This document shows, piece after piece, positions 1 to 64,000 of a stretch of 64,000 nt of DNA. The stretch spans positions 18,102,501 to 18,166,500 of the forward strand of contig NC_087090.1 of assembly GCF_963855985.1 (NCBI RefSeq). Reading direction: 5' to 3'. A program made the position numbers and the translations under genes. Position 1 is the stretch's first letter. Each line of letters begins with the position of its first letter. The notes beneath the pieces were generated by a model, which made no database searches, was not told the origin of the DNA, and worked only from the letters and a program-made list of their open reading frames with translations. The stretch is from Ostrinia nubilalis. Lineage: Eukaryota > Arthropoda > Insecta > Lepidoptera > Crambidae.

Positions 1-420
1 TCAGAAGAACATAGGAGGAGTTCGAAATTAAGGTTCGACTTCCCTCCATTGCAAAGCGGATGACAGGTGACAAACAAAGGTTTATTAACTTTAACAAACG
101 TCAAAAATCTGTTAAGCTTGTTACGAGTGCAAGCCTCGTCTACGTCACAGCATACGTCACGCGAACATCACGTGTTGCCTAAGTGCAGGTGGCTCGATTG
201 TGCAATAGTGTTAAAAAGTGCATAGTGGACAGTTTTCGATCAAGTGAATCTTTCGGACAGTTTCGCGGTGCCTTTAACCTTCAAGAAAAGATTATGCACC
301 ACGGACAATAAATTAAATTAAGGGGGCCTATCTTATGAGCAATTAGCAACTACCTGCCATTAATATTTTTCACAAAATCGCTTAAAAGCACGGAAATTTT
401 ATGAAAGTACGCTTTTAAAT
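1..420. other. No gene seen; probable Atg14 intron
   Basis: I see no coding exon, tRNA or named repeat here. It lies downstream of the last visible Atg14 exon (minus strand) and upstream of the RTE-like fragment, so it is probably intron sequence of that gene. Confidence 0.35.
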
Positions 421-785
421 AATATCACGGGCCTCATAAGAAGGCTCAAGGTCACCCAAAGGGCGATGGAGCGGGCTATGCTCGGAGTTTCCCTGCGTGA
501 TCGAATCAGAAATGAGGAGATCCGCAGGAGAACCAAAGTAACCGACGTAGCTCGCAGAATTGCTAAAATCAAGTGGCAGTGGGCGGGGGCACATAGCTCG
601 TAGACACGATGGCCGTTGGGGCAGGAAAGTCCTCGAGTGACGACCACGGGCTGGAAGACGTAGCGTGGGCAGGCCTCCTACTAGGTGGACCGACGATCTG
701 GTAAAGGTCGCGGGAAGAGCCTGGATGCGGGCAGCGCAGGACCGTTCATTATGGAAAACCTTGGGGGAGGCCTATAAATGAGCCA
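421..785 (+). mobile_element. RTE-like LINE, C-terminal RT fragment
   Basis: On the plus strand the translation follows the end of the lepidopteran endonuclease/reverse-transcriptase polyprotein: LKVTQRAMERAMLGVSLRDR, then a KIKWQWAG block, then after an in-frame stop near 600 and frame changes a WTDDLVKVAGRAW-like block and a stretch ending in LGEAY. The reading frame is broken several times, so this is a dead 5'-truncated copy. A minus-strand reading of 399-647 is its shadow. RTE clade is the best guess from family memory. Confidence 0.7.
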
Positions 786-1044
786 GTGCCTGAGAACGAG
801 CAGCGCAAGAAACTAATAATGTAGGTAAGGTCAGAAAACTCTTGACACCGCGATGCAAGTTTATAGGCGTATGTCAGTCATTGTATGTGTCAGCGCCATC
901 TGTTGGGTGATGACTACCAAATAGTCTGTAGCGGTGCGTCGATAGATGTCGCCACATTAACATTGCATAAGTTTGATATAACACAGATGGAACCAAAGTT
1001 ATAAACTTTCCTTGCTCAGCGACTTTTTTCATAAAAACGACGAA

Positions 1045-1168
1045 AAATTGAAAGAGAACGTTTTCAAGGCGAGAGTGAATAGGCACTTACAGGGCAGATA
1101 TGTACCATCCTAGACTGCATCTCACTTAACACCAGGTGCGATTGCGGTCAAATACCTGCCTTGTCTAG

Positions 1169-1224
<56 letters not shown>
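1045..1224 (+). mobile_element. LINE 3' end with 53-base poly(A) tail
   Basis: Sequence from about 1045 runs into a homopolymer of 53 A residues at 1172-1224. The stretch before the tail (GGTGCGATTGCGGTCAA, then CTTGTCTAGCAT) resembles the 3' ends of poly(A)-tailed lepidopteran LINEs. The 5' end is truncated. A tail this long and uniform suggests a fairly recent insertion. The family is not determined. Confidence 0.55.
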
Positions 1225-1228
<4 letters not shown>

Positions 1229-1359
1229 TGTATCAAAGAGGTTGAATTTTTTATTTTGCAATGATTTTCGATAGATGCTTTGCGAGGTGACCATCATTGC
1301 CAGAAAATCTGTCATAGGACTAAATACCTAGTAATCCTGTAAACCCATTATGCTTCTCA

Positions 1360-1587
1360 TCCTACTAATATTATAAATGCGAAAGTTTGGATGTCTGGAT
1401 AGATGTTTGTTATCTACTCTTTCACGCAAAAACTACTGAACGGATTTTTACTCTTTCACGCAAAAACTACTGAACGGATTTTGACGAAATTTTACAGTAT
1501 TATTCTTTATAAACCAGAATAACTATAATTTATGACGATCTGTGACAAATTAAATTTCACGCGGGTGAAGCCGCGGGCAAAAGCTAG
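1360..1587 (+). mobile_element. Lep1-type non-autonomous Helitron
   Basis: It begins TCCTACTAATATTATAAATG, preceded by A, contains the usual TTTCACGCAAAAACTACTGA block, and ends CGCGGGCAAAAGCTAG, which fits the CTRR end of Helitrons. No target duplication is expected or seen. A 34-bp piece is tandemly duplicated inside (1416-1449 and 1450-1483), a difference from the usual family structure. About 228 bp; no coding capacity. Confidence 0.8.
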
Positions 1588-1712
1588 GAGAGCAATAATT
1601 CTAAACAGATTCATATTTCATACAGCAAGTCAACACAGCATTTTCAATAGAACTTATGTCATACGTTCTTGCGGTGACATTGACTTGGTAAGATAGCAGC
1701 GGCTGTACTCAC

Positions 1713-3449
1713 GCCAAGACTGCACGTGCGCCAGGTCGCCGTCGGCGCTGACCCACGGCGCCACGATGTGCAGTTGCGAGCGGCACGGAGCCTCCTCCTC
1801 CGCGTCCTCCCCTACAAACTCCATGTCCTCGATACTGTCACTGGAATAGTACAGGAACATATTTAAAATAATAAGAATACTTTATTCAGCATAGAAAAAT
1901 AAAATAAAAATACAGTACATATAACATTGGCGGCGCTGGATGCAGGCCGCTACCAACCGTGCGATGTGGAAGTCATTGGGGGAGGCCTATGTTCAGCAGT
2001 GGATGTCCTGTGGCTGAAATGATGATGATGATGATGACATATAACATTAAACTACAAGCTATGCTGAAGAGGCGTCCGCTCAGCTATATTCGCGACATAA
2101 CAAGCGCCATGTCGAGAAGCTGGTCTTTTAGCGGGAACCAACACGATGAAGGTTGCGGATTGCGCGCCCTCTTGACCAGGACCATATTGAGGCTACCAGT
2201 CAAGAAGGCGCGCAACAGGGGGCGTTATGGACATAATGATAAAATATCTTGATACAGTGTACGAATCTCTTAGTAAATAAATGAGTGTCTGTAATGGTGT
2301 GTGAAATGGTTTGATTGATTTATTTCCTGTCTTTTCATTTGCTGTTATTTATTCCTGATCTTTTTAACTCTGGTCTTTATAATGTGATAATAATTAATTA
2401 ATCTCTGTGCCTTCTTCTTGGAGCATTTTTTTTCAGCATTAGCAAATAGTTAATTTTAAAATCAAATATGTAGAATATCCACTCACCTCGTATCGTAGCT
2501 TATGTAAACTGGGAATATGTACTTGGTGAGCTGCCTTATCCGCGAGCGCCGGAGCGCGGCCAGCTGGTCGGCCTGCTCGCTGTAGCGGCTCATCCGATTC
2601 TGCAGCTCCATCTGCTGCTCCTGCGCGTGCTTGCCCAGCAGTGACACCCGCTTCTGGTACCGCGGCAGTTTCATACTCAAATCATGGTTCTGCTGTTTTA
2701 AATTTAACAATTCTTTTTTCTTTTCGTCAATGTTGTTCTTGCGCTGCTCTATCGCTAACCGCAGTAAGTCAAGTCTGTCTCGGGATTGTTTGGCCTCCGT
2801 CAGTAAGTTATCCTTCTTTATTTTCCCTGATAATAGTTTTTCACATCTGTCCAATATGTGTTTTCTGTTCGCTTTCAGTCTGAGTAATTTTGCTTGTTTT
2901 TCTGAGTATCTGAAATGAATACATAATAATTTGTGCCTCGTTAGATTGTAAAATAATGTCACTTGGGTTGCAAAGTTTTCCACTAGATGCAGTAAACAAA
3001 TAAATCAAATAATCTGTAAACAATCATCAATGTAAATCTGACCAATACCTTTTGTGTACATAGACCGAGATAATAATTCCTGTCATTAAATTCGAATAAC
3101 TTAATACGTAATTAATGTTACGTTAATAGCATATGGACGGTCTCAGCTGGCGGGCCACGCAATTTGACTATAATCTTGATTGACAATGAATGGACTTCAA
3201 TTCATGATGAAACTAAGTTATCATTACGAAATCTCTACAAGTGATTGTATGATGGAAGCTGGTCAACTACCTGTCTGAGTAGGGCATCGATGAATGCACG
3301 AAGCTGCCTGTCTTTATGCAGTCCTGGCAGTAGAAGTTCCTCTTAACCGTATAACAAAGGAGGCACTTGGTGTAATGGCCATCACTCTCCGTCGACGACA
3401 CCTTGAAGTCCCGGGGCGCTTCGCCCTCGGATAAATAACTTAACGCCAT
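1713..3449 (-). CDS. Atg14: Atg14/Barkor, first three coding exons (partial)
   Basis: Atg14 is the Beclin-1-associated subunit that directs the class III PI3-kinase complex to autophagosome formation sites. Exons, in transcript order: 3271-3449, 2487-2909 and 1713-1840, with GT-AG introns and phases that fit (179, 423 and 128 nt; donors at 3269-3270, 2485-2486 and 1711-1712). The 243 visible codons hold a Cys cluster (C29, C32, C41, C44), a long charged coiled coil (about residues 61-180), and an LRRSRIRQLTKYIFPV-type segment just after it, in the same order as animal Atg14. Exon 3 matches the following segment with an acidic stretch and a PWVS motif. The start is the first ATG of exon 1, followed directly by the conserved APRD region. 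The rest (family proteins are about 450-500 residues) must lie before base 1, so intron 3 is over 1.7 kb. The identification is from family memory; conservation of order makes it strong. Confidence 0.87.
1928..2040 (+). mobile_element. RTE-like LINE 3' end in Atg14 intron 2
   Basis: The reading GGCGCTGGATGCAGGCCGCT, then a GGGGGAGGCCTATGTTCAGC block, then the tail ATGATGATGATGATGAC is the 3' end of the same RTE-like family seen at 10.6, 18.2, 34.1 and 62.5 kb. It lies inside intron 2 of Atg14 (1841-2486), in the opposite direction to the gene. Only about 110 bp remain. Confidence 0.75.
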
Positions 3450-3574
3450 AATTCGTACTGTTGCGTATTCGTATTGTTTGCAAAATCAAATGCGATGCGA
3501 AATGTTCCGTAATGAATGAACACAAAAACTTGTCAATGTCAATTTAGCAGCTGGTGCCAGTGTTGCCACCTCGG
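3450..3574 (-). promoter_or_regulatory. Probable Atg14 5' UTR and promoter
   Basis: This is the sequence directly upstream of the Atg14 start codon. No clear TATA box is seen. It holds a TGTCAATGTCAA stretch and, at 3557-3574, a GTTGCCACC block that is repeated in inverted form at 4039-4056. Promoter function is inferred from position only. Confidence 0.3.
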
Positions 3575-3748
3575 ATTTTATTAAAGCACTAGTAGATCAA
3601 AAGCAAAATTCTGCCAGATTCGAGAAACTTGGACCTAACAAACATTACCAAATTCCGCTGAGCTATTCAGCGATCGATGTTTAGAAAAAAATGATTAATT
3701 AAGTATTTAATACAAACTGAAATGCGAACAACTTTTATGGATCTTATT

Positions 3749-3831
3749 CTTCTTTGCCTGTCCCATTCCCATTTAATTGGGGTCGGCCCTCCGCGTCATG
3801 CATTGCGTCTCCAGGCAGCTCGGTCTTGACT
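3749..3831. repeat. Lepidopteran dispersed-repeat fragment (ATTGGGGTCGG)
   Basis: The run TGTCCCATTCCCATTTAATT followed by GGGGTCGGC and a CAGGCAGCTCGGTCTT block resembles a common lepidopteran dispersed repeat. A 144-residue ORF on the minus strand (3744-4178) is built partly from it and is not taken as a gene. Exact ends and family are not determined. Confidence 0.35.
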
Positions 3832-4292
3832 TTTATGGGTCTTATATTCGTGGAAAATGTACAAGCAAAAGTAAATGTTTTGTATATTATACATTCCGGA
3901 AAGTTGGCGGATTTCCCTTTCAAAAATATGTTCAATTCCATACGGAAAACCGCTAAAAAACCGTTCTGAACCCTAGGTAGATAATGAAAACATACCACCA
4001 AGAGCCTCGAAAAAGCGTCAGTTCTGGTGGTAAAACTACCAAGGTGGCAACACTGGCTAGTGCGTGACAGCGAGGTGTCAAAATGACATTTGACAGCGGT
4101 GATGGTTACAGATAAGGAAAAGTTTGCGTTTTGTTGTTTATTTTCACAACCGAAACATTTTTTCCGACCAATACCCATAGCATTCGATCGAGGACCGAAA
4201 AGTAGTTTTCGATGAATCTAATTATATTACCTAACCCACCACCACTTACCTATGTAATTTTCGGTCGCAAATATTTACAAGTTATATGTATA

Positions 4293-4904
4293 TGTTACGG
4301 CTAAAGATAGGTATGAACATAAACTTAAGATTAGCCGGCTAAACTTAAGTTTATCTTCGACGAGGTGTTAATGTTAGTTTCTTCTATCTTTAGCCGGCTA
4401 AACTTAAGTGTAACCGCAGGCCCTTGGCTAAAAATGTAAAAGAAAATGGAAAAGGAAACAATGTAATAATGTTTACTATTTTGACCTAAACTTTATTAAA
4501 AAATAATCACTTTCATTACACATACTTTTATGTAACTATGTAGGTATTCAAAATTACAATTATTTCAATAACAAGATATTAATTACTTAAAATAATATCT
4601 ACCTAATCATTAAAATAAAATAATAAGGAACCATTTGGTTATTGCAGGATCTTCTGTAGGTATTTAAAATTACAAAATGCGCGTTGTCTCTTCACCGCCC
4701 CCTCAAGCCCTCCGCCCGCCTGGCGCGCCCATCGAATACATTTTTAGCCGTTTCGTTTTGGCTAATGTGCACATTAGCCGGCTAAAGATGGAATATCACG
4801 ACGCAAACTAACATGTTATCGAACTTTAGCTGCTTCTCGAAGATAAACTTAAGTTTAGCCGGCTAATCTTAAGTTTATGTTCACACCTATCTTTAGCCGT
4901 AACA
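4293..4904. mobile_element. Long-TIR MITE with TA target site
   Basis: The two ends are near-perfect inverted copies over about 75 bp (TGTTACGGCTAAAGATAGGT at the left end). TA flanks both ends (4291-4292 and 4905-4906; the surrounding TATA makes the exact target duplication ambiguous). The palindrome TTAGCCGGCTAA occurs four times, two near each end, next to CTTAAG. The middle (about 4440-4740) is AT-rich and non-coding, with a short GC-rich strip near 4690-4730. There is no transposase, so it is non-autonomous. Confidence 0.8.
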
Positions 4905-4906
4905 TA

Positions 4907-7578
4907 TAGGGTCCTTCTAAATCAGCTACGTTCCGTTTAATGGGAGCATGTATACGTCACACTGAATACGTTCCCAAAGTTTGAGCCAAAAATTCAGGCT
5001 AGTTTCCGAGATAATTAAGGAAACAACTTCATTTCTTATCAACCCAATACAACACCCTGTTCAGCTGATTCACTACTACACTGACAAAAATCCGCACGCA
5101 CACGAGCTTACGCAATGGCCGCCATTGCGCTTGTGCTGCCGTTGGGCCACTGGCCGCGAACACAAGAGTGCCGCCGGACGACGGACCGGGCGCCACACAA
5201 GCTATTCTAGGGCTACTACTAGTTATTTAAGGAATTAAATTAAGCAGAAAATTAAAGTTTATTTATTTTTGGTAACATAAAAAAATCTTATGTGGTAAGT
5301 ACTTATTTAGTGGCCTTAATGGAATGATGTTTATTCAAAAGTTCGTTAAAATACTTTTGCGCTTGTAAAAATCTTTTATTTCAAACGTAGCAACGAAACG
5401 AAGCAAAAAAGTTAGTTGCCGAAATCAATGACTTATTTTTATGCCATACACAAATGGGATAGTTACCATGACTATGAAATTTAGAATTACGGTTATTATT
5501 ACGATAAAGCAGGCACATTTTTCATGTTAATTTTAATCGCTTAATATCCCCTTAGCAAATTAAAAATGTGATTCGTAATTGACTCGATCATAGCAGAAAC
5601 TAAACGCTATCGAATTATCTACCTGTGATTATCGGCAGTCTTTAGTATTCCGAAGTAAATAATTGTTCCCAACTATCAATTTTAAACTGAAATAATAATC
5701 ATTAAAATCATCGTAGAAACAAAAAAAAATTATAAAAGTAAATAATGATAGTTTTATTATTATTAAGATTAGAAAGAATTTTGGAGTTGACATCCTTATT
5801 TATGCGTGGCGGAGTCGGTGGTATCAAAGACAGCCGTCCCTCACAATAGCTGACCGCGCTAGTGTTGTAAGAACCTCGAGTCTTTAAAGTCTTTATTTTG
5901 AGACTTGAGTTTATTTTTAAGACTAGGACTCGTTAGTCACATGAATAAGGGAATAATTGAGTCTTCCGAGTCCTTTCGAGTATTTTAAGTTCTTTGAGCT
6001 AGACTGAATCATGACATGAACTTGAGTTGGTGTATACTAATAGGCAATAATGAGTGATTTCATATCATCATCCGTATGTTATATCCTTACTAATTGAAAA
6101 TAAAATAAATCGCACAATACAAATGTAATATCAATAAAATTGCATTAAACGCAAATAATCGAATCAGAAGTATCCATCTAAAGACTGACGATTTTCGTAA
6201 TCAAAAAGTTAAAACGGTCCAATAAAATAATAAACACACAGTCTTAATTCATAGCTATTTTATTTTCTTCAAACTTTTAATAAGTAAGATTCCAAGACTC
6301 GAGTGTCGTATCGTACAACACTAGCCGGCGCGCAGCAAACGAACTTTTAGACACGTGCCGCCGCCTTTTGACACGTGCCGCCGGCCGCCGGCTAGCGCAA
6401 TGTACACTCACCAAAATAAAATTAAGAAATGCAACAAACTTTTTTTTACTATTCAAATTAAAATTGTTTTTATTGTTAAATCACAGGTACATAAGATAGG
6501 TCATAAATAAATACCAAGTTGGAACGGAAATGATTCGGAAATTTTATTTAACTAATTAGGTACCTACCTACCTCATCTACTTTTCTATTGTAATAGAAAT
6601 GATGACATTAACGAATAATTTAAGAATGGACTTTGATTTAGGATAAATGGAATATCAATACAAACAAATTGAAGAGTTTTATTTGCTTCAATAGTCTAAT
6701 TTAATGTTTCTAAATAATTGACTAGGCCATTGAATTACCTTCACAAAACAATAAGTTCGATTAATTTTTAATTATTATCTGTTATAGGATATTTTACCAT
6801 GAAATACTCAACACCATAATTTAGATTCGAATCAATTGAAATCGAAAGCAAGCAGATAAAATAATAAACAAATAAGTTTCTTTTTTGTCGACTGTACGCT
6901 TATGCCAACTTTTCGGCTCTTGCTTTGGCGGCGTCGGCGTCTTTGTGTCAACAAAAGGCGTGCGGCTTGTCGGCATTTATCGGCGCGTGCGCTTTGATTT
7001 AATTCAGTTTTTGACTAGCTTTCTTGTGTGAAGGTGCGTTTTGTAGTGCTCGTGAAGTGAACTATGACGCACAGATGCACAAATGCAAATAAATTTAATA
7101 AAACGCGCCTTAAAAATCATGGCCTTTGCTGGTTGATTTTTCGATGGTATCGTGAGTCCGTTTTACTGTGATTAACATAAGATAATAAGGATAGACAACG
7201 ATATGAGAGTAGGCCTGCAACATTGAAGTTTAGTGATAGCTCGCCCAATCAGTCGATCAGCTAATCGGCTATCAGCTGTGACGACTGCTGTGAGTTGTTA
7301 TGACGTGAGTGTAAACAACAAAAAAGTGTGCAGTGGTAGTGAGCGTTATGTGTGTTGTGTCTCGTGTTCCTGTGCAGAATGAATACACTACAGCTTTGTT
7401 GTGTGAGTAAAAAATACAGCATGTTCCATTATGTAAGACGAAATGAATTTTTATTTTTGTTAGAAAATGTAACTTTGTAAAATCATTATAAAACACATAC
7501 TCAAATTTGGTGAACTTGTTCAGTGTACCGTATAGATGCCCCCATTAAAAGGAATGTAGCTAGTTTAGAAGGACCCTG
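4907..7578. mobile_element. 2.67-kb non-autonomous TIR element, copy A
   Basis: Terminal inverted repeats of about 50 bp start YAGGGTCCTTCTAAA and lie next to TA on both sides (4905-4906 and 7579-7580), as in Tc1/mariner-like elements. Nearly the whole length is repeated at 38,229-41,349 (copy B). No transposase can be read. A small TTG-start frame at 4981-5238 changes frame between the copies and is not coding. Inside is an older nested inverted-repeat element (5860-6323) and a doubled GACACGTGCCGCCG at about 6350-6390. The superfamily is inferred from the TA flanks only. Confidence 0.8.
5860..6323. mobile_element. Nested inverted-repeat element inside copy A
   Basis: TAGTGTTGTA at the left and TACAACACTA at the right, followed inward by CTCGAGTCTT and its complement, form imperfect terminal inverted repeats. 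The flanking 8 bases (GACCGCGC and GCCGGCGC) match at 6 of 8 positions, which would fit an aged hAT-type target duplication. The same object is in copy B, so it was there before the copies separated. Non-coding. Confidence 0.5.
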
Positions 7579-7580
7579 TA

Positions 7581-9111
7581 TACATTTTTCAAATATCCTA
7601 ATGAAAGCAGATAAATTCCTATTCCATATTCAACTCAGTTTAACGAATGTCCTCGTCTGCATACACACAGGATTTTACTCGTTAGCTTTGCTTTGGAGTC
7701 AAGGACTCGTGGCTTCCAAAGAGATTGTTGTTGAATTTCATCAAAGCCCGTTAGCTCGTTTTATTCGCCTTTCATCCAGAGGTTCACCCGCACTGTGATG
7801 TGTCATTAGTTTTGTGGAGATCTCCAGAGGCTAGGCACCTATACCTACTTACATACAGGCTCCTGCACCTTGCGAAGCGCAACGACTAAAATTTTAAACG
7901 AAATGAAATAATTTTTACCTACCTTCTTTTAAAATCTCTTAGGAAAAAAATAATTTAGCCAGCCACAAAATGGGTCTTTTTGACCCAGACTTTAGGAATG
8001 TATCGTTGGTATTATCCTCAGATCATAGATGATCTGAGGTATTATCACAGGTATTATGAGTATAGCCTGACCAGGAACATAAAAATTAAAAACCCTGGCA
8101 TAGAGCATTGAGTTATAATGTACTACGTACGTACTAGAGAAGACATGTCAACGAGATTGTTTCTGGCACGCAAACAGGTCCGTGGACCGATCTTCAATTA
8201 GTATGTGCCCAGCGGTTGCTGTGACAACACGCTTGGGTGCAGTTTTGTTTTTTGAAAATATACCATCCTATACACGAAAATACTGTTCAAATGACTCCAG
8301 AAACATATTAAGTAAAAATCAAGGAATGACTTTTTACCATTATGTTGTACATTTATGCACTTTAAAACACTAATTTAATTTTAATTTGTCAATTACAAGG
8401 CGTCACCGCGGCGGCAGTCATTTTACGAAAATTTCAAAGATTAAAAATCGCAGACTTGACACTGACTCATAAATTACTATACGAAAGGAAGGTTAAATAA
8501 AGCAATAAAAATGTTTTTTTAACGATTATTAGCAATTTGTATTGCACAAATTACTAATAGTCCCGTCCAGCCAGCCCCTCGTGTTAAGCTAAATAAGCTT
8601 GGGTTACGAGTGGGCTCACACAATAGTCGTGCGGCATCATGGATCAAACTTGTTCGAATCTCACTGCTGTTGTTCGTATGCGACTGGTTAGTTAGTAAAT
8701 CACCCTAATTATTGACACCTAGCTCACGAGATAGGCTAAAATTATAATAATTATACAGTGTGTCTGGTCACCAGTGTCCGACCCGTTAGGGCGCAGTAAT
8801 ATGATCAATTTTATCGACAAATCTACTGATAAAACATTTTATCCCTACTATTTAAAAATTACAGCTATTTTAATTTTTTTATTTCTGAGTCCGGATGGAT
8901 TCTTTTATTTAGCAAAATCTACCGATATACACGACCTATAAATATAAAAATGAATTCGTTCGACAGCTGAAAAAGTAAGCAATACGTTGCCATCAAAAAC
9001 TTTACCAAAAGCTCCCATTTAAATTTCTTAGGTACACTTGAACGTTAAAAAAAAATGATGCTTCTTTTTAGATTTCAATACTCAATACGTTTATTGCTTC
9101 CATAATAGTAA
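7581..9111. other. Non-coding stretch with a SINE-like fragment
   Basis: No gene is recognised. Small ORFs at 7523-7798 and 8182-8373 have no recognisable domain or splice context. There is a 10-bp-stem hairpin at 8016-8039 (CCTCAGATCA and its complement with a 4-base loop). The only named repeat piece is at about 8565-8640. Confidence 0.4.
8565..8640 (+). repeat. SINE-like fragment, GCCCCTCGTGTTAAGC family
   Basis: The stretch AATAGTCCCGTC, then AGCCCCTCGTGTTAAGCTAA, then GGGTTACGAGTGGGCTCAC corresponds to a block found in reverse orientation at 23,335-23,400. I recall this block from many lepidopteran repeats. It is a partial copy and its full element is not delimited. Confidence 0.45.
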
Positions 9112-9113
9112 TA

Positions 9114-10215
9114 CAGTGTGAGTCACGTTAAAGTGTACACATGAAAATAGATGAAATTAGACCTATTTTTATCGACAAAAAAGAGGTAAAAAATTTTTTG
9201 AGATTTTTTTTAAATTTTTTATAGAATTTTTTTTCTTCCAATTACTAATTGTAAAGAAAACGTAATAACTTTTAAACTAAGTGGTATATCCTGATAAAAT
9301 AAAAACAGTAATAATGCTAAATAACAGGCAATACTAAAAAAATACATAAAATACACAAAAAAGGCCAACAAATAATAAAAAATGATACTTTTTGAAAAAA
9401 ATCTGCTTTTAAATTCGTGTTTTTTTGGTTATTTCATAAATTTCTCCAAAAAATGCCCCTATAACCGGTGGTTTTTATAATTTTTTATTATTCTCTATCG
9501 TATTACCTTCGTAAAACCAAATTCGCATGTCTCTATCCCTATCACAACGTTTGCAATGATCGTTTGAACTAAGCCTCTCCGGGCGCGCGATTCAACGCTT
9601 CGTTAACAATGAAACTGAAAATGGCTCTAGATTTGTAATTTTGATAAAGACAAGTTAGATTTCAAATAAAAACAAAAGATTTCGAAGTAAAATAAGCATT
9701 TTAGTTAAAATTAAAATTGTCTCTACCTGTAGCGGAGAATAATGTTGTGGCAGGCCTTTGTTCAAATTATCATAGCAAATGTTGTGATAGGGATAGAGAC
9801 ATGCGATTTTTGGTTTTACAAAGATAATACGATAGAGAATAATACAAAGTAATAAAAACCACATGCTATAGGGGCATTTTTTGGAGAAATTTATCAAATA
9901 ACCAAAAAAACACGAATTTAAAAGCAGATTCTCTTCAAAAAGTATAATTTTTTATTATTTGTTGGCATTTTTTGTGTATTTTATGTATTTTTTTAGTATC
10001 GCCTGTTATTTAGCATTATTACTGTTTTTATTTTATCAGGATATACCGCTTAGTTTAAAAGTTATTACGTTTTCTTTACAATAAGTAATTGGAAGAAAAA
10101 AAATTCAATAAAAAATTAAAAAAAAATCTCAAAAAATTTTTGACCTCTTTTTTGTCGATAAAAATAGGTCTCGTTTCATCTATTTTCATATGTACACTTT
10201 AACGTGACTCACACG
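9114..10215. mobile_element. Fold-back element, ~440-bp arms
   Basis: The left arm (9114 to about 9550) and right arm (about 9775 to 10,215) are long imperfect inverted copies of each other, starting GTGTGAGTCACGTTAAAGTG at the tips, with a central spacer of about 225 bp. TA flanks both ends (9112-9113 and 10,216-10,217). The spacer and arms are AT-rich and non-coding; the 80-residue minus ORF at 9655-9897 is accidental. It is a large MITE or fold-back, perhaps mobilised by a Tc1/mariner-type enzyme. Confidence 0.8.
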
Positions 10216-10588
10216 TATAGGATTTTTCAATGTTACAAAAAAAATTAAAAAGTGAACTTACCTTTTTTCTATTTTTAGATGCACTAAGTCATTACCTAAA
10301 AACTGATATAATACCTTGGCTTTAAATCAACTAATCTAGGTGCTAGCTACACAGGAGATGCAGCGGTGGAAAGGAGAGGTGGGAATAGTCCCGTAACTTC
10401 TACCTCACTTTGTATAGAATTGAGGTACAGCTATTATACGAGTACTCAACCGCTGAGGAGCTCAATAGTTAACAATAGTGACAATAAAATAACTGAACGT
10501 CAGAAAGGTTCCGGAGTGGAGGCGTGGGTCATCCCTAGCTTTGTCCCTACCGTGACGAGTGGGAATTTTTCTAAAATCTCAAGATGGA

Positions 10589-10712
10589 CTGACTAAGATA
10601 GCAGGAAGACGCTGTGTGCAGGCCACTATCAACTGGGCGACGTGAAAATCATTGGAGGAGGCCTTTGTTCAGAAGTGGACGTCCAGTAGCTAAAATGATG
10701 ATGACGATGATT
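10589..10712 (+). mobile_element. RTE-like LINE 3' end
   Basis: It starts near GATGGACTGACTAAGATAGC (a degraded WTD motif) and runs through GGAGGAGGCCTTTGTTCAGA to an ATGATGATGACGATGA tail. It is a short, diverged, 5'-truncated copy of the family also seen at 1.9 and 62.5 kb. Confidence 0.7.
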
Positions 10713-12013
10713 CCTTACAGTATCCAATTCAATAGGCAGAAACTAAACGTAAACAAAGTGTCGCCTCTGTAATGGTATCATTATCTATAACTCATAATAT
10801 TTCGTGCGCTGTTGGATGACAGTTTTAAACTAGAGATGGGTCATTTTTTTAACGAATTAGAAAATACCAGTTAACGATTCTCAAGGCGATTATCGATTAC
10901 ATTAAATTTTAATCGGGAAAAAAAAATTAATGGCTTAAGCATCAGTATGAAGCCCATACGCACTTGTAGCACAAGTAACACGATTAGCCACAATCCCCTC
11001 AGTTGTGAATTCGGAATCGCCAGTTGTAATTTTAAATTAATCACAGAGTGAAGTAACTAACACCAAAAAACGGCAGAGCGAAGTGATTTCGTTTCAACTG
11101 CCACGTTTTGTCACTTGTATAGGAGGGCTAATATTAGTCTAAGGGAGGGGCGCTTAGATTACATTACAGGAAACGCACAATATAATAAAAGAAAATAATG
11201 TAAGTAGCTGAACATTTTTGCTATTGCGCACCATGAAAATTATAAATAACACAATTTAGTCGATTTGTTTATTTTCACAATCGATTCAAAATGTCTATGA
11301 TGAGGCGACCGCAGGAACGTCACTATTCGCGCAATCCTAGCAATGAAGTACGACATTTTCTGGTGCAGATTTTATCGCCATAAATTATGAAACTTGATAG
11401 TCATGGATTTGACTGACAGCTGTCACATAATAATATTTTGTTCGCGATGTCTGTTCTATACGTAGTAATATTAGGTACTTCAATGGCATAGAGGCGCGTC
11501 AATTGCATTTGATAGTGCAACACTGAGTACAGTCGTACCTGTGTTAAATTAATAGGCTAACTTTGTGTATCAGGATTCAGGACTACGGGCTAATTTGATA
11601 TTTTCATAAATTAACGAAAAAATATTATTATAGGTAACCTGGTTTAAATAAATTAAATGAAACCATCAATCGAGCTGGTAGGATTTATTTTATTATTCAT
11701 AAATAATCAAATTCAGAACTTGAATATTCAACTGCAATGTCTGCTCATGAACGCTTCAAACTCGGTACTTCTTTCCCAATTCCATAAAATTCAACACGAA
11801 AGTAACAAACAATTTTAAAATAGGTAGTTGAAACAAACCACAGCTATTAATTTTCATAGTGGACTGTACAAAGTATACGATAAACATGTCAGTCAATTTG
11901 ACAACCTTTGTCGGAAACATCTCTTAAACTGAAATTAGTTTGTAGAGTGTAGGTACTACATATTTACCGGTCTCGCAATTCCGCATCCTTTGATATTCGA
12001 AAAATAAATAGAA
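10713..12013. other. Non-coding stretch, nothing recognised
   Basis: AT-rich sequence with no ORF, splice pair or repeat I can name. An AGAGATGGGTCA sequence near 10,832 resembles the tip of some hAT-type MITEs, but no partner end was found. Confidence 0.35.
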
Positions 12014-12015
12014 TA

Positions 12016-13398
12016 GTCCAGTCAATAAAGCATTATAGATGGAAAACCGTGGAACACAATTTTTGACTTCGGGACTTTATTTAGACTTGTCAGGAGGTGA
12101 ACATAGCAAAAGTCCCCGCCCTTAGCCCTTGAGCCGGCGGGGAGAGGGGGGTTTAAAGGTACCACTTTTCGGTTTTTCGCTTAATCCTCGGAAACTATGC
12201 GTCCTAGTGACATGACTACTATGAACCAAAAAAAGCTTATTCAATTTGCTACAGGTGAGATAGTCAAGTTTTTCTATATCTTGTATAGTTTTCGCGGCAT
12301 CTGCTCTAGAAGGTCTGTAATATTGGAAATTTTATTTTTGTCTTACATGTTTCCATCAGGAGAAAATCGACTAAATCAACATTGAGCTAATATTCTAGAC
12401 ATGCGGGAGCATGTAAAGCCTAGTTCCAGGGAGGGGACTGCACCGTGCGTATATTTAGACCAACCAATTGGCGCCACTTTTGACTCCTCATCACTCAAAA
12501 AGTACTGTGCATTAACACTTTAAATTTGGCTCATGTGTTGAGACTTGCAAGATAAATATCAGCTTCAAAATTCATAAATATACCTCAAACGGTTCTTTAG
12601 GTATTGACGTCTAAAAATCTACATGGCTGACCTATAAGACCAAATTCTAACCACTTCCAGATGACCTTGAAGGTTCAAATTTGGCATCCAGATAGGTAGT
12701 TGTGTAAATACAAAGGAAAAATAAAAAACCAGTAAATTTTAACATTTCACAGGTGATAGATAGATTTTAGTGTCCCAAATGTCGATTTTTGAACGTCAAT
12801 ACCTAAATAACCGTTTGAGGTATATTTATGAAATTGGAAGCTGATGTTTATCTTGAAAGTCTCAACACATGAGCCAAATTTGAAGTGTTAATGCACAGTA
12901 CTTTTTGAGTGATGAGGAGTCAAAAGTGGCTCCAATTGGTTAGTCCTAGATATACGCACGATGCAGTCCCCTCCCTGGAACTAGGCTTAACATGCTCCCG
13001 CATGTCTATAATGTTTGCTCAATGTTGATTTAGTCGATTTTCTCCTGATGGGAACATGTAAGACAAAATTAAAATTTCCAATATTACAGACCTTCTAGAG
13101 CAGATACCGCGAAAACTATACAAGATATAGAAAAACTTGACTGTCTCACCTGTAGCAAATTGAATAAGCTTTTTTTGGTTCATAGTAGCCATGTCACTAG
13201 GACGCATAGTTTCCGAGGATTAAGCGAAAAACCGAAAAGTGGTACCTTTAAACCCCCCTCTTCCCGCCGGCGCAAGGGCTAAGGGCGGGGACTTTTGCTA
13301 TGTTCACCTCCTAACTAGTCTAAATAAAGTCCCGAGGTCAGAAATTGTGTTCCAGGGATTTCTCTCTACACCGTCGTTAAAGCATTCATTGACTGGAC
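12016..13398. mobile_element. Fold-back element, ~610-bp arms
   Basis: Arms of roughly 610 bp (12,016 to about 12,625; about 12,780 to 13,398) are inverted copies joined by a spacer of about 155 bp. Tips read GTCCAGTCAAT and lie next to TA on both sides (12,014-12,015 and 13,399-13,400). A 62-codon ORF appears in mirror image in the two arms (12,197-12,385 plus; 13,019-13,207 minus) only because the arms are copies. A diverged relative of the right arm is at 31,770-32,095. No transposase is seen. Confidence 0.83.
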
Positions 13399-13734
13399 TA
13401 GAAGGCAAGGGGTGGACGAGGCAAGGGTCAACGAATCAGCTAGATTGGATTACCGTGTGTCGAGTAACGAGCCGCCATTTTGTTTTTATTTTGGCGGGAA
13501 TTTGCCCGGACCAGGCTAAGTACATAAAGTTATGTGGGGTTTTAATTGAAGTCAGCCCAAAACAGCTAACGAGCTGTTAGTTAAGTAGTCGAGTGGTTTC
13601 CTAACATGTAAATTAGATTTGTTGCGACGTGTGACTTGTTTTGAGTTGAGATCTGAGCTTTACGAAAACGCGTGCGAATCTAACTGAATCCGAGTAAAAT
13701 GTGGTAGGTACCTATAACAAACAAAAATAAAATA

Positions 13735-13816
13735 TGATCAAAGATGATTGATTGGGAAAGCCGTCCCCGCGTAACGGGACGGTGAGGCAGATGATGAAAA
13801 AGAAGAAGAAGAATAA
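13735..13816 (+). repeat. Retroelement-like 3' end with (GAA)n tail
   Basis: A short unit ending CAGATGATGAAAAAGAAGAA and a second one at 13,850-13,936 ending GAGAAGAAGAAGAA look like two 3' tails of simple-repeat-tailed elements in the same direction. The second includes ACCGCTCTGCTAAGAGCGAA, which I recall from lepidopteran repeats. The family is not determined. Confidence 0.4.
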
Positions 13817-13849
13817 TTAAGAAGGTGATCAAAGAATAGTTGAGTAATT

Positions 13850-13936
13850 TTATTCTATCTACTACTTTCCTATGTGGACGCCTCAACATGACCACGACCG
13901 CTCTGCTAAGAGCGAAACGACTGAGAAGAAGAAGAA
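13850..13936 (+). repeat. Second (GAA)n-tailed repeat end
   Basis: It contains a short hairpin (CGCTCTGCTAAGAGCG) followed by AAACGACTGAGAAGAAGAAG. It lies 34 bp beyond the first (GAA)n tail in the same direction, so the two are probably a nested or repeated insertion. Confidence 0.4.
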
Positions 13937-15051
13937 TTTCCTACCTAAATAATGACAGTTAAAGTCCTCCTTATATCAAAAGTAGGTGAGTTGCATAAAA
14001 TGCCTCATAATAAGCGTGAAAACCAAATATTTTTGTATTCCCAACTCGACACAAACTTTTTGTTGTTCCTTATCGCTAGAAGAAGGACTCCATTCGGTTT
14101 CTTAAAAATAGCTAATCCCGACAAATATCTAAACTCGTCCTAAGTTGCGGCAATCAAGCCCAGGGGAAATCAGGTCGGTAGTGCACACGTCGCCTTATTT
14201 CGTGGACTCAAGGCCTGTTTTCCTAATCGCATAAACAGTTTAGTGCTGTGTAAGAATGTCAAGGGATTTTCAGCCGAAATATGTTTCGGTAAGTCAGGAT
14301 AGTAGTCCCATGACGCAGACGCTATAGTAGTTCTAGCCTAGGCTACAAACTTTCTTTCGTTAGCCTTCAAGATAAAACTTTGTAAGAGATTGGGTAGGTA
14401 TTAGGTACGAGTGTTACTTCCTACACTTTTGACAGAGCAAAAACTTTTACTCAATCCATGTAACGGTTACTTTTGGCAACATGACAGTTTCATACGAGCA
14501 GTACCTACCGTTATCATTTAAGACAAAGAAATCTAATGACATGCATGCAAACTAACATCCGATCTTCTGTGGTCGAAAATCGCACCATCTGCTGTGTTAT
14601 CCAGTAAATGGCCGAACAGCCGAAACGCCCCAGCCCTGCGTCGCTAACGCGCTGACCACACAAGGGCGTTTTTGGCGGAGTTAATTAGGGCGGGCGCATG
14701 TTATGGAGCGCGAAACCCGACAGTGCCGCTTGCCTGGATTAGGCGCCTCTTTTAAGACTCGGGGTCTTAAGACAATTGTGCGAGAAGCACTATTTCTTAG
14801 AAGGATTATTTGCACACAAATAAAGCACATTTGTACCTATTTGTTTGACCTTGTTACTTAAAATTAGAGGCTCGTTGTTATGGCCATTAGGTTTAGGGAC
14901 AGTGGATATTATAGTATATTTTTTTATCATTTAACTGATATACAGGCTGTGTGTCAGAGAGAGCGAACTCATGTAGGTATTGTGGAAAAGTAAAGTAACT
15001 AAATGAAACGATCATCAAGTCAAAATGTAGGTATTTAAGCGTGTATTTATG
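13937..15051. other. Non-coding stretch with a GC-rich island
   Basis: No gene is recognised. The interval 14,615-14,785 is markedly GC-richer than its surroundings, with AACGCCCCAGCCCTGCGTCG and a GGAGTTAATTAGGGCGGGCG block; it may be a conserved non-coding or regulatory element, which the sequence alone cannot show. Confidence 0.35.
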
Positions 15052-15059
15052 GACACGTG

Positions 15060-15333
15060 CAGTGGCGGCGTAGCATGGGTTGGCACCCGGGGCGATCACC
15101 CCCTCGTCCCCCCGTCATAAGTCCTAAGGCACCCCCTGGTACCACCAGGATTTTGGGGTTACCTACCGATTCGAAGATTGAAAGACAAGACCCCCCCCCC
15201 GTATCATAACATAGACCGCAGATTTGCTATGCAGATGTGCCAGTGAGTACTAATCTGCGCGACTTGTGTCACCCCCTGATGCTTGGCACCCGGGGCGGAC
15301 CGCCCCCACCGCCCCCCCCTTACGCCGCTACTG
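15060..15333. mobile_element. hAT-type MITE, 274 bp, perfect 8-bp TSD
   Basis: Tips are CAGTGGCGGCGTA and, at the right, TACGCCGCTACTG (one mismatch). The flanking octamer GACACGTG is exactly duplicated (15,052-15,059 and 15,334-15,341). The interior is C-rich and includes a run of ten C. The 139-residue ORF at 15,266-15,685 crosses the right boundary and is not a gene. It is of the same tip type as the insertion at 40,543-40,981. Confidence 0.88.
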
Positions 15334-15341
15334 GACACGTG

Positions 15342-18149
15342 TAGGTAAACCGAAACATACGCTAACAACTTTCCCACGCGTTTTATTCGTATTTTTCAGG
15401 GTAGCTCTGGTAAGCTTAACAAAGTCCGCGCCTTCGTTAGCCGGTGATTGCGAGCGTAATTACGTTAATAATTTGCCAGATCATATGCAAAAATGGCCGC
15501 TGCCGTTTGCAGCTCGTTGGTTTTGGGTAAAAATTCTCTCTTTTCCGGATGGGAGGTTTTTACACCTACCTATCTGTTTTATATTAAGCACAAAATGTGA
15601 AAAACAGTCATACTTATTCCTCTCGGAATCGGAAAGTAACGAGATAGAATTACCTACATTAGTGTTATTTAAGATTCAGTTTTAAAAACAACAACTTTAA
15701 CAACATTCGTCTACAATAAACACTGTTTCTGGCAACAGGGTGTTATATATGCGTGCAAACTAATAAACATTAGGTATATGCCAATACATTTCCGATGAAA
15801 TGTTTTGATACGCTAATCCCGAACAAAAACGATTTGAAAGCGCGTCTATATTTCACAAAAACAACTGGTTATTTCAATATGAAATCAATTTTCTTTCCGT
15901 GAGAATGGGCGCGTTAGCCGGTCCACTAGATTCGGCAAGCCTAACTAAAATAGAATAGTAAAACATCTTCACCAAGAGTTTTTAGCTCTCGCACGCAGCG
16001 TAGATTATTATGGCATTGATACGAAGGCAATTTAACCTTGATAGAGCGCTCTGTTTTAATTACCTACTTACACATTCAAGTGATATAAAAAAAAACACTC
16101 CTAAGAAATGATAATGTCAGACGTGCTCTCGGTGTCTGGACACAAACAGCGGCGTTTCGTCTCGTCCTGCTTGACATAATTGCCAAGCTGCCCTTGAAAA
16201 GAGGCACTGCCACTTTTCAGTACTAGGCCACCTCATTGTCGTATTTAAAAGATAGAATTTTATTAAGTAATTGCAAACTTTTGATATAAAATTGAATGAT
16301 AAAACAACTGTTTTACTATTACGAGTATTATTTGACTGTGATACAACGCCGCTTTATCTTGATATTTAGTCCAGTCGCTTTGTGAGCGGGCATGCCGAAC
16401 GGACTCGGGTTCGATTCAGAAAAACCGGTCCGAGTGTGAATTGGAAGGCCTTTGGGAATCTGCGATATTGCGTTCACGCTATTAAATTTAGTTTCCATTT
16501 CTGAGAATATGGGAGCCCAAATAAAAAGTTTGTCTGTTTGGGAATTGAAATCAGTTTTCGGATCGGTTGGAGTCGGTATTTTTTAAGCAGTCACCACACA
16601 GATCTTTTCGTGCGATTGCGGTGCTCGAAAATAGCCTTTGTGGGCTTTTACAAAGTGCCTGGTAATAGAAAATTAATTGGCTACTATAACATCATCCCCA
16701 GCTAGGCTATGTAATAATACGTATCCGGATATAATGAACTTCTTAGTGAGAAGTTAATGTAATGTGTAATAACCAAATGAAAATAGATAGAGTAGACTTA
16801 GGCAAGTTTATTGTCATAACATTTAAATCCAAAGAGCAGATAAAATGTAAATTCACTGCACCAGACTTGATTTGTAAAATCTAATCGTCAGTAAAATGTA
16901 GAAAACTCCGAAAAAGCGATTGCAGAATTCCTTCTCATATTTTTCCGCAGTTGTTCGAAACGCATTAGGGGGGCCAATAAACTGCGCGAGTCGCGCGTGT
17001 AAAGAAACGTCGCAAGGAAATCGGTCCACAAAATTTTCTCTCTACCCCCAGGTTAAAATGGACTTTGGGGGTATGTAAATAAGTTGTGTTTTAGGTTGGT
17101 GGAGCAAGGTGGGAATCGACACGACATTTGGCTGGGGAATTGAAGGAAGCACTCGGGGACTAGTCGGAGGCCTTCCTACGGATGCGTTAACGACACGCGC
17201 CCGAGCCGGGATAGGGGGACTAACTTTTCCTTCTTTGACAACAATCGGGTTATATTTTGGTCGCACCTAATCTTGTTCACCTACTAAAAGTAGTCTCTTA
17301 CTCTTTGCTCTATCCCAGGCAGTTATAAAACTCAATCTTATTACGCTATGAAAGTGAATCTTGTTGATGATGATAATGAGCTATTGAGTTATAGAGCTAG
17401 AGCCTATTTATTTACTAGCTAAAAGAGTGTAACTTCTTAGGTTGAGTTGTTTAACCATAACTATAACCGGTGTGTTTGTATGGATTTTGACATACTTTTG
17501 AAGTTTGATAAAGTTAAAGTAAGATGGTACAACCCAGCCTTACTAGTTCAAAGTCAAACCTTGCAACGACTCTCTGATGCCTAACAATTAGAAGATCTCG
17601 CTGATAACCTCTATTATTAATGTCGTTTGTTGATAATGCTTTTTTGTTAGAAGAATGTAAAGTTGTGTCCAAAAGCCATGGCTACCCCATGCCGCGGGGA
17701 GATATTTGTGCTCTCGTCGGAAATCTGCCGCCTGATGGTTTACGGCCGATGCCGGCGGAATACCGGATTGGCCCGGCTCGGCCGGATCACCGGCTCGTCA
17801 AACTACCCGACGGCTGGTAACGGCGCGTAAAAGATTATGAACTTATAAGTTAGGGTGTGATTGACAAAGAAACATGAAGGAAAGTCTTGGGGTAAGTTAA
17901 ACCACAGTTAAACTCCCATTGGACCCGCAGCGAAAATAATCAGAATGAAAATGACGGTTTGTAACTATTGGTTAACTTTCCTCAAGAGTAAAGTGGATGA
18001 AATAAGAAAGGGTGACGCCACTACGAGGTATACCTAGGTATTTATTCTAAACTAGTAGTAAAACGGTCAGCTGTACGTTTAAATATTGTGTCACGTGTTA
18101 TCAATTGTAAAAACTTACATTAGCTATTATTGTAATGCCTCGTTCGTTT
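15342..18149. other. Non-coding stretch, one tRNA-like patch
   Basis: No gene is recognised. Around 16,365-16,440 the run GGACTCGGGTTCGATTCAGA contains a good pol III B-box (GGTTCGATTC), so a degraded tRNA-type SINE head is possible, but no A-box or acceptor stem could be matched. At 17,690-17,825 a GC-rich patch forms a 66-codon ORF with no recognisable domain. Confidence 0.35.
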
Positions 18150-18300
18150 CAGCCAAATGACGTCCACTGCTGGACAAATGCCTCCCCCAAGGTTTTCCAT
18201 AATGAACGGTCCTGCGCTGCCCGCATCCAGGCTCTTCCCGCGACCTTTCGGTCGGTCCACCTAGTAGGAGGCCTGCCCACGCTACGTCTTCCAGCCCGTT
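18150..18300 (-). mobile_element. RTE-like LINE 3' fragment
   Basis: Read on the minus strand, this matches the fragment at about 640-785: a GGCAGGCCTCCTACTAGGTG block, then GTCGCGGGAAGAGCCTGGAT and TTATGGAAAACCTTGGGGGA. It ends in AGCAGTGGACGTCATTTGGC and lacks a clean (ATG)n tail. The 82-residue ORF on this strand is a frame across debris. Confidence 0.72.
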
Positions 18301-21000
18301 GATTCGTAATAGCATGTAGGGTACGTTACTATAAATTATCAAAATTAAAAACTTTAAAACAGTGTTTTGTTGCAAAAATCCCGTAACAGTGATAATTTAC
18401 CTATAGGGAAATTGCAACATAATAGTTTAAAATATTATTTACGTTATTGCAAAAATATTCAATTACATTCGCAAATGAAAAGATTTAAAATACAAAACCT
18501 TTTCCCCGAGTCTAATAATACTTTCATCAAAGCCCCGGATGTGTTCATTCATGCACTCGCTCAGATATTGGATTACCCGCTCATTTGACAGTTTGAACTA
18601 GGACTCAAATGAATATGCAACGAGATTTTTCATATTCAAATAGCGATCTATCCAATTAAGTTTCTAAAATGGGACGTTGGAGTATCATTTCTATACGTAA
18701 AGTAGAAAAGGAAATCACGTTGAATGGAAATAGGAAATTTTTATAGACGCACTAAAACGGGCCAAAAGAATGATCATTGCACGCCGAAATAACGGCATTT
18801 TATGTGCAATAGAAGTAACTTAGCTATAAACAAAAACTTTAGAATCTTATTATGCAGACTTTTAGAAATCTTCATATCATGAAGATAATGATAGTTAACG
18901 TTTTATAGACTCAATAAAAATCATATTACTCGTATTATGCCGCCTTAATTTTGAATAGAGCCATGGAAATAGGTTGAGTAGGTACCTATTGCAAACTATT
19001 TTGGTTGCCTTCTATCTTCAATCTTACTTTAATATATTATTTCTATGTGTATCTTGAAGGTTTAGGTATATTTTCCCTGGAAAATTATAGGTTTATTAGT
19101 TTTCGCGGGGCTTTTACACGTGTCATGTGAAAAGCGTAGGTAGGTATGTATATATTTGACACCAGGCTTAATTACTGCCCACGCGATACCAAAATGATCG
19201 TCAAAATGATAAAAATATGATCGTCTGCCTACAGCATTTCAGTCACGTATTATTTACACCACCCACGTCATTACTCAACTTCGTAAGATTTGTTTGCCAG
19301 TAGCAATAACATCGTCAGCTGTTATTCAAGTCTGTCATTAAGGTTGTTAATTACAAAACAAAACGGTTCATTCCGAAACCTATTACGGCACCAAAGCGGG
19401 TCTCAAAAAGATCTTCATAACGTCACGAAGCGCCAGGGCCGGCTTCAGGCCGCCGAATGTGCGGGATCTCCCCGCGTATAATGGGGATTACCGCTAATCC
19501 CCGAGTTGGCTGGAGATTTAAAAGTCACTTCATAAGAATCACGAAAATAATCGCCCAATCACCGGGTGTTTGAAGAGGACTGGAACAGACATGGACTTAA
19601 AATGGTACTGCGGATCTTATTTTGGGTGCTACCAAAACATGCTTATATCAAAAATGCTTTCTAAACATCGCATCTCATTAAGACAAAAAATTTAAAACTA
19701 ATAATGTAGAATTTGTAATGAAAAAAAAATGGTAGAAAGTACTAGGTAGGTCATTGAGTTCGTAAGTTTGTACTTTTTCAATTGCTAGACATTCAGCCTA
19801 TAAAAAAAGGGTTTGCCTAAAATTTCCACCCCTCAGTCCGTGCCTACGCGCGGTGGCTGTGCGTACTTTACAAAGTGCTCCTGCCGTCTATTCCGGGCGC
19901 TACGTGACTGCGAAAACAAATATATTCAAATTCAAAATCGACGACTGGACAGCGTAAACAGGGCGAAGTTAATGAATCTGTTTGCTTAAGGACCTCTGTT
20001 TCGGGGAAACCTGAAAAGGGAACCAAATATCTCTTCAAAGACACTGAAATTGTTTTGTTATTAATGATCCAAAGAAAACGTGACAATGATATTTTAGTCC
20101 GGGAAACTGGATTATCATAAGATTTGATTAAGCTTAATAGTTAGAGTGGATTGGAGGAGTGCCCATCTTACCACTAAATGAGTTTTCCTCCTTGCCCTTA
20201 TTAACCTTATTATACTTAGTGGTGTTTTATTAAATAAGACATTCGCTTTTATGGTCTGGATTTATGTGCATTCGTAATTGGTGAAATTATGATGGTTTTA
20301 ACAGCACTCATCAGTGGTAGAGGATGATCTACCCAAGTTGAATCATTTTCATCTTCCTATTATTCAGTTTTTGTGTAACAGAATTGAAATAGGTACTTTA
20401 ATAAAGATTTTCCAAATCAAAACGCCAGCTGAGTAGTTCGGAATTTGAACTACCTATTAAACCAAACGTTTAAAGCCACAATTATTGAATTAGTTCTGCA
20501 CTGAAATTAGTTGCTTCTGAAATTAACTCACTATAGCGCTATACGTGGGGCTGTTAGCACCATGTTAGCGTGTGCTAACTGCAGTTAACTGTGTTCGCTG
20601 ACTCAAAACAGCAAGCAGTCTTCGCGCATATTCATAGTTATTTAAGTATATTTGAGTAATGTAGCTGAGTGAGCCAAAGTTAAGCTGATTTAGAGAACAG
20701 ATCGTGCTTTTATTTAAAATTAACTTAAATTAATTATTACCATAATGGATGTTCGGAATAATCATAAGAAAAACATTTGTTGCCGAGGATTTTTGGAATT
20801 TATGGCTTGATTAAGATTTTAAAGTTTCGTATTTCAGAAGCTAAAACATCAAGATGTTAGTACATATGTAATTAATTTAAAAAAAGTCGCGTTGAGACCC
20901 GTGTTTCTCTATTTATGGTACGATTTCTAAAAAAAGTAAAAGGAACCAGTTAATTTTCATTCCATAAGTTCCTAGATATCGGTGAAATGAGCCCTTATAA
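18301..21000. other. Non-coding stretch, nothing recognised
   Basis: AT-rich sequence with scattered small ORFs (18,367-18,588, 19,290-19,481 and 19,868-20,086), none with a domain, signal peptide or convincing splice context. A short hairpin (TTAGCAC and GTGCTAA) lies near 20,555-20,580. Confidence 0.35.
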
Positions 21001-21220
21001 TTGAACAAAGTCAAAGTCAAAGTCAAAATTTCTTTATTTGTTTGGACTAATAAATAGTTCTTACAAATCGTCATTTTGCTCTTAAGGAGCCTCTACATGT
21101 CTCATAATCTTTTTACCCTACCAGCGCTTCGAGACCAACATTTGGCAAGTGCTGAGAAGAAGCGCCGCAACAAACTCAGTCACCACTGTCTGCCGGTTAA
21201 TATAAATAAATAGAAATAGT
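21001..21220 (-). mobile_element. CR1-like LINE 3' end, (TTTGAC)n tail
   Basis: Read on the minus strand it contains GTGACTGAGTTTGTTGCGGC, GCTTCTTCTCAGCACTTGCC and an AAATAAAGAAA signal, and ends in TTTGACTTTGACTTTGACTT. This tail pattern is typical of CR1-like LINEs of Lepidoptera. Only the 3' UTR end remains. Confidence 0.65.
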
Positions 21221-21574
21221 AGTAGTAGGTACATTCGATTCAGGAGCAGTTTACTGAATTTACCATGCATTCTTGTATGGTGTATCTTATAAGAATGGGT
21301 ATACAAGATTGCGTGGTATATTAAACAAGGTAGTGACGTGCTAATATCTAGACTTACATATTAAGATACTAGTAGAAATGACTCGCATACATAAATTTGA
21401 ATAACTTGGATTGACCAGTCCCCGAAAGCAGCGCCTGTTCACAGACATGACGAGTGAACCAGCCATCGCTTCACTCGACCATATTAGAGGGAATGTAACG
21501 ACCCGCCTCACTACGCCACCACCCCAGAGACATTTTAGTGAGAATGACAATTCCAAGTTATCTCTTTAAAAAAA

Positions 21575-22256
21575 AACTAATAATAAAGCTAAGTAACAGT
21601 CCAGATTGAGAAGCATGACACTATAACATTTGAGAAATTATTATTAGTTTATACATTACTTTTCATTTTAATTCTTTTTAGTGCGAGCATGAGAGGACCA
21701 TAATCCTACTCCCAGGATGACTTATCATTAAGAAAATCTCGAGTTGTATAATAGGCTTTTTTAAGCATGTGATCTTTAACTATATCTTTAAATTTATTAT
21801 ACGGTAGCTCTTTATATTTATCAGGGACTTTGTTATAAAAATGGATACCTTGTCCCATAAAAGTAGCAAACACTTTATTAAGTCTAAAAGCGGGTATAGC
21901 CAATTTATTTTTATTTCTAGTGTTAATTTGGTGAATATCACTTTTCTTTTTGAATTCAGTAATATTTTTTTGAATAAATAGAATACAGTTTAAGATGTAT
22001 TGTGAAGCGGCCGTGAGAATGCCAATTTCTTTAAACAATTCTCTAAGGGATGCTCTTGCTTTCATTTTATACAAGTATCTTATCGCACGTTTTTGCAAAA
22101 TAAATATTGTTTCAAAATCTGCAGCTTTGCCCCACAGCATGATTCCATATGACATTAGGCTATGAAAGTAGCTAAAGTAGACTAAGCGAGCTGTTGAAAC
22201 ATCGGTTAATGACCGTATCCTTTTTATTGCAAAAGCCGCTGAGCTGAGCTTTACCT
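21575..22256 (-). pseudogene. CR1-like LINE reverse transcriptase, C-terminal remnant
   Basis: A minus-strand frame of 149 codons (21,706-22,155) carries the end of a LINE reverse transcriptase: MSYGIMLWG, LQKRAIRYLYKM, a HQINTRNKNKLAIP block and the closing DFLNDKSSWE. The frame continues upstream without an ATG to about 22,256 (SSAAFAIKRIRS), where homology stops, so the copy is 5'-truncated. The catalytic YxDD region is absent, so it is inactive. A 3' UTR of roughly 130 bp follows. It is separate from the LINE tail at 21,001-21,220. Clade is from family memory. Confidence 0.75.
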
Positions 22257-22382
22257 ACATCACATCGATATAGGGCTTGTAATGGCCAATTGAATATCGA
22301 TTCAGAGCCTATAACCGACTTACAGGCCGCTGCGTTAACTCGTCGGTGTAATAGTGATGCAGTTAATAGGCATTGGTAATTA

Positions 22383-22432
22383 AAGTCGACACTCGACACT
22401 TGACACTCGACACTTGACACTCGACACTCGAC
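22383..22432. repeat. Heptamer tandem repeat, YGACACT x ~7
   Basis: The seven-base unit CGACACT or TGACACT is repeated about seven times without a gap. It is read through by a chance minus-strand ORF. Confidence 0.8.
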
Positions 22433-22951
22433 GCGGTGTCAGCCGTCACGGCAGTGATCAGTCGGACAAAGGCGATCGATATTGCATTAAACAAGATGCA
22501 GGTTAGGTACATTTTAAATGTATTTACTTAATGTAATGTCGTTCCGGTCATGAACTTATTAATTTAAAATCTATTTCTTAAAACAACACACGTTTAAATG
22601 CATTTTAAACAAAAACAACTAAGCCTTTCTTGACGCTAATGCAAAATGAAACAAACATCCCTAGAAACATACTTACACAATTAAAAAAATCATTAACCTT
22701 CTTAATGTAGTCGGACCAAAAATTACACCTTATAATTTTTATGGCAGAAAATTTTCAAGCGTCATTTTAATAAAATAAACGAGTCCAGAGGCGTTTGTAA
22801 AAGTATCATTATGGTACAAATAAAAACGAACATAATGGTACATTTAAAATTTTACACCGAATTGTATAAACTGAGCGGCCATAAGGCGGCCGGCCGAGCG
22901 TAAAGCTGAAGAGTCGTAAACCACCGCCTTGAGTTATTATCGGGCGCGAAG

Positions 22952-23037
22952 TGCTACGGCTTTACTACGAGCCCTGCTACGATTGCTACGTTGCTACGCG
23001 CTACGAGGGAGCTACGCCGTTTTATTATCACGCTACA
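22952..23037. repeat. Degenerate CTACG-rich repeat
   Basis: CTACG occurs seven times in 86 bp with irregular spacers. A similar CTACG-dotted stretch sits inside the BEL polyprotein at 28,556-28,690. The 62-codon ORF covering it is not taken as a gene. Confidence 0.6.
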
Positions 23038-23075
23038 ACAGTTACAGCAGACAAATGTTGCACTATATGAAGTCG

Positions 23076-23215
23076 AGTATATTTTTGGGATTCCGTACCA
23101 AAAGGGAATCCTATTAACGTGCCTTTCCTAATCGTCATCTGACTATATTTTTAGGATTACCAACGGTAATCTTAATAATGAGTCTTCTTGTCCGTCGTCT
23201 GTCTGTCAACCGGCG
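23076..23215 (+). repeat. Two tandem GGATTCCGTACC-type repeat units
   Basis: Two successive units begin ATATTTTTGGGATTCCGTAC and ATATTTTTAGGATTACCAAC; the second ends TTGTCCGTCGTCTGTCTGTC. They resemble the widespread arthropod repeat that starts TAGGGTTCCGTACC. Diverged and non-coding. Confidence 0.5.
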
Positions 23216-23254
23216 GTCTAACAACTGGATCCATTTAATTGTACCGAAGTGGCT

Positions 23255-23410
23255 TTCCAAAAATAGTCTGGTCAATTCGTGATCCGGGGAACGCGCTTTC
23301 GGTCCCCGCCGCCGCTCGACTATTTTGTAGTGAGCTCACTCGTAACACAAGCATATTTAACTTAGTACGAGGGGCTAACGGAACTATTAGTTGTTAGTGC
23401 AAATTACTAA
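23255..23410 (-). repeat. SINE-like repeat, reverse orientation
   Basis: Read on the minus strand it contains TAGTTCCGTTAGCCCCTCGT, then GTGTTACGAGTGAGCTCACT. It is related to the fragment at 8,565-8,640 and extends further, to GACCGAAAGCGCGTTCCCCG. No tRNA-like head was found. Confidence 0.45.
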
Positions 23411-24589
23411 AAATAATCTTAGAAAAAAAAGTCTCATCACATCATCTCTATCGGTACTTAGCATAAAGTGCCATTTCCATCATCATTAATACTTTTACTT
23501 GTTGACAAAATACAAAGGACAAGAAAGAAGTGAATAAAGCTTTACTTTTCCTCTAATAACATTATGTCCCATCGTAATAAAAGGTATTGTCCAACAACAG
23601 TTCTCAATTCCGCGCTAAGTCGTGCGCAGTGTCCGTCGGACAATAGTGGAGATCTGGGCTCGTGGCCGACAAATGAAAACAGGACTTTACAGGGCAACAA
23701 TAACTGACGTAATAATAGGGACAACGGTAATGTATTTCTTCTTTGTTGGCGGTAAAACACTTTGTAAAAAGATAAAGATCGTCGTGGTGAAATCTCTTAG
23801 ATGGCTTAGTTGTAACTTAATTGGAATTGCCGCAACATTATGTCCAGTGTTTGTAAACAATCATTTGGTAAAGTCGCATTAATCTTCTACCGATTTTTTA
23901 AGAACGTCGTAAATGCACTTGGGAAATGGAAGCTGTAACAAATGAATCTAAATGCATGGCACTCATTACGTTCAAGTTCCTTGGAAGAAAAGTCTTCCCA
24001 CGTAGAACATCCAACCATACTGTTAGAATATGGTCTTCATTATGTAGGTATGTATAAAAAGAGTGAATTTTACATTGAAGTAATATTACTAGTAATTTTT
24101 TTTATGCATAACAAGTACCATATGTAGGTTTTGAGACAACTTTTAGGGTGTCAATATACAAGTATTTACAGACTTCCGAGGTGAACTTACTATAATGACT
24201 GGACTATTATAATTATCTCAATGGAATTTTATCTAAATTTTCGTAAGATCCTAATTATAAAAGTTTGGCGAAAATAAAATGATGTATGATAAATAAAATG
24301 AAACTAGCTTTTATCTGAGTCATTTTCTATCACCACCGAGCCATCTCCACGTCACTATCATGTCAAAACGTTTCCATCATCTGAATTACAGGTGCCCCCC
24401 TAATCTCAGGGGGTGGGGAGGTAATGGCCGCTGTCGAATCATAACAACAGCCTTATTGCTAGGAAATAAGAAGACCTGGGCGATCTGGGAGCTACGAAAG
24501 AAGTGAGCGCAGGTGAACCTTGGAGGTGGCAGTGGTAATAAGTTTATGTGAGTATAGAAATGTTACAAGACCAAGGCTTCCATGTTGTT
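23411..24589. other. Non-coding stretch, nothing recognised
   Basis: No gene is recognised. A frame of 86 codons at 23,622-23,882 has hydrophobic segments but no family match I can make and no signal of splicing. Confidence 0.3.
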
Positions 24590-24624
24590 TGTTGCGGTGA
24601 TGCTCAATTCTAAACATACGTACC

Positions 24625-24735
24625 GTACCCGGGTTGTTCGTCATCTCGCACCTGTCAAACTCGCTAGCAGGTGCGAGTTGGGAAATTCCGATTTTACCTA
24701 TTATTTTGTTCGTCAACTCGCACCTTTTCAAAAGT
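24625..24735 (+). repeat. GGTGCGAGTT hairpin repeat, copy 1
   Basis: TTCGTCATCTCGCACCTGTC, a GCAGGTGCGAGTTGGGAA block and TTCGTCAACTCGCACCTTTT form a short element with internal inverted repeats. A second copy lies in opposite orientation at 33,050-33,130. The BEL element begins 6 bp after copy 1. Confidence 0.55.
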
Positions 24736-24740
24736 ACAGT
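24736..24740 (+). other. BEL target-site duplication, left
   Basis: ACAGT here is repeated exactly at 31,053-31,057, just outside the right LTR. Five bases is the usual BEL/Pao target duplication. Confidence 0.9.
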
Positions 24741-25039
24741 TGTTAGCGACGGAATATTATTGTATTATGTAACGGTAGTTTAAGAACAATTTTTATTTTC
24801 TATTGGAGGGTAACTCGGTGTCGTTGGTACGCGACGCGGTAGTTTTATTCGCACACAATTTCACGCGTCTTCCAGTCTGCTGCCAAACGCCCTCGGAGCG
24901 ACACCGCGTTAGCCTACCGCGCGCAAGAAACACGTGTTTGATCAAAAGTGTACTAAACTTGCAAATAATCGCAATAAACTGTTTTGTGAACTTTTAAAAC
25001 GGCGTTATTTTTACATCGGAGCGAACCTGACCCCCCACA
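24741..25039 (+). repeat. BEL left LTR
   Basis: It begins TGTTAGCGACGG and ends GACCCCCCACA (TG...CA). It contains AATAAACTG at about 24,971, a possible poly(A) signal. It differs from the right LTR only at the two bases after GTGTTTG (AT against CC). Confidence 0.95.
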
Positions 25040-25092
25040 GCTGGTCATTCGGCCGGATCAGTCCGTCCGATTCGCCACGTTGTACGAGTAAA

Positions 25093-28000
25093 ATGGTTCT
25101 CACGCGTAGTGACCGTAAAAAACTGGTGTCCGCAACTGTGCATACCGAGACAATGAACGATACTCATCTCAAAGGCAGTGTAAAATCCGAGCCCGTGAAA
25201 ACGTCACAAGTGCCACCGCAGCATGCAACGTCGTGTCAGTGGCCACACCCGACACGTCAACCGACCGCAGAGGCAGGACCGTCGCACATATCAGTTCACA
25301 AACTGGACCTGTCTCCTGAGGAAGCACCACGAGACCTCACGTCACGAATATCGACGTCATCCTCAGCTAAAGCAAGGCGAAAACGGTTGGAACTTGAGGC
25401 AGCGAAGGAAAAGGCCAGGATACAGATGGAGTTGATCAATAAAAAGCTAGAAGCAGACCTAGCTGACCTGGAAGATGAATACAGTCCACCAAATGGAGAC
25501 CGCGAGAGCATTCATACTCGCACCGACGTCGAGAAGTGGCTGGACCACAGCCAGCATGAGATGGAGAAGGAGCAGCGAGCCCCCCACAATGGTAAACCCC
25601 CGGGCAAGCTGAATCCACAAAATGGTGCCATCGAGATGCTGACGAGCGCACTGAAGCAGCTAGCCACTACTCCCGTTCATGGACCCAACCCGCAACTACT
25701 GAGTCGTATGAGCATCCCAAAGGACTTACCTGAGTTCGCTGGAGACCCCATGGAGTGGCTTCACTTTAAACAGTCCTACGAGGAGTCAACACAAATATGC
25801 GGCTTTACCGACAAGGAAAACGTCTGGAGGCTTCGAAAATGTCTTCGAGGACCTGCAAAAGAAGCTGTATCTGCATTATTGATTTGTGCAACGTCACCCG
25901 ATCAGCTGATGTCTACATTAGAGCTCAGATTTGGTAACCCAGATTTTATATTGACTAAAATCACGCAAGATGTACAGAAGTTACCACCGTTGCCATTGGA
26001 TTATCAAAGTGAAATAGTGCCTTTTGCTGTTAAAATCCAGAATTACGTAACAGCAGTACGTGCAGTGGGGCGTGACGAATACCTACGCGGTGTTCACCTA
26101 GCGAATATTATTTTGGCCAAGCTGCCCACTGTACTAGTTTCCAAATGGGCGGATTACTGTTACCCTAGATTGAAAGGAGAAATTGGTAAGTCAAGAATTG
26201 ACATGATTTCTGATTTCCTTCACGAGGAGGCACTAAAAATGTCAACCACGGCCAACGTTACTATATCAGCTCAACGTTACAATCAAAACAAATACAGACA
26301 GCACGAAAGTAACGCTAGAAACTCACAAAGTTTACTACTTCAACACTCCGACGCTAAGAGCGAGCATAGTGAAAAATGCAACTATTGTAAACAAGATGAA
26401 CACCAGCTGACAAGTTGCAAATCATTCAAGAAAGCATTACGCAAAGATCGATGGCGCCACGTCAAGCGATACGGCTTATGTTTTAAATGCCTACTATCGC
26501 GGCACGGCAGAGATAACTGTACTGCGCCCGCTTGCGATCAAGACGACTGCGGCGGGGCGCATCACCGGCTGTTACACAACCCTCCGCAGCGGCACGGGGC
26601 CGAGGCGACCGCCGAGAGCAAGAAGACCTCATCGAGTACGTCAACTACCGAGACTGTGGCCCATATGAGTGTTACGGACAAAAAAGTGCTATTGAAAGTA
26701 GTGCCGGTCGAAATTCACGGTCCTAACGGTAAGATAAGTGCGTGTGCGTTATTAGACGACGGGTCTACAATATCAGTGATAAGCTCGCAGCTGGCTGCGC
26801 GCGCAGGGTTGCGCGGCGGCCGCAGCGAGCCCATGCGTGTGCGCGGCGCGTGGGGCGACGATGCGCTCGTGTGCGCGTCGACAGCGCTCACTCTGGACTT
26901 GTCTAGTAAGGGAAGTGATAACAGATTGTTTACAATTAATTTGCGAAGTGTTGATAACTTAGATTTGCCTGTTCAAGAGTTTTCACTAGCTAAATGTAAA
27001 GAGTATGATCATTTGAAAAATGTAACTATAAACTGTAATGATTTGTGTAAGCCAGAAATATTATTAGGTCAAGACAATTATCATTTGTTAATGCCTTTAG
27101 AGATTTATGTCGGTAAAAACAATGAGCCGTTAGCTACACGAACCCCCCTGGGCTGGTGCGTGCACGGAGTAATGCACTTGCCGTGCGCTGGTTCTTCTTC
27201 TCCCTACACCACCTTACTCATTTCAGCATCAGCCTCTGATGATGAACGTGCTCTTCGGGACCTCAGTGATGAGGTGCGGCGCTCCTTTTCTATAGATGCT
27301 TTAGGAGTGACAGGTAAACCACGACAGAACAAAGACGAGGTGCGCGCGGTGGCCATGCTGGACGAGGGTGCGCAGCTCATTGACGGCAGGTGGCACGTCA
27401 ACTTGCCGTGGAAGGACCCAAACTGTAAGTTACCTGACAGTTACCCTAATGCACTTTCCCGACTGCACAGCGTTGAGAGGAAAATGTCAGCTGACCAGGA
27501 GTACGCGAGTAGGTACAGGGAGCGTGTAAAACACTTGCTAGAAAATAATTTTGCCCAAGAAACGCAAAATACCGAACGGTCGCCAAGAACTTGGTATTTA
27601 CCCCATTTTGGGGTAAATAATCCTAATAAAAAAAAGTTGCGACTCGTGTTCGATGCGGCCGCTAAAGTCTATGGTGAGTCATTGAATGATTTCCTACTCA
27701 CAGGGCCTGACCTACTAAATTCTTTATTTGGCATAATGTTACGTTTTAGAATAAATAAAGTTGGAGTCACCGGGGACATTAAAGACATGTTCCTACGCAT
27801 TAAAATAAAACCTGAAGACCAATCGGCTTTAAGGTTCTTATGGAGGGATGAATCTTCAGGTGAGATAAAGACGTATTCAATGACGTCACTGATATTTGGA
27901 GCAAACTGTTCGCCGTTCGTCGCGCAGTTTATTAAAAACAAAAATGCGCAGCTGCATGAGTCATCACAGCCCGCCGCCGCAGCCGCTATCTACACGCAGC

Positions 28001-30555
28001 ACTACATGGACGACTATATAGATAGTCTACCGGATGAAACCACAGCCATAAGTATGGCACGGAATATAACGGATATTAACAAGAAGGGTGGTTTTGAGAT
28101 CCGCAACTGGACTAGTAATAGCCTACAGGTGTTAGATAGCTTGCCAAAGGAGACTTTAGGTGACGCGGCCGTTAAGTTTAAATCTAACGAACAATACCAA
28201 GGCGAGCGAACGCTGGGAATGATTTGGTACCCGGCCCAAGATGAACTAGGTTTTGACGTTTCATTGAAACGTATTCCCGACGGCATTGTAAAAGGTAAAC
28301 AAAGACCGACTAAACGTCTGATGCTTGCGGTAGTCATGTCTATTTTTGATATATTTGGTTTTCTTACTCCATTCACCATACAGGGCAAAATAATGCTTCA
28401 GGATACCTGGAACCATAACATTGGCTGGGACGAAAAAATCTCAGACGATGTTTATCAAAAATGGTGCAGCTGGATTGATCTATTAAAAGAAATACCAAGT
28501 ATACGCATTCCACGTTATTACGTAAGGGCCGGTGCGAGCGAGACGGAGTCTGCGTTTACTACGAGTGAAAGGGAGACCGATAGTGCATCGCCTACGCCGC
28601 TGCTACGAGATTCTACGCGGCATCGAGTCAGTGAACGCGTTACGGATAACGAGTGTGCTACGGGCCATGCTACGAACGGGTCTACGACTGGTAATAATTA
28701 TAATAATTTGCAATTGCATGTTTTTAGCGATGCTTCATCGAAGGCGATGTGTGCCGTAGCCTACTGGAGATGGGAACACAATGGAAACATACACATCGCG
28801 CTTATAACTAGCCGGGGCCGCGTTGCTCCGTTAAAGCCGACTACGATACCTAAAATGGAGCTGCAGGCCGCCTTGTTAGCGGCTAGACTCGCAAAGACAA
28901 TCGCTGAGGAGCACGGACGCATGAAAGTCGAGCAAAGGTATTTTTGGTGCGACTCGACCACAGTGCTACAGTGGATTAACAATGACACGCGGCAATATAA
29001 AACATTCGTAGCAAACCGGCTCGGCGAAATAGATGACTTAACGCGAGCTACTGAGTGGAGGTATGTGCCTACGAAGTTGAATATCGCTGACGTTGGTACT
29101 AGGGAAACTTATGACGTCACGGTGTTTAGAAATGAATGGTTCACGGGACCTTCATTTTTATACGGAGATGAGACTACTTGGCCGCGCCGTGATTTCACTG
29201 CTTTATGTGACAGTGACCTGGAGAGAATAAACTTAATTAAACAGGAAAGTAACAACTTACTCGTACCTATACTCGACGTTAGTAGATTTTCATCATGGTT
29301 GAAGCTGGTGAGAGTGATGGCTACCGTGTTGCGCTTTATTAATAAATGCAGGAAGGTTGCATCGTCGAGCCTGTTATCAGACATGGACCTAGCTGAGCGG
29401 TTTCTGATTAAACAAGCGCAGTTGGATAGTTTCGCCTCGGAAATATCTGCAATAAAGAAAGGAAAACGCATAGAAAATAACAGTCGACTACTTACCTTGT
29501 CACCGATGCTCGATGAACACGACGTGCTGCGTTGCGGAGGCCGCATTGACGCCGCCACCGGAGTCTCACCTGAAACTAAAAGGCCTGTAATTTTAGATGG
29601 AAAACACCACGTCGCTCGTCTGATAGTGAAACACTACCACGAGAAGGCTGCTCACGGCAACCAAGAGTCGGTAGTCAACCATCTGAAACAAAGATTTTGG
29701 ATTATAAAATTGAGACCAACTGTTAAATATGTCTCATCGCGATGTATGGTATGCAGAATAAGGAAGGCTAAGCCCGAAATACCAAGGATGGGTAACTTAC
29801 CTGCTGCCCGCGTAGCTCACCACCAACGTCCATTCACTCATTGTGGGATTGATCTGTTTGGCCCAATGACCGTGACAGTTGGCCGTCGACATGAGAAAAG
29901 GTATGGTGTAATTTTCACATGTCTTACGGTGCGCGCTGTCCACTTAGAAATAGTCCATTCAGTCAGCACAGATTCGTTGATTATGGCACTCAGGCGCATG
30001 GCAGCGCGCCGCGGCTGGCCGCGACATCTGATGTCAGACAACGGGACTAACTTGCGAGGAGCTGACACAGAACTCAAACGATCGATCAAGGAACTGGACG
30101 AAGGAGTGCTCCGCACTGAAGCTGCAAACAACGCAACTGAATGGACATTCATACCACCTGCGAGTCCACACTGGGGTGGGGCATGGGAGCGACTTATACG
30201 AAGCATCAAAACTTCACTTAAAATCATCTTGAAGGAACGTGCACCTAGGGACGAGGTTTTGAGTACTCTTCTTACAGAAGTCGAGAACATCGTCAATAGT
30301 CGTCCTCTCTCTCATGTCTCTGTGGAACCTGGCAGCGACGAGACACTAACACCCAACCATTTCTTGCTTGGAACTTCTTCGAATCTTCCAACTCCCGGAA
30401 GGTTCAGCAGCGATGACCTGTACCTGCGCAAACAGTGGCGTAAGTCTCAACTACTTGCAGATTATGTTCTGGAAACGCTGGATCAACGAAATTCTCCCAG
30501 ACCTCGTACCGAGACGCAAGTGGAACCAGGAACAACAGTCGTTGAAGGTAGGTGA
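25093..30555 (+). CDS. BEL/Pao gag-pol polyprotein, 1,820 residues
   Basis: The start at 25,093 is the first ATG after the left LTR; the open frame extends upstream into the LTR without biological meaning. Seen in order: charged N-terminal region; DUF1759-like gag domain from about residue 212 (LPEFAGDPMEW); CX2CX4HX4C zinc knuckles starting at C429 and C463; protease motif LLDDGST with D556; RT ending in Y971-M-D-D974; a CTACG-coded linker; RNase H starting at FSD1213ASSK; integrase H2C2 (H1514 to C1551 and C1554); DDE core D1587, D1649 and E1699. All catalytic residues named are present. The frame ends early, because a frameshift near 30,466 diverts it into 30 unrelated codons; the C-terminal domain continues in another frame to 30,727. 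Function: copying of the element through an RNA intermediate. It is a retroelement, not a host gene. Confidence 0.95.
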   Translation: MVLTRSDRKKLVSATVHTETMNDTHLKGSVKSEPVKTSQVPPQHATSCQWPHPTRQPTAEAGPSHISVHKLDLSPEEAPRDLTSRISTSSSAKARRKRLELEAAKEKARIQMELINKKLEADLADLEDEYSPPNGDRESIHTRTDVEKWLDHSQHEMEKEQRAPHNGKPPGKLNPQNGAIEMLTSALKQLATTPVHGPNPQLLSRMSIPKDLPEFAGDPMEWLHFKQSYEESTQICGFTDKENVWRLRKCLRGPAKEAVSALLICATSPDQLMSTLELRFGNPDFILTKITQDVQKLPPLPLDYQSEIVPFAVKIQNYVTAVRAVGRDEYLRGVHLANIILAKLPTVLVSKWADYCYPRLKGEIGKSRIDMISDFLHEEALKMSTTANVTISAQRYNQNKYRQHESNARNSQSLLLQHSDAKSEHSEKCNYCKQDEHQLTSCKSFKKALRKDRWRHVKRYGLCFKCLLSRHGRDNCTAPACDQDDCGGAHHRLLHNPPQRHGAEATAESKKTSSSTSTTETVAHMSVTDKKVLLKVVPVEIHGPNGKISACALLDDGSTISVISSQLAARAGLRGGRSEPMRVRGAWGDDALVCASTALTLDLSSKGSDNRLFTINLRSVDNLDLPVQEFSLAKCKEYDHLKNVTINCNDLCKPEILLGQDNYHLLMPLEIYVGKNNEPLATRTPLGWCVHGVMHLPCAGSSSPYTTLLISASASDDERALRDLSDEVRRSFSIDALGVTGKPRQNKDEVRAVAMLDEGAQLIDGRWHVNLPWKDPNCKLPDSYPNALSRLHSVERKMSADQEYASRYRERVKHLLENNFAQETQNTERSPRTWYLPHFGVNNPNKKKLRLVFDAAAKVYGESLNDFLLTGPDLLNSLFGIMLRFRINKVGVTGDIKDMFLRIKIKPEDQSALRFLWRDESSGEIKTYSMTSLIFGANCSPFVAQFIKNKNAQLHESSQPAAAAAIYTQHYMDDYIDSLPDETTAISMARNITDINKKGGFEIRNWTSNSLQVLDSLPKETLGDAAVKFKSNEQYQGERTLGMIWYPAQDELGFDVSLKRIPDGIVKGKQRPTKRLMLAVVMSIFDIFGFLTPFTIQGKIMLQDTWNHNIGWDEKISDDVYQKWCSWIDLLKEIPSIRIPRYYVRAGASETESAFTTSERETDSASPTPLLRDSTRHRVSERVTDNECATGHATNGSTTGNNYNNLQLHVFSDASSKAMCAVAYWRWEHNGNIHIALITSRGRVAPLKPTTIPKMELQAALLAARLAKTIAEEHGRMKVEQRYFWCDSTTVLQWINNDTRQYKTFVANRLGEIDDLTRATEWRYVPTKLNIADVGTRETYDVTVFRNEWFTGPSFLYGDETTWPRRDFTALCDSDLERINLIKQESNNLLVPILDVSRFSSWLKLVRVMATVLRFINKCRKVASSSLLSDMDLAERFLIKQAQLDSFASEISAIKKGKRIENNSRLLTLSPMLDEHDVLRCGGRIDAATGVSPETKRPVILDGKHHVARLIVKHYHEKAAHGNQESVVNHLKQRFWIIKLRPTVKYVSSRCMVCRIRKAKPEIPRMGNLPAARVAHHQRPFTHCGIDLFGPMTVTVGRRHEKRYGVIFTCLTVRAVHLEIVHSVSTDSLIMALRRMAARRGWPRHLMSDNGTNLRGADTELKRSIKELDEGVLRTEAANNATEWTFIPPASPHWGGAWERLIRSIKTSLKIILKERAPRDEVLSTLLTEVENIVNSRPLSHVSVEPGSDETLTPNHFLLGTSSNLPTPGRFSSDDLYLRKQWRKSQLLADYVLETLDQRNSPRPRTETQVEPGTTVVEGR

Positions 30556-30727
30556 TTTGGTTCTAATTGTGGATCCAGGAGCGCCACGCAACGTGTGGCC
30601 CAAGGCAGTAGTTCAGCAGGTGTTCCCAGGGGCAGACGGTCGAGTAAGGGTGGTTGAACTAAGAACCAAGTCAGGTACGCTGAAGAGGTCTGCAGCGCGC
30701 GTCGCAAGAATCCCTTTAATTGATTAG
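30466..30727 (+). pseudogene. Frameshifted C-terminal (DUF5641-like) end of the BEL polyprotein
   Basis: The frame ending at 30,727 carries the expected BEL C-terminal block (FWKRW at about 30,467, then LKVGDLVLIVDPGAPRNVWP and a TKSGTLKRSAARVARIP-type end). The main frame is left by what looks like one extra base in TATGTTCTGG. The domain itself has no internal stop. A copy or sequencing error cannot be told apart from a real lesion. Confidence 0.85.
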
Positions 30728-30739
30728 TGCTGTGCCAGC

Positions 30740-30753
30740 ACTGGGGTGGGGAG
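30740..30753 (+). other. BEL polypurine tract
   Basis: CTGGGGTGGGGAG lies directly before the right LTR, where plus-strand DNA synthesis is primed. Confidence 0.7.
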
Positions 30754-31052
30754 TGTTAGCGACGGAATATTATTGTATTATGTAACGGTAGTTTAAGAAC
30801 AATTTTTATTTTCTATTGGAGGGTAACTCGGTGTCGTTGGTACGCGACGCGGTAGTTTTATTCGCACACAATTTCACGCGTCTTCCAGTCTGCTGCCAAA
30901 CGCCCTCGGAGCGACACCGCGTTAGCCTACCGCGCGCAAGAAACACGTGTTTGCCCAAAAGTGTACTAAACTTGCAAATAATCGCAATAAACTGTTTTGT
31001 GAACTTTTAAAACGGCGTTATTTTTACATCGGAGCGAACCTGACCCCCCACA
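30754..31052 (+). repeat. BEL right LTR
   Basis: It is 299 bp, with the same ends as the left LTR, and is followed by the ACAGT target duplication at 31,053-31,057. The 64-codon ORF inside (30,816-31,010) is LTR sequence. Confidence 0.95.
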
Positions 31053-31057
31053 ACAGT

Positions 31058-31769
31058 CATATAAAAACGAATTGAAACTAAAAACTTTCAGTGTGTCGGG
31101 CATGTAGTGATCAAACCTTAAGGGATTCTTTGAATCAGTGCATTTTCGCATGTTAACCGCGCTATGGAACCCCTATCCTTGTTCAACAATGACGTCGAAA
31201 CTAAAAGACGTAGACTAATAAATGTACATTCGTTTTGTAGAATATCTGGTTTTTCTTACGTTGTAAAATAACTGAAAAGAAGTGAAAATGACATATTTTT
31301 TCTACTTCAATCCATTCTTACTCCTTTAAAATGAAATAAATAAATAAATATCCTTAAACATTTTACGCTACGCTTCTAGTCCCAAACTAAACAAAGGAAA
31401 AAAACTACGGATATGAACATACTTTTTTTGTATGAAATGTATGAAACTCGTGTCTCTTTTCTCTTCTACCAAGAGATAATTTTATTTACCTATTCAAATT
31501 CAAATTATTTGTTTGCAATAAATAGTATAGTTTGCAACAAATATTAGGAATTATTTATACTAGTTCCTTACTTATTAAATTAGCGTTTTGTAAGGAGAAT
31601 TTTACGAAAATTGATTATTTCCATACTAACATTTTTTGTGAATTTTTAAGAAACCACAAATTCAAATTTTATAAAATTTTGTGGGTAGATTAAAACAACA
31701 TTGTCCTAACCCTAACCCAAACTTGTCATCTAATAATAAATTATGGCAACTATTTCCTCATAGTTTGAA
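31058..31769. other. Non-coding AT-rich stretch
   Basis: No gene or named repeat is seen. There is a short AAATAAATAAATAAATA run near 31,336. Confidence 0.35.
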
Positions 31770-32095
31770 AATGTAAGGCAAAAATGTTTGTGTTTTACAA
31801 AACTTTGAAGAGCAGATATCTCGAAAACTATACAAGATATAGAAAAACTTGACTTACAAATTAAATTAATTTTTAATTCTCTAGAAGTATTCATATCGCT
31901 AGGATGCTTGGTTTTTTATTTAGATAGTCTTTGACATACAAGCGAAAAACCCAAAAATGGGACCTTCAAAGGCTGCGGTGGAGAACTTTTGAAAATGTCC
32001 ATCCCCTAACTAGCTAATCCAAACAAAGTTACAATGTCAAAAATTATGTTCCAAGCATTTCCTTCTGTACATTTTCATTGCCTGGCCATTTTTCA
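31770..32095 (+). mobile_element. Relic related to the 12.0-13.4 kb fold-back element
   Basis: GAAAACTATACAAGATATAG is shared exactly with the right arm of that element, and flanking blocks follow in the same order (GTAAG start, GCTAGGATGC, AAGCGAAAAACC, CCCCTAACTAG, AAATTATGTTCCA). Divergence is high, no left arm is present, and the right tip has decayed to CCTGGCCA. Confidence 0.65.
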
Positions 32096-32515
32096 TGTTA
32101 AAAGAATACGAATGTATTATTTCAGAAGCTAAATTATAAGATTTGATTTTCTCTAGTTCAAGCTTGAACTAATTTTTTTAAGGATTGTTTGTTAAAGCTG
32201 TACAATGTAAATTATTAGTTAGTTGTAAAATTAGTCATAATAATTGTTGTTCTTCATTTGACACTATCTTTGGGATATTTAGGTGGCATTTAAAAAAAGG
32301 TGAATTAATATATTAGAAGCCTTTTAATATCCCGTGGCTTAGTTATAAAATCTGAGGATAGATGCCGTGGCAAAAAAATGTATCTGCGGCTTGACTTAAT
32401 ATAATTCGCCATTACTAAATAGCTAGAAATCTAGCTTTGTTTTTTAATATACCTACTTAAATATTAGTAGACAGTTTACATACTAGGTATTAAGTATCCT
32501 CAAGACATTGTGATA

Positions 32516-32830
32516 TCCTTCCTACTAATATTATAAATCCAAAAGTTTGGATGTCAGCATGTCATAATGTCTGGATGTTTGTTACTCTTTCATGCAAAAG
32601 CTACTGAACGGATTTTGTTGAAACTTTACAGTATTATTGTTTATAACCCAGATTCATATAGGTTATAATTTATAACGATATGTGACCAACTAAATTTCAA
32701 TAAATAAATAAGACGTGGGTAAAAAGCGCCACCTATCGTCATTGGTTAAAATCTACAGCGCTGGACAATAATTTTGACGTTCGTAAATTATTCATGCGGG
32801 GGAAGCCGTGAAACGCCATCTATCAACATC
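32516..32830 (+). mobile_element. Lep1-type Helitron, degraded
   Basis: It begins TTCCTACTAATATTATAAAT, keeps TACTCTTTCATGCAAAAGCT, and has an altered 3' part (CATGCGGGGGAAGCCGTG) with no clear CTAG end. It is older than the copy at 1,360-1,587, and about 100 bp of unrelated or rearranged sequence lies before the 3' part. Confidence 0.6.
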
Positions 32831-33049
32831 ATTAGTAAATAAACGAGGTCCACGCGGCCGCTAGTTGTTGATAATTTGTTTCTCCCCGATTTATATTTAT
32901 TAGCATGTTGATTTATAATATAAACTTATCTGAAAAGTACATTTTGTTTTATTATTAAACTCAAGTCGTTGCAAGTGTCTTACACAATTCAATTTATGTA
33001 ATTTATTAAAACATTTTTGTAGATGACTATACATAAACACGTCAGATTT

Positions 33050-33130
33050 CAAAAAGGTGCGAGTTGATGACACAAAAAACAGAAGGTGCCAACTCGCATC
33101 TTTAGAGGTGCGAGATGACGAATAACTTGT
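33050..33130 (-). repeat. GGTGCGAGTT hairpin repeat, copy 2
   Basis: On the minus strand it reads TATTCGTCATCTCGCACCTC, then GATGCGAGTTGGCACCTT, then TCATCAACTCGCACCTTTTT, matching 24,625-24,735 block for block. It sits inside a chance 110-codon minus frame. Confidence 0.55.
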
Positions 33131-33387
33131 ACTACATCTACCATTAAATTTCAACGTGACACTTATAAGCCATAGAAGTTCTCTGGGGTTATAGGCTTCC
33201 ACCAATAATAATAAGGTGCTTTTCTGGAGCATCGAGTTGTTACAGTGGCATCTTATGCAGTTAATAATCTTTTTACAAAAAAACTTACTTATTGGTAAGA
33301 TTACACAAATGATAGTGTGTTATTTTTTTTTCGGAAGGACCTTGCTGATAAACTTTTTCAGTTTCACAGGACAATAGTTGAGCGCAG

Positions 33388-33606
33388 ATGGCTCTCAACC
33401 TCAAAATTGTGTGTTATGTGATTCTTTTCCTTTTTTATTATGGCTCTGCATCGGCAGACCATCAGGGTTATCGTGGTAGATGCCTCCTCCACGTCGTCGT
33501 AGGGCCACAATCGATACGTCTCCGCTATAGTGCTGCTGATTGGATCTGCGAGAAGACGCCGCGGCGCGTCGCGCCGCCGCGGCACAGGCGGAATAGATCA
33601 GCTTAA
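33388..33606 (+). CDS. Candidate small secreted peptide or first exon
   Basis: A 72-codon frame begins with a convincing signal peptide: MALNLK, a hydrophobic core (IVCYVILFLFYYG), then SASA with likely cleavage before DHQGYRG. The mature part would be about 49 residues, with two Cys and an Arg/Pro-rich end (TPRRVAPPRHRRNRS). The start context GCAGATGG is good, and TTTTTCAG at 33,353-33,360 could be a 5' UTR splice acceptor. No poly(A) signal follows the stop, so the frame could instead be the first exon of a longer gene or a chance ORF. I do not recognise a family. Its size and basic end recall secreted defence peptides, but that is only a resemblance. Confidence 0.3.
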   Translation: MALNLKIVCYVILFLFYYGSASADHQGYRGRCLLHVVVGPQSIRLRYSAADWICEKTPRRVAPPRHRRNRSA

Positions 33607-33811
33607 TTAGTACAACTCTCTAAGATACATTATGTTGCTTGAATGATGACTCAGACGGCTGATTTTCCTAGTCTAGAATGTCACACAATGCTGATTGAAT
33701 GCGTACTGTGACTAAAATTAACGTTGGTTAGCTTGTCTTTTTATTGTTTCTTTGTGTACTTGGCCGGTCATTTTTACCACTAACACCATTATGTGCTGGC
33801 AAATCTTTCTG

Positions 33812-34505
33812 TGCGCTCGCGTCACTTCGTGTCGCGTGGCGTGGCAAAATTTCCGGCGTCCGTCATTAGTAGCTTCTTTATGTGATGAGATAGTACATAA
33901 GCTGAGCACACAGCTCTCCTCTCCCTATGGCTCGCTCGTGTCGCGTCGCTTCGAGTCGCGTGACATGGCAAATTGTCTGGCGTCTGCAGCTTTGTAAATG
34001 CGATCTTACCCGATAGGCTGAGCCAGCTGCTCTGCAATTCCTGTGGCATGATATCATCATCATCATCTCAGCCATAGGACGTCCACTGCTGAACATAGGC
34101 CTTCCCTAATGCTTTCCATGTTGCAGGGTTGCTAGCGGCCTGCGTCCAACACCTTCCTGCTACCTTTATGATGTCGTCGGTCCACCTTGTGGGTGGACGT
34201 CGTACCGGAAAACGCAGCGTGGCATGGTAAATTATCTGAAATTCGTCATTTGTAGCTTTGTATTTATACAATGAGGTCATAGATAGGCTGAGGTGGCTGT
34301 TCTTATCTCCTTGTGGCTAGCTCGTCGCACCGCGTCCTGTCGCGTGGTGGCAAATTGACTGGCATCCCTCATTAGTAGCCTTGTATTGATTACATTTTAA
34401 TATCCTACATTTTAAGCTGCGCTGGCTGTTCTCCCCTTGGCGTGTACTCGCTCGCCTCGCGTCGCGTCGTGTCGCGTGGCAAATAGTCTGGCGTCTGTAA
34501 TTGGA
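33812..34505. repeat. Degenerate ~125-bp tandem repeat, about 5 units
   Basis: Units share a CTCG-rich start (TCGCGTCGC-like), a GTGGCAAATTGTCTGGCGTC-like block, CATTAGTAGCTTTGTA, and a GATAGGCTGAGCTGGCTG end. The GGCAAAT landmark falls at about 33,843, 33,967, 34,224, 34,349 and 34,478; three of four spacings are 124-129 bp, and the wide one holds an RTE-like insertion. Several chance ORFs cross it. Confidence 0.72.
34053..34212 (-). mobile_element. RTE-like LINE 3' end inside the tandem repeat
   Basis: On the minus strand it reads RRPPTRWTDDIIKVAGRCW, then KALGKAYVQQWTSYG, then a stop and an ATGATGATGATGAT tail, so the C-terminal end of the RT frame is open here. It interrupts a unit of the ~125-bp repeat and is 5'-truncated. 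Confidence 0.83.
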
Positions 34506-34509
34506 GGCG

Positions 34510-36845
34510 GATGATGGGATGTCCCGCGCACGGATCGGAACGTTTGATGCACTTCCCGATTAATCTTCACTCAAAGCTCGGCAATTGTCTTGTAGTTACA
34601 TTTTGTTTCTAAGTGAGGAAATACTCGCTTTTGACCATTTAATCCCTGTCTTTGTCAGAATTTCAATTTGTGCCTTAAAATTTAACAACGCGGATGAATT
34701 GATTTTATACGGGTGAACATTTCAGATTCTTGAACCGAAGTTACAAGATGGAATCGCTTAATTTATTTTCATTTTATTTTAACCATAATAATAAAACAAT
34801 CAAAATGTTCTGCGCTGTAAAAACTTCTAGTGTCGACATTAAAAATTCTACCTAAATTGGTTGCAAACGGCAGTTCCACATTGTTCGTATTTTCATTCCC
34901 AAATTCATTTGCATACTTAAAACTTTCAACTTATTATTTCGTTACGGTAACGTCGGCTGCTGCGTCACGCAAACTTGTCAGGAATAAATAAAACTCTTGA
35001 CATTTTAATAATACCTACATGGGGTTACTAGATTTAATTGTGCAGTAGAAAAAATATAGATGCTTCAGTTTCAAGCCTCCATAACTGGACGTTCGTATTG
35101 GCCAAAAGGTTACAGTGACTCTACTTAATAGAATTCCATCGTGCAACGTGCAAATAATTGCAAATTATATCTTCCCGTAAATAATTTTCAAGGTTTTGTT
35201 CATTCATTCAGTCTTATTTATTTATGGCTGTAGAAATATGTGCTAGATAGATAATATTAGGTAATACGCAGGTCAAAGGCATAGAATACAGTACTCGGAA
35301 TCTGTCAGTCCTATATCACTCACTGGAGGCCTTCTTCATGTCTTGCAAACCTGTTTTATTCTCTTTCATTGCAGTACCAACGGGATAAACAATAGAACCT
35401 TACCTACATCTCGTTAAAAGCAGGAACATTGTAGCTAGGTTTTTTAAAAGCACTCGACCTGAGAACGCTAGCCTTTGGAGTTTACTAACAATAATTTCAT
35501 TACAACATTAAGCCAAGTGCAATTGTTGTTCAGGAATCCCTCCTGAAAAGGTTTTAAGCGGGTTCCGTTTGTTTCGAGGGAACTTGGGTAATAATTTAAC
35601 TAAATGAAAAACCTCCAGTGCTAGAGGGAAATGTAATTTCGGGCAGTAAATACAAGAGATTGCGTTAGCTGGATTTATCCCGTTTTCGTCGGTTCTGAAT
35701 ATTAATAATGCGCTTATTTATTTATGGGAGACGTTTTTCTTTGGCAGGTAATGTTTTTAATGTTCGGGGCGGGAGACGGGGACGTCGCCGGCTTGGCGTG
35801 TTTATCTGTCTTGGCTTCATCTTAGCACAATTTTTATTGTGCCTTCAAGGACTTTCTTGAGAAAAATTACTTCGTTCAAGAAGGATATTGTCAGAGATTT
35901 CTCTATTTATTACTCTCAGGGCAACGAGACAGTGATATAGGTAAGTATCTATCCGTTTAATAAAACATGTGTGATAGATTCGATTTCGTCAATCAGGTAT
36001 AATAAAACAGCAGATGTAAGTAGTTACAATAAACAGCATTTCAAATTTATATTTTTGTTGCAAAATGGCACCAGAGTAGGCATATTGTTTTAATTATAAA
36101 AGGTACTTAAATAAAAAGGGTTAACGTTTAAACTCCGAAAGCAATTTGCATTATAATAAATTGGGCGGTAACATTTTCTTGCAACTTTATGCAATCCTGT
36201 TTTTACCTCTGCTTTACACCGCGTCGTAAAAACTTAAAAATTGCACGTGATAAATTAAAAATTGCGGCCGAAAGTTTTTATGCTGTTTCTGAAAGGGCCG
36301 TATAAATGCCACAGAGGTGTACCTTGGATTAATCGTAAAATGCAACAGAGCAATTTTCGTGGAGGTGTAAAAAAAGAATAACCCAAAGTGACAATAGAGG
36401 TAAGGGTCGGAAATGCTTTATTTTACTATGGGGCCAGTTAGTGATGTACGCGACTACCGGGGTGGATGTCCCGGACTTTTGGTCACTATAATTTACGATA
36501 AATGTCACTTTAGTATGTAGAGAAAAATCAGAGTGAACAATTATTAAATTCAGTCACACTTTTTTGATGAATTTCATGTGAATAGTGTTTCATGTGAGCA
36601 CGTAAGATTTCATTTCTGGATAAAAACAACTTTTTGCTTCACTAACATGCACGTTCGTTTCTGTAAGTTTGAAATAAGTAGAAATTAAAATAAAATTCAC
36701 AGACAAAATTCATGTTGTGAAGGAATCTTTTCAGAAGACAACGATACAATAATTTTTCTGGAGACAAAATATTTTTACTTTAGATTTAATCAATATATTT
36801 TAATACATATTAAAAATGTAGAGTAGCCTAAGTAACCTCACGGGT
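34510..36845. other. Non-coding stretch, nothing recognised
   Basis: No ORF over 60 codons, tRNA or named repeat is seen over 2.3 kb. A GC-richer strip at 35,765-35,805 (GGCGGGAGACGGGGACGTCG) stands out and may be regulatory. Confidence 0.4.
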
Positions 36846-36912
36846 AGGTTTTTTTATTTACCAACTGTCAAACCACACATGTAATGCAAATAAATGATTT
36901 GATTTGATTTGA
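36846..36912 (+). mobile_element. LINE 3' end, (TGATT)n tail
   Basis: AACTGTCAAACCACACATGT, then GCAAATAAATGATTTGATTT with more TGATT units, is a common lepidopteran LINE 3' terminus. Only the last ~65 bp are present. Confidence 0.55.
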
Positions 36913-38226
36913 CCTGTTATCTTACGACCATTCTCGTGTAGGCAGATACCCCGTATCAAAACAATCCCGTGTGGATCCCGGACACGCACGCCCCTCTCTA
37001 AAGCAAATGCAGGTGGTCCGTGAAAGTATAAAAATGATTTGTAAACCACCGCTACCGCCATTGCCGGCGACTAACGCGCCGAAAGTTTTTATTGTAATTC
37101 GCGGCTCTCGCGCGCAAATTCGTCTTAAGTCGCCCATCTTGGTTATGGGACGCGCATTTCTCTTTATTGCATACCTTTGCCGGAGATTTATGCCCGTCTC
37201 AGTGTAAGCTGTGTCATAAAGTCTACTTTATTCAATAGCCCGTGGTTAATAAATCATACAATCCGTAACCTCTTATTATTTACGGAAAATGGAATAGCAT
37301 ATCTAAGATCAGAGACTACACAAATCGGCTTCGAAATATTGTCTGTAAATCTATTTCTCATTCATAAGTACAGAAGAGAAAAGGTCGTAACGGCTCTCCA
37401 TATCAACCTACTCAAAATAATGAGCATATTTTCAGAAGTTGGGCAATTCGGGATGTCAAACCAATCCTATTTGGGTTAAGTACCTTTATCCTCCTTTTGT
37501 TTCCATACACGCCGTATGTTCCCTTTGAATAACTGTAGCTATGTTGATTTTATTTTATTCTCAGTAAGTATTGGCTTTTTTGAAAAAGTACCGCTTTGTG
37601 ATAGGTAATAATGTGGGCCAGTTCTGTGGCCACTAGATAAGACCCTCATAAGTCTGAGCTCTATTGAACCTTCAGGGGTTTGACTTACGACCGCTGGCTT
37701 TTTCTCTTGTCATAGATTTATAGCCGGTTTAAAGAACGAAATAACGCCATGTATTTTTCAATCTTTCCTTTCACCCTTCCCCGACGCACTAAAAGCCGGC
37801 AAATCATTATCAGCGCGGTACATAAAGCATCCAAGAGGTTCTGTGAGCACACGTAGTATGCTGTACTCGTATATGTCGAGACAATGCGAGAACAAATGTG
37901 TCGAGGAGATAGCGGTATATCGTTGCAGTAGCGTCTCCAGGGGTTAGGAGAAATAGGGACAGTTCTGGACCTAAGCTTGCTGGAACTTTGTGTAATTTGA
38001 CGCGGAGTCTGCGTTACACATCAATTTCAGGGCTCAGGGCACGTTTATTCTTTGAATAAGTAATATCTACCTATCGTGCTATTAGAGGCCGGCGTATGAC
38101 TGAAGTAAGTATTGTTTCATAATCATCCATTCTTGATTTACTATTATTCTACGAGTAGGTACAAGAACTTTAAAATACTTTGAAGTATTCAAATTAATTC
38201 ATATTTCCATCTTTAACGGCAAGAAA
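36913..38226. other. Non-coding stretch; overlapping small ORFs
   Basis: Four overlapping frames on both strands at 36,858-37,207 reflect a GC-richer island (about 37,030-37,140) rather than a gene: none has a domain or splice signal. A frame at 37,177-37,479 is likewise unrecognised. Confidence 0.35.
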
Positions 38227-39193
38227 TATAGGGTCCTTCTAAATCAGCTACGTTCCGTTTAATGGGAGCATGTATACGTCACACTGAATACGTTCCCAAA
38301 GTTTGAGCCAAAAATTCAGGCTAGTTTCCGAGATAATTAAGGAAACAACTTCATTTCTTATCAACCCAATACAACACCCTGTTCAGCTGATTCACTACTA
38401 CACCGACAAAAACGCACGCACACGAGCTTACGTAATGGCCGCCATTGCGCTTGTGCTGCCGTTGGGCCACTGGCCGCGAACACAAGAGTGCCGCCGGACG
38501 ACGGACCGGGCGCCACACAAGCTATTCTAGGGCTACTACTAGTTATTTGAGGAATTAAATTAAGCAGAAAATTAAAGTTTATTTATTTTTGGTAACATAA
38601 AAAAATCTTATGTGGTAAGTACTTATTTAGTGGCCTTAATGGAATGATGTTTATTCAAAAATTCGTTAAAATACTTTTGCGCTTGTAAAAATCTTTCATT
38701 TCAAACGTAGCAACGAAACGAAGCAAAAAGTTAGTTGCCGAAATCAATGACTTATTTTTATGCCATACACAACTGGGATAGTTACCATGACTATGAAATT
38801 TAGAATTACGGTTATTATTACGATAAAGCAGGCACATTTTTCATGTTAATTTTAATCGCTTAATATCCCCTTAGCAAATTAAATAAAAATGTGATTCGTA
38901 ATTGACTCGATCATAGCAGAAACTAAACGCTACTATCGAATTATCTACCTGTGATTATCGGCAGTCTTTAGTATTCCGAAGTAAATAAGTAAATAATTGT
39001 TCCCAACTATCAATTTTAAACTGAAATAATAATCATTAAAATCATCGTAGAAACAAAAAAAAATTATAAAAGTAAATAATGATAGTTTTATTATTATTAA
39101 GATTAGAAAGAATTTTGGAGTTGACATCCTTATTTATGCGTGGCGGAGTCGGTGGTATCAAAGACAGCCGTCCCTCACAATAGCCGACCGCGC

Positions 39194-39653
39194 TAGTGTT
39201 GTAAGAACCTCGAGTCTTTAAAGTCTTTATTTTGAGACTTGAGTTTATTTTTAAGACTAGGACTCGTTAGTCACATGAATAAGGGAATAATTGAGTCTTC
39301 CGAGTCCTTTCGAGTATTTTAAGTTCTTTGAGCTAGACTGAATCATGACATGAACTTGAGTTGGTGTATACTAATAGGCAATAATGAGTGATTTCATATC
39401 ATCATCCGTATGTTATATCCTAATTGAAAATAAAATAAATCGCACAATACAAATGTAATATCAATAAAATTGCATTAAACGCAAATAATCGAATCAGAAG
39501 TATCCATCTAAAGACTGACGATTTTCGTAATCAAAAAGTTAAAACGGTCCAATAAAATAATAAACACACAGTCTTAATTCATAGCTATTTTATTTTCTTC
39601 AAACTTTTAATAAGTAAGATTCCAAGACTCGAGTGTCGTATCGTACAACACTA
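39194..39653. mobile_element. Nested inverted-repeat element inside copy B
   Basis: This is the counterpart of 5,860-6,323 in copy A, with the same TAGTGTTGTA tips and CTCGAGTC inner repeats. Confidence 0.5.
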
Positions 39654-40542
39654 GCCGGCGCGCAGCAAACGAACTTTTAGACACGTGCCGCCGCCTTTAG
39701 ACACGTGCCGCCGGCCGCCGGCTAGCGCAATGTACACTCACCAAAATAAAATTAAGAGATGCAACAAACTTTTTTTTACTATGCAAATTAAAATTGTGTT
39801 TATTGTTAAATCACAGGTACATAAGATAGGTCATAAATAAATACCAAGTTGGAACGGAAATGATTCGGAAATTTTATTTAACTAATTAGGTACCTACCTA
39901 CCTCATCTACTTTTCTATTGTAATAGAAATGATGACATTAACGATTAATTTAAGAATGGACTTTGATTTAGGATAAATGGAATATCAATACAAACAAATT
40001 GAAGAGTTTTATTTGCTTCAATAGTCTAATTTAATGTTTCTAAATAATTGACTAGGCCATTGAATTACCTTCACAAAACAATAAGTTCGATTAATTTTTA
40101 ATTATTATCTGTTATAGGATATTTTACCATGAAATACTCAACATCATAATTTAGATTCGAATCAATTGAAATCGAAAGCAAGCAGATAAAATAATAAACA
40201 AATAAGTTTCTTTTTTGTCGTCGACTGTACGCTTATGCCAACTTTTCGGCTTTTGCTTTGGCGGCGTCGGCGTCTTTGTGTCAACAAAAGGCGTGCGGCT
40301 TGTCGGCATTTGTCGGCGCGTGCGCTTTGATTTAATTCAGTTTTTGATTAGCTTTCTTGTGTGAAGGTGCGTTTTGTAGTGCTCGTGAAGTGAACTATGA
40401 CGCACAGATGTACAAATGCAAATAAATTTACTAAGACGCGCCTTAAAAATCATGGCCTTTGCTGATTTTTCGATGGTATCGTGAGTCCGTTTTACTGTGA
40501 TTAACATAAGATAATAAGGATAGACAACGATATGAGAGTAGG

Positions 40543-40981
40543 CAGTGGCGGGGCAAGACCTAAATTTGATGTGGGCAAGACAGATTTCGCGAGGCCTTGT
40601 TCTGTGGCGACCTGAAGACGGATTTTATAAAAAAAAAAAAAAAACGGGTCAACGGTCTATTCATTGACAGTTTCTGATTTCTTGATTCAGTGATTATTTT
40701 TAAAGGAATATTGCGCCAAAGAATAATGTTCGTCACTTAAAACCGTGTTGTTGCTTAATTTTGTGTCTGGTTATGGCTGAATTTGTTTGGAAAAAAATAT
40801 ATTTTTTAACTACATTGTTTAGCTATCAAGAATTTATATTTAATAGTCAATGTTTGCATTTATTGTGATATTGTCATCTTCACCTTGTATACATTTTTTC
40901 AAAATTTTTGATGCGCGAGGCCCCTTGTTCCGCGAGGCCGTAGGCGGTGGCCCACGTCGCCTACGCCTTACGCCGCCACTG
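40543..40981. mobile_element. hAT-type non-autonomous element, 439 bp
   Basis: It begins CAGTGGCGGGGCAAG and ends TTACGCCGCCACTG. The octamer AGAGTAGG is exactly duplicated (40,535-40,542 and 40,982-40,989), and copy A shows the empty site with one AGAGTAGG (about 7,205-7,212). It has an internal poly(A)-like run near 40,630. Non-coding. Confidence 0.92.
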
Positions 40982-41351
40982 AGAGTAGGCCTGCAACATT
41001 AAAGTGATAGCTCGCCCAATCAGTCGATCAGCTAATCGGCTATCAGCTGTGACGACTGCTGTGAGTTGTTATGACGTGAGTGTAAACAACAAAAAAGTGT
41101 GCAGTGGTAGTGAGCGTTGTGTGTGTTGTGTCTCGTGTTCCTGTGCAGAATGAATACACTACAGCTTTGTTGTGTGAGTAAAAAATACAGCATGTTCCAT
41201 TATGTAAGACGAAATGAATTTTTATTTTTGTTAGAAAATGTAACTTTGTAAAATCATTATAAAACACATACTCAAATTTGGTGAACTTGTTCAGTGTACC
41301 GTATAGATGCCCCCATTAAAAGGAATGTAGCTAGTTTAGAAGGACCCTGTA

Positions 41352-43293
41352 TAAAATAGGTAACATAAAGTACACACTTGACTAGATCTACATAACTTTC
41401 GGCGAGTTGCGCGGTTTTCATTTTCCTTCACAGAACCGAGCCTTGTTTTCACATAGTTATTTCAAGTTACGGCTGACACGACCTTAAGGTAAATTCCTCG
41501 AATTTAAGACTTTCCATCCTTTAAAGAAGTGGCTCCAAAGTTTCTTAATTTACTAAGTTATGTTTTTCGTTGTCTAGACTGGAATCATGATTATTTTATC
41601 TCAAGAAATATAAGGGTTATAAAAGTTTGAGATACTTTTAATGCTAATTTGCTAATGAATTAGTTAGAAAGTTTAGAAACACAATCCACTTTGTATTTTT
41701 TGTGGCTTTTTCAAATGTTTCATGTTATTTCGCATACAGACACAAAACAATTTTGATTGTTTTTCTGACGTTCATCGTCTCGATTATCCCGATATGTGCA
41801 TCAACGTGGTCACCCCAACCGACGTACCCAATAACATTTTATTCTCCTCCTTTCAGATAATGATAATATTGTGTTTAACGTTTCCATTTGCCGGATTTCA
41901 CAATTGTGTCGCCGATGTGTTTCGTTCGTTCGATCCCAATTCGTACGAATGTGGGTGGACGAAAATTATTATAAGTGCTCTTAGGTACTATGTGGAAAAT
42001 CACTTGCAATTACATACTGTAAGTATGGAAGTATTTTCATCAATGACAAAGAAAATGAGGACTTTTATTTTGATTTTGTGGAGAACCTAAGATTTTATGA
42101 TGAACATAAAACCAAGTCTTATCAAGCTAAGTAATAATAAATCTGAAAGTTAAATCATCTAATTACTAAATCATAATTACTACTAACTGTCGTTATGTCG
42201 TTAGTCCAGGTAGAGAAGAAATTCCCTCACAAATTGGAATGTAAGTACTGTCGTACTGTTTACACGACCTGTGTCAGTCCGGCCCGGATCGCTCTCGCCT
42301 GTATCGCCCTTTGAAGCCCGCTAAAGGACACCTATCATTAGGCCCTCACGGTCAGTGGCTATTTGTGGAGGCCAGTTTGTGCCAGCCAGCCTTTGTGCTG
42401 TCACAACCCTCGAAACAAGCCAAAGGGTGGACAACTGTAATTGAAGGGTTACGGAATTTTATTGAGACCGCTTGTATTGGCTATTTGGTGGCTTAAAACC
42501 TATTTTGTTATTGATTTTTATTTGGAATACAAAATTCCTTGATTTTTGAATATCAACTTTGATATGAATGGAAATATGCCGACACGTAAGCTATAGGTAT
42601 TTACATAGTTTACCAAGAAGTTTATTAATACTTCCAGATTTTGATTTGATAAATAAAATCAAATTCTATTAAGTTAGTATGCAGGCCCTTTTTAGGGCTT
42701 TTGGGACACACACTTCCCAAATACCTATAGCTTGCTCTACCACCACTTCGGGACGACATATCGGCTGAATCTAGTATTAATTTTCCTAATTGATGCAGAC
42801 TTCTGTAAGGCTTACGGTCTAGATATTAGTAAAAAGAATCCAAGGCATCTTGCATCTAGTCCTTTGTTCTGTCAAAACAGTCCCAAAGACAGAGGCACAA
42901 AGGCAGTGAAAAACGGCCCACCCGGAGGCGGCAATTAAATATAATTTAGTGGGTTACAAATTCTAGAGGCACTCGCCCTAATAACCGTTACTATAACGGC
43001 GTTATTGCGCCGCGTAAATATGCCGGCCGCCGCAATTGATATGGACCAAGTTTGCCCACTTATCGTTAGTGCTTGAGCTACGATGGTTCTAGCTATAGAA
43101 ATAAAACATAATTCAATTCTCTTCCCTTCATAGAATATTGTTAATGACAATGTATCAGCTCAGAATTTAATAAACACTTTAGTGAATATTGCAGTACCTA
43201 CCAACATCTTTTAGTTGTAAAATTGAAATAAAAACTCAAATCTAGCGAAATACCGTAAGACTTTTACCTTTCGAGTATCAATCATAACACTAT
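41352..43293. other. Mostly non-coding stretch
   Basis: Apart from one candidate exon (next entry) I see no gene. Small frames at 42,311-42,496 and 42,732-42,938 are not recognised. A GC-richer, TAAT-containing island at 42,960-43,035 may be regulatory. Confidence 0.35.
41857..41984 (+). CDS. Candidate internal coding exon, family unknown
   Basis: TTCTCCTCCTTTCAG precedes an open 128-nt stretch that ends in TTAG followed by GTACTATG, so both splice signals are plausible. Its translation includes LCLTFPFAGFHNCVADVF, then RSFDPNSYECGWTK. It is part of a longer 122-codon open frame (41,722-42,090). Codon choice looks protein-like, with GTC, GCC, GAT and TTC used. I do not recognise a family and no neighbouring exon was identified, so this may be chance. 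Confidence 0.2.
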
Positions 43294-43297
43294 GTAC

Positions 43298-43544
43298 TAT
43301 TAGAGGCCGGTAGATCTATTCTCATAAATAAAACACTGGATACTCATCTTTCACAGTATATTGCCTTATTTTAGATACAATTCATCACTTAGCACAAAAG
43401 CGCGCGGAGTCGTCTCCGCGCGTCCCTCTATTCTGACGTTTGATCCTAGTGTGACATTGACGTATTGTCAATGTCACTATGACAGCATCTCATTGGCCAC
43501 AACGATACCGTTATTTTAACGTTTTAGATTTTTCATGATTAACA
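43298..43544. repeat. 247-bp LTR, left copy
   Basis: It starts TATTAGAGGCCGG (TG changed to TA) and ends GATTAACA. It contains ATAAATAAAAC near its start and two perfect inverted repeats: CGCGCGGAG/CTCCGCGCG (43,401-43,422) and GTGACATTGAC/GTCAATGTCAC (43,451-43,477). Confidence 0.88.
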
Positions 43545-43639
43545 GTTCGGCCATCCTACATTTCCTTCGCCCTCGAAGGTCTACTCTACTCATAGCACAC
43601 TTGACGCCTCGTATTGGGATCCGGCTGTGCCACCATTCG

Positions 43640-44160
43640 CACCATACGCTGGCCGTGAATGCGCTCATAGGCGCCCACGACGTGCCCTGGCTCACGCGCG
43701 CCCTGCTGCACCGCCTGCCCGCGCACTCGCTGGCGCGCGACCTGCAGCGCGCCGAGCGCGAGCCGTTGCCGCTGCTGGCGCTGGCCGCGCTGCTGCTGCC
43801 CGAAGCACGCGCGCTGATCGCGCTGCTGCTGCCCGATGCACGCGCGCTGACCGCGCTGCTGCTGCCCGAAGCACGCGCGCTGACCGCGCTGCTGCTGCCC
43901 GAAGCACGCGCGCTGATCGCGCTGCTGCTGCCCGATGCACGCGCGCTGACCGCGCTGCTGCTGCCCGATGCACGCGCGCTGACCGCGCTGCTGCTGCCCG
44001 AAGCACGCGCGCTGACCGCGCTGCTGCTGCCCGATGCACGCGCGCTGACCGCGCTGCTGCTGCCCGATGCACGCGCGCTGACCGCGCTGCTGCTGCCCGA
44101 AGCACGCGCGCTGACCGCGCTGCTGCTGCCCGAAGCACGCGCGCTGACCGCGCTGTTGCT
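43640..44160 (+). pseudogene. Captured coding-like fragment with minisatellite
   Basis: A plus-strand frame reads HTLAVNALIGAHDVPWLTRA, then LLHRLPAHSLARDLQ, then EREPLPLLALAALLLPEARA before entering the 33-bp repeat. Codons are almost all C/G-ending (CTG, GCC, CGC, GAC), as in highly expressed or GC3-rich lepidopteran genes and unlike the AT-rich surroundings. It predicts helical, leucine-rich protein. The family is not recognised. The frame has no proper start of its own: the ATG used by the open frame (43,535) is inside the LTR. I read it as an exon copied from a host gene, with its end expanded into a minisatellite. Confidence 0.5.
43790..44152. repeat. 33-bp minisatellite, 11 units
   Basis: The unit CTGCTGCTGCCCGAAGCACG followed by CGCGCTGACCGCG repeats eleven times, with GAA/GAT and ACC/ATC variants, and then a partial unit. 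Because 33 is a multiple of three and the unit lacks stops, four reading frames on two strands stay open through it; only the plus frame continuous with the upstream coding-like block (LLLPEARALTA) is likely to be original. Confidence 0.95.
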
Positions 44161-44299
44161 GCAGTTTCATGACAATACCACGTGTCAATAGTTCATGATG
44201 TCTCCCACACAAGGCACGGCATCTTCACAATTCCTGATGTCACACAGACATCCCACACAGCTTGTCATGACATGTCTCACATAGCTTGTCATAACATGT

Positions 44300-44515
44300 T
44301 ACACACAGCTGGTGGCACCCGGTGGACACGCGGCAGGAGCAGCCGCATGCCGACCGCGCCGCGCGCCACGCCGCACTGCACCGAGCTGGCTGTCGCGCCG
44401 CTGCGGCCCGCCGCGCTTGAGCCGCCGCCGCCGCCCACGCGCGAGCACCTGCAGCTGGCGCCGCTAAGCGCGCTGCACGCCACGCACCTCTGCACGCTGA
44501 CTACTTTCGGCTCTG
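44300..44515 (+). pseudogene. Second captured coding-like fragment
   Basis: After a TTACACACAG acceptor-like site, a plus frame gives TELAVAPLRPAALEPPPPPT, then REHLQLAPLSALHATHLC, with the same C/G-ending codon bias as the first block. The first ~70 bp read better in another frame (DTRQEQPHADRAARHAALHR), which suggests an internal frameshift. It is separated from the first block by 140 bp of AT-richer, intron-like sequence. No family is recognised. Confidence 0.4.
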
Positions 44516-46400
44516 CTGACACAAGAAATCATCATACAGTACATCTATACACCATCGTCATCATCCTTAATGATTTATGGGATTAGTTAGGGTTCTTTGA
44601 ACATTTTCACTTTAAACCCACACAGATTAGGCCATTCCACATAGCTTGTCATGTCATGCCACATGTCCTCCTCACACAGATATCAGGAGATCTCACGCAG
44701 AATGACAATGTCCGCCCAGCTTCATGACAATGTCCACTGGTGTATGATCAACAAGTACATCATATACATTATTATTATTATTAATTTCAAACCATTCCCA
44801 TAACCACAACATTATCAAAATATTAAGATGAATAACACAACTACTTATATCATCACTGACAACAAAACAATGCAAGTGAAACATATTGATGCTTAACATT
44901 GTGTTTGGGTGAACACCAAGTTGCTCCACACACAAATGCAACTTTATCAAAATAAACTTCTTGTTATTATCTTAGGTAACAGCACAGTTGCAAATACTTC
45001 AATGAAGTTACCATCTCCTCAAAGCATTCACAAGAAATACCCAAGTACTTCAAATAACTTTTTGCTTAAGGTTGCTAGCGGCAGTTGGGAAGTTCTAAAG
45101 TCTAGCAGTAGACTGTAGCTAATTAATTATTAAAATCTGTTCACACTCAAGTTAATTGTATGCAATTTCATGCCAATGACAAGAATAAGCACAGTTAAAC
45201 AACCAAGCCGCAGTGGCACTGCTAGTCTCAGCCCAACCCTTGCAATAAAACATTAATTCAACTCACCAAATATCACAGCTGATTCCTTTTGTATTGCATT
45301 TTCACTCACCAAATATCACAGCTGATGCCTTTTGTATTGCATTACCTTCTGCCCAACTCCAAATCACTTATTACCCTTGCTCAGTGTTAAGCTTCTTCAC
45401 TCTGGTATTGTGCTTGACTGATTTGCTCACCACAGGGCCAACCCGCAGAAAGTTAAGTCACCACATCTAAAACTCAAGTCAAATCTAAAAATATGCACAC
45501 TCAGCATGCTACAACCAGTAACCTTTTTATTAATCAGCTAATAAATAACCTCAAGATTAAAATCATTTTCACCATATGAGAATAACCAACAATAATGACT
45601 GGTACACAAGAATACCCTTTAAGTTAAATGTACCACATTCTATATCTTTTATGTAATATCATAATTGGATAAATTTTGGTCACCCACACTAATTTTCAAT
45701 TTTAGTGATACAACCCAAATCACTACTGGCAGCAGAAATTAATTGATAAGTTGGAAAAGTTCAATATTAACATTATCTTTACTCAAAATATAAAATCACG
45801 TAACATAATAATAATAATGTTTCCCAATAATTGAAGTATCAATCACTATAAGAGTACCAAAAATACACCACATGTTCAACGGCATAACTGGCTGCTTTAC
45901 TTAATTTCAATTTACAAATTAAGCTATTTAATAGATTTTATCTCATCTTATAGTGCTCAACATCAAGAAAGAAACATCATGATACTAAAACTGGTTTACA
46001 CAACACAGACCTTAGCTTCAATTTACTTGAATAAAACTAATTATTAATTCTTCTCCAAAATAATGCCAAGAGGTTACTCGGGCATGATCACCAAACTTAT
46101 TTAATTTATCTGACCAAATTCTATCTATTCTTTATAGATTTTAAATCTCAACAAGTTATTCTTTGCAGAATGTAAACATGAACAAATGAACACCGTTCAA
46201 TTTAATTTGATTTACTAAAATAGTTTATTAGGCATTGCAATTAAAGTGAGCACATACCATAGCTTTCACACACATTCCTGGCATTATCAGTAAAGACTGA
46301 CAATACCTATAACATTTGATGCATCATTCACTTCCATGCATTATTTTGCTCAAAAAGGAAATGTGTTAATATTGTTGCTGTTGGAATAATCGATAATAAT
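44516..46400. other. AT-rich interior of the LTR-bounded unit
   Basis: No ORF with a recognisable domain. It holds repeated CACATAGCTTGTCAT-type sequences (44,260-44,310 and 44,637-44,655), an ATT microsatellite near 44,768, and a 43-bp tandem duplication at 45,261-45,342 (ACTCACCAAATATCACAGCT start). The sequence resembles intron or flanking DNA carried along with the coding blocks. Confidence 0.5.
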
Positions 46401-46412
46401 AATAAATCGTAC

Positions 46413-46427
46413 CTGCTCTGGGGCCAT
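46413..46427 (-). other. Possible captured first coding exon (5 codons)
   Basis: On the minus strand, ATGGCCCCAGAGCAG is followed directly by GTACGA, i.e. five codons (MAPEQ) and a splice donor, with a 5' UTR-like stretch up to about 46,700. This could be the captured start of another gene on the opposite strand from the coding-like blocks. It is too short to be sure. Confidence 0.2.
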
Positions 46428-46707
46428 CGTTAGTCAAATTGTTCACCACTTACGTGACCACAAGACAAGTTACGGAGGGAGTATCTTCATAATTTGCGTC
46501 ATCATTTCTCGTACTTAAATACTTTTCTGCATCTCACACCTTTGTCAGCGTGGTTTCCATGACATTCTCTCTTCATCATATTCAATTAGAACCATAGAAT
46601 CGTGGGCGTTTTGTGATAACATTCGTGAAAAATAACACGAAACATTGGTCACCTGGAACACTTTGAAATCACGTTACTATCATAGGTTTCAGATCTCACT
46701 TCTGAAC

Positions 46708-46954
46708 TGTTAGAGGCCGGTAGATCTATTCTCATAAATAAAACACTGGATACTCATCTTTCACAGTATATTGCCTTATTTTAGATACAATTCATCACTT
46801 AGCACAAAAGCGCGCGGAGTCGTCTCCGCGCGTCCCTCTATTCTGACGTTTGATCCTAGTGTGACATTGACGTATTGTCAATGTCACTATGACAGCATCT
46901 CATTGGCCACAACGATACCGTTATTTTAACGTTTTAGATTTTTCATGATTAACA
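46708..46954. repeat. 247-bp LTR, right copy
   Basis: It starts TGTTAGAGGCCGG and ends GATTAACA. It is identical to the left copy except for the second base, and is followed by the GTAC duplication at 46,955-46,958. Confidence 0.88.
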
Positions 46955-46958
46955 GTAC

Positions 46959-48068
46959 CTATTTTGTAATCCGAAGTAGGTACTCATTACTCAATGGGTG
47001 GTACGGAACGTCATTCTAAATCCCATAAAATTTAAACTCAAGTTAGGTTCAATTTAAAATAACGACCACAATTCTCACTTAAAGAAATCCTTTCAAATCT
47101 GATCGTCAAGACAAAGTCCCTTTGGCCGTAAAAGCGACGTTTCCACAAAGCAAAAGCAATAATGTCTTTATTTCTTGAAGTGACCAACCTCTTGATTTCT
47201 CATCGCATGTATCAATACATAAAAAGAACGGCATTTTGAACCTTAATACGGCGTAGTAAAGACGACTGTGGATGGTCGAATCGAGTGATAAATCTCGTGC
47301 GACACTTCGTTATACAATTGTAGGGTGACAATGCTTTGGGCTGAACTAATTGCGGCAATAAATACTGCTGTATCTGAAAGGAGTTGGGTGTACGATCATA
47401 CTTGATAAAGTATCAAGACCGTACCTTTACATTTCATTTCACTTTACCCCAACTACAAATTTTAATGTGACTTTTTCACTTTTTTGTGAAGAGTGTAAGT
47501 ACTCTTTGTTGCAAAAAAGTGAGTGAATGAACTGAAATAAGTGATGAAAGTTTATATGCGAATATGAAAATGGCAGTATTTTGTCAAGTGTTTAATTGCT
47601 TGCAAAAAAGCTTTTGAATTTATGGTTGCCCGCAACGTTTTTGCAGCCGTCATTTCCGTCTCACAGTAGTAACCAGTGAAAGAACGTAAATCTTTTTACC
47701 CTCTTACAAACTAGCGAACTAACTAGTATTTAATATTTCATTTAATAGGGCAGTAAAGATCCCTTTGTCTTGCAACTTTGTAGTAATAACTTGCTTGTAA
47801 TATTGGTGCTTTATTGCCGCTCTTTGTCAGCCACGTTACGTACTGAAGCTTTAAGCTTTTGATTGAGAGCCAAGAGCTTTACGTCACAGCGTGTATAAAA
47901 TATCTTTCTCTCGTCTGAATGAAAGGGTACACTATTTTGGAATTATCAAACTTTAGTGAAGTGATTTTGAGTTACTTTAATAGCCATTAAAGCATCTGCA
48001 ATCGACAGAGTGGTTTTCGATCTGTGAACGAATGTATATGAGTAGGAAAATCATTTATGAAAAAGTAG
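46959..48068. other. Non-coding stretch, nothing recognised
   Basis: No ORF of note, tRNA or repeat that I can name. A small perfect inverted repeat-like TTTTTCACTTTTTTGTGAAG lies near 47,470. Confidence 0.35.
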
Positions 48069-48785
48069 TAGGGTCAGATGTTCAACAATGAAACAATGGT
48101 ACACAATAAAACATTGCAATATTTCTTAAATGCTGCGTTGCCATATCGTGCACTATATCGCGTAAGGATACTTTCGACAATACCCCGCCGCACCTCAGTT
48201 CGTGTCCGCGCCACGTGTGAGAAGACATGTCTTTGGAGCATTATTTATTTTTTTCACCAAAAGGCAAGTATTTTTGTCGTTCTTTAAAGATTTTTGATAA
48301 AAATATGGTTGATAAATTTATATTTTTCATGATTACCTAGCATTACACATATATCATAGACTAAGTGGAACTAAATTATATGTTAAAAGTGTTACAAATT
48401 AGTGATATTTTTTTGGGGTTATTAAAATAAACCCTATGTAGTCAACAATGAAACAGTTGCATGATGGACACAATGAAACAATGTTTCATTGTGTACCATC
48501 TTGTTTGATTGTTTATTACCATATACCAAACAAAATCTACTGTCCGTGCAAATAATCATTTTTAAGGCTATAACCCTTAAATGCATGATTTTTTATTTAG
48601 TTATGAAAAAAATATTTCAATTAGATTTTTAGTCACAGGGGGAAAAATAAAAAAAAAAATCTAAGTACGAAAAAAAAGTATATTTTTGAAAATTTACAGT
48701 ATGTAGCCAAATGTCTACACCATGCGTTATGCCATAAAATTTTTCGATATTAATAGTTCTATGGTTTGCTTATTTGGCTTTTCTT

Positions 48786-48983
48786 TTCAGCATGTTTGGC
48801 TCGCTATCTGAAAAGGAAATTGAGACAGCTCTTGCTGCTTTAAATGATGGTGCAGTCTCAGAAGATGATGAAAATTTAGATGATGATAACATCGATTATT
48901 ACCCAAACGTACGGGATTTATTGCACGAGTCCATAGATCATAATCTACCCTTGGAACATAACGAAGACCCTCCCATAGTATGA
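48786..48983 (+). pseudogene. piggyBac-type transposase, first exon remnant
   Basis: After a polypyrimidine tract and CAG (TTTTCTTTTCAG), a frame starts MFGSLSEKEIETALAALNDG and continues with an acidic stretch (SEDDENLDDDN), as at the N-terminus of piggyBac-like transposases. It ends in a stop at 48,983. The same sequence is present in reverse at about 49,390-49,580. No catalytic Asp region is present. Confidence 0.6.
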
Positions 48984-49102
48984 TGAGGAGCACATATTAG
49001 ATGGTGTTTCCTTAGCAGAACCTGTGGCGGGTACCTACTTCATCTGCGCAATCAAGTTCAGGTATTCCAGGAATTGCAGCTTGGAGGTTACGTAGCCGGG
49101 AG

Positions 49103-49300
49103 ATGATTTGGAAAAAAATAAATTCACCACCATGGGACGATGATCGCATTGCTTTTTTAGGGGATTCGGAACTGCCCACAGAAATATCTGACCTGGAGGA
49201 GCCATTTCAGTTCTTTGTCAAGTTCATAAACGATGACATTGTTTCGAAAATTGTAGACGAAACGAATTTATGCATTACTCAAAAAGGGTTTAGTTCATAA
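49103..49300 (+). pseudogene. piggyBac-type transposase, N-terminal domain remnant
   Basis: The frame includes a WKKINSPPWDDDRIAFLGDS block, then LEEPFQFFVKFINDDIVSKI and VDETNLCITQKG. The order W...LP.EI.DLE.PF.FF..F...IV.ETN is characteristic of the start of the DDE_Tnp_1_7 (piggyBac/PGBD) domain. It stops soon after, so only the entry to the domain remains; it is not functional. Confidence 0.78.
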
Positions 49301-49319
49301 TCGTGTCAGTTCTATTGAG

Positions 49320-49680
49320 ATTCGTCTCAATAGAACACGAAACACCATCTGATCTAATATTATGCTCCTCTTCATAGACTACTAGGGAGGATCTTCGTTG
49401 TGTTCCAAGGGTAGATTATGATCTATGGACTCCTCATCCAGATCATGCAATAAATCCCGTACGTTTGTTTAATAATCGATGTTATCATCATCTAAATTTT
49501 CATCATCTTCTGAGACTGCACCATCATTTAAAGCAGCAAGAGCTGCCTCAATTTCCTTTTCAATTAGCGAGCCAAACATGCTGAAAAGAAAAGCCAAATA
49601 AGCAAACCATAGAACAATTCCTATCGAACAATTTTATGGTATAAACGCATAGTGTAGACATTTGGCTACATACACAAAAA
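49320..49680 (-). repeat. Inverted copy of the transposase first exon
   Basis: Read on the minus strand this repeats 48,698-49,020 in order: GTAGCCAAATGTCTACAC, GGTTTGCTTATTTGGCTTTT, the CAG acceptor, the MFGSL start and the acidic stretch, up to the GAAGATCCTCCC block. Together with the first copy it forms an inverted repeat of about 320 bp with a ~300-bp spacer. Confidence 0.75.
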
Positions 49681-50159
49681 CCAAGTCGAAGGTACATTCG
49701 GGATAGATTACCAAAAAAATAAGTTATAATAATGAATTCTTACATTGTTTCTAACACGTATGTATTTTTTTCCAATCGTTTTAGCAATTAATTCTCACTG
49801 AATCCGAAATCCAAATACCACAAATTTTAACACTACCAATTTTTTCTCCTTCGCGATCGCTACGTCAAATATCGGTTAATTTTTTTTGCGGTTTTTTTAT
49901 TTTTATTTGGATGTTTTCTATGATATTAGCGTACATTCAGAAACGCTTGTAAAATGTGTTACTTGCTATAATTAAAAAAGTACTTCGTAGACATATGGCA
50001 ACACTATGCATTTAAGGGATAAATTACTAGGTTATCCTAAAATTTGATGTTTATTTTTCATTTAAGATGGCGCGAACTAAATCTCTAAAGAGGAAGAAAG
50101 GTGATCATTTAGGAGATAATATAAAAAAATATAATAGTAAATAGTAAGGAGTTATCTTA

Positions 50160-50320
50160 ACTAGTTATAGGTAATTTTTTATTTATTTTATTTATTTACA
50201 CTTTTGCACATACAACTGTACAGTGGCGGACTTTTAATGCCAGGTGGCATTATCTGCCAGTCAACCACAGGTCGAGTAGAGAGACTCAAGGCGGTGCAAT
50301 AAATATGACGTTTAATTAAT
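50160..50320 (-). repeat. LINE-like 3' fragment (CACTTTTGCACATACAACTG)
   Basis: TTATTTACACTTTTGCACAT followed by ACAACTGTACAGTGGCGGAC is shared with 57,348-57,400. On the minus strand this ends in TAAATAAATAAAA, as a LINE 3' terminus would. It lies inside the 48.1-50.9 kb element. Confidence 0.5.
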
Positions 50321-51018
50321 ATACTTACATAGCATTAGATAAAATAAATAACATAAGAATACATATATTAATATAATAGACATAGGTATAAAGGTATAGA
50401 CGTAGGTCAGAACGGACACAATGAAACATTTCCAATATGTTTGTTTTTATTGTTTTGCTAATTGATTACAAATTTATTAAAAAAAAACATAAATGACATC
50501 CGATACCTACCCAACTAAGTTAACTATGTAGCTTCAAAAAATTAGACTTGTATCTGTAAAAACAAAAGGCGTACGAGATATTGAATTGTTAGTGTTTCAT
50601 TGTTGACACACAATTAATTATTATGTTTCATTGTTGAATTTGAGGTGTTTCATTGTGTACACAACAGTGGACACAATGAAACATTTCCAATTTATGTGAA
50701 TTTATTTTTTTGCTGATTGATTAAACATCAATTAAAAAAAACATTAATGCCATCCTATACCCAATAAAATTGCCTACATACCTGTCAAAAATTAGACTTC
50801 TATCTATGAAAATAAGAGTTTTATGAGACTTTGAAATTTTAGTGTTTCATTGTTGAACACATGACCCTATAGACAGAGTTACTTTCGCTTTTATAATATT
50901 TAAATATTTAGTATAACAGGGATAAGTTTTTTAAAGTCATTTGTAATAAAGACGGTTTTATTGTGGCTACGGCTATAGCTCTGGCAGCCCAGAGAAGAAC
51001 TTCTAAGTGTATTATTAA

Positions 51019-52466
51019 CCCATATATGCCCAGAGGCACGAAAACGACCCAATGGTACATGTTCTCTTGCGATGCTAATTAAAAAAAAACTGTACGTTTG
51101 TTTTCTGTTTTAATGCCATAAATATAATCTTGAAAGAACATCCTAGTCAAATGTAACAGTTAATAAGTTCATTCGCCTCCAGTTTTTTTCGAATTTGACA
51201 TTGAACTTCAGAGATTTTTTTGTTATTGAAATTAGTGCACCCAGTCTCACAAAACTGTAAGTATTCTTTTATGTATTCTGTTTTGAACAATTATTGCGAT
51301 TGAAATAATGAAATGAATATATTTCCAAGGTAAATAAGTAAGAAGTGTTGTGAAAATATAAATATGTGCTTTGTTATTTGTTACAAAAGTTCTGTTGGTC
51401 GAAAACGACCGCATGGGCATATATGAGACCAGAATGTAGGTTTTTGTAGTATAAAGTATTTCAAATAAAAGTAGTGTTTATTATATAATTAGTTTATAAT
51501 TTCATCAAATTATAGGAAATAGTGCAAAAAACGATATTTGGTTAATTTAGGAAATTGTATAATTACACAGTTAGTACAATTTAGCCATGAAATGCTGCAA
51601 AACATTTGTTTGTTTTTGCATACTGCACAATTTCTACGAATCTGACCGGTGAGGATCAAATGCTAAGCACACATACTGCCTTTTAGTGGTATATTAGAGG
51701 GCATTTTGCGTGTTGAAGGTCCAGGCTGAGTTCGAGGAGATCCATTTGTTAGAAGCAAATTTCTAGCACTTTACCTTCGAATCTCTAAAGTGTTTACAAA
51801 TGCTCCAAGTGATCTCGCTATTATGGCAGAGTTATTGATGAGAAGGTAAAAAACGGTTTATGGTATTCTCACATGGTTGATTGATGTCACCGTCAATAAT
51901 AACTCTGGAGTTTCGAAGGTAAATTGCTAGAAATTTGCTTCCAAAATATGGATCTCCTTGAACTCAGCCTGGACCTTCAACACGCCCAGTGCCGTCTAAT
52001 ATACCACTAAGTGTCAAGAGGTATGATGCTGAGCATTTGATCCTCACCGGTGAGATTCGTAGAAATTAGGCAGTATGCAAAAACATTACTGTGAAGAAAT
52101 GCAGTAAGTGCGGTATAAATCTCCATGAAAAATGTTTTGCAGCCTAAATTATACTAACTGTATTATTTTTCAAGTTCCTAAATAAACCAATTAGGATTAT
52201 TATACACTATTTGCTATAATCTGTTCAAATTTGTGAACTAATTCTATGATGAATACGACTATTATTTGAAAATACATTATACCACGAACATCTATATTCT
52301 AGTCTTATATATGCCCAGGCGGTCGTTTTCGACCAACTGAAAAAAAAATAGTTCCATGTACTGAAATCCAAAAACTCATCGTGGTTCATGATTAGGGGCC
52401 TATATAGCGTAAATATACCAAATTACATAAAAATCTGGGACCTAAATAGTTCTGGGCATATATAGG
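51019..52466. mobile_element. piggyBac-type fold-back MITE, TTAA flanks
   Basis: The element starts CCCATATATGCCCAGA and ends TCTGGGCATATATAGG, flanked on both sides by TTAA (51,015-51,018 and 52,467-52,470), the canonical piggyBac target. Within it lies a larger inverted repeat from about 51,395 to 52,345: GGTCGAAAACGACCGC at the left and GCGGTCGTTTTCGACC-like at the right, with arms of about 450 bp. ATATATGCCCA is thus repeated four times. No transposase frame is seen, so it depends on another copy. Confidence 0.82.
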
Positions 52467-52470
52467 TTAA

Positions 52471-55400
52471 CTTAGTAAGTTCATAAAAGTCTGTCAGCTC
52501 TATTCCCCTATTGCATAAACATTTGCATCGCCACGGTATCTTTTAATTAATCTCTTATTTTCGTCAGTCAACTTGAAAAGTTAAGCGAGCACTAGGGAAT
52601 TATTAAACAAAGTTGATTGTTTGATAATTAAGTTATACGCCTAAACAACTTTAGTTGACTGGGTTGACTCTCGCCTGACGAGTTGCGTTTACTTTGCTAA
52701 AGGTCGCGGGTTCATCTTTAAATATCACAAGTTTCTACACGGCTTCAAACTTTAACAAAAGATCTTTTTCTTTTTTCTCTGTCCTTTATATCATAATTCA
52801 ATTTCAAATAGTTTATTCAGTACATAGGCCTTTTCCAGGGCACTTATACACGTCCCAAATATTGTTTGCCCTACCAGTACACGACCCAAATATAGCTTGC
52901 CCTTCGATAAAATCTTTCAGTTATGTACCCAATCTTCTGTTAAAGTTTATACTACACTCACTTCAGCTCTAGAATTCCTTGATAGAAAGATATAGGAATC
53001 GTAGTTTATTGAGTACAATTAGTTGCTGCCAAACCCTGCATAGTAAAACCAAAATGCAAACGTGGTCACCGTGTCATAGTTAGTGGGATGTCACGCGACA
53101 TCACGCTGTGACATATCGACGTGACATTTGACCCCTGCAAAAGCAGAGGGGCCTTTACGCAAATCATTTCCTATTCGACAATCGTTGTGGGGTAGTGTGT
53201 ATTTTAATGCCTAGATGCCTTTGAGCTTTGTATGAATGTACAAGGTATTGCATTGCTTCACACTTTATAGTACATACTTTTTAAGCTAATATAGGTGCCT
53301 GACATAGCTTAAAGTAGGTACGATCTGAAGGACGTCCAAATTAAAAGAGTCGACCACTAGACCACGCCTCGCTTTCTGTCAAGTCCTTTTTGACTTACTT
53401 TGAGGTGATAATTCCTATTAATTGTCTTTTTTAAAGTGAATACATTGTATTCTCTTGAAAGCTCATAAAACATTCGTCCAGAAGTAACCACTAATAAAGG
53501 CAGCTCTACTGGAGTGTTACGAGTATGTGCCAGTAAAACCAAGACGATAGGAGCTGGACGTGACACCTCGCCGGAGCCTAGCAGTCGTTACCTAAGAGTA
53601 TTTTATGACTACTAAACAAAAAAGTTATTTTAAAATAATGTACCTATTACCACTGAGATCTTAATTACTAAGGCTTTTATTATTTGTCATTACCTACTAA
53701 GTTTAATATTTGTTAAGGACAATGCCCCCTTAACACCCTTCTAACGCTCGACTTTCTTGAATTGGGATTTTCTATCATTTTCAGTCGCTGCTAAAATGAT
53801 AGTAAAGTACCTAATTAAAATTCTTCTCGTATGACTGTAGACCCCAGCTGAATAGAGGCAATGAAACTAGACGAAAGAAAATTACTTATGTAGCTAATAT
53901 TGGGTAACATGGAGGTTGCCAAACACAGTGATCGAACTGCAACATAAGCACTATAATATGAACATTTAATTTTAATTCTGGAGAAAGTTGCGGGAATTAA
54001 TTAGAGCGGTGTGTCATCAAAGAGTTTTTGCCTTTTGTGTGTTAATTGAGGGGGGGGGGGGGATGCCCCGGGGAAGGACGGTTAAAACGAGGGCCCGGCT
54101 TGGGTCCGGTTGTGTCTTGAGCGCGCTTTATTGACACTATTCTAATTTGGTAGGTACTTCAATAATTTAAGTGATAGGAATTTACTATGTAGGTTAGGCT
54201 CCACACAAGGTGCATTAGATTTTTATAATAGTACGTTCACAAATACACAATAACTACATAATATTACGAACTTTACCCACGACTTACTCTACGTTTAAAT
54301 GTAAAGTACCTAGTTCTTCGAAACTAACCTGTTCAACAATTCTGACGAATAATTTAGCTAGCAGAAAAATTATTATGGCTATGTATCAAATACAGACAAT
54401 AGCATACTTGATAGTTACTATTTCATGGCCGAACTATCCATTTCGGCACACATTTCCCTGATGAAGAAACAATCAGCCCGTATAAAGGCGTTATCGCGGG
54501 AAAGGGAAAGAGTGCATTCAATTTTCCAATTTAAAGAAGCGTGAAGCCACAATGGATGTAAGTTGAGTAGCCTTACTCCTTACTAGGCCAAATGAATTAC
54601 TACTTATTATACGCTTTTCCGTCCACTGAGAGCTTTTTTCAAGGGATGCAGAAGTCGATGTTTGAATTGAAATTGAATTTCATTGTAAAATGTATTGTTA
54701 AACGGCTAAAAAAAGTTTAATCTTTTATTACAACAAAGCAACAATGACAAATTACTACTCTTTACAGTGTATAATTCGAGTAAAGTGATTTTATAACATT
54801 AAAGAATTTAGATTTACAATATTTAAGGCCAATAAAATAAACAAACTTCATCCTATCAGAGATTACTGGAGGACTGACGATAAATAGAAACGAAGGAAAA
54901 TAAGAAACTTATTATCAGAGTAAATACAAATGGGCGACGGTAATCACTTACCATCAGGTGATCCGTCTGCTCGTTTGCCTCCTGTCACATACAAACCGCG
55001 CTCGGTGCGTTTCTATGAAGATGACAAAATAGTGACATTATATTGTATGTGTAAACAAACAATACCATCCATTAAAGGCTCCAGACATCAGTGTGGAGCA
55101 GAATCAGCGCAATAAAAAATAGCGCAATATTTTGTTGCAATTTCTTACAAAACTTGCGCGCAAAAAGCAAATCTAGTATGTAAATCATCAAACTTCTAAT
55201 GCTCGTAACTCAGTTCAGACTGAGTTTAGAGGTATACATGTAATAGTAAGTTTGGTTTATTACACTATTTTGTAATCAAAAAACAAAGTTTGGTCGATGG
55301 CCGCGCGAAAAAAAAAAGACGCCACCTTCCATACAAAATCTGGCATTGCCATTTGGTAAAATGACTCTACTGAACACCCCGCTATTGTGGTAGAGCGCAT

Positions 55401-56040
55401 GCAGTTTGCACCCGACGCGATCGAGAACCAATTGGTATTGAAGACGTCTTTGTTGGGCCATCAATTGGAGCTGTTGAGGGAATTGGACAGCTTTTAAATT
55501 TTAAATGGATTTAAAACACTTCAAGGATAGGTAAATGCAATAATAAATAAATTACGACTATAAATTACGTCGCGTTGTATGAAATTCAAACAAGCTTTTT
55601 CTAAGTAGGTAAATAAGTAACATGCTCCTGTTTTATTCAAATTAGGTAGGTAGGTTAGGTAAGTATATTTGGGAGAAATAAAGGACTTTGTATTAAGACT
55701 TTCATTCCTTTATTACAAAAAGTTTGACTCTGGATGAACTCTAGTTTAAAATAACATTTAGTATGAAAATGACATTTTAAATCAGTTTCGTCTTAAATTT
55801 AACTTTTTTGTAATGGGGTCAGTGTTCTACGAATTAGAGCACTAAATTTTCCGATAAAATTCACGATTTTCCTCGAATTGTTTAGCAAATACACTCAACA
55901 TTTTAATTTACTTTGATCCAACGGAAACGGAGTTGAGGAGAGAAAAAAGAAGTGTTAAAAAACGTTATTCCGAGAAAAAGGCTAATGGACAGTTAGGCAT
56001 CTGTTTCCTCTTCCGGTTTTGCCTACCTGTACTAGGTACT
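52471..56040. other. Non-coding stretch with small repeat pieces
   Basis: No gene is recognised. At 53,345-53,372 (minus) GCGTGGTCTAGTGGTCGA matches a tRNA-type A-box as found at SINE heads, without a B-box. A 13-base G run is at 54,050-54,062. The repeat piece at 54,929-54,990 is listed separately. Small frames at 53,357-53,566 and 55,276-55,464 are not convincing. Confidence 0.4.
54929..54990 (+). repeat. Dispersed-repeat fragment (GGTAATCACTTACCATCAGG)
   Basis: ATGGGCGACGGTAATCACTT, ACCATCAGGTGATCCG and TCTGCTCGTTTGCCTCCT in succession form a very common lepidopteran repeat, usually read in reverse as a retroelement 3' end. The 61-codon ORF starting here is therefore not a gene. Confidence 0.6.
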
Positions 56041-56047
56041 TTACACA

Positions 56048-56116
56048 CTATAATTTTTATTATCTTTACGTAGTAGGTAGGTACCTAATGCGTAGGTAAA
56101 GATAATAAAAATTATA
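56048..56116. repeat. Perfect 22-bp-stem inverted repeat
   Basis: CTATAATTTTTATTATCTTT, continuing two more bases, and its exact complement (56,095-56,116) flank a 25-bp loop. It may be a tiny MITE or a terminator-like hairpin; no target duplication is clear. Confidence 0.6.
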
Positions 56117-56134
56117 GCATAATATCTCTTCGTA

Positions 56135-56285
56135 TGTTTGTACGCTTATATCTTTCATATTACACAACTGATTTTGATGCGGTTTTCATCATTAGACAGA
56201 GTCATTCAAGAGGAAGATTTTTAGATATTTGATTTGCTCCAGTGAATCCGTGCAAAGCCGGAGAAAGTCGCTTGTATACTTATAT
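56135..56285 (+). mobile_element. Degraded Helitron-like or MITE relic
   Basis: TTGATGCGGTTTTCATCATT, CAGTGAATCCGTGCAAAGCC and GGAGAAAGTCGC follow the order of a common lepidopteran non-autonomous element whose end reads GCAAAGCCGGGGCGGGTCGC. Both ends are decayed. Confidence 0.4.
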
Positions 56286-56289
56286 GAAA

Positions 56290-57347
56290 CAAAGATAAAC
56301 TACAAACATTTTGATACACCAATCGGTAGGTAAGTATCCTTCCACGGGAGTCGATTAGCAAAACTTGAAGCAAACGGCCAAGAAACTAATTGCACTTGCA
56401 TAAGGAAACGGAGAGCTTGCTAATTGTACGTAGAAAACACGTTTCTTTAGAAACCACGAGTGTTTTAACCAAATTATTTAGTTAGAACAAAGGAAACAAT
56501 GCAAAAATTCAATTAGACTACGAGCGTTGTAACTTGGAATATAAGCTCATCCTCTCTAAGTTCATTCAGTCTACTTCTACTGTTTCTTTATATTGTTTTG
56601 AGTTTTTAACACGAATTAAATATGATACACACAGATTATTTTATAGCAAATCCTTAGGCCTGATTTAAGCCTTCTGAAGGCGTCAAATGTTACTAAAACT
56701 CAATTTGATAAATGTATCATGCTTTTAACAAACACCTCAGAGTACGAGCTGAGAATAACCCCCAGATAAACTTCCCTATAAGTTCAAAGTATAAAGCCAA
56801 CTGTTTTTGCTTTAGCGTTTCAAATTGGATTAATCATCCTCTATCTGTACTGAAAAGAAAAGCGTTTAAAGTTAGCGAATGAAGAATTCCTCCATCTTTA
56901 AAGTGGCTAACCCCATAATTGAGTCGAGGGGTTTCCAAAGCCACTAATTGCCTTTCTTATCTTCACACTACTTCGGCTTCTTCTGCGGACTTTTCAACTT
57001 TAAATCGGATAGTTTGTTTGTCACAGGATGTCTAGAAGAATATAAATGAATGTATATTTTATGAACTACCATAGTAATTTGATTAATAATAATAGTATTG
57101 AACCTAAGTAAGTGGCTATTATTAATCGCACCCTTCGAGAAGAAAATACTGAAATATTTCTTTAACATATTATCAGCAATAAAGATACTGCAGACGACAT
57201 GATAGATATTATTATTGCTTTATGAAAGAGGATGGATAGAACATAACTAAGTAAATAAAATAAAATGCATTGGAGGCGTTGTTAGCTTATTGTATCAATC
57301 GCTTAAGCCAGCATCCTAGGTGACATAATGATTTAAAGAAACTATTT
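56290..57347. other. Non-coding stretch, nothing recognised
   Basis: AT-rich, with no ORF or repeat that I can name beyond a chance 66-codon frame. Confidence 0.3.
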
Positions 57348-57402
57348 TTTTTATTTATTTACACTTTTGCACATACAACTGTACAGTGGCGGACTTACTA
57401 TA
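57348..57402 (-). repeat. LINE-like 3' fragment, second copy
   Basis: This shares ACACTTTTGCACATACAACT and the following GTACAGTGGCGGACTT with 50,178-50,237. Confidence 0.5.
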
Positions 57403-58390
57403 GGTCTGAGATTTTGTAAGTATCAGAGGTTTATATGTGATAACCGGCTAAGTGCTGGATAGCGGGCTAATTCACTCGCTGGATGGCTATTGCGCCGTGT
57501 TTGCGGCCGGTAACTCGGGCCGAGTGCAGCGCCCTAATTACACGTGGGCTTTGGCCACAGTTCATGTACATGGAGTAGGTTAGCTTTGCTATCAAGAAGT
57601 CTCACATCGGACTATATTGTTGTTGCAAAGCATCTAGGTATAACATCTTCATAAGATGCCACAATGCTTACATTGATTGGTTGCAGTCTGTAAAGTCGAC
57701 AGAGTTGATCAGTCGATGGGTTTATACCTTTAGGATTCTAATCCTACTTCTTACTCCAACTAATACTATAAATGTGAAAGTTGACTGCAACTATTTTGTA
57801 TAGAGATAAGTAGAGTGACCAACATAAAATGTCTTTAGATGGCAAAAACAAGAAAATAAAAATCCATTTGAAAGCAAACTAAGGTAGCTTTTGAGGTAAA
57901 TAAAATTGTAGAGGTGTGGAAAATAATGAGTTTACTGCATTCATGCATACTATGCAGTGATTTAGCTGCACTTAGTGAAGCGCGATTAAGCATTCGAGAA
58001 TTTCCAGCGTATGTGCTCATTACATTTGCTAACTGAAAGGAAACAATTTTTGATAATACCCAACCGCCAACCATTTCTATAAACTCTAAAATCTCACCCA
58101 ATGATTAGAACTGCAAGGAACTCTTTCAGAAAATCTGTCTTTCGCACTCTTTCTCATGAATCGACTAAGTTAGGATATGTTGATTAAATGCCACTATTCA
58201 AGCTGCGAATCGAGTGCTGTCAAATAATGATTAATGACTAAAGCATAACATGCAGATAAGCAAGTATCTTAACAAATTGTCGTTGTCTCAATATCACAAT
58301 GAATGGCAAGCACACATTAGGTATTGATAAGTATGAGTCCTTCTTAATGATAGTTGCTTATCGCGTAACATTGGTCCTCTACAGCACTAC
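57403..58390. other. Non-coding stretch; GC island and Lep1 scrap
   Basis: At 57,455-57,560 a GC-richer strip (CGGGCTAATTCACTCGCTGG, then GCCCTAATTACACGTGGGC) stands out and may be a conserved regulatory element. At 57,750-57,783 ACTAATACTATAAATGTGAA is a scrap of a Lep1 Helitron head. No gene is seen; the 88-codon frame at 57,835-58,101 is not recognised. Confidence 0.35.
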
Positions 58391-58391
58391 C

Positions 58392-58394
<3 letters not shown>

Positions 58395-58425
<31 letters not shown>
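58395..58425 (-). repeat. 31-base poly(T), possible retroelement tail
   Basis: A run of 31 T; on the minus strand this is a poly(A) preceded by GGAAGAGCTTCCTCGTTGTG, so it may mark the 3' end of a poly(A)-tailed insertion. The body of that element was not identified. Confidence 0.45.
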
Positions 58426-58427
<2 letters not shown>

Positions 58428-58429
58428 CC

Positions 58430-61400
58430 ACAACGAGGAAGCTCTTCCTATCACGAAGCATAGCGTAAGCACTAACTAGTACCTATCTCAGCTGTGTGAT
58501 CTAAGCTTTACAGAATCGGAACGAATTCACCTTTTCCATTCAAAATGGCGGTGATTCCAGCATTGACCAATTAACTCCGGGCCAATCAAGATTCATATCT
58601 GGTAGAATTAACGCGTTCGTCACCGCGATGCAGGCCACGTCTCTGCTTTAATTAAGAAACGGCGTGCTCCGCTGAATAAACAATCAACGATAGGTACGCA
58701 CAAGCGAGGCTAAACAGCCATCACAAACAAGGGACGGGACAGGAATCAGAATCTTATGCGATTGAAAAAAAAGCAAATTATGCAAAGAGTCACTGATTCT
58801 CTGGTACCCAAAGTACGAGTAGTTTTCAACTGGAGGTTCTCAATTTTCACTATGTTCCTCAGTTGCACAAAAATCCCACGACTTTTATCATGAAAACTTG
58901 AAATTGATGAAATTGCGACCTCTTTTTCTGAGGCAACTTTTAGTTAAAACTGACTTTGGGACGAAATAATTTGCAAAGCACAAATTCAGCCATTTTCCAC
59001 AAACAGGTATTATTTTCAATTATGTAAGTCAGACGTTGAAAGGACTATTTTTAAAATTGAATCAAGGTTTAAAACTAATGCGGCGAGCGTTCCAGAAATA
59101 GCTAAATGCAGCTGAAAGAGATCTTTTTTACCTGTGTCCTATCTTTCCACGAGTGCAGGCTAATGAGCCAGCGTAATGCGATCCGAAACTTAGCGTCGCG
59201 ATAACGTTGCGCGTTAATGACATGCTTTAACTGGGGGATGGCTTTCAGCGGGTTAAAGCCTTTTTCTTCGAACGTTGGATCTGCAGTTGGGCTAGTTGGA
59301 TGAGTTTTTCTGCCGCATTTTATGTGGCATCAAGGTTGAATTGAAACATTACAGCGGTGAAGCAAAATATTCGAATTCAAAGACTTAACATAGTTTGAAG
59401 GGATACTGTTAGATGAAAAAACAACTGCTAAATATGTAAGTATAATTTTACAGTTTTGAAGATAGTGCTGGCTTGTAATTTATTACGTTAGCCGCTCTTT
59501 ATAGGCATTTTCAGCAATTAAAATTTTAATTACGAAATGCAACAATCCAGAACGCTTTAGATGGGAATCACTTAATATTTTAAGTGATTTGCCTTGGGAG
59601 GTTTTCTTCAGAAAGTCTGTCACTCCCTCAAACATTTAAAAGTCCTTTATCCGCGTTAATAGGCCGATAAATCAAGTTGCCCTTTTAATAAATGGATTTT
59701 GGAACCAATAAACATGCGCCTCTTTCCGCAATCCGCTAATCCTGGTCACAAGATTGTGGTCCTACTAAGCAACTCGATTTTTGTCTATCATCACTGGTAT
59801 ATACTGTCTGAATTACTTTTCAGTGCGAATAAATACTGCATGAACCGCCCTAGACGATTGTCCAGGGCGGGCAGGACCTTGTGAATTCACAAGGTTTAAA
59901 TAAGGCGAACTTTTATGTACTAGAGTGATCGGTGTAAAAAAATGACGTAGTCGGGTCTGAGCGCCTCCCAGAGAACTGTAACTGAAAACTGTAGAGAAAA
60001 CAAGGGAAACACTATTTGTTTAGTCAGAGTATTTATTTAAAAGGTTTACTTCTTACACGAGTTTACAGGACTAAAGAAGGGCAAAAGAGAGAGATGGATA
60101 CAACCGAGAAGGCAGAATTCGCGTTGCAGAGTAGGCCCCTGTCACAAGTCTGATCCAAACAAATTACATGCTAATGGCGGTCTCCGGGACGCCCATTTAA
60201 CACATTTCCATTTTAATTCGTTGCCGCATGACTTTTTTCGATTTCCGCAATCATACAGCAGAAGAAAAGAAGCCAACCCATTATATAATTGTCAACTGGT
60301 TGAAGAAACATCTCGTAATCATGAGACGATTCGTTGCTTTTGTGTTTAGAGAAGATATCAAAGAGGATTGACAAAAGGAAAACCTTGCAACTTAACAAAC
60401 AGATAACTTGGCAATAAATTTGAAATCCTGATGTCAGATTCCTCCTATGCGTGCCAATGTAGCGTTACTTGAGAAACTTGTCGTCAGTCTTGGGTTTGCA
60501 GAGGGGTGAGTATCACAAGGCCCGTGCCGTGCGTGACCCGTGAGTATTTCGCACTCAATGTTGAGCAAGTGAAGACCTGCTAAAACTTCTGTCTAAGTCT
60601 GAGAGTCGATATGTGAGTTAGCACAGGCCTAAGTCGTGTGCTGGCTGGTCTATTTGCGCCGGCGCAGCGATGGAGCGTTGCTCAGCGTTTATTAGCCACT
60701 TATTTCGGTTTAGCCCAAATTTGAGAGGTAATAACGGTTCATGTGCGCACTTAAAAGTACTTTTTATGTAGGTACCCACATTAAATTCAGATGGAGGAAG
60801 ATGATTGATTATTTAAATTAGGTACTTTTTGCTTTTTTAGGGCTTGAATTGTATTTGACTTGGTTTTTCGTTGGTTATTAACTATTTTAATTTTAATTGA
60901 TTTCTTTATTGATAATTTTTAAAAATGGTATTCTTTAAGTTTTCTCAAGCACCTTTTGGATGAAATACCAGAGTAAAACATATTACCTACTTAGATAACA
61001 AAGTTATTGGATCGTCTACGAAAGTGAAAGCTAATTTGACACGGCGTGATGCTCCTATGTGCATTAGTTAGCTTATTAACTTCAAGAAAGCTAACTCCAA
61101 GGGTTATACTTATTTCAGTACCATGTCCATAACACTTTAAAAGTCGGTAACGGGCTTTAGTAGAGATCCACTAAAATTGTTCGCTCAACATATTTTAGGC
61201 TCATGCAGAGCTCTAGCGATCAGGACTGGTCGGGAACCGTGATTTTACACGAGTAATTATCAGATTAGAGCTCAGAAAATCCACTTAAAAGAGCACAGGC
61301 CAGATAATCCATAACCCTCGTGACACGGGACAAATACGCGGCGATTACGCGACGTGTCCGCGGCGATAGCGTCATTAGGCCGCTCATTACCTCGATCGCC

Positions 61401-61519
61401 GCTGATCGACTTTTTGCAGGTAGGATTGGATTGTGGCCATTTTGACATGGCCAATGAGTTAATGGAGGAAATTCTGAATCTGTGTTTGAGGCTAGTTTTA
61501 TCGTGTAGGTTGTAACAAC
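58430..61519. other. Repeat-poor non-coding stretch
   Basis: No gene or named repeat is seen over 3 kb. A perfect 20-bp palindrome centred on GAATTC lies at 59,876-59,895. GC-richer strips at 58,540-58,720, 59,160-59,280 and 61,310-61,410 contain TAAT-type sites and could be conserved regulatory elements; this is inference only. Confidence 0.35.
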
Positions 61520-61522
61520 TCA

Positions 61523-61694
61523 CGGCCGGTTCACACATGTCTCCGTTTTACTGTTCCGTTTTTTTTTCGTCGATGTAGGTATGTATTACTGTATGCAGAA
61601 TACTGTGTCATGTGTGAAGTCACTCATATAACTATATACGCCATCGACGAAAAAAAACGTACACGGTAAAACGGAGACATGTGTGAACCGGCCG
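61523..61694. mobile_element. 172-bp MITE, 3-bp TSD, Harbinger-like
   Basis: The ends are inverted repeats of about 55 bp starting CGGCCGGTTCACACATGTCT. The trinucleotide TCA flanks both sides (61,520-61,522 and 61,695-61,697), as expected for PIF/Harbinger-type insertion. The core is TTTTTCGTCGATG and its complement around ~65 bp of unrelated sequence. Non-coding; the superfamily rests on the TSD length alone. Confidence 0.72.
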
Positions 61695-61697
61695 TCA

Positions 61698-62419
61698 GGT
61701 GTACGAGATTATTATGAGTCTGACGTGGGTCAATCGAACCGCTTAAGAACTTCTGTCCAATAGCAATTTTTTCAAACGTTCCTAATGTAACAATAAAAAA
61801 AGACCACGTGCTATTATTTACAAAATTGATCATCGGTGTAAATTCTTTAAAATTTATTTACAAAGGTACTTAATTCCTAACTATGTCTGTATTCTAAGTA
61901 GGTACATTGAACTGGATTAACGTAACTCCCAAAACCTGACACGAAGTCTAAATCAAAAGCCTATTGGAAACAGCTAAACTACTGTAAAATCAATCGGATA
62001 ATCTGGTTAATATCAATTAAAGCCCTCCAGTCGTAAGTTAGATTGATGGAGACCGTAATGGCGGCTAACTTTGGGTTACTAAAGCCTGGGTCTAAGTCTG
62101 AAACAGTAATGCTGTGATTACAAAATAATCATTATCAGTTTTAGATTCTCCCTAAAGGATGCCAAATTGCCAATGGCCTCTACTTCTGTCTGTTGCTAAT
62201 ATTCAAATCAAATAAAATCAGTTCTTTTTTTTTTGTTAATTAGCGCCAATCGCTTAACAAAAGGCAATCTCATTTGAAGAAGGTTCGGGTTTTGTTTGAT
62301 GGTACAGAATCCTTCGCGCTTAAGCCGGAATCATCACAACACAACAATCACTTACTTGGTCAGTTTGCAAAATGTAAAGAGACTTCATTAAAGTCAGAGA
62401 TAACTTTTCAAAGTTAAGT
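61698..62419. other. Non-coding stretch, nothing recognised
   Basis: AT-rich, with no ORF or repeat of note. Confidence 0.3.
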
Positions 62420-62564
62420 ATCATTATCATCATCGTTTCAGCTATAGGACATCCACTGCTGAACGTAAGTGGACCGACGAAATCGTAAAGGTAGCAGGAA
62501 GGCGCTGGATGCAGGCCGCTACCAACCGGTAACTATGGAAATCATTGGGGGAGGCCTATTTTCA
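62420..62564 (-). mobile_element. RTE-like LINE insertion with 5' inversion
   Basis: On the minus strand the 3' terminal part reads in sense (62,464 down to 62,420: GTTCAGCAGTGGATGTCCTA, then an ATGATGATAATGA tail). The part that should precede it is inverted and reads on the plus strand at 62,470-62,562 (TGGACCGACGAAATCGTAAA, then CATTGGGGGAGGCCTATTTT). This is the product expected of twin priming during target-primed reverse transcription. Confidence 0.8.
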
Positions 62565-63680
62565 TCAGACTTAAGTATTGTTTTAATTATGTTCCCTTCC
62601 CTAGTACACTTAATTAGGAGTAAATAAAAGAGTAGTAACAAAACAATTTATTTATCTGTATCTATTTAGGATTCGATAAATCCAGCTTAAGCAATGTACA
62701 TGCCAGCCCTTATAATAGGCCCGTGGGGTTTCATGGTGGCCATGGGGGATTACTATAAAGATGCAGTTACGGAACCCTGGGATGATTTACTCGAGACCGC
62801 CCTTTGCCCCTGATTCTGTACATTTATTGGCGATTGGAACTGTCTTTGGAAGGTGCTTAGGTAAAAAGAATGAAAGGGCTGTTTGATATTACGGCTCTAC
62901 TTTTCCGGTTGACTCGGTATTTGAGTCTGTTATGTAAGTATATGTAATTAATTACAGACTTCGGTATTCTTTATATCTATACAGTTACTTTGCATTCTTT
63001 TGCCATATTTACAGAGGTAATTATATTATTGACACTGAACACAAATCAGTAAAAAATGCTCTAACATTTTGAGTATTTTATTTTATCGACACATCACTAA
63101 TTATCGTAACGCATGCACATCACTTGTTGGCGATGGCGACGGAGACTCTTTTTACTTTTTATTGTATTTTTAAATATCATTAATAGATAACAACTTGAAA
63201 TTTTGGAATCAAATAACAACTTTTGTATTTTTATACATTTTAGTATCCTTCTGTGACAAAGTTTAAGCGATATCTCATACCTATTACCTTTCCCCATTGT
63301 CCGCTACAATGTATATCCATAAGATTGCATCCCCTTTGTTTCCAGTTAAAAACTGCTATTAATTCAGAGCCAGTAGAACGTGTAATGGGAGAGATAACGT
63401 GAGTGAAGTGCATTGCTATCTGAGCTCCGCTGGCACAATTTAACTGAGTCCGGGGACCTACTCTGGAATAACCAAGTAACCTTGTCTACTGGGTTCCCGT
63501 CAATCGTGCTTTAGGGTGTCATTATGTCAGGGAGAGGATAATGATGGATATCGATTTTAATTTTGGTACTATCGACGGATGACAAGACCTACTTGGAAGC
63601 ATCGTAGTGTGCTAATGTGATAGTCGCTCGTCACCTCCTAGGTACCGCTTCAGCGCTCTTAATGGATTTCGCCCACTGTC
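62565..63680. other. Non-coding stretch, nothing recognised
   Basis: No gene or named repeat is seen; a chance 66-codon minus frame lies at 63,097-63,297. Confidence 0.3.
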
Positions 63681-63950
63681 GGCCGTTTGGTGTAGTGGTT
63701 CAGAACGGACTACTATGCCGAGAGGTCCCGGGTTCGATTCCCGGCCGGGCAGAAATAGAAATGATGAATTTTAATCTCTGTGACGGGTCTGGGTGTTACT
63801 ATGTATAATATGTATGTATTTAAAAAAAAAAAGTATATAAGTAGTATACCTATCCGTTAAGCTAGCACCCATAACACAAGCATATTAATTGCTTACTTTG
63901 GGGCTAGATGGCGCTGTGTGAGATTGTCCAAAGATATTTATTATTTATTA
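63681..63950 (+). mobile_element. tRNA-derived SINE
   Basis: The head carries a pol III A-box (TGGTGTAGTGG, 63,688-63,698) and B-box (GGTTCGATTC, 63,731-63,740) with a tRNA-like CCCGGGTTCGATTCCCGG arm, followed by a TGTGACGGGTCTGGGTGTTA body block, an A-rich stretch at 63,820-63,832, TAACACAAGCATATTAATTG, GGGCTAGATGGCGCTGTGTG, and a TTATTATTTATTA tail. This order is that of common lepidopteran SINEs. The 63-codon ORF over its head is not a gene. Confidence 0.82.
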
Positions 63951-64000
63951 CTGTGACTTTTTGTAGCGATGCAGTCGCGCAGCTGTAGCGCGTTAGTAGC

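What the first reader, a model, noticed from the sequence alone, without database searches (positions are those of the whole stretch)
43298..46954. Very young LTR-bounded unit that carries host-like coding sequence instead of gag-pol
Seen: 247-bp direct repeats with one difference, TGTTA...TAACA ends, GTAC outside both ends but not inside, and a 3.16-kb interior without any retroelement domain. The interior has two blocks with strongly C/G-ending codons (about 43,640-43,790 and 44,300-44,515) in otherwise AT-rich DNA. Inference: a non-autonomous LTR element captured pieces of a host gene, with intron-like DNA still attached. A missing primer site and polypurine tract make the mechanism unclear and unusual.
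Basis: partly seen in the sequence, partly recalled or inferred. Interest (0 to 1): 0.75.

Follow-up and report, generated by a model that had tools for sequence, protein, structure and literature searches.

The report
Mobile DNA carrying Tsc1 gene pieces
This is one copy of a young jumping-DNA family in a corn-borer moth that has no genes of its own for jumping but carries a broken piece of the moth's growth-control gene Tsc1, and sister copies carry other pieces of cargo at or near the same spot.

Summary
The finding is real and its core reading holds. Window 43,298-46,954 is one copy of a multicopy, non-autonomous, LTR-bounded family in an Ostrinia genome: 247-bp direct repeats with one difference, 4-bp target duplication GTAC, no retroelement domain found. 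The GC-rich blocks are a broken fragment of the resident gene Tsc1 (hamartin), residues about 25-191; the donor is open and on another contig. Sister copies without Tsc1 show the uninterrupted site; 11 of 12 Tsc1 loci show the same 3' joint at a 7-nt match CACGCTG, which suggests one capture, later amplified. The same LTR and edges also carry a BEL/Pao pol piece (7 loci) or an unidentified piece (1 locus); four loci are solo LTRs. Corrections: the AT-rich DNA is element backbone, not intron; the family's left end is TA, and TG in the window's 3' LTR is the exception. Canonical primer site and purine tract are missing. The - strand inner edge resembles the tRNA-Leu 3' arm, but only against a recalled tRNA. 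Transcription direction, helper and capture route (RNA or DNA) remain open.

The parts
43294..43297 (.). left copy of the 4-bp target site duplication GTAC
43298..43544 (+). left LTR (247 bp), begins TATTAG, ends TTAACA; contains two hairpins (43401-43422 and 43451-43477)
43545..43651 (+). conserved inner edge and leader shared with copies that lack Tsc1; inner start GTTCGGCC.TCCT.CA; ends at the capture site ACGCTG
43652..44162 (+). block 1: Tsc1 (hamartin) fragment, about residues 25-46 joined to about 100-137, then tandem-amplified
43778..44162 (+). 33-bp tandem array, 11.7 copies, 96% matches, apparently grown out of the Tsc1 fragment
44163..44308 (+). AT-richer spacer; 44188-44260 is element backbone that in type 2 copies lies downstream of the cargo; holds degenerate 24-bp repeats
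44323..44499 (+). block 2: second Tsc1 piece, about residues 65-96 (weak in protein; DNA 76% over 44323-44442) joined to about 134-191; ends at the 7-nt joint CACGCTG
44500..46707 (+). AT-rich, C-rich/G-poor backbone without detected coding capacity, mostly shared with type 2 copies; inner 3' edge CTCACTTCTGAAC at 46695-46707
46708..46954 (+). right LTR (247 bp), begins TGTTAG in this copy
46955..46958 (.). right copy of the 4-bp target site duplication GTAC

Best explanation
A young copy of a non-autonomous LTR-bounded retroelement-like family of Ostrinia. SHOWN: the copies read consist of LTRs, two conserved inner edges and differing cargo; the cargo here is a broken fragment of the resident gene Tsc1, set into the leader at ACGCTG and present in many copies; copies lie in 4-bp duplications mostly centred on TA, and solo LTRs exist. 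INFERRED: one capture followed by amplification; the copies are moved in trans by the proteins of an autonomous LTR element through reverse transcription; Tsc1 entered by template switching at the 7-nt match CACGCTG; later copying slips made the 33-bp array and the internal deletions. The Tsc1 piece is very likely not a working gene (frameshift in block 2, differences spread evenly over codon positions).
For: LTRs and target duplication; many copies; 10 of the 20 two-LTR loci read have LTRs without a mismatch (one of them, L028, with 2 gap columns). Donor: of 57 proteins in the composite search 49 carry the ATG14 domain (the built-in control), 5 carry none, and the other 3 are hamartins (Pfam check). 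Shuffles reaching the observed score against three hamartins: block 1 as a whole 0, 0, 0 of 1000; its first part 0, 0, 4 of 2000; its second part 0, 0, 0 of 2000; main part of block 2 0, 0, 0 of 1000. DNA match to the resident gene E 7e-42, 82% including gaps. Joint: the uninterrupted site CACACGCTG|A is read in 6 of 6 type 2 loci, and CACGCTG|ACTACTT in 11 of 12 Tsc1 loci (L025 did not match the search pattern). Mismatches to the donor by codon position 5/50, 6/51, 4/51. Outside the element no hamartin match at E<=1 in the window with default settings.
Against: No canonical primer-binding site or polypurine tract on either strand; only an imperfect tRNA-like edge without the CCA complement on the - strand. 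Left end TA instead of TG. No autonomous partner identified. The donor stretch has no intron, so RNA as the intermediate is not proven. The left joint shares only about one base with the donor. Tsc1 and the BEL/Pao piece lie in opposite orientations, so they cannot both have entered by the usual same-sense RNA switch. Pfam does not recognise hamartin in the blocks.
Confidence: 0.83

Rival explanations
1. Capture at the DNA level: a break in an integrated copy was repaired by copying from the Tsc1 gene, and the altered copy was then amplified.
For: The donor stretch is one open frame, so no intron loss is visible; the backbone lost nothing at the site; the left joint shares only about one base; the BEL/Pao cargo sits in the other orientation.
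Against: The 7-nt match at the right joint fits template switching as described for Drosophila and Plutella (PMC9674220, section 10 read). In the comparison with 9.9 kb around the donor, element matches better than E 1e-10 lie only inside the coding stretch 4770-5283; a protein query could not have seen flanking DNA.
Confidence: 0.3
2. The family is an internally deleted derivative of an autonomous BEL/Pao element, transcribed from the - strand; the BEL pol piece in type 2 copies is an ancestral relic, not cargo.
For: The pol pieces of L028 are collinear on the - strand (BEL residues 1153-1207, 1260-1377, 1378-1420), and the - strand carries the tRNA-like inner edge.
Against: 4-bp duplications against ACAGT (5 bp) read by me for the BEL/Pao element of this window (sequence); no LTR similarity between the two; Pfam support for the pol piece is weak (Peptidase_A17 E 0.024, under its cut-off); the Tsc1-bearing and short copies read lack it.
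Confidence: 0.3
3. A local duplication or a piece of a resident gene between chance direct repeats.
Against: Many LTR copies on many contigs, target duplications, donor gene on another contig.
Confidence: 0.01
4. Not a retroelement: a DNA transposon or composite unit that happens to end in long direct repeats.
For: No canonical PBS or PPT; ends TA...CA; target duplications with TA in the middle in 19 of the 21 loci where one was read.
Against: Identical LTR pairs in many copies, solo LTRs with duplications, strong strand asymmetry of the backbone (GC skew -0.25; none of 281 overlapping windows elsewhere in the 64 kb reaches it) and the tRNA-like edge fit replication through RNA.
Confidence: 0.07

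Closest known systems
Non-coding LTR elements with internal tandem repeats of Culex (cqUNK families, PMC3286476, section 14 read)
   Same: LTR-bounded, 125-931 bp LTRs, about 1.6-14.6 kb, no coding sequence, tandem repeats inside, LTRs over 98% identical, 4-5 bp duplications where determined, no known autonomous relative.
   Different: They have a sharply definable PBS and PPT; a host-gene origin of their repeats is not reported in that section.
PbTRIM of the harvester ant (PMC3532108, passages seen)
   Same: Non-coding, 4-bp TA-rich duplications, solo LTRs, tRNA-Leu primer site.
   Different: 480-781 bp, canonical PBS and PPT, no gene cargo mentioned in the passages seen.
LTR-mediated retrocopies, e.g. 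Pxyfem in Plutella (PMC9674220, passages and section 10 read); Tan et al. 2016 known only through citations there and in PMC8232201 (passages)
   Same: Fragment of a host gene inside LTR-element sequence in a moth, microsimilarity at the switch point.
   Different: In Plutella the flanking LTRs were not found and copies are W-linked tandem arrays; here LTRs, duplications and a form without the captured piece are present in one genome and copies are dispersed.
Maize Bs1 (PMC5408686, passage seen)
   Same: LTR element that took part in making retrocopies of cellular genes.
   Different: Plant element; details beyond the passage were not checked here.
Helenus (PMC10886601, passages and section 16 read)
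   Same: Non-autonomous, animal families make 4-bp duplications, tRNA-linked sequence.
   Different: Helenus has the tRNA-like sequence inside the LTR; no tRNA match was found in this element.

Membership tests
LTR retrotransposon (general) | long direct terminal repeats, near identical in young copies | tested here: met
LTR retrotransposon (general) | short target site duplication | tested here: met
   of 18 two-LTR loci 14 with 4 bp (for L038 the left LTR start is extrapolated), 1 (L030) read as 5 with the LTR start one base off, 3 none (L020, L024, L033; the last two with a truncated LTR); 4 of 4 solo LTRs; L041 and L042 4 bp
LTR retrotransposon (general) | TG...CA termini | tested here: not met
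   TA...CA in the other copies read; TG only in the 3' LTR of the window copy
LTR retrotransposon (general) | PBS complementary to the 3' end of a tRNA including CCA | tested here: not met
   no TGG in 60 inner bases on either strand; tRNA-Leu-like edge without the CCA complement on the - strand, recalled tRNA
LTR retrotransposon (general) | polypurine tract beside the 3' LTR | tested here: not met
   none on +; only an imperfect purine-rich stretch, GAAGGAAA at -24, on the - strand
LTR retrotransposon (general) | solo LTRs and dispersed copies | tested here: met
TRIM | under about 1 kb, non-coding, with PBS and PPT | tested here: not met
   window copy 3657 bp; shortest copy read 1,257 bp by its coordinates; no canonical PBS/PPT
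LARD (definition recalled) | over 4 kb, non-coding, with conserved PBS/PPT | tested here: not met
   window copy 3657 bp; no canonical PBS/PPT
Helenus | tRNA-like sequence within the LTR | tested here: not met
   no tRNA match up to E 5
BEL/Pao | gag-PR-RT-RH-IN coding region | tested here: not met
   no domain in the interior frames scanned; no tblastn match of the window's BEL polyprotein to the interior; type 2 copies hold a pol piece only
captured host gene (Tsc1) | donor in the same genome, captured piece flanked by element sequence | tested here: met
LTR-mediated retrocopy | loss of introns showing an RNA intermediate | tested here: inconclusive
   donor stretch is one open frame without intron

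The most novel reading that the evidence does not exclude
The LTRs and two short inner edges form a cargo shell that repeatedly swaps its passenger, is primed by an internal or 3'-truncated tRNA-Leu, and is transcribed from the - strand, so that tens of dispersed copies make antisense Tsc1 RNA and could feed small RNAs against the moth's own Tsc1, as the W-linked Masc retrocopies do against Masc in Plutella.
Probability: 0.08. Interest if true: 0.85.

Novelty: new variant of a known kind. Interest (0 to 1): 0.52.

Why it matters
Host-gene capture by LTR elements is often known only from remnants without LTRs, as in Plutella (PMC9674220). Here a form without the captured piece, the captured form, the donor and the joint sit in one genome, with LTRs young enough to show that the family moved recently. 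That makes the capture route, the minimal cis parts and the helper testable, and shows a fragment of a growth regulator (Tsc1, upstream of TOR; recalled) spread by a mobile element in a moth.

Tried and rejected
Local duplication: rejected by the genome copies and the distant donor. Relation to the BEL/Pao element of this window through its LTR: no similarity. Retroelement relics in the interior: none found. Small-RNA origin of the LTR or ribozyme: nothing at gathering score over the whole window; at E up to 5 over the element only sub-threshold miRNA and snoRNA model hits, best E 0.54. Tf1-type self-priming: no 8-nt match. Viral or prokaryotic relatives: none in 7 viral scans and one genome-contig scan. 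First protein searches with block 1 alone found nothing at E<=1; Pfam does not see hamartin in the blocks; tblastn of the hamartins against the window at default settings finds only one weak piece (P0055, E 0.29), and the low E-values come with composition correction and masking off, where GC-rich frames also gave spurious low values. The protein case therefore rests with their shuffles, and above all on the DNA match. The upstream part of block 2 matched hamartin weakly in protein (1276, 184 and 3 of 2000 shuffles reach it for P0055, P0056, P0057; an overlapping frame 362, 6 and 2 of 1000), but its DNA matches the donor. Papers: no paper held the terms hamartin + retrotransposon + Lepidoptera together; the other eight searches showed nothing on this family in the titles and abstract starts listed.
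Full report
What is there. The element is 3,657 bp, 43298-46954, with two 247-bp direct repeats that differ at one base and GTAC on both outer sides but not inside. With 1 difference in 247 the LTR divergence has a 95% range of 0.0001 to 0.022, so 'young' is fair but not precise. The interior holds a 33-bp GC-rich tandem array, two GC-rich blocks with coding-like 3-base periodicity, and an AT-rich remainder in which none of 8 scanned frames has a domain above cut-off. The GC skew of that remainder is -0.25; none of 281 overlapping 2.2-kb windows elsewhere in the 64 kb reaches that.

Where it is. ATG14 exons in the window match a protein of Ostrinia nubilalis (P0001; 100% over the 59% of the composite query that the exons make up; single exons 86-100%, where tblastn seems to run past exon ends). 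The own genome has 495 Mb in 52 contigs; the window is C3:18102501-18166500. I therefore write Ostrinia (nubilalis or a near relative); the species is an inference.

Mobility. The element query gives 106 matching pieces, with copies that cover the whole query or nearly so on C15, C6, C7, C19, C2 and C12. The LTR query gives 40 places at 97% or more, these being all that were scored of 961 first-look candidates and including the two of the window, so the true number is unknown. Besides the window I read 24 loci: 12 with Tsc1 (L019-L027, L038, L039, L043), 7 with a BEL/Pao pol piece (L028-L033, L041), 1 short copy with another cargo (L042) and 4 solo LTRs (L035, L036, L037, L040; no other module within the roughly 4.9 kb fetched on each side). 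They were chosen from the hit lists, not at random; a further 20 LTR loci that I asked for were not delivered, 3 of them came later. In one search, 14 of 18 two-LTR loci show a 4-bp duplication (for L038 with an extrapolated left end), one (L030) reads as 5 because the LTR start was set one base off, and three (L020, L024, L033) show none, the last two with a truncated left LTR; 4 of 4 solo LTRs show 4 bp. L041 and L042 add two 4-bp cases. TA is in the middle of 19 of these 21 duplications; the exceptions are CAAC and AAAC. LTR pairs without a mismatch: L021, L023, L026, L027, L028 (2 gap columns), L029, L030, L031, L039 and L042, 10 of 20; L022 has 7 mismatches and L024, L033 and L038 have damaged left LTRs. 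L038 also has an interruption of about 4.4 kb.

The cargo. The composite protein search (only the 7995 candidates sharing most words were scored) returned 57 proteins: 49 with the ATG14 domain and 5 without a listed domain, which I take as the control working, and three hamartins (E 0.013, 0.04, 0.49), which Pfam confirms as PF04388. Against these three, block 1 as a whole is reached by 0 of 1000 shuffles each time, its first part by 0, 0 and 4 of 2000, its second part by 0 of 2000 each, the main part of block 2 by 0 of 1000 each, while the leader peptide is reached by 1194-1687 of 2000. The resident Tsc1 gene lies on C19:88704-90266 in one uninterrupted open frame (L034 4477-6324). The other 41 hamartin hits of that search lie within residues 25-195 of the query. 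At DNA level block 2 matches the donor at 82% including gaps, E 7e-42, and other pieces match donor positions 4770-4864, 4913-5032 and 4998-5182. The order in the element (about residues 25-46, 100-137, then 65-96 and 134-191) is not that of the gene, so the fragment has been shuffled; the 65-96 piece is weak in protein and rests on DNA. Differences to the donor do not favour third codon positions (5/50, 6/51, 4/51), so there is no sign of coding selection.

The joint. Type 2 copies read ...CATTCGCACCACACGCTG|A... without interruption (6 of 6). Tsc1 copies read ...CGCTG|GCCGTGAA... or a slightly changed form at the left joint in 7 of 12 loci (small changes just before it in the window copy, L021, L023 and L039), and a shortened left joint with 48 fewer donor bases in the other 5; the right joint ...TGCACGCTG|ACTACTT... 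is seen in 11 of 12 (L043 was fetched later and not included). The donor reads TGCACGCTG|CTGG. The right joint thus lies in a shared CACGCTG, while the left joint shares only about one base. This fits a template switch with one primed jump, but a DNA repair route is not excluded. The shared right joint suggests one capture; no tree was made.

Backbone, not intron. The leader and most of the AT-rich part occur in copies without Tsc1, and the donor has no intron in the captured stretch. The piece 44188-44260, between the two Tsc1 blocks, is backbone that in type 2 copies lies after the cargo.

Other cargo. The type 2 piece aligns to the BEL polyprotein of this window on the - strand in three collinear parts (E 1e-23, 1e-23, 1e-5); Pfam support is weak (E 0.024). 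L042 keeps the leader up to CATTCGCAC and only about 18 bases of the other inner edge, with an unidentified piece between. The parts common to the types read are the LTR, the leader start and the short edge C(C/T)CACTTCTGAAC or CTCCCACTTCTGAAC.

Primer and direction. No TGG is present in 60 inner bases on either strand, and no purine tract on +. On the - strand the inner start matches the complement of a tRNA-Leu 3' arm at 17 of 21 positions (0 of 1000 shuffles), and the + strand inner start matches the complement of the tRNA-Leu 5' part at 11 of 12 (1 of 1000), but not over 21 positions (992 of 1000). Both use a tRNA sequence recalled from memory and a match that I noticed first, and only this one tRNA was tried, so they are leads. 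If the - strand is sense, Tsc1 is antisense and the BEL piece sense; if the + strand is sense, the reverse. The LTR has a TATA-like CATAAATA and AATAAA near its left end on +, which does not settle it. I put the - strand at about 60%.

Known context. Culex has non-coding LTR elements with tandem repeats (PMC3286476, section 14 read); the harvester ant has a TRIM with 4-bp TA-rich duplications and a tRNA-Leu primer (PMC3532108, passages); in Plutella, Masc fragments in LTR-element remnants produce piRNAs and are explained by template switching (PMC9674220, passages and section 10 read). The element works like these, but canonical PBS, PPT and TG end were tested and not met, so I do not file it as a TRIM or LARD.

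Verdict. A real, recently mobile family with a captured and amplified host-gene fragment; the kind is known, while forms with and without the capture in one genome and the variety of cargo are unusual.

Noticed in passing
window 24741-31052: A complete-looking BEL/Pao element: LTRs of about 299 bp 99.3% alike, one 1873-aa open frame, ACAGT on both flanks, GGGGTGGGGAG before the right LTR and TGGTCATTCGGCC after the left one.
   Followed up: partly
window 4889-7582 and 38209-41353: Two copies of another repeat, 97.7-98.2% alike, with about 82-bp inverted ends; the second copy has about 436 extra bases at 40544-40979.
   Followed up: partly
window 9111-9573 and 9756-10218: 463-bp inverted repeat, 93.5% alike, around a short centre: a large hairpin element.
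   Followed up: no
window 48699-49673: Inverted repeats (88%) flanking a frame with a weak transposase match (DDE_Tnp_1_7, E 0.043, below cut-off).
   Followed up: no
window 1714-3449: Exons of the autophagy gene ATG14 on the - strand.
   Followed up: partly
window 43401-43422 and 43451-43477 (and right LTR): Two hairpins in each LTR; the LTR folds better than shuffles on both strands (z -3.5 and -4.45). Role unknown.
   Followed up: partly
L042 464-1158: Short sister copy (4-bp duplication GTAT, LTRs without mismatch) with an unidentified cargo starting TAGAGATGAAACGGATATCCGG.
   Followed up: partly
L043 489-1848: Tsc1-bearing copy whose expanded array leaves a 530-aa open frame; probably open only because of GC-rich repeats.
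   Followed up: no
L038 3378-7780: About 4.4 kb of other sequence interrupts the backbone of a Tsc1-bearing copy, probably a nested insertion.
   Followed up: no
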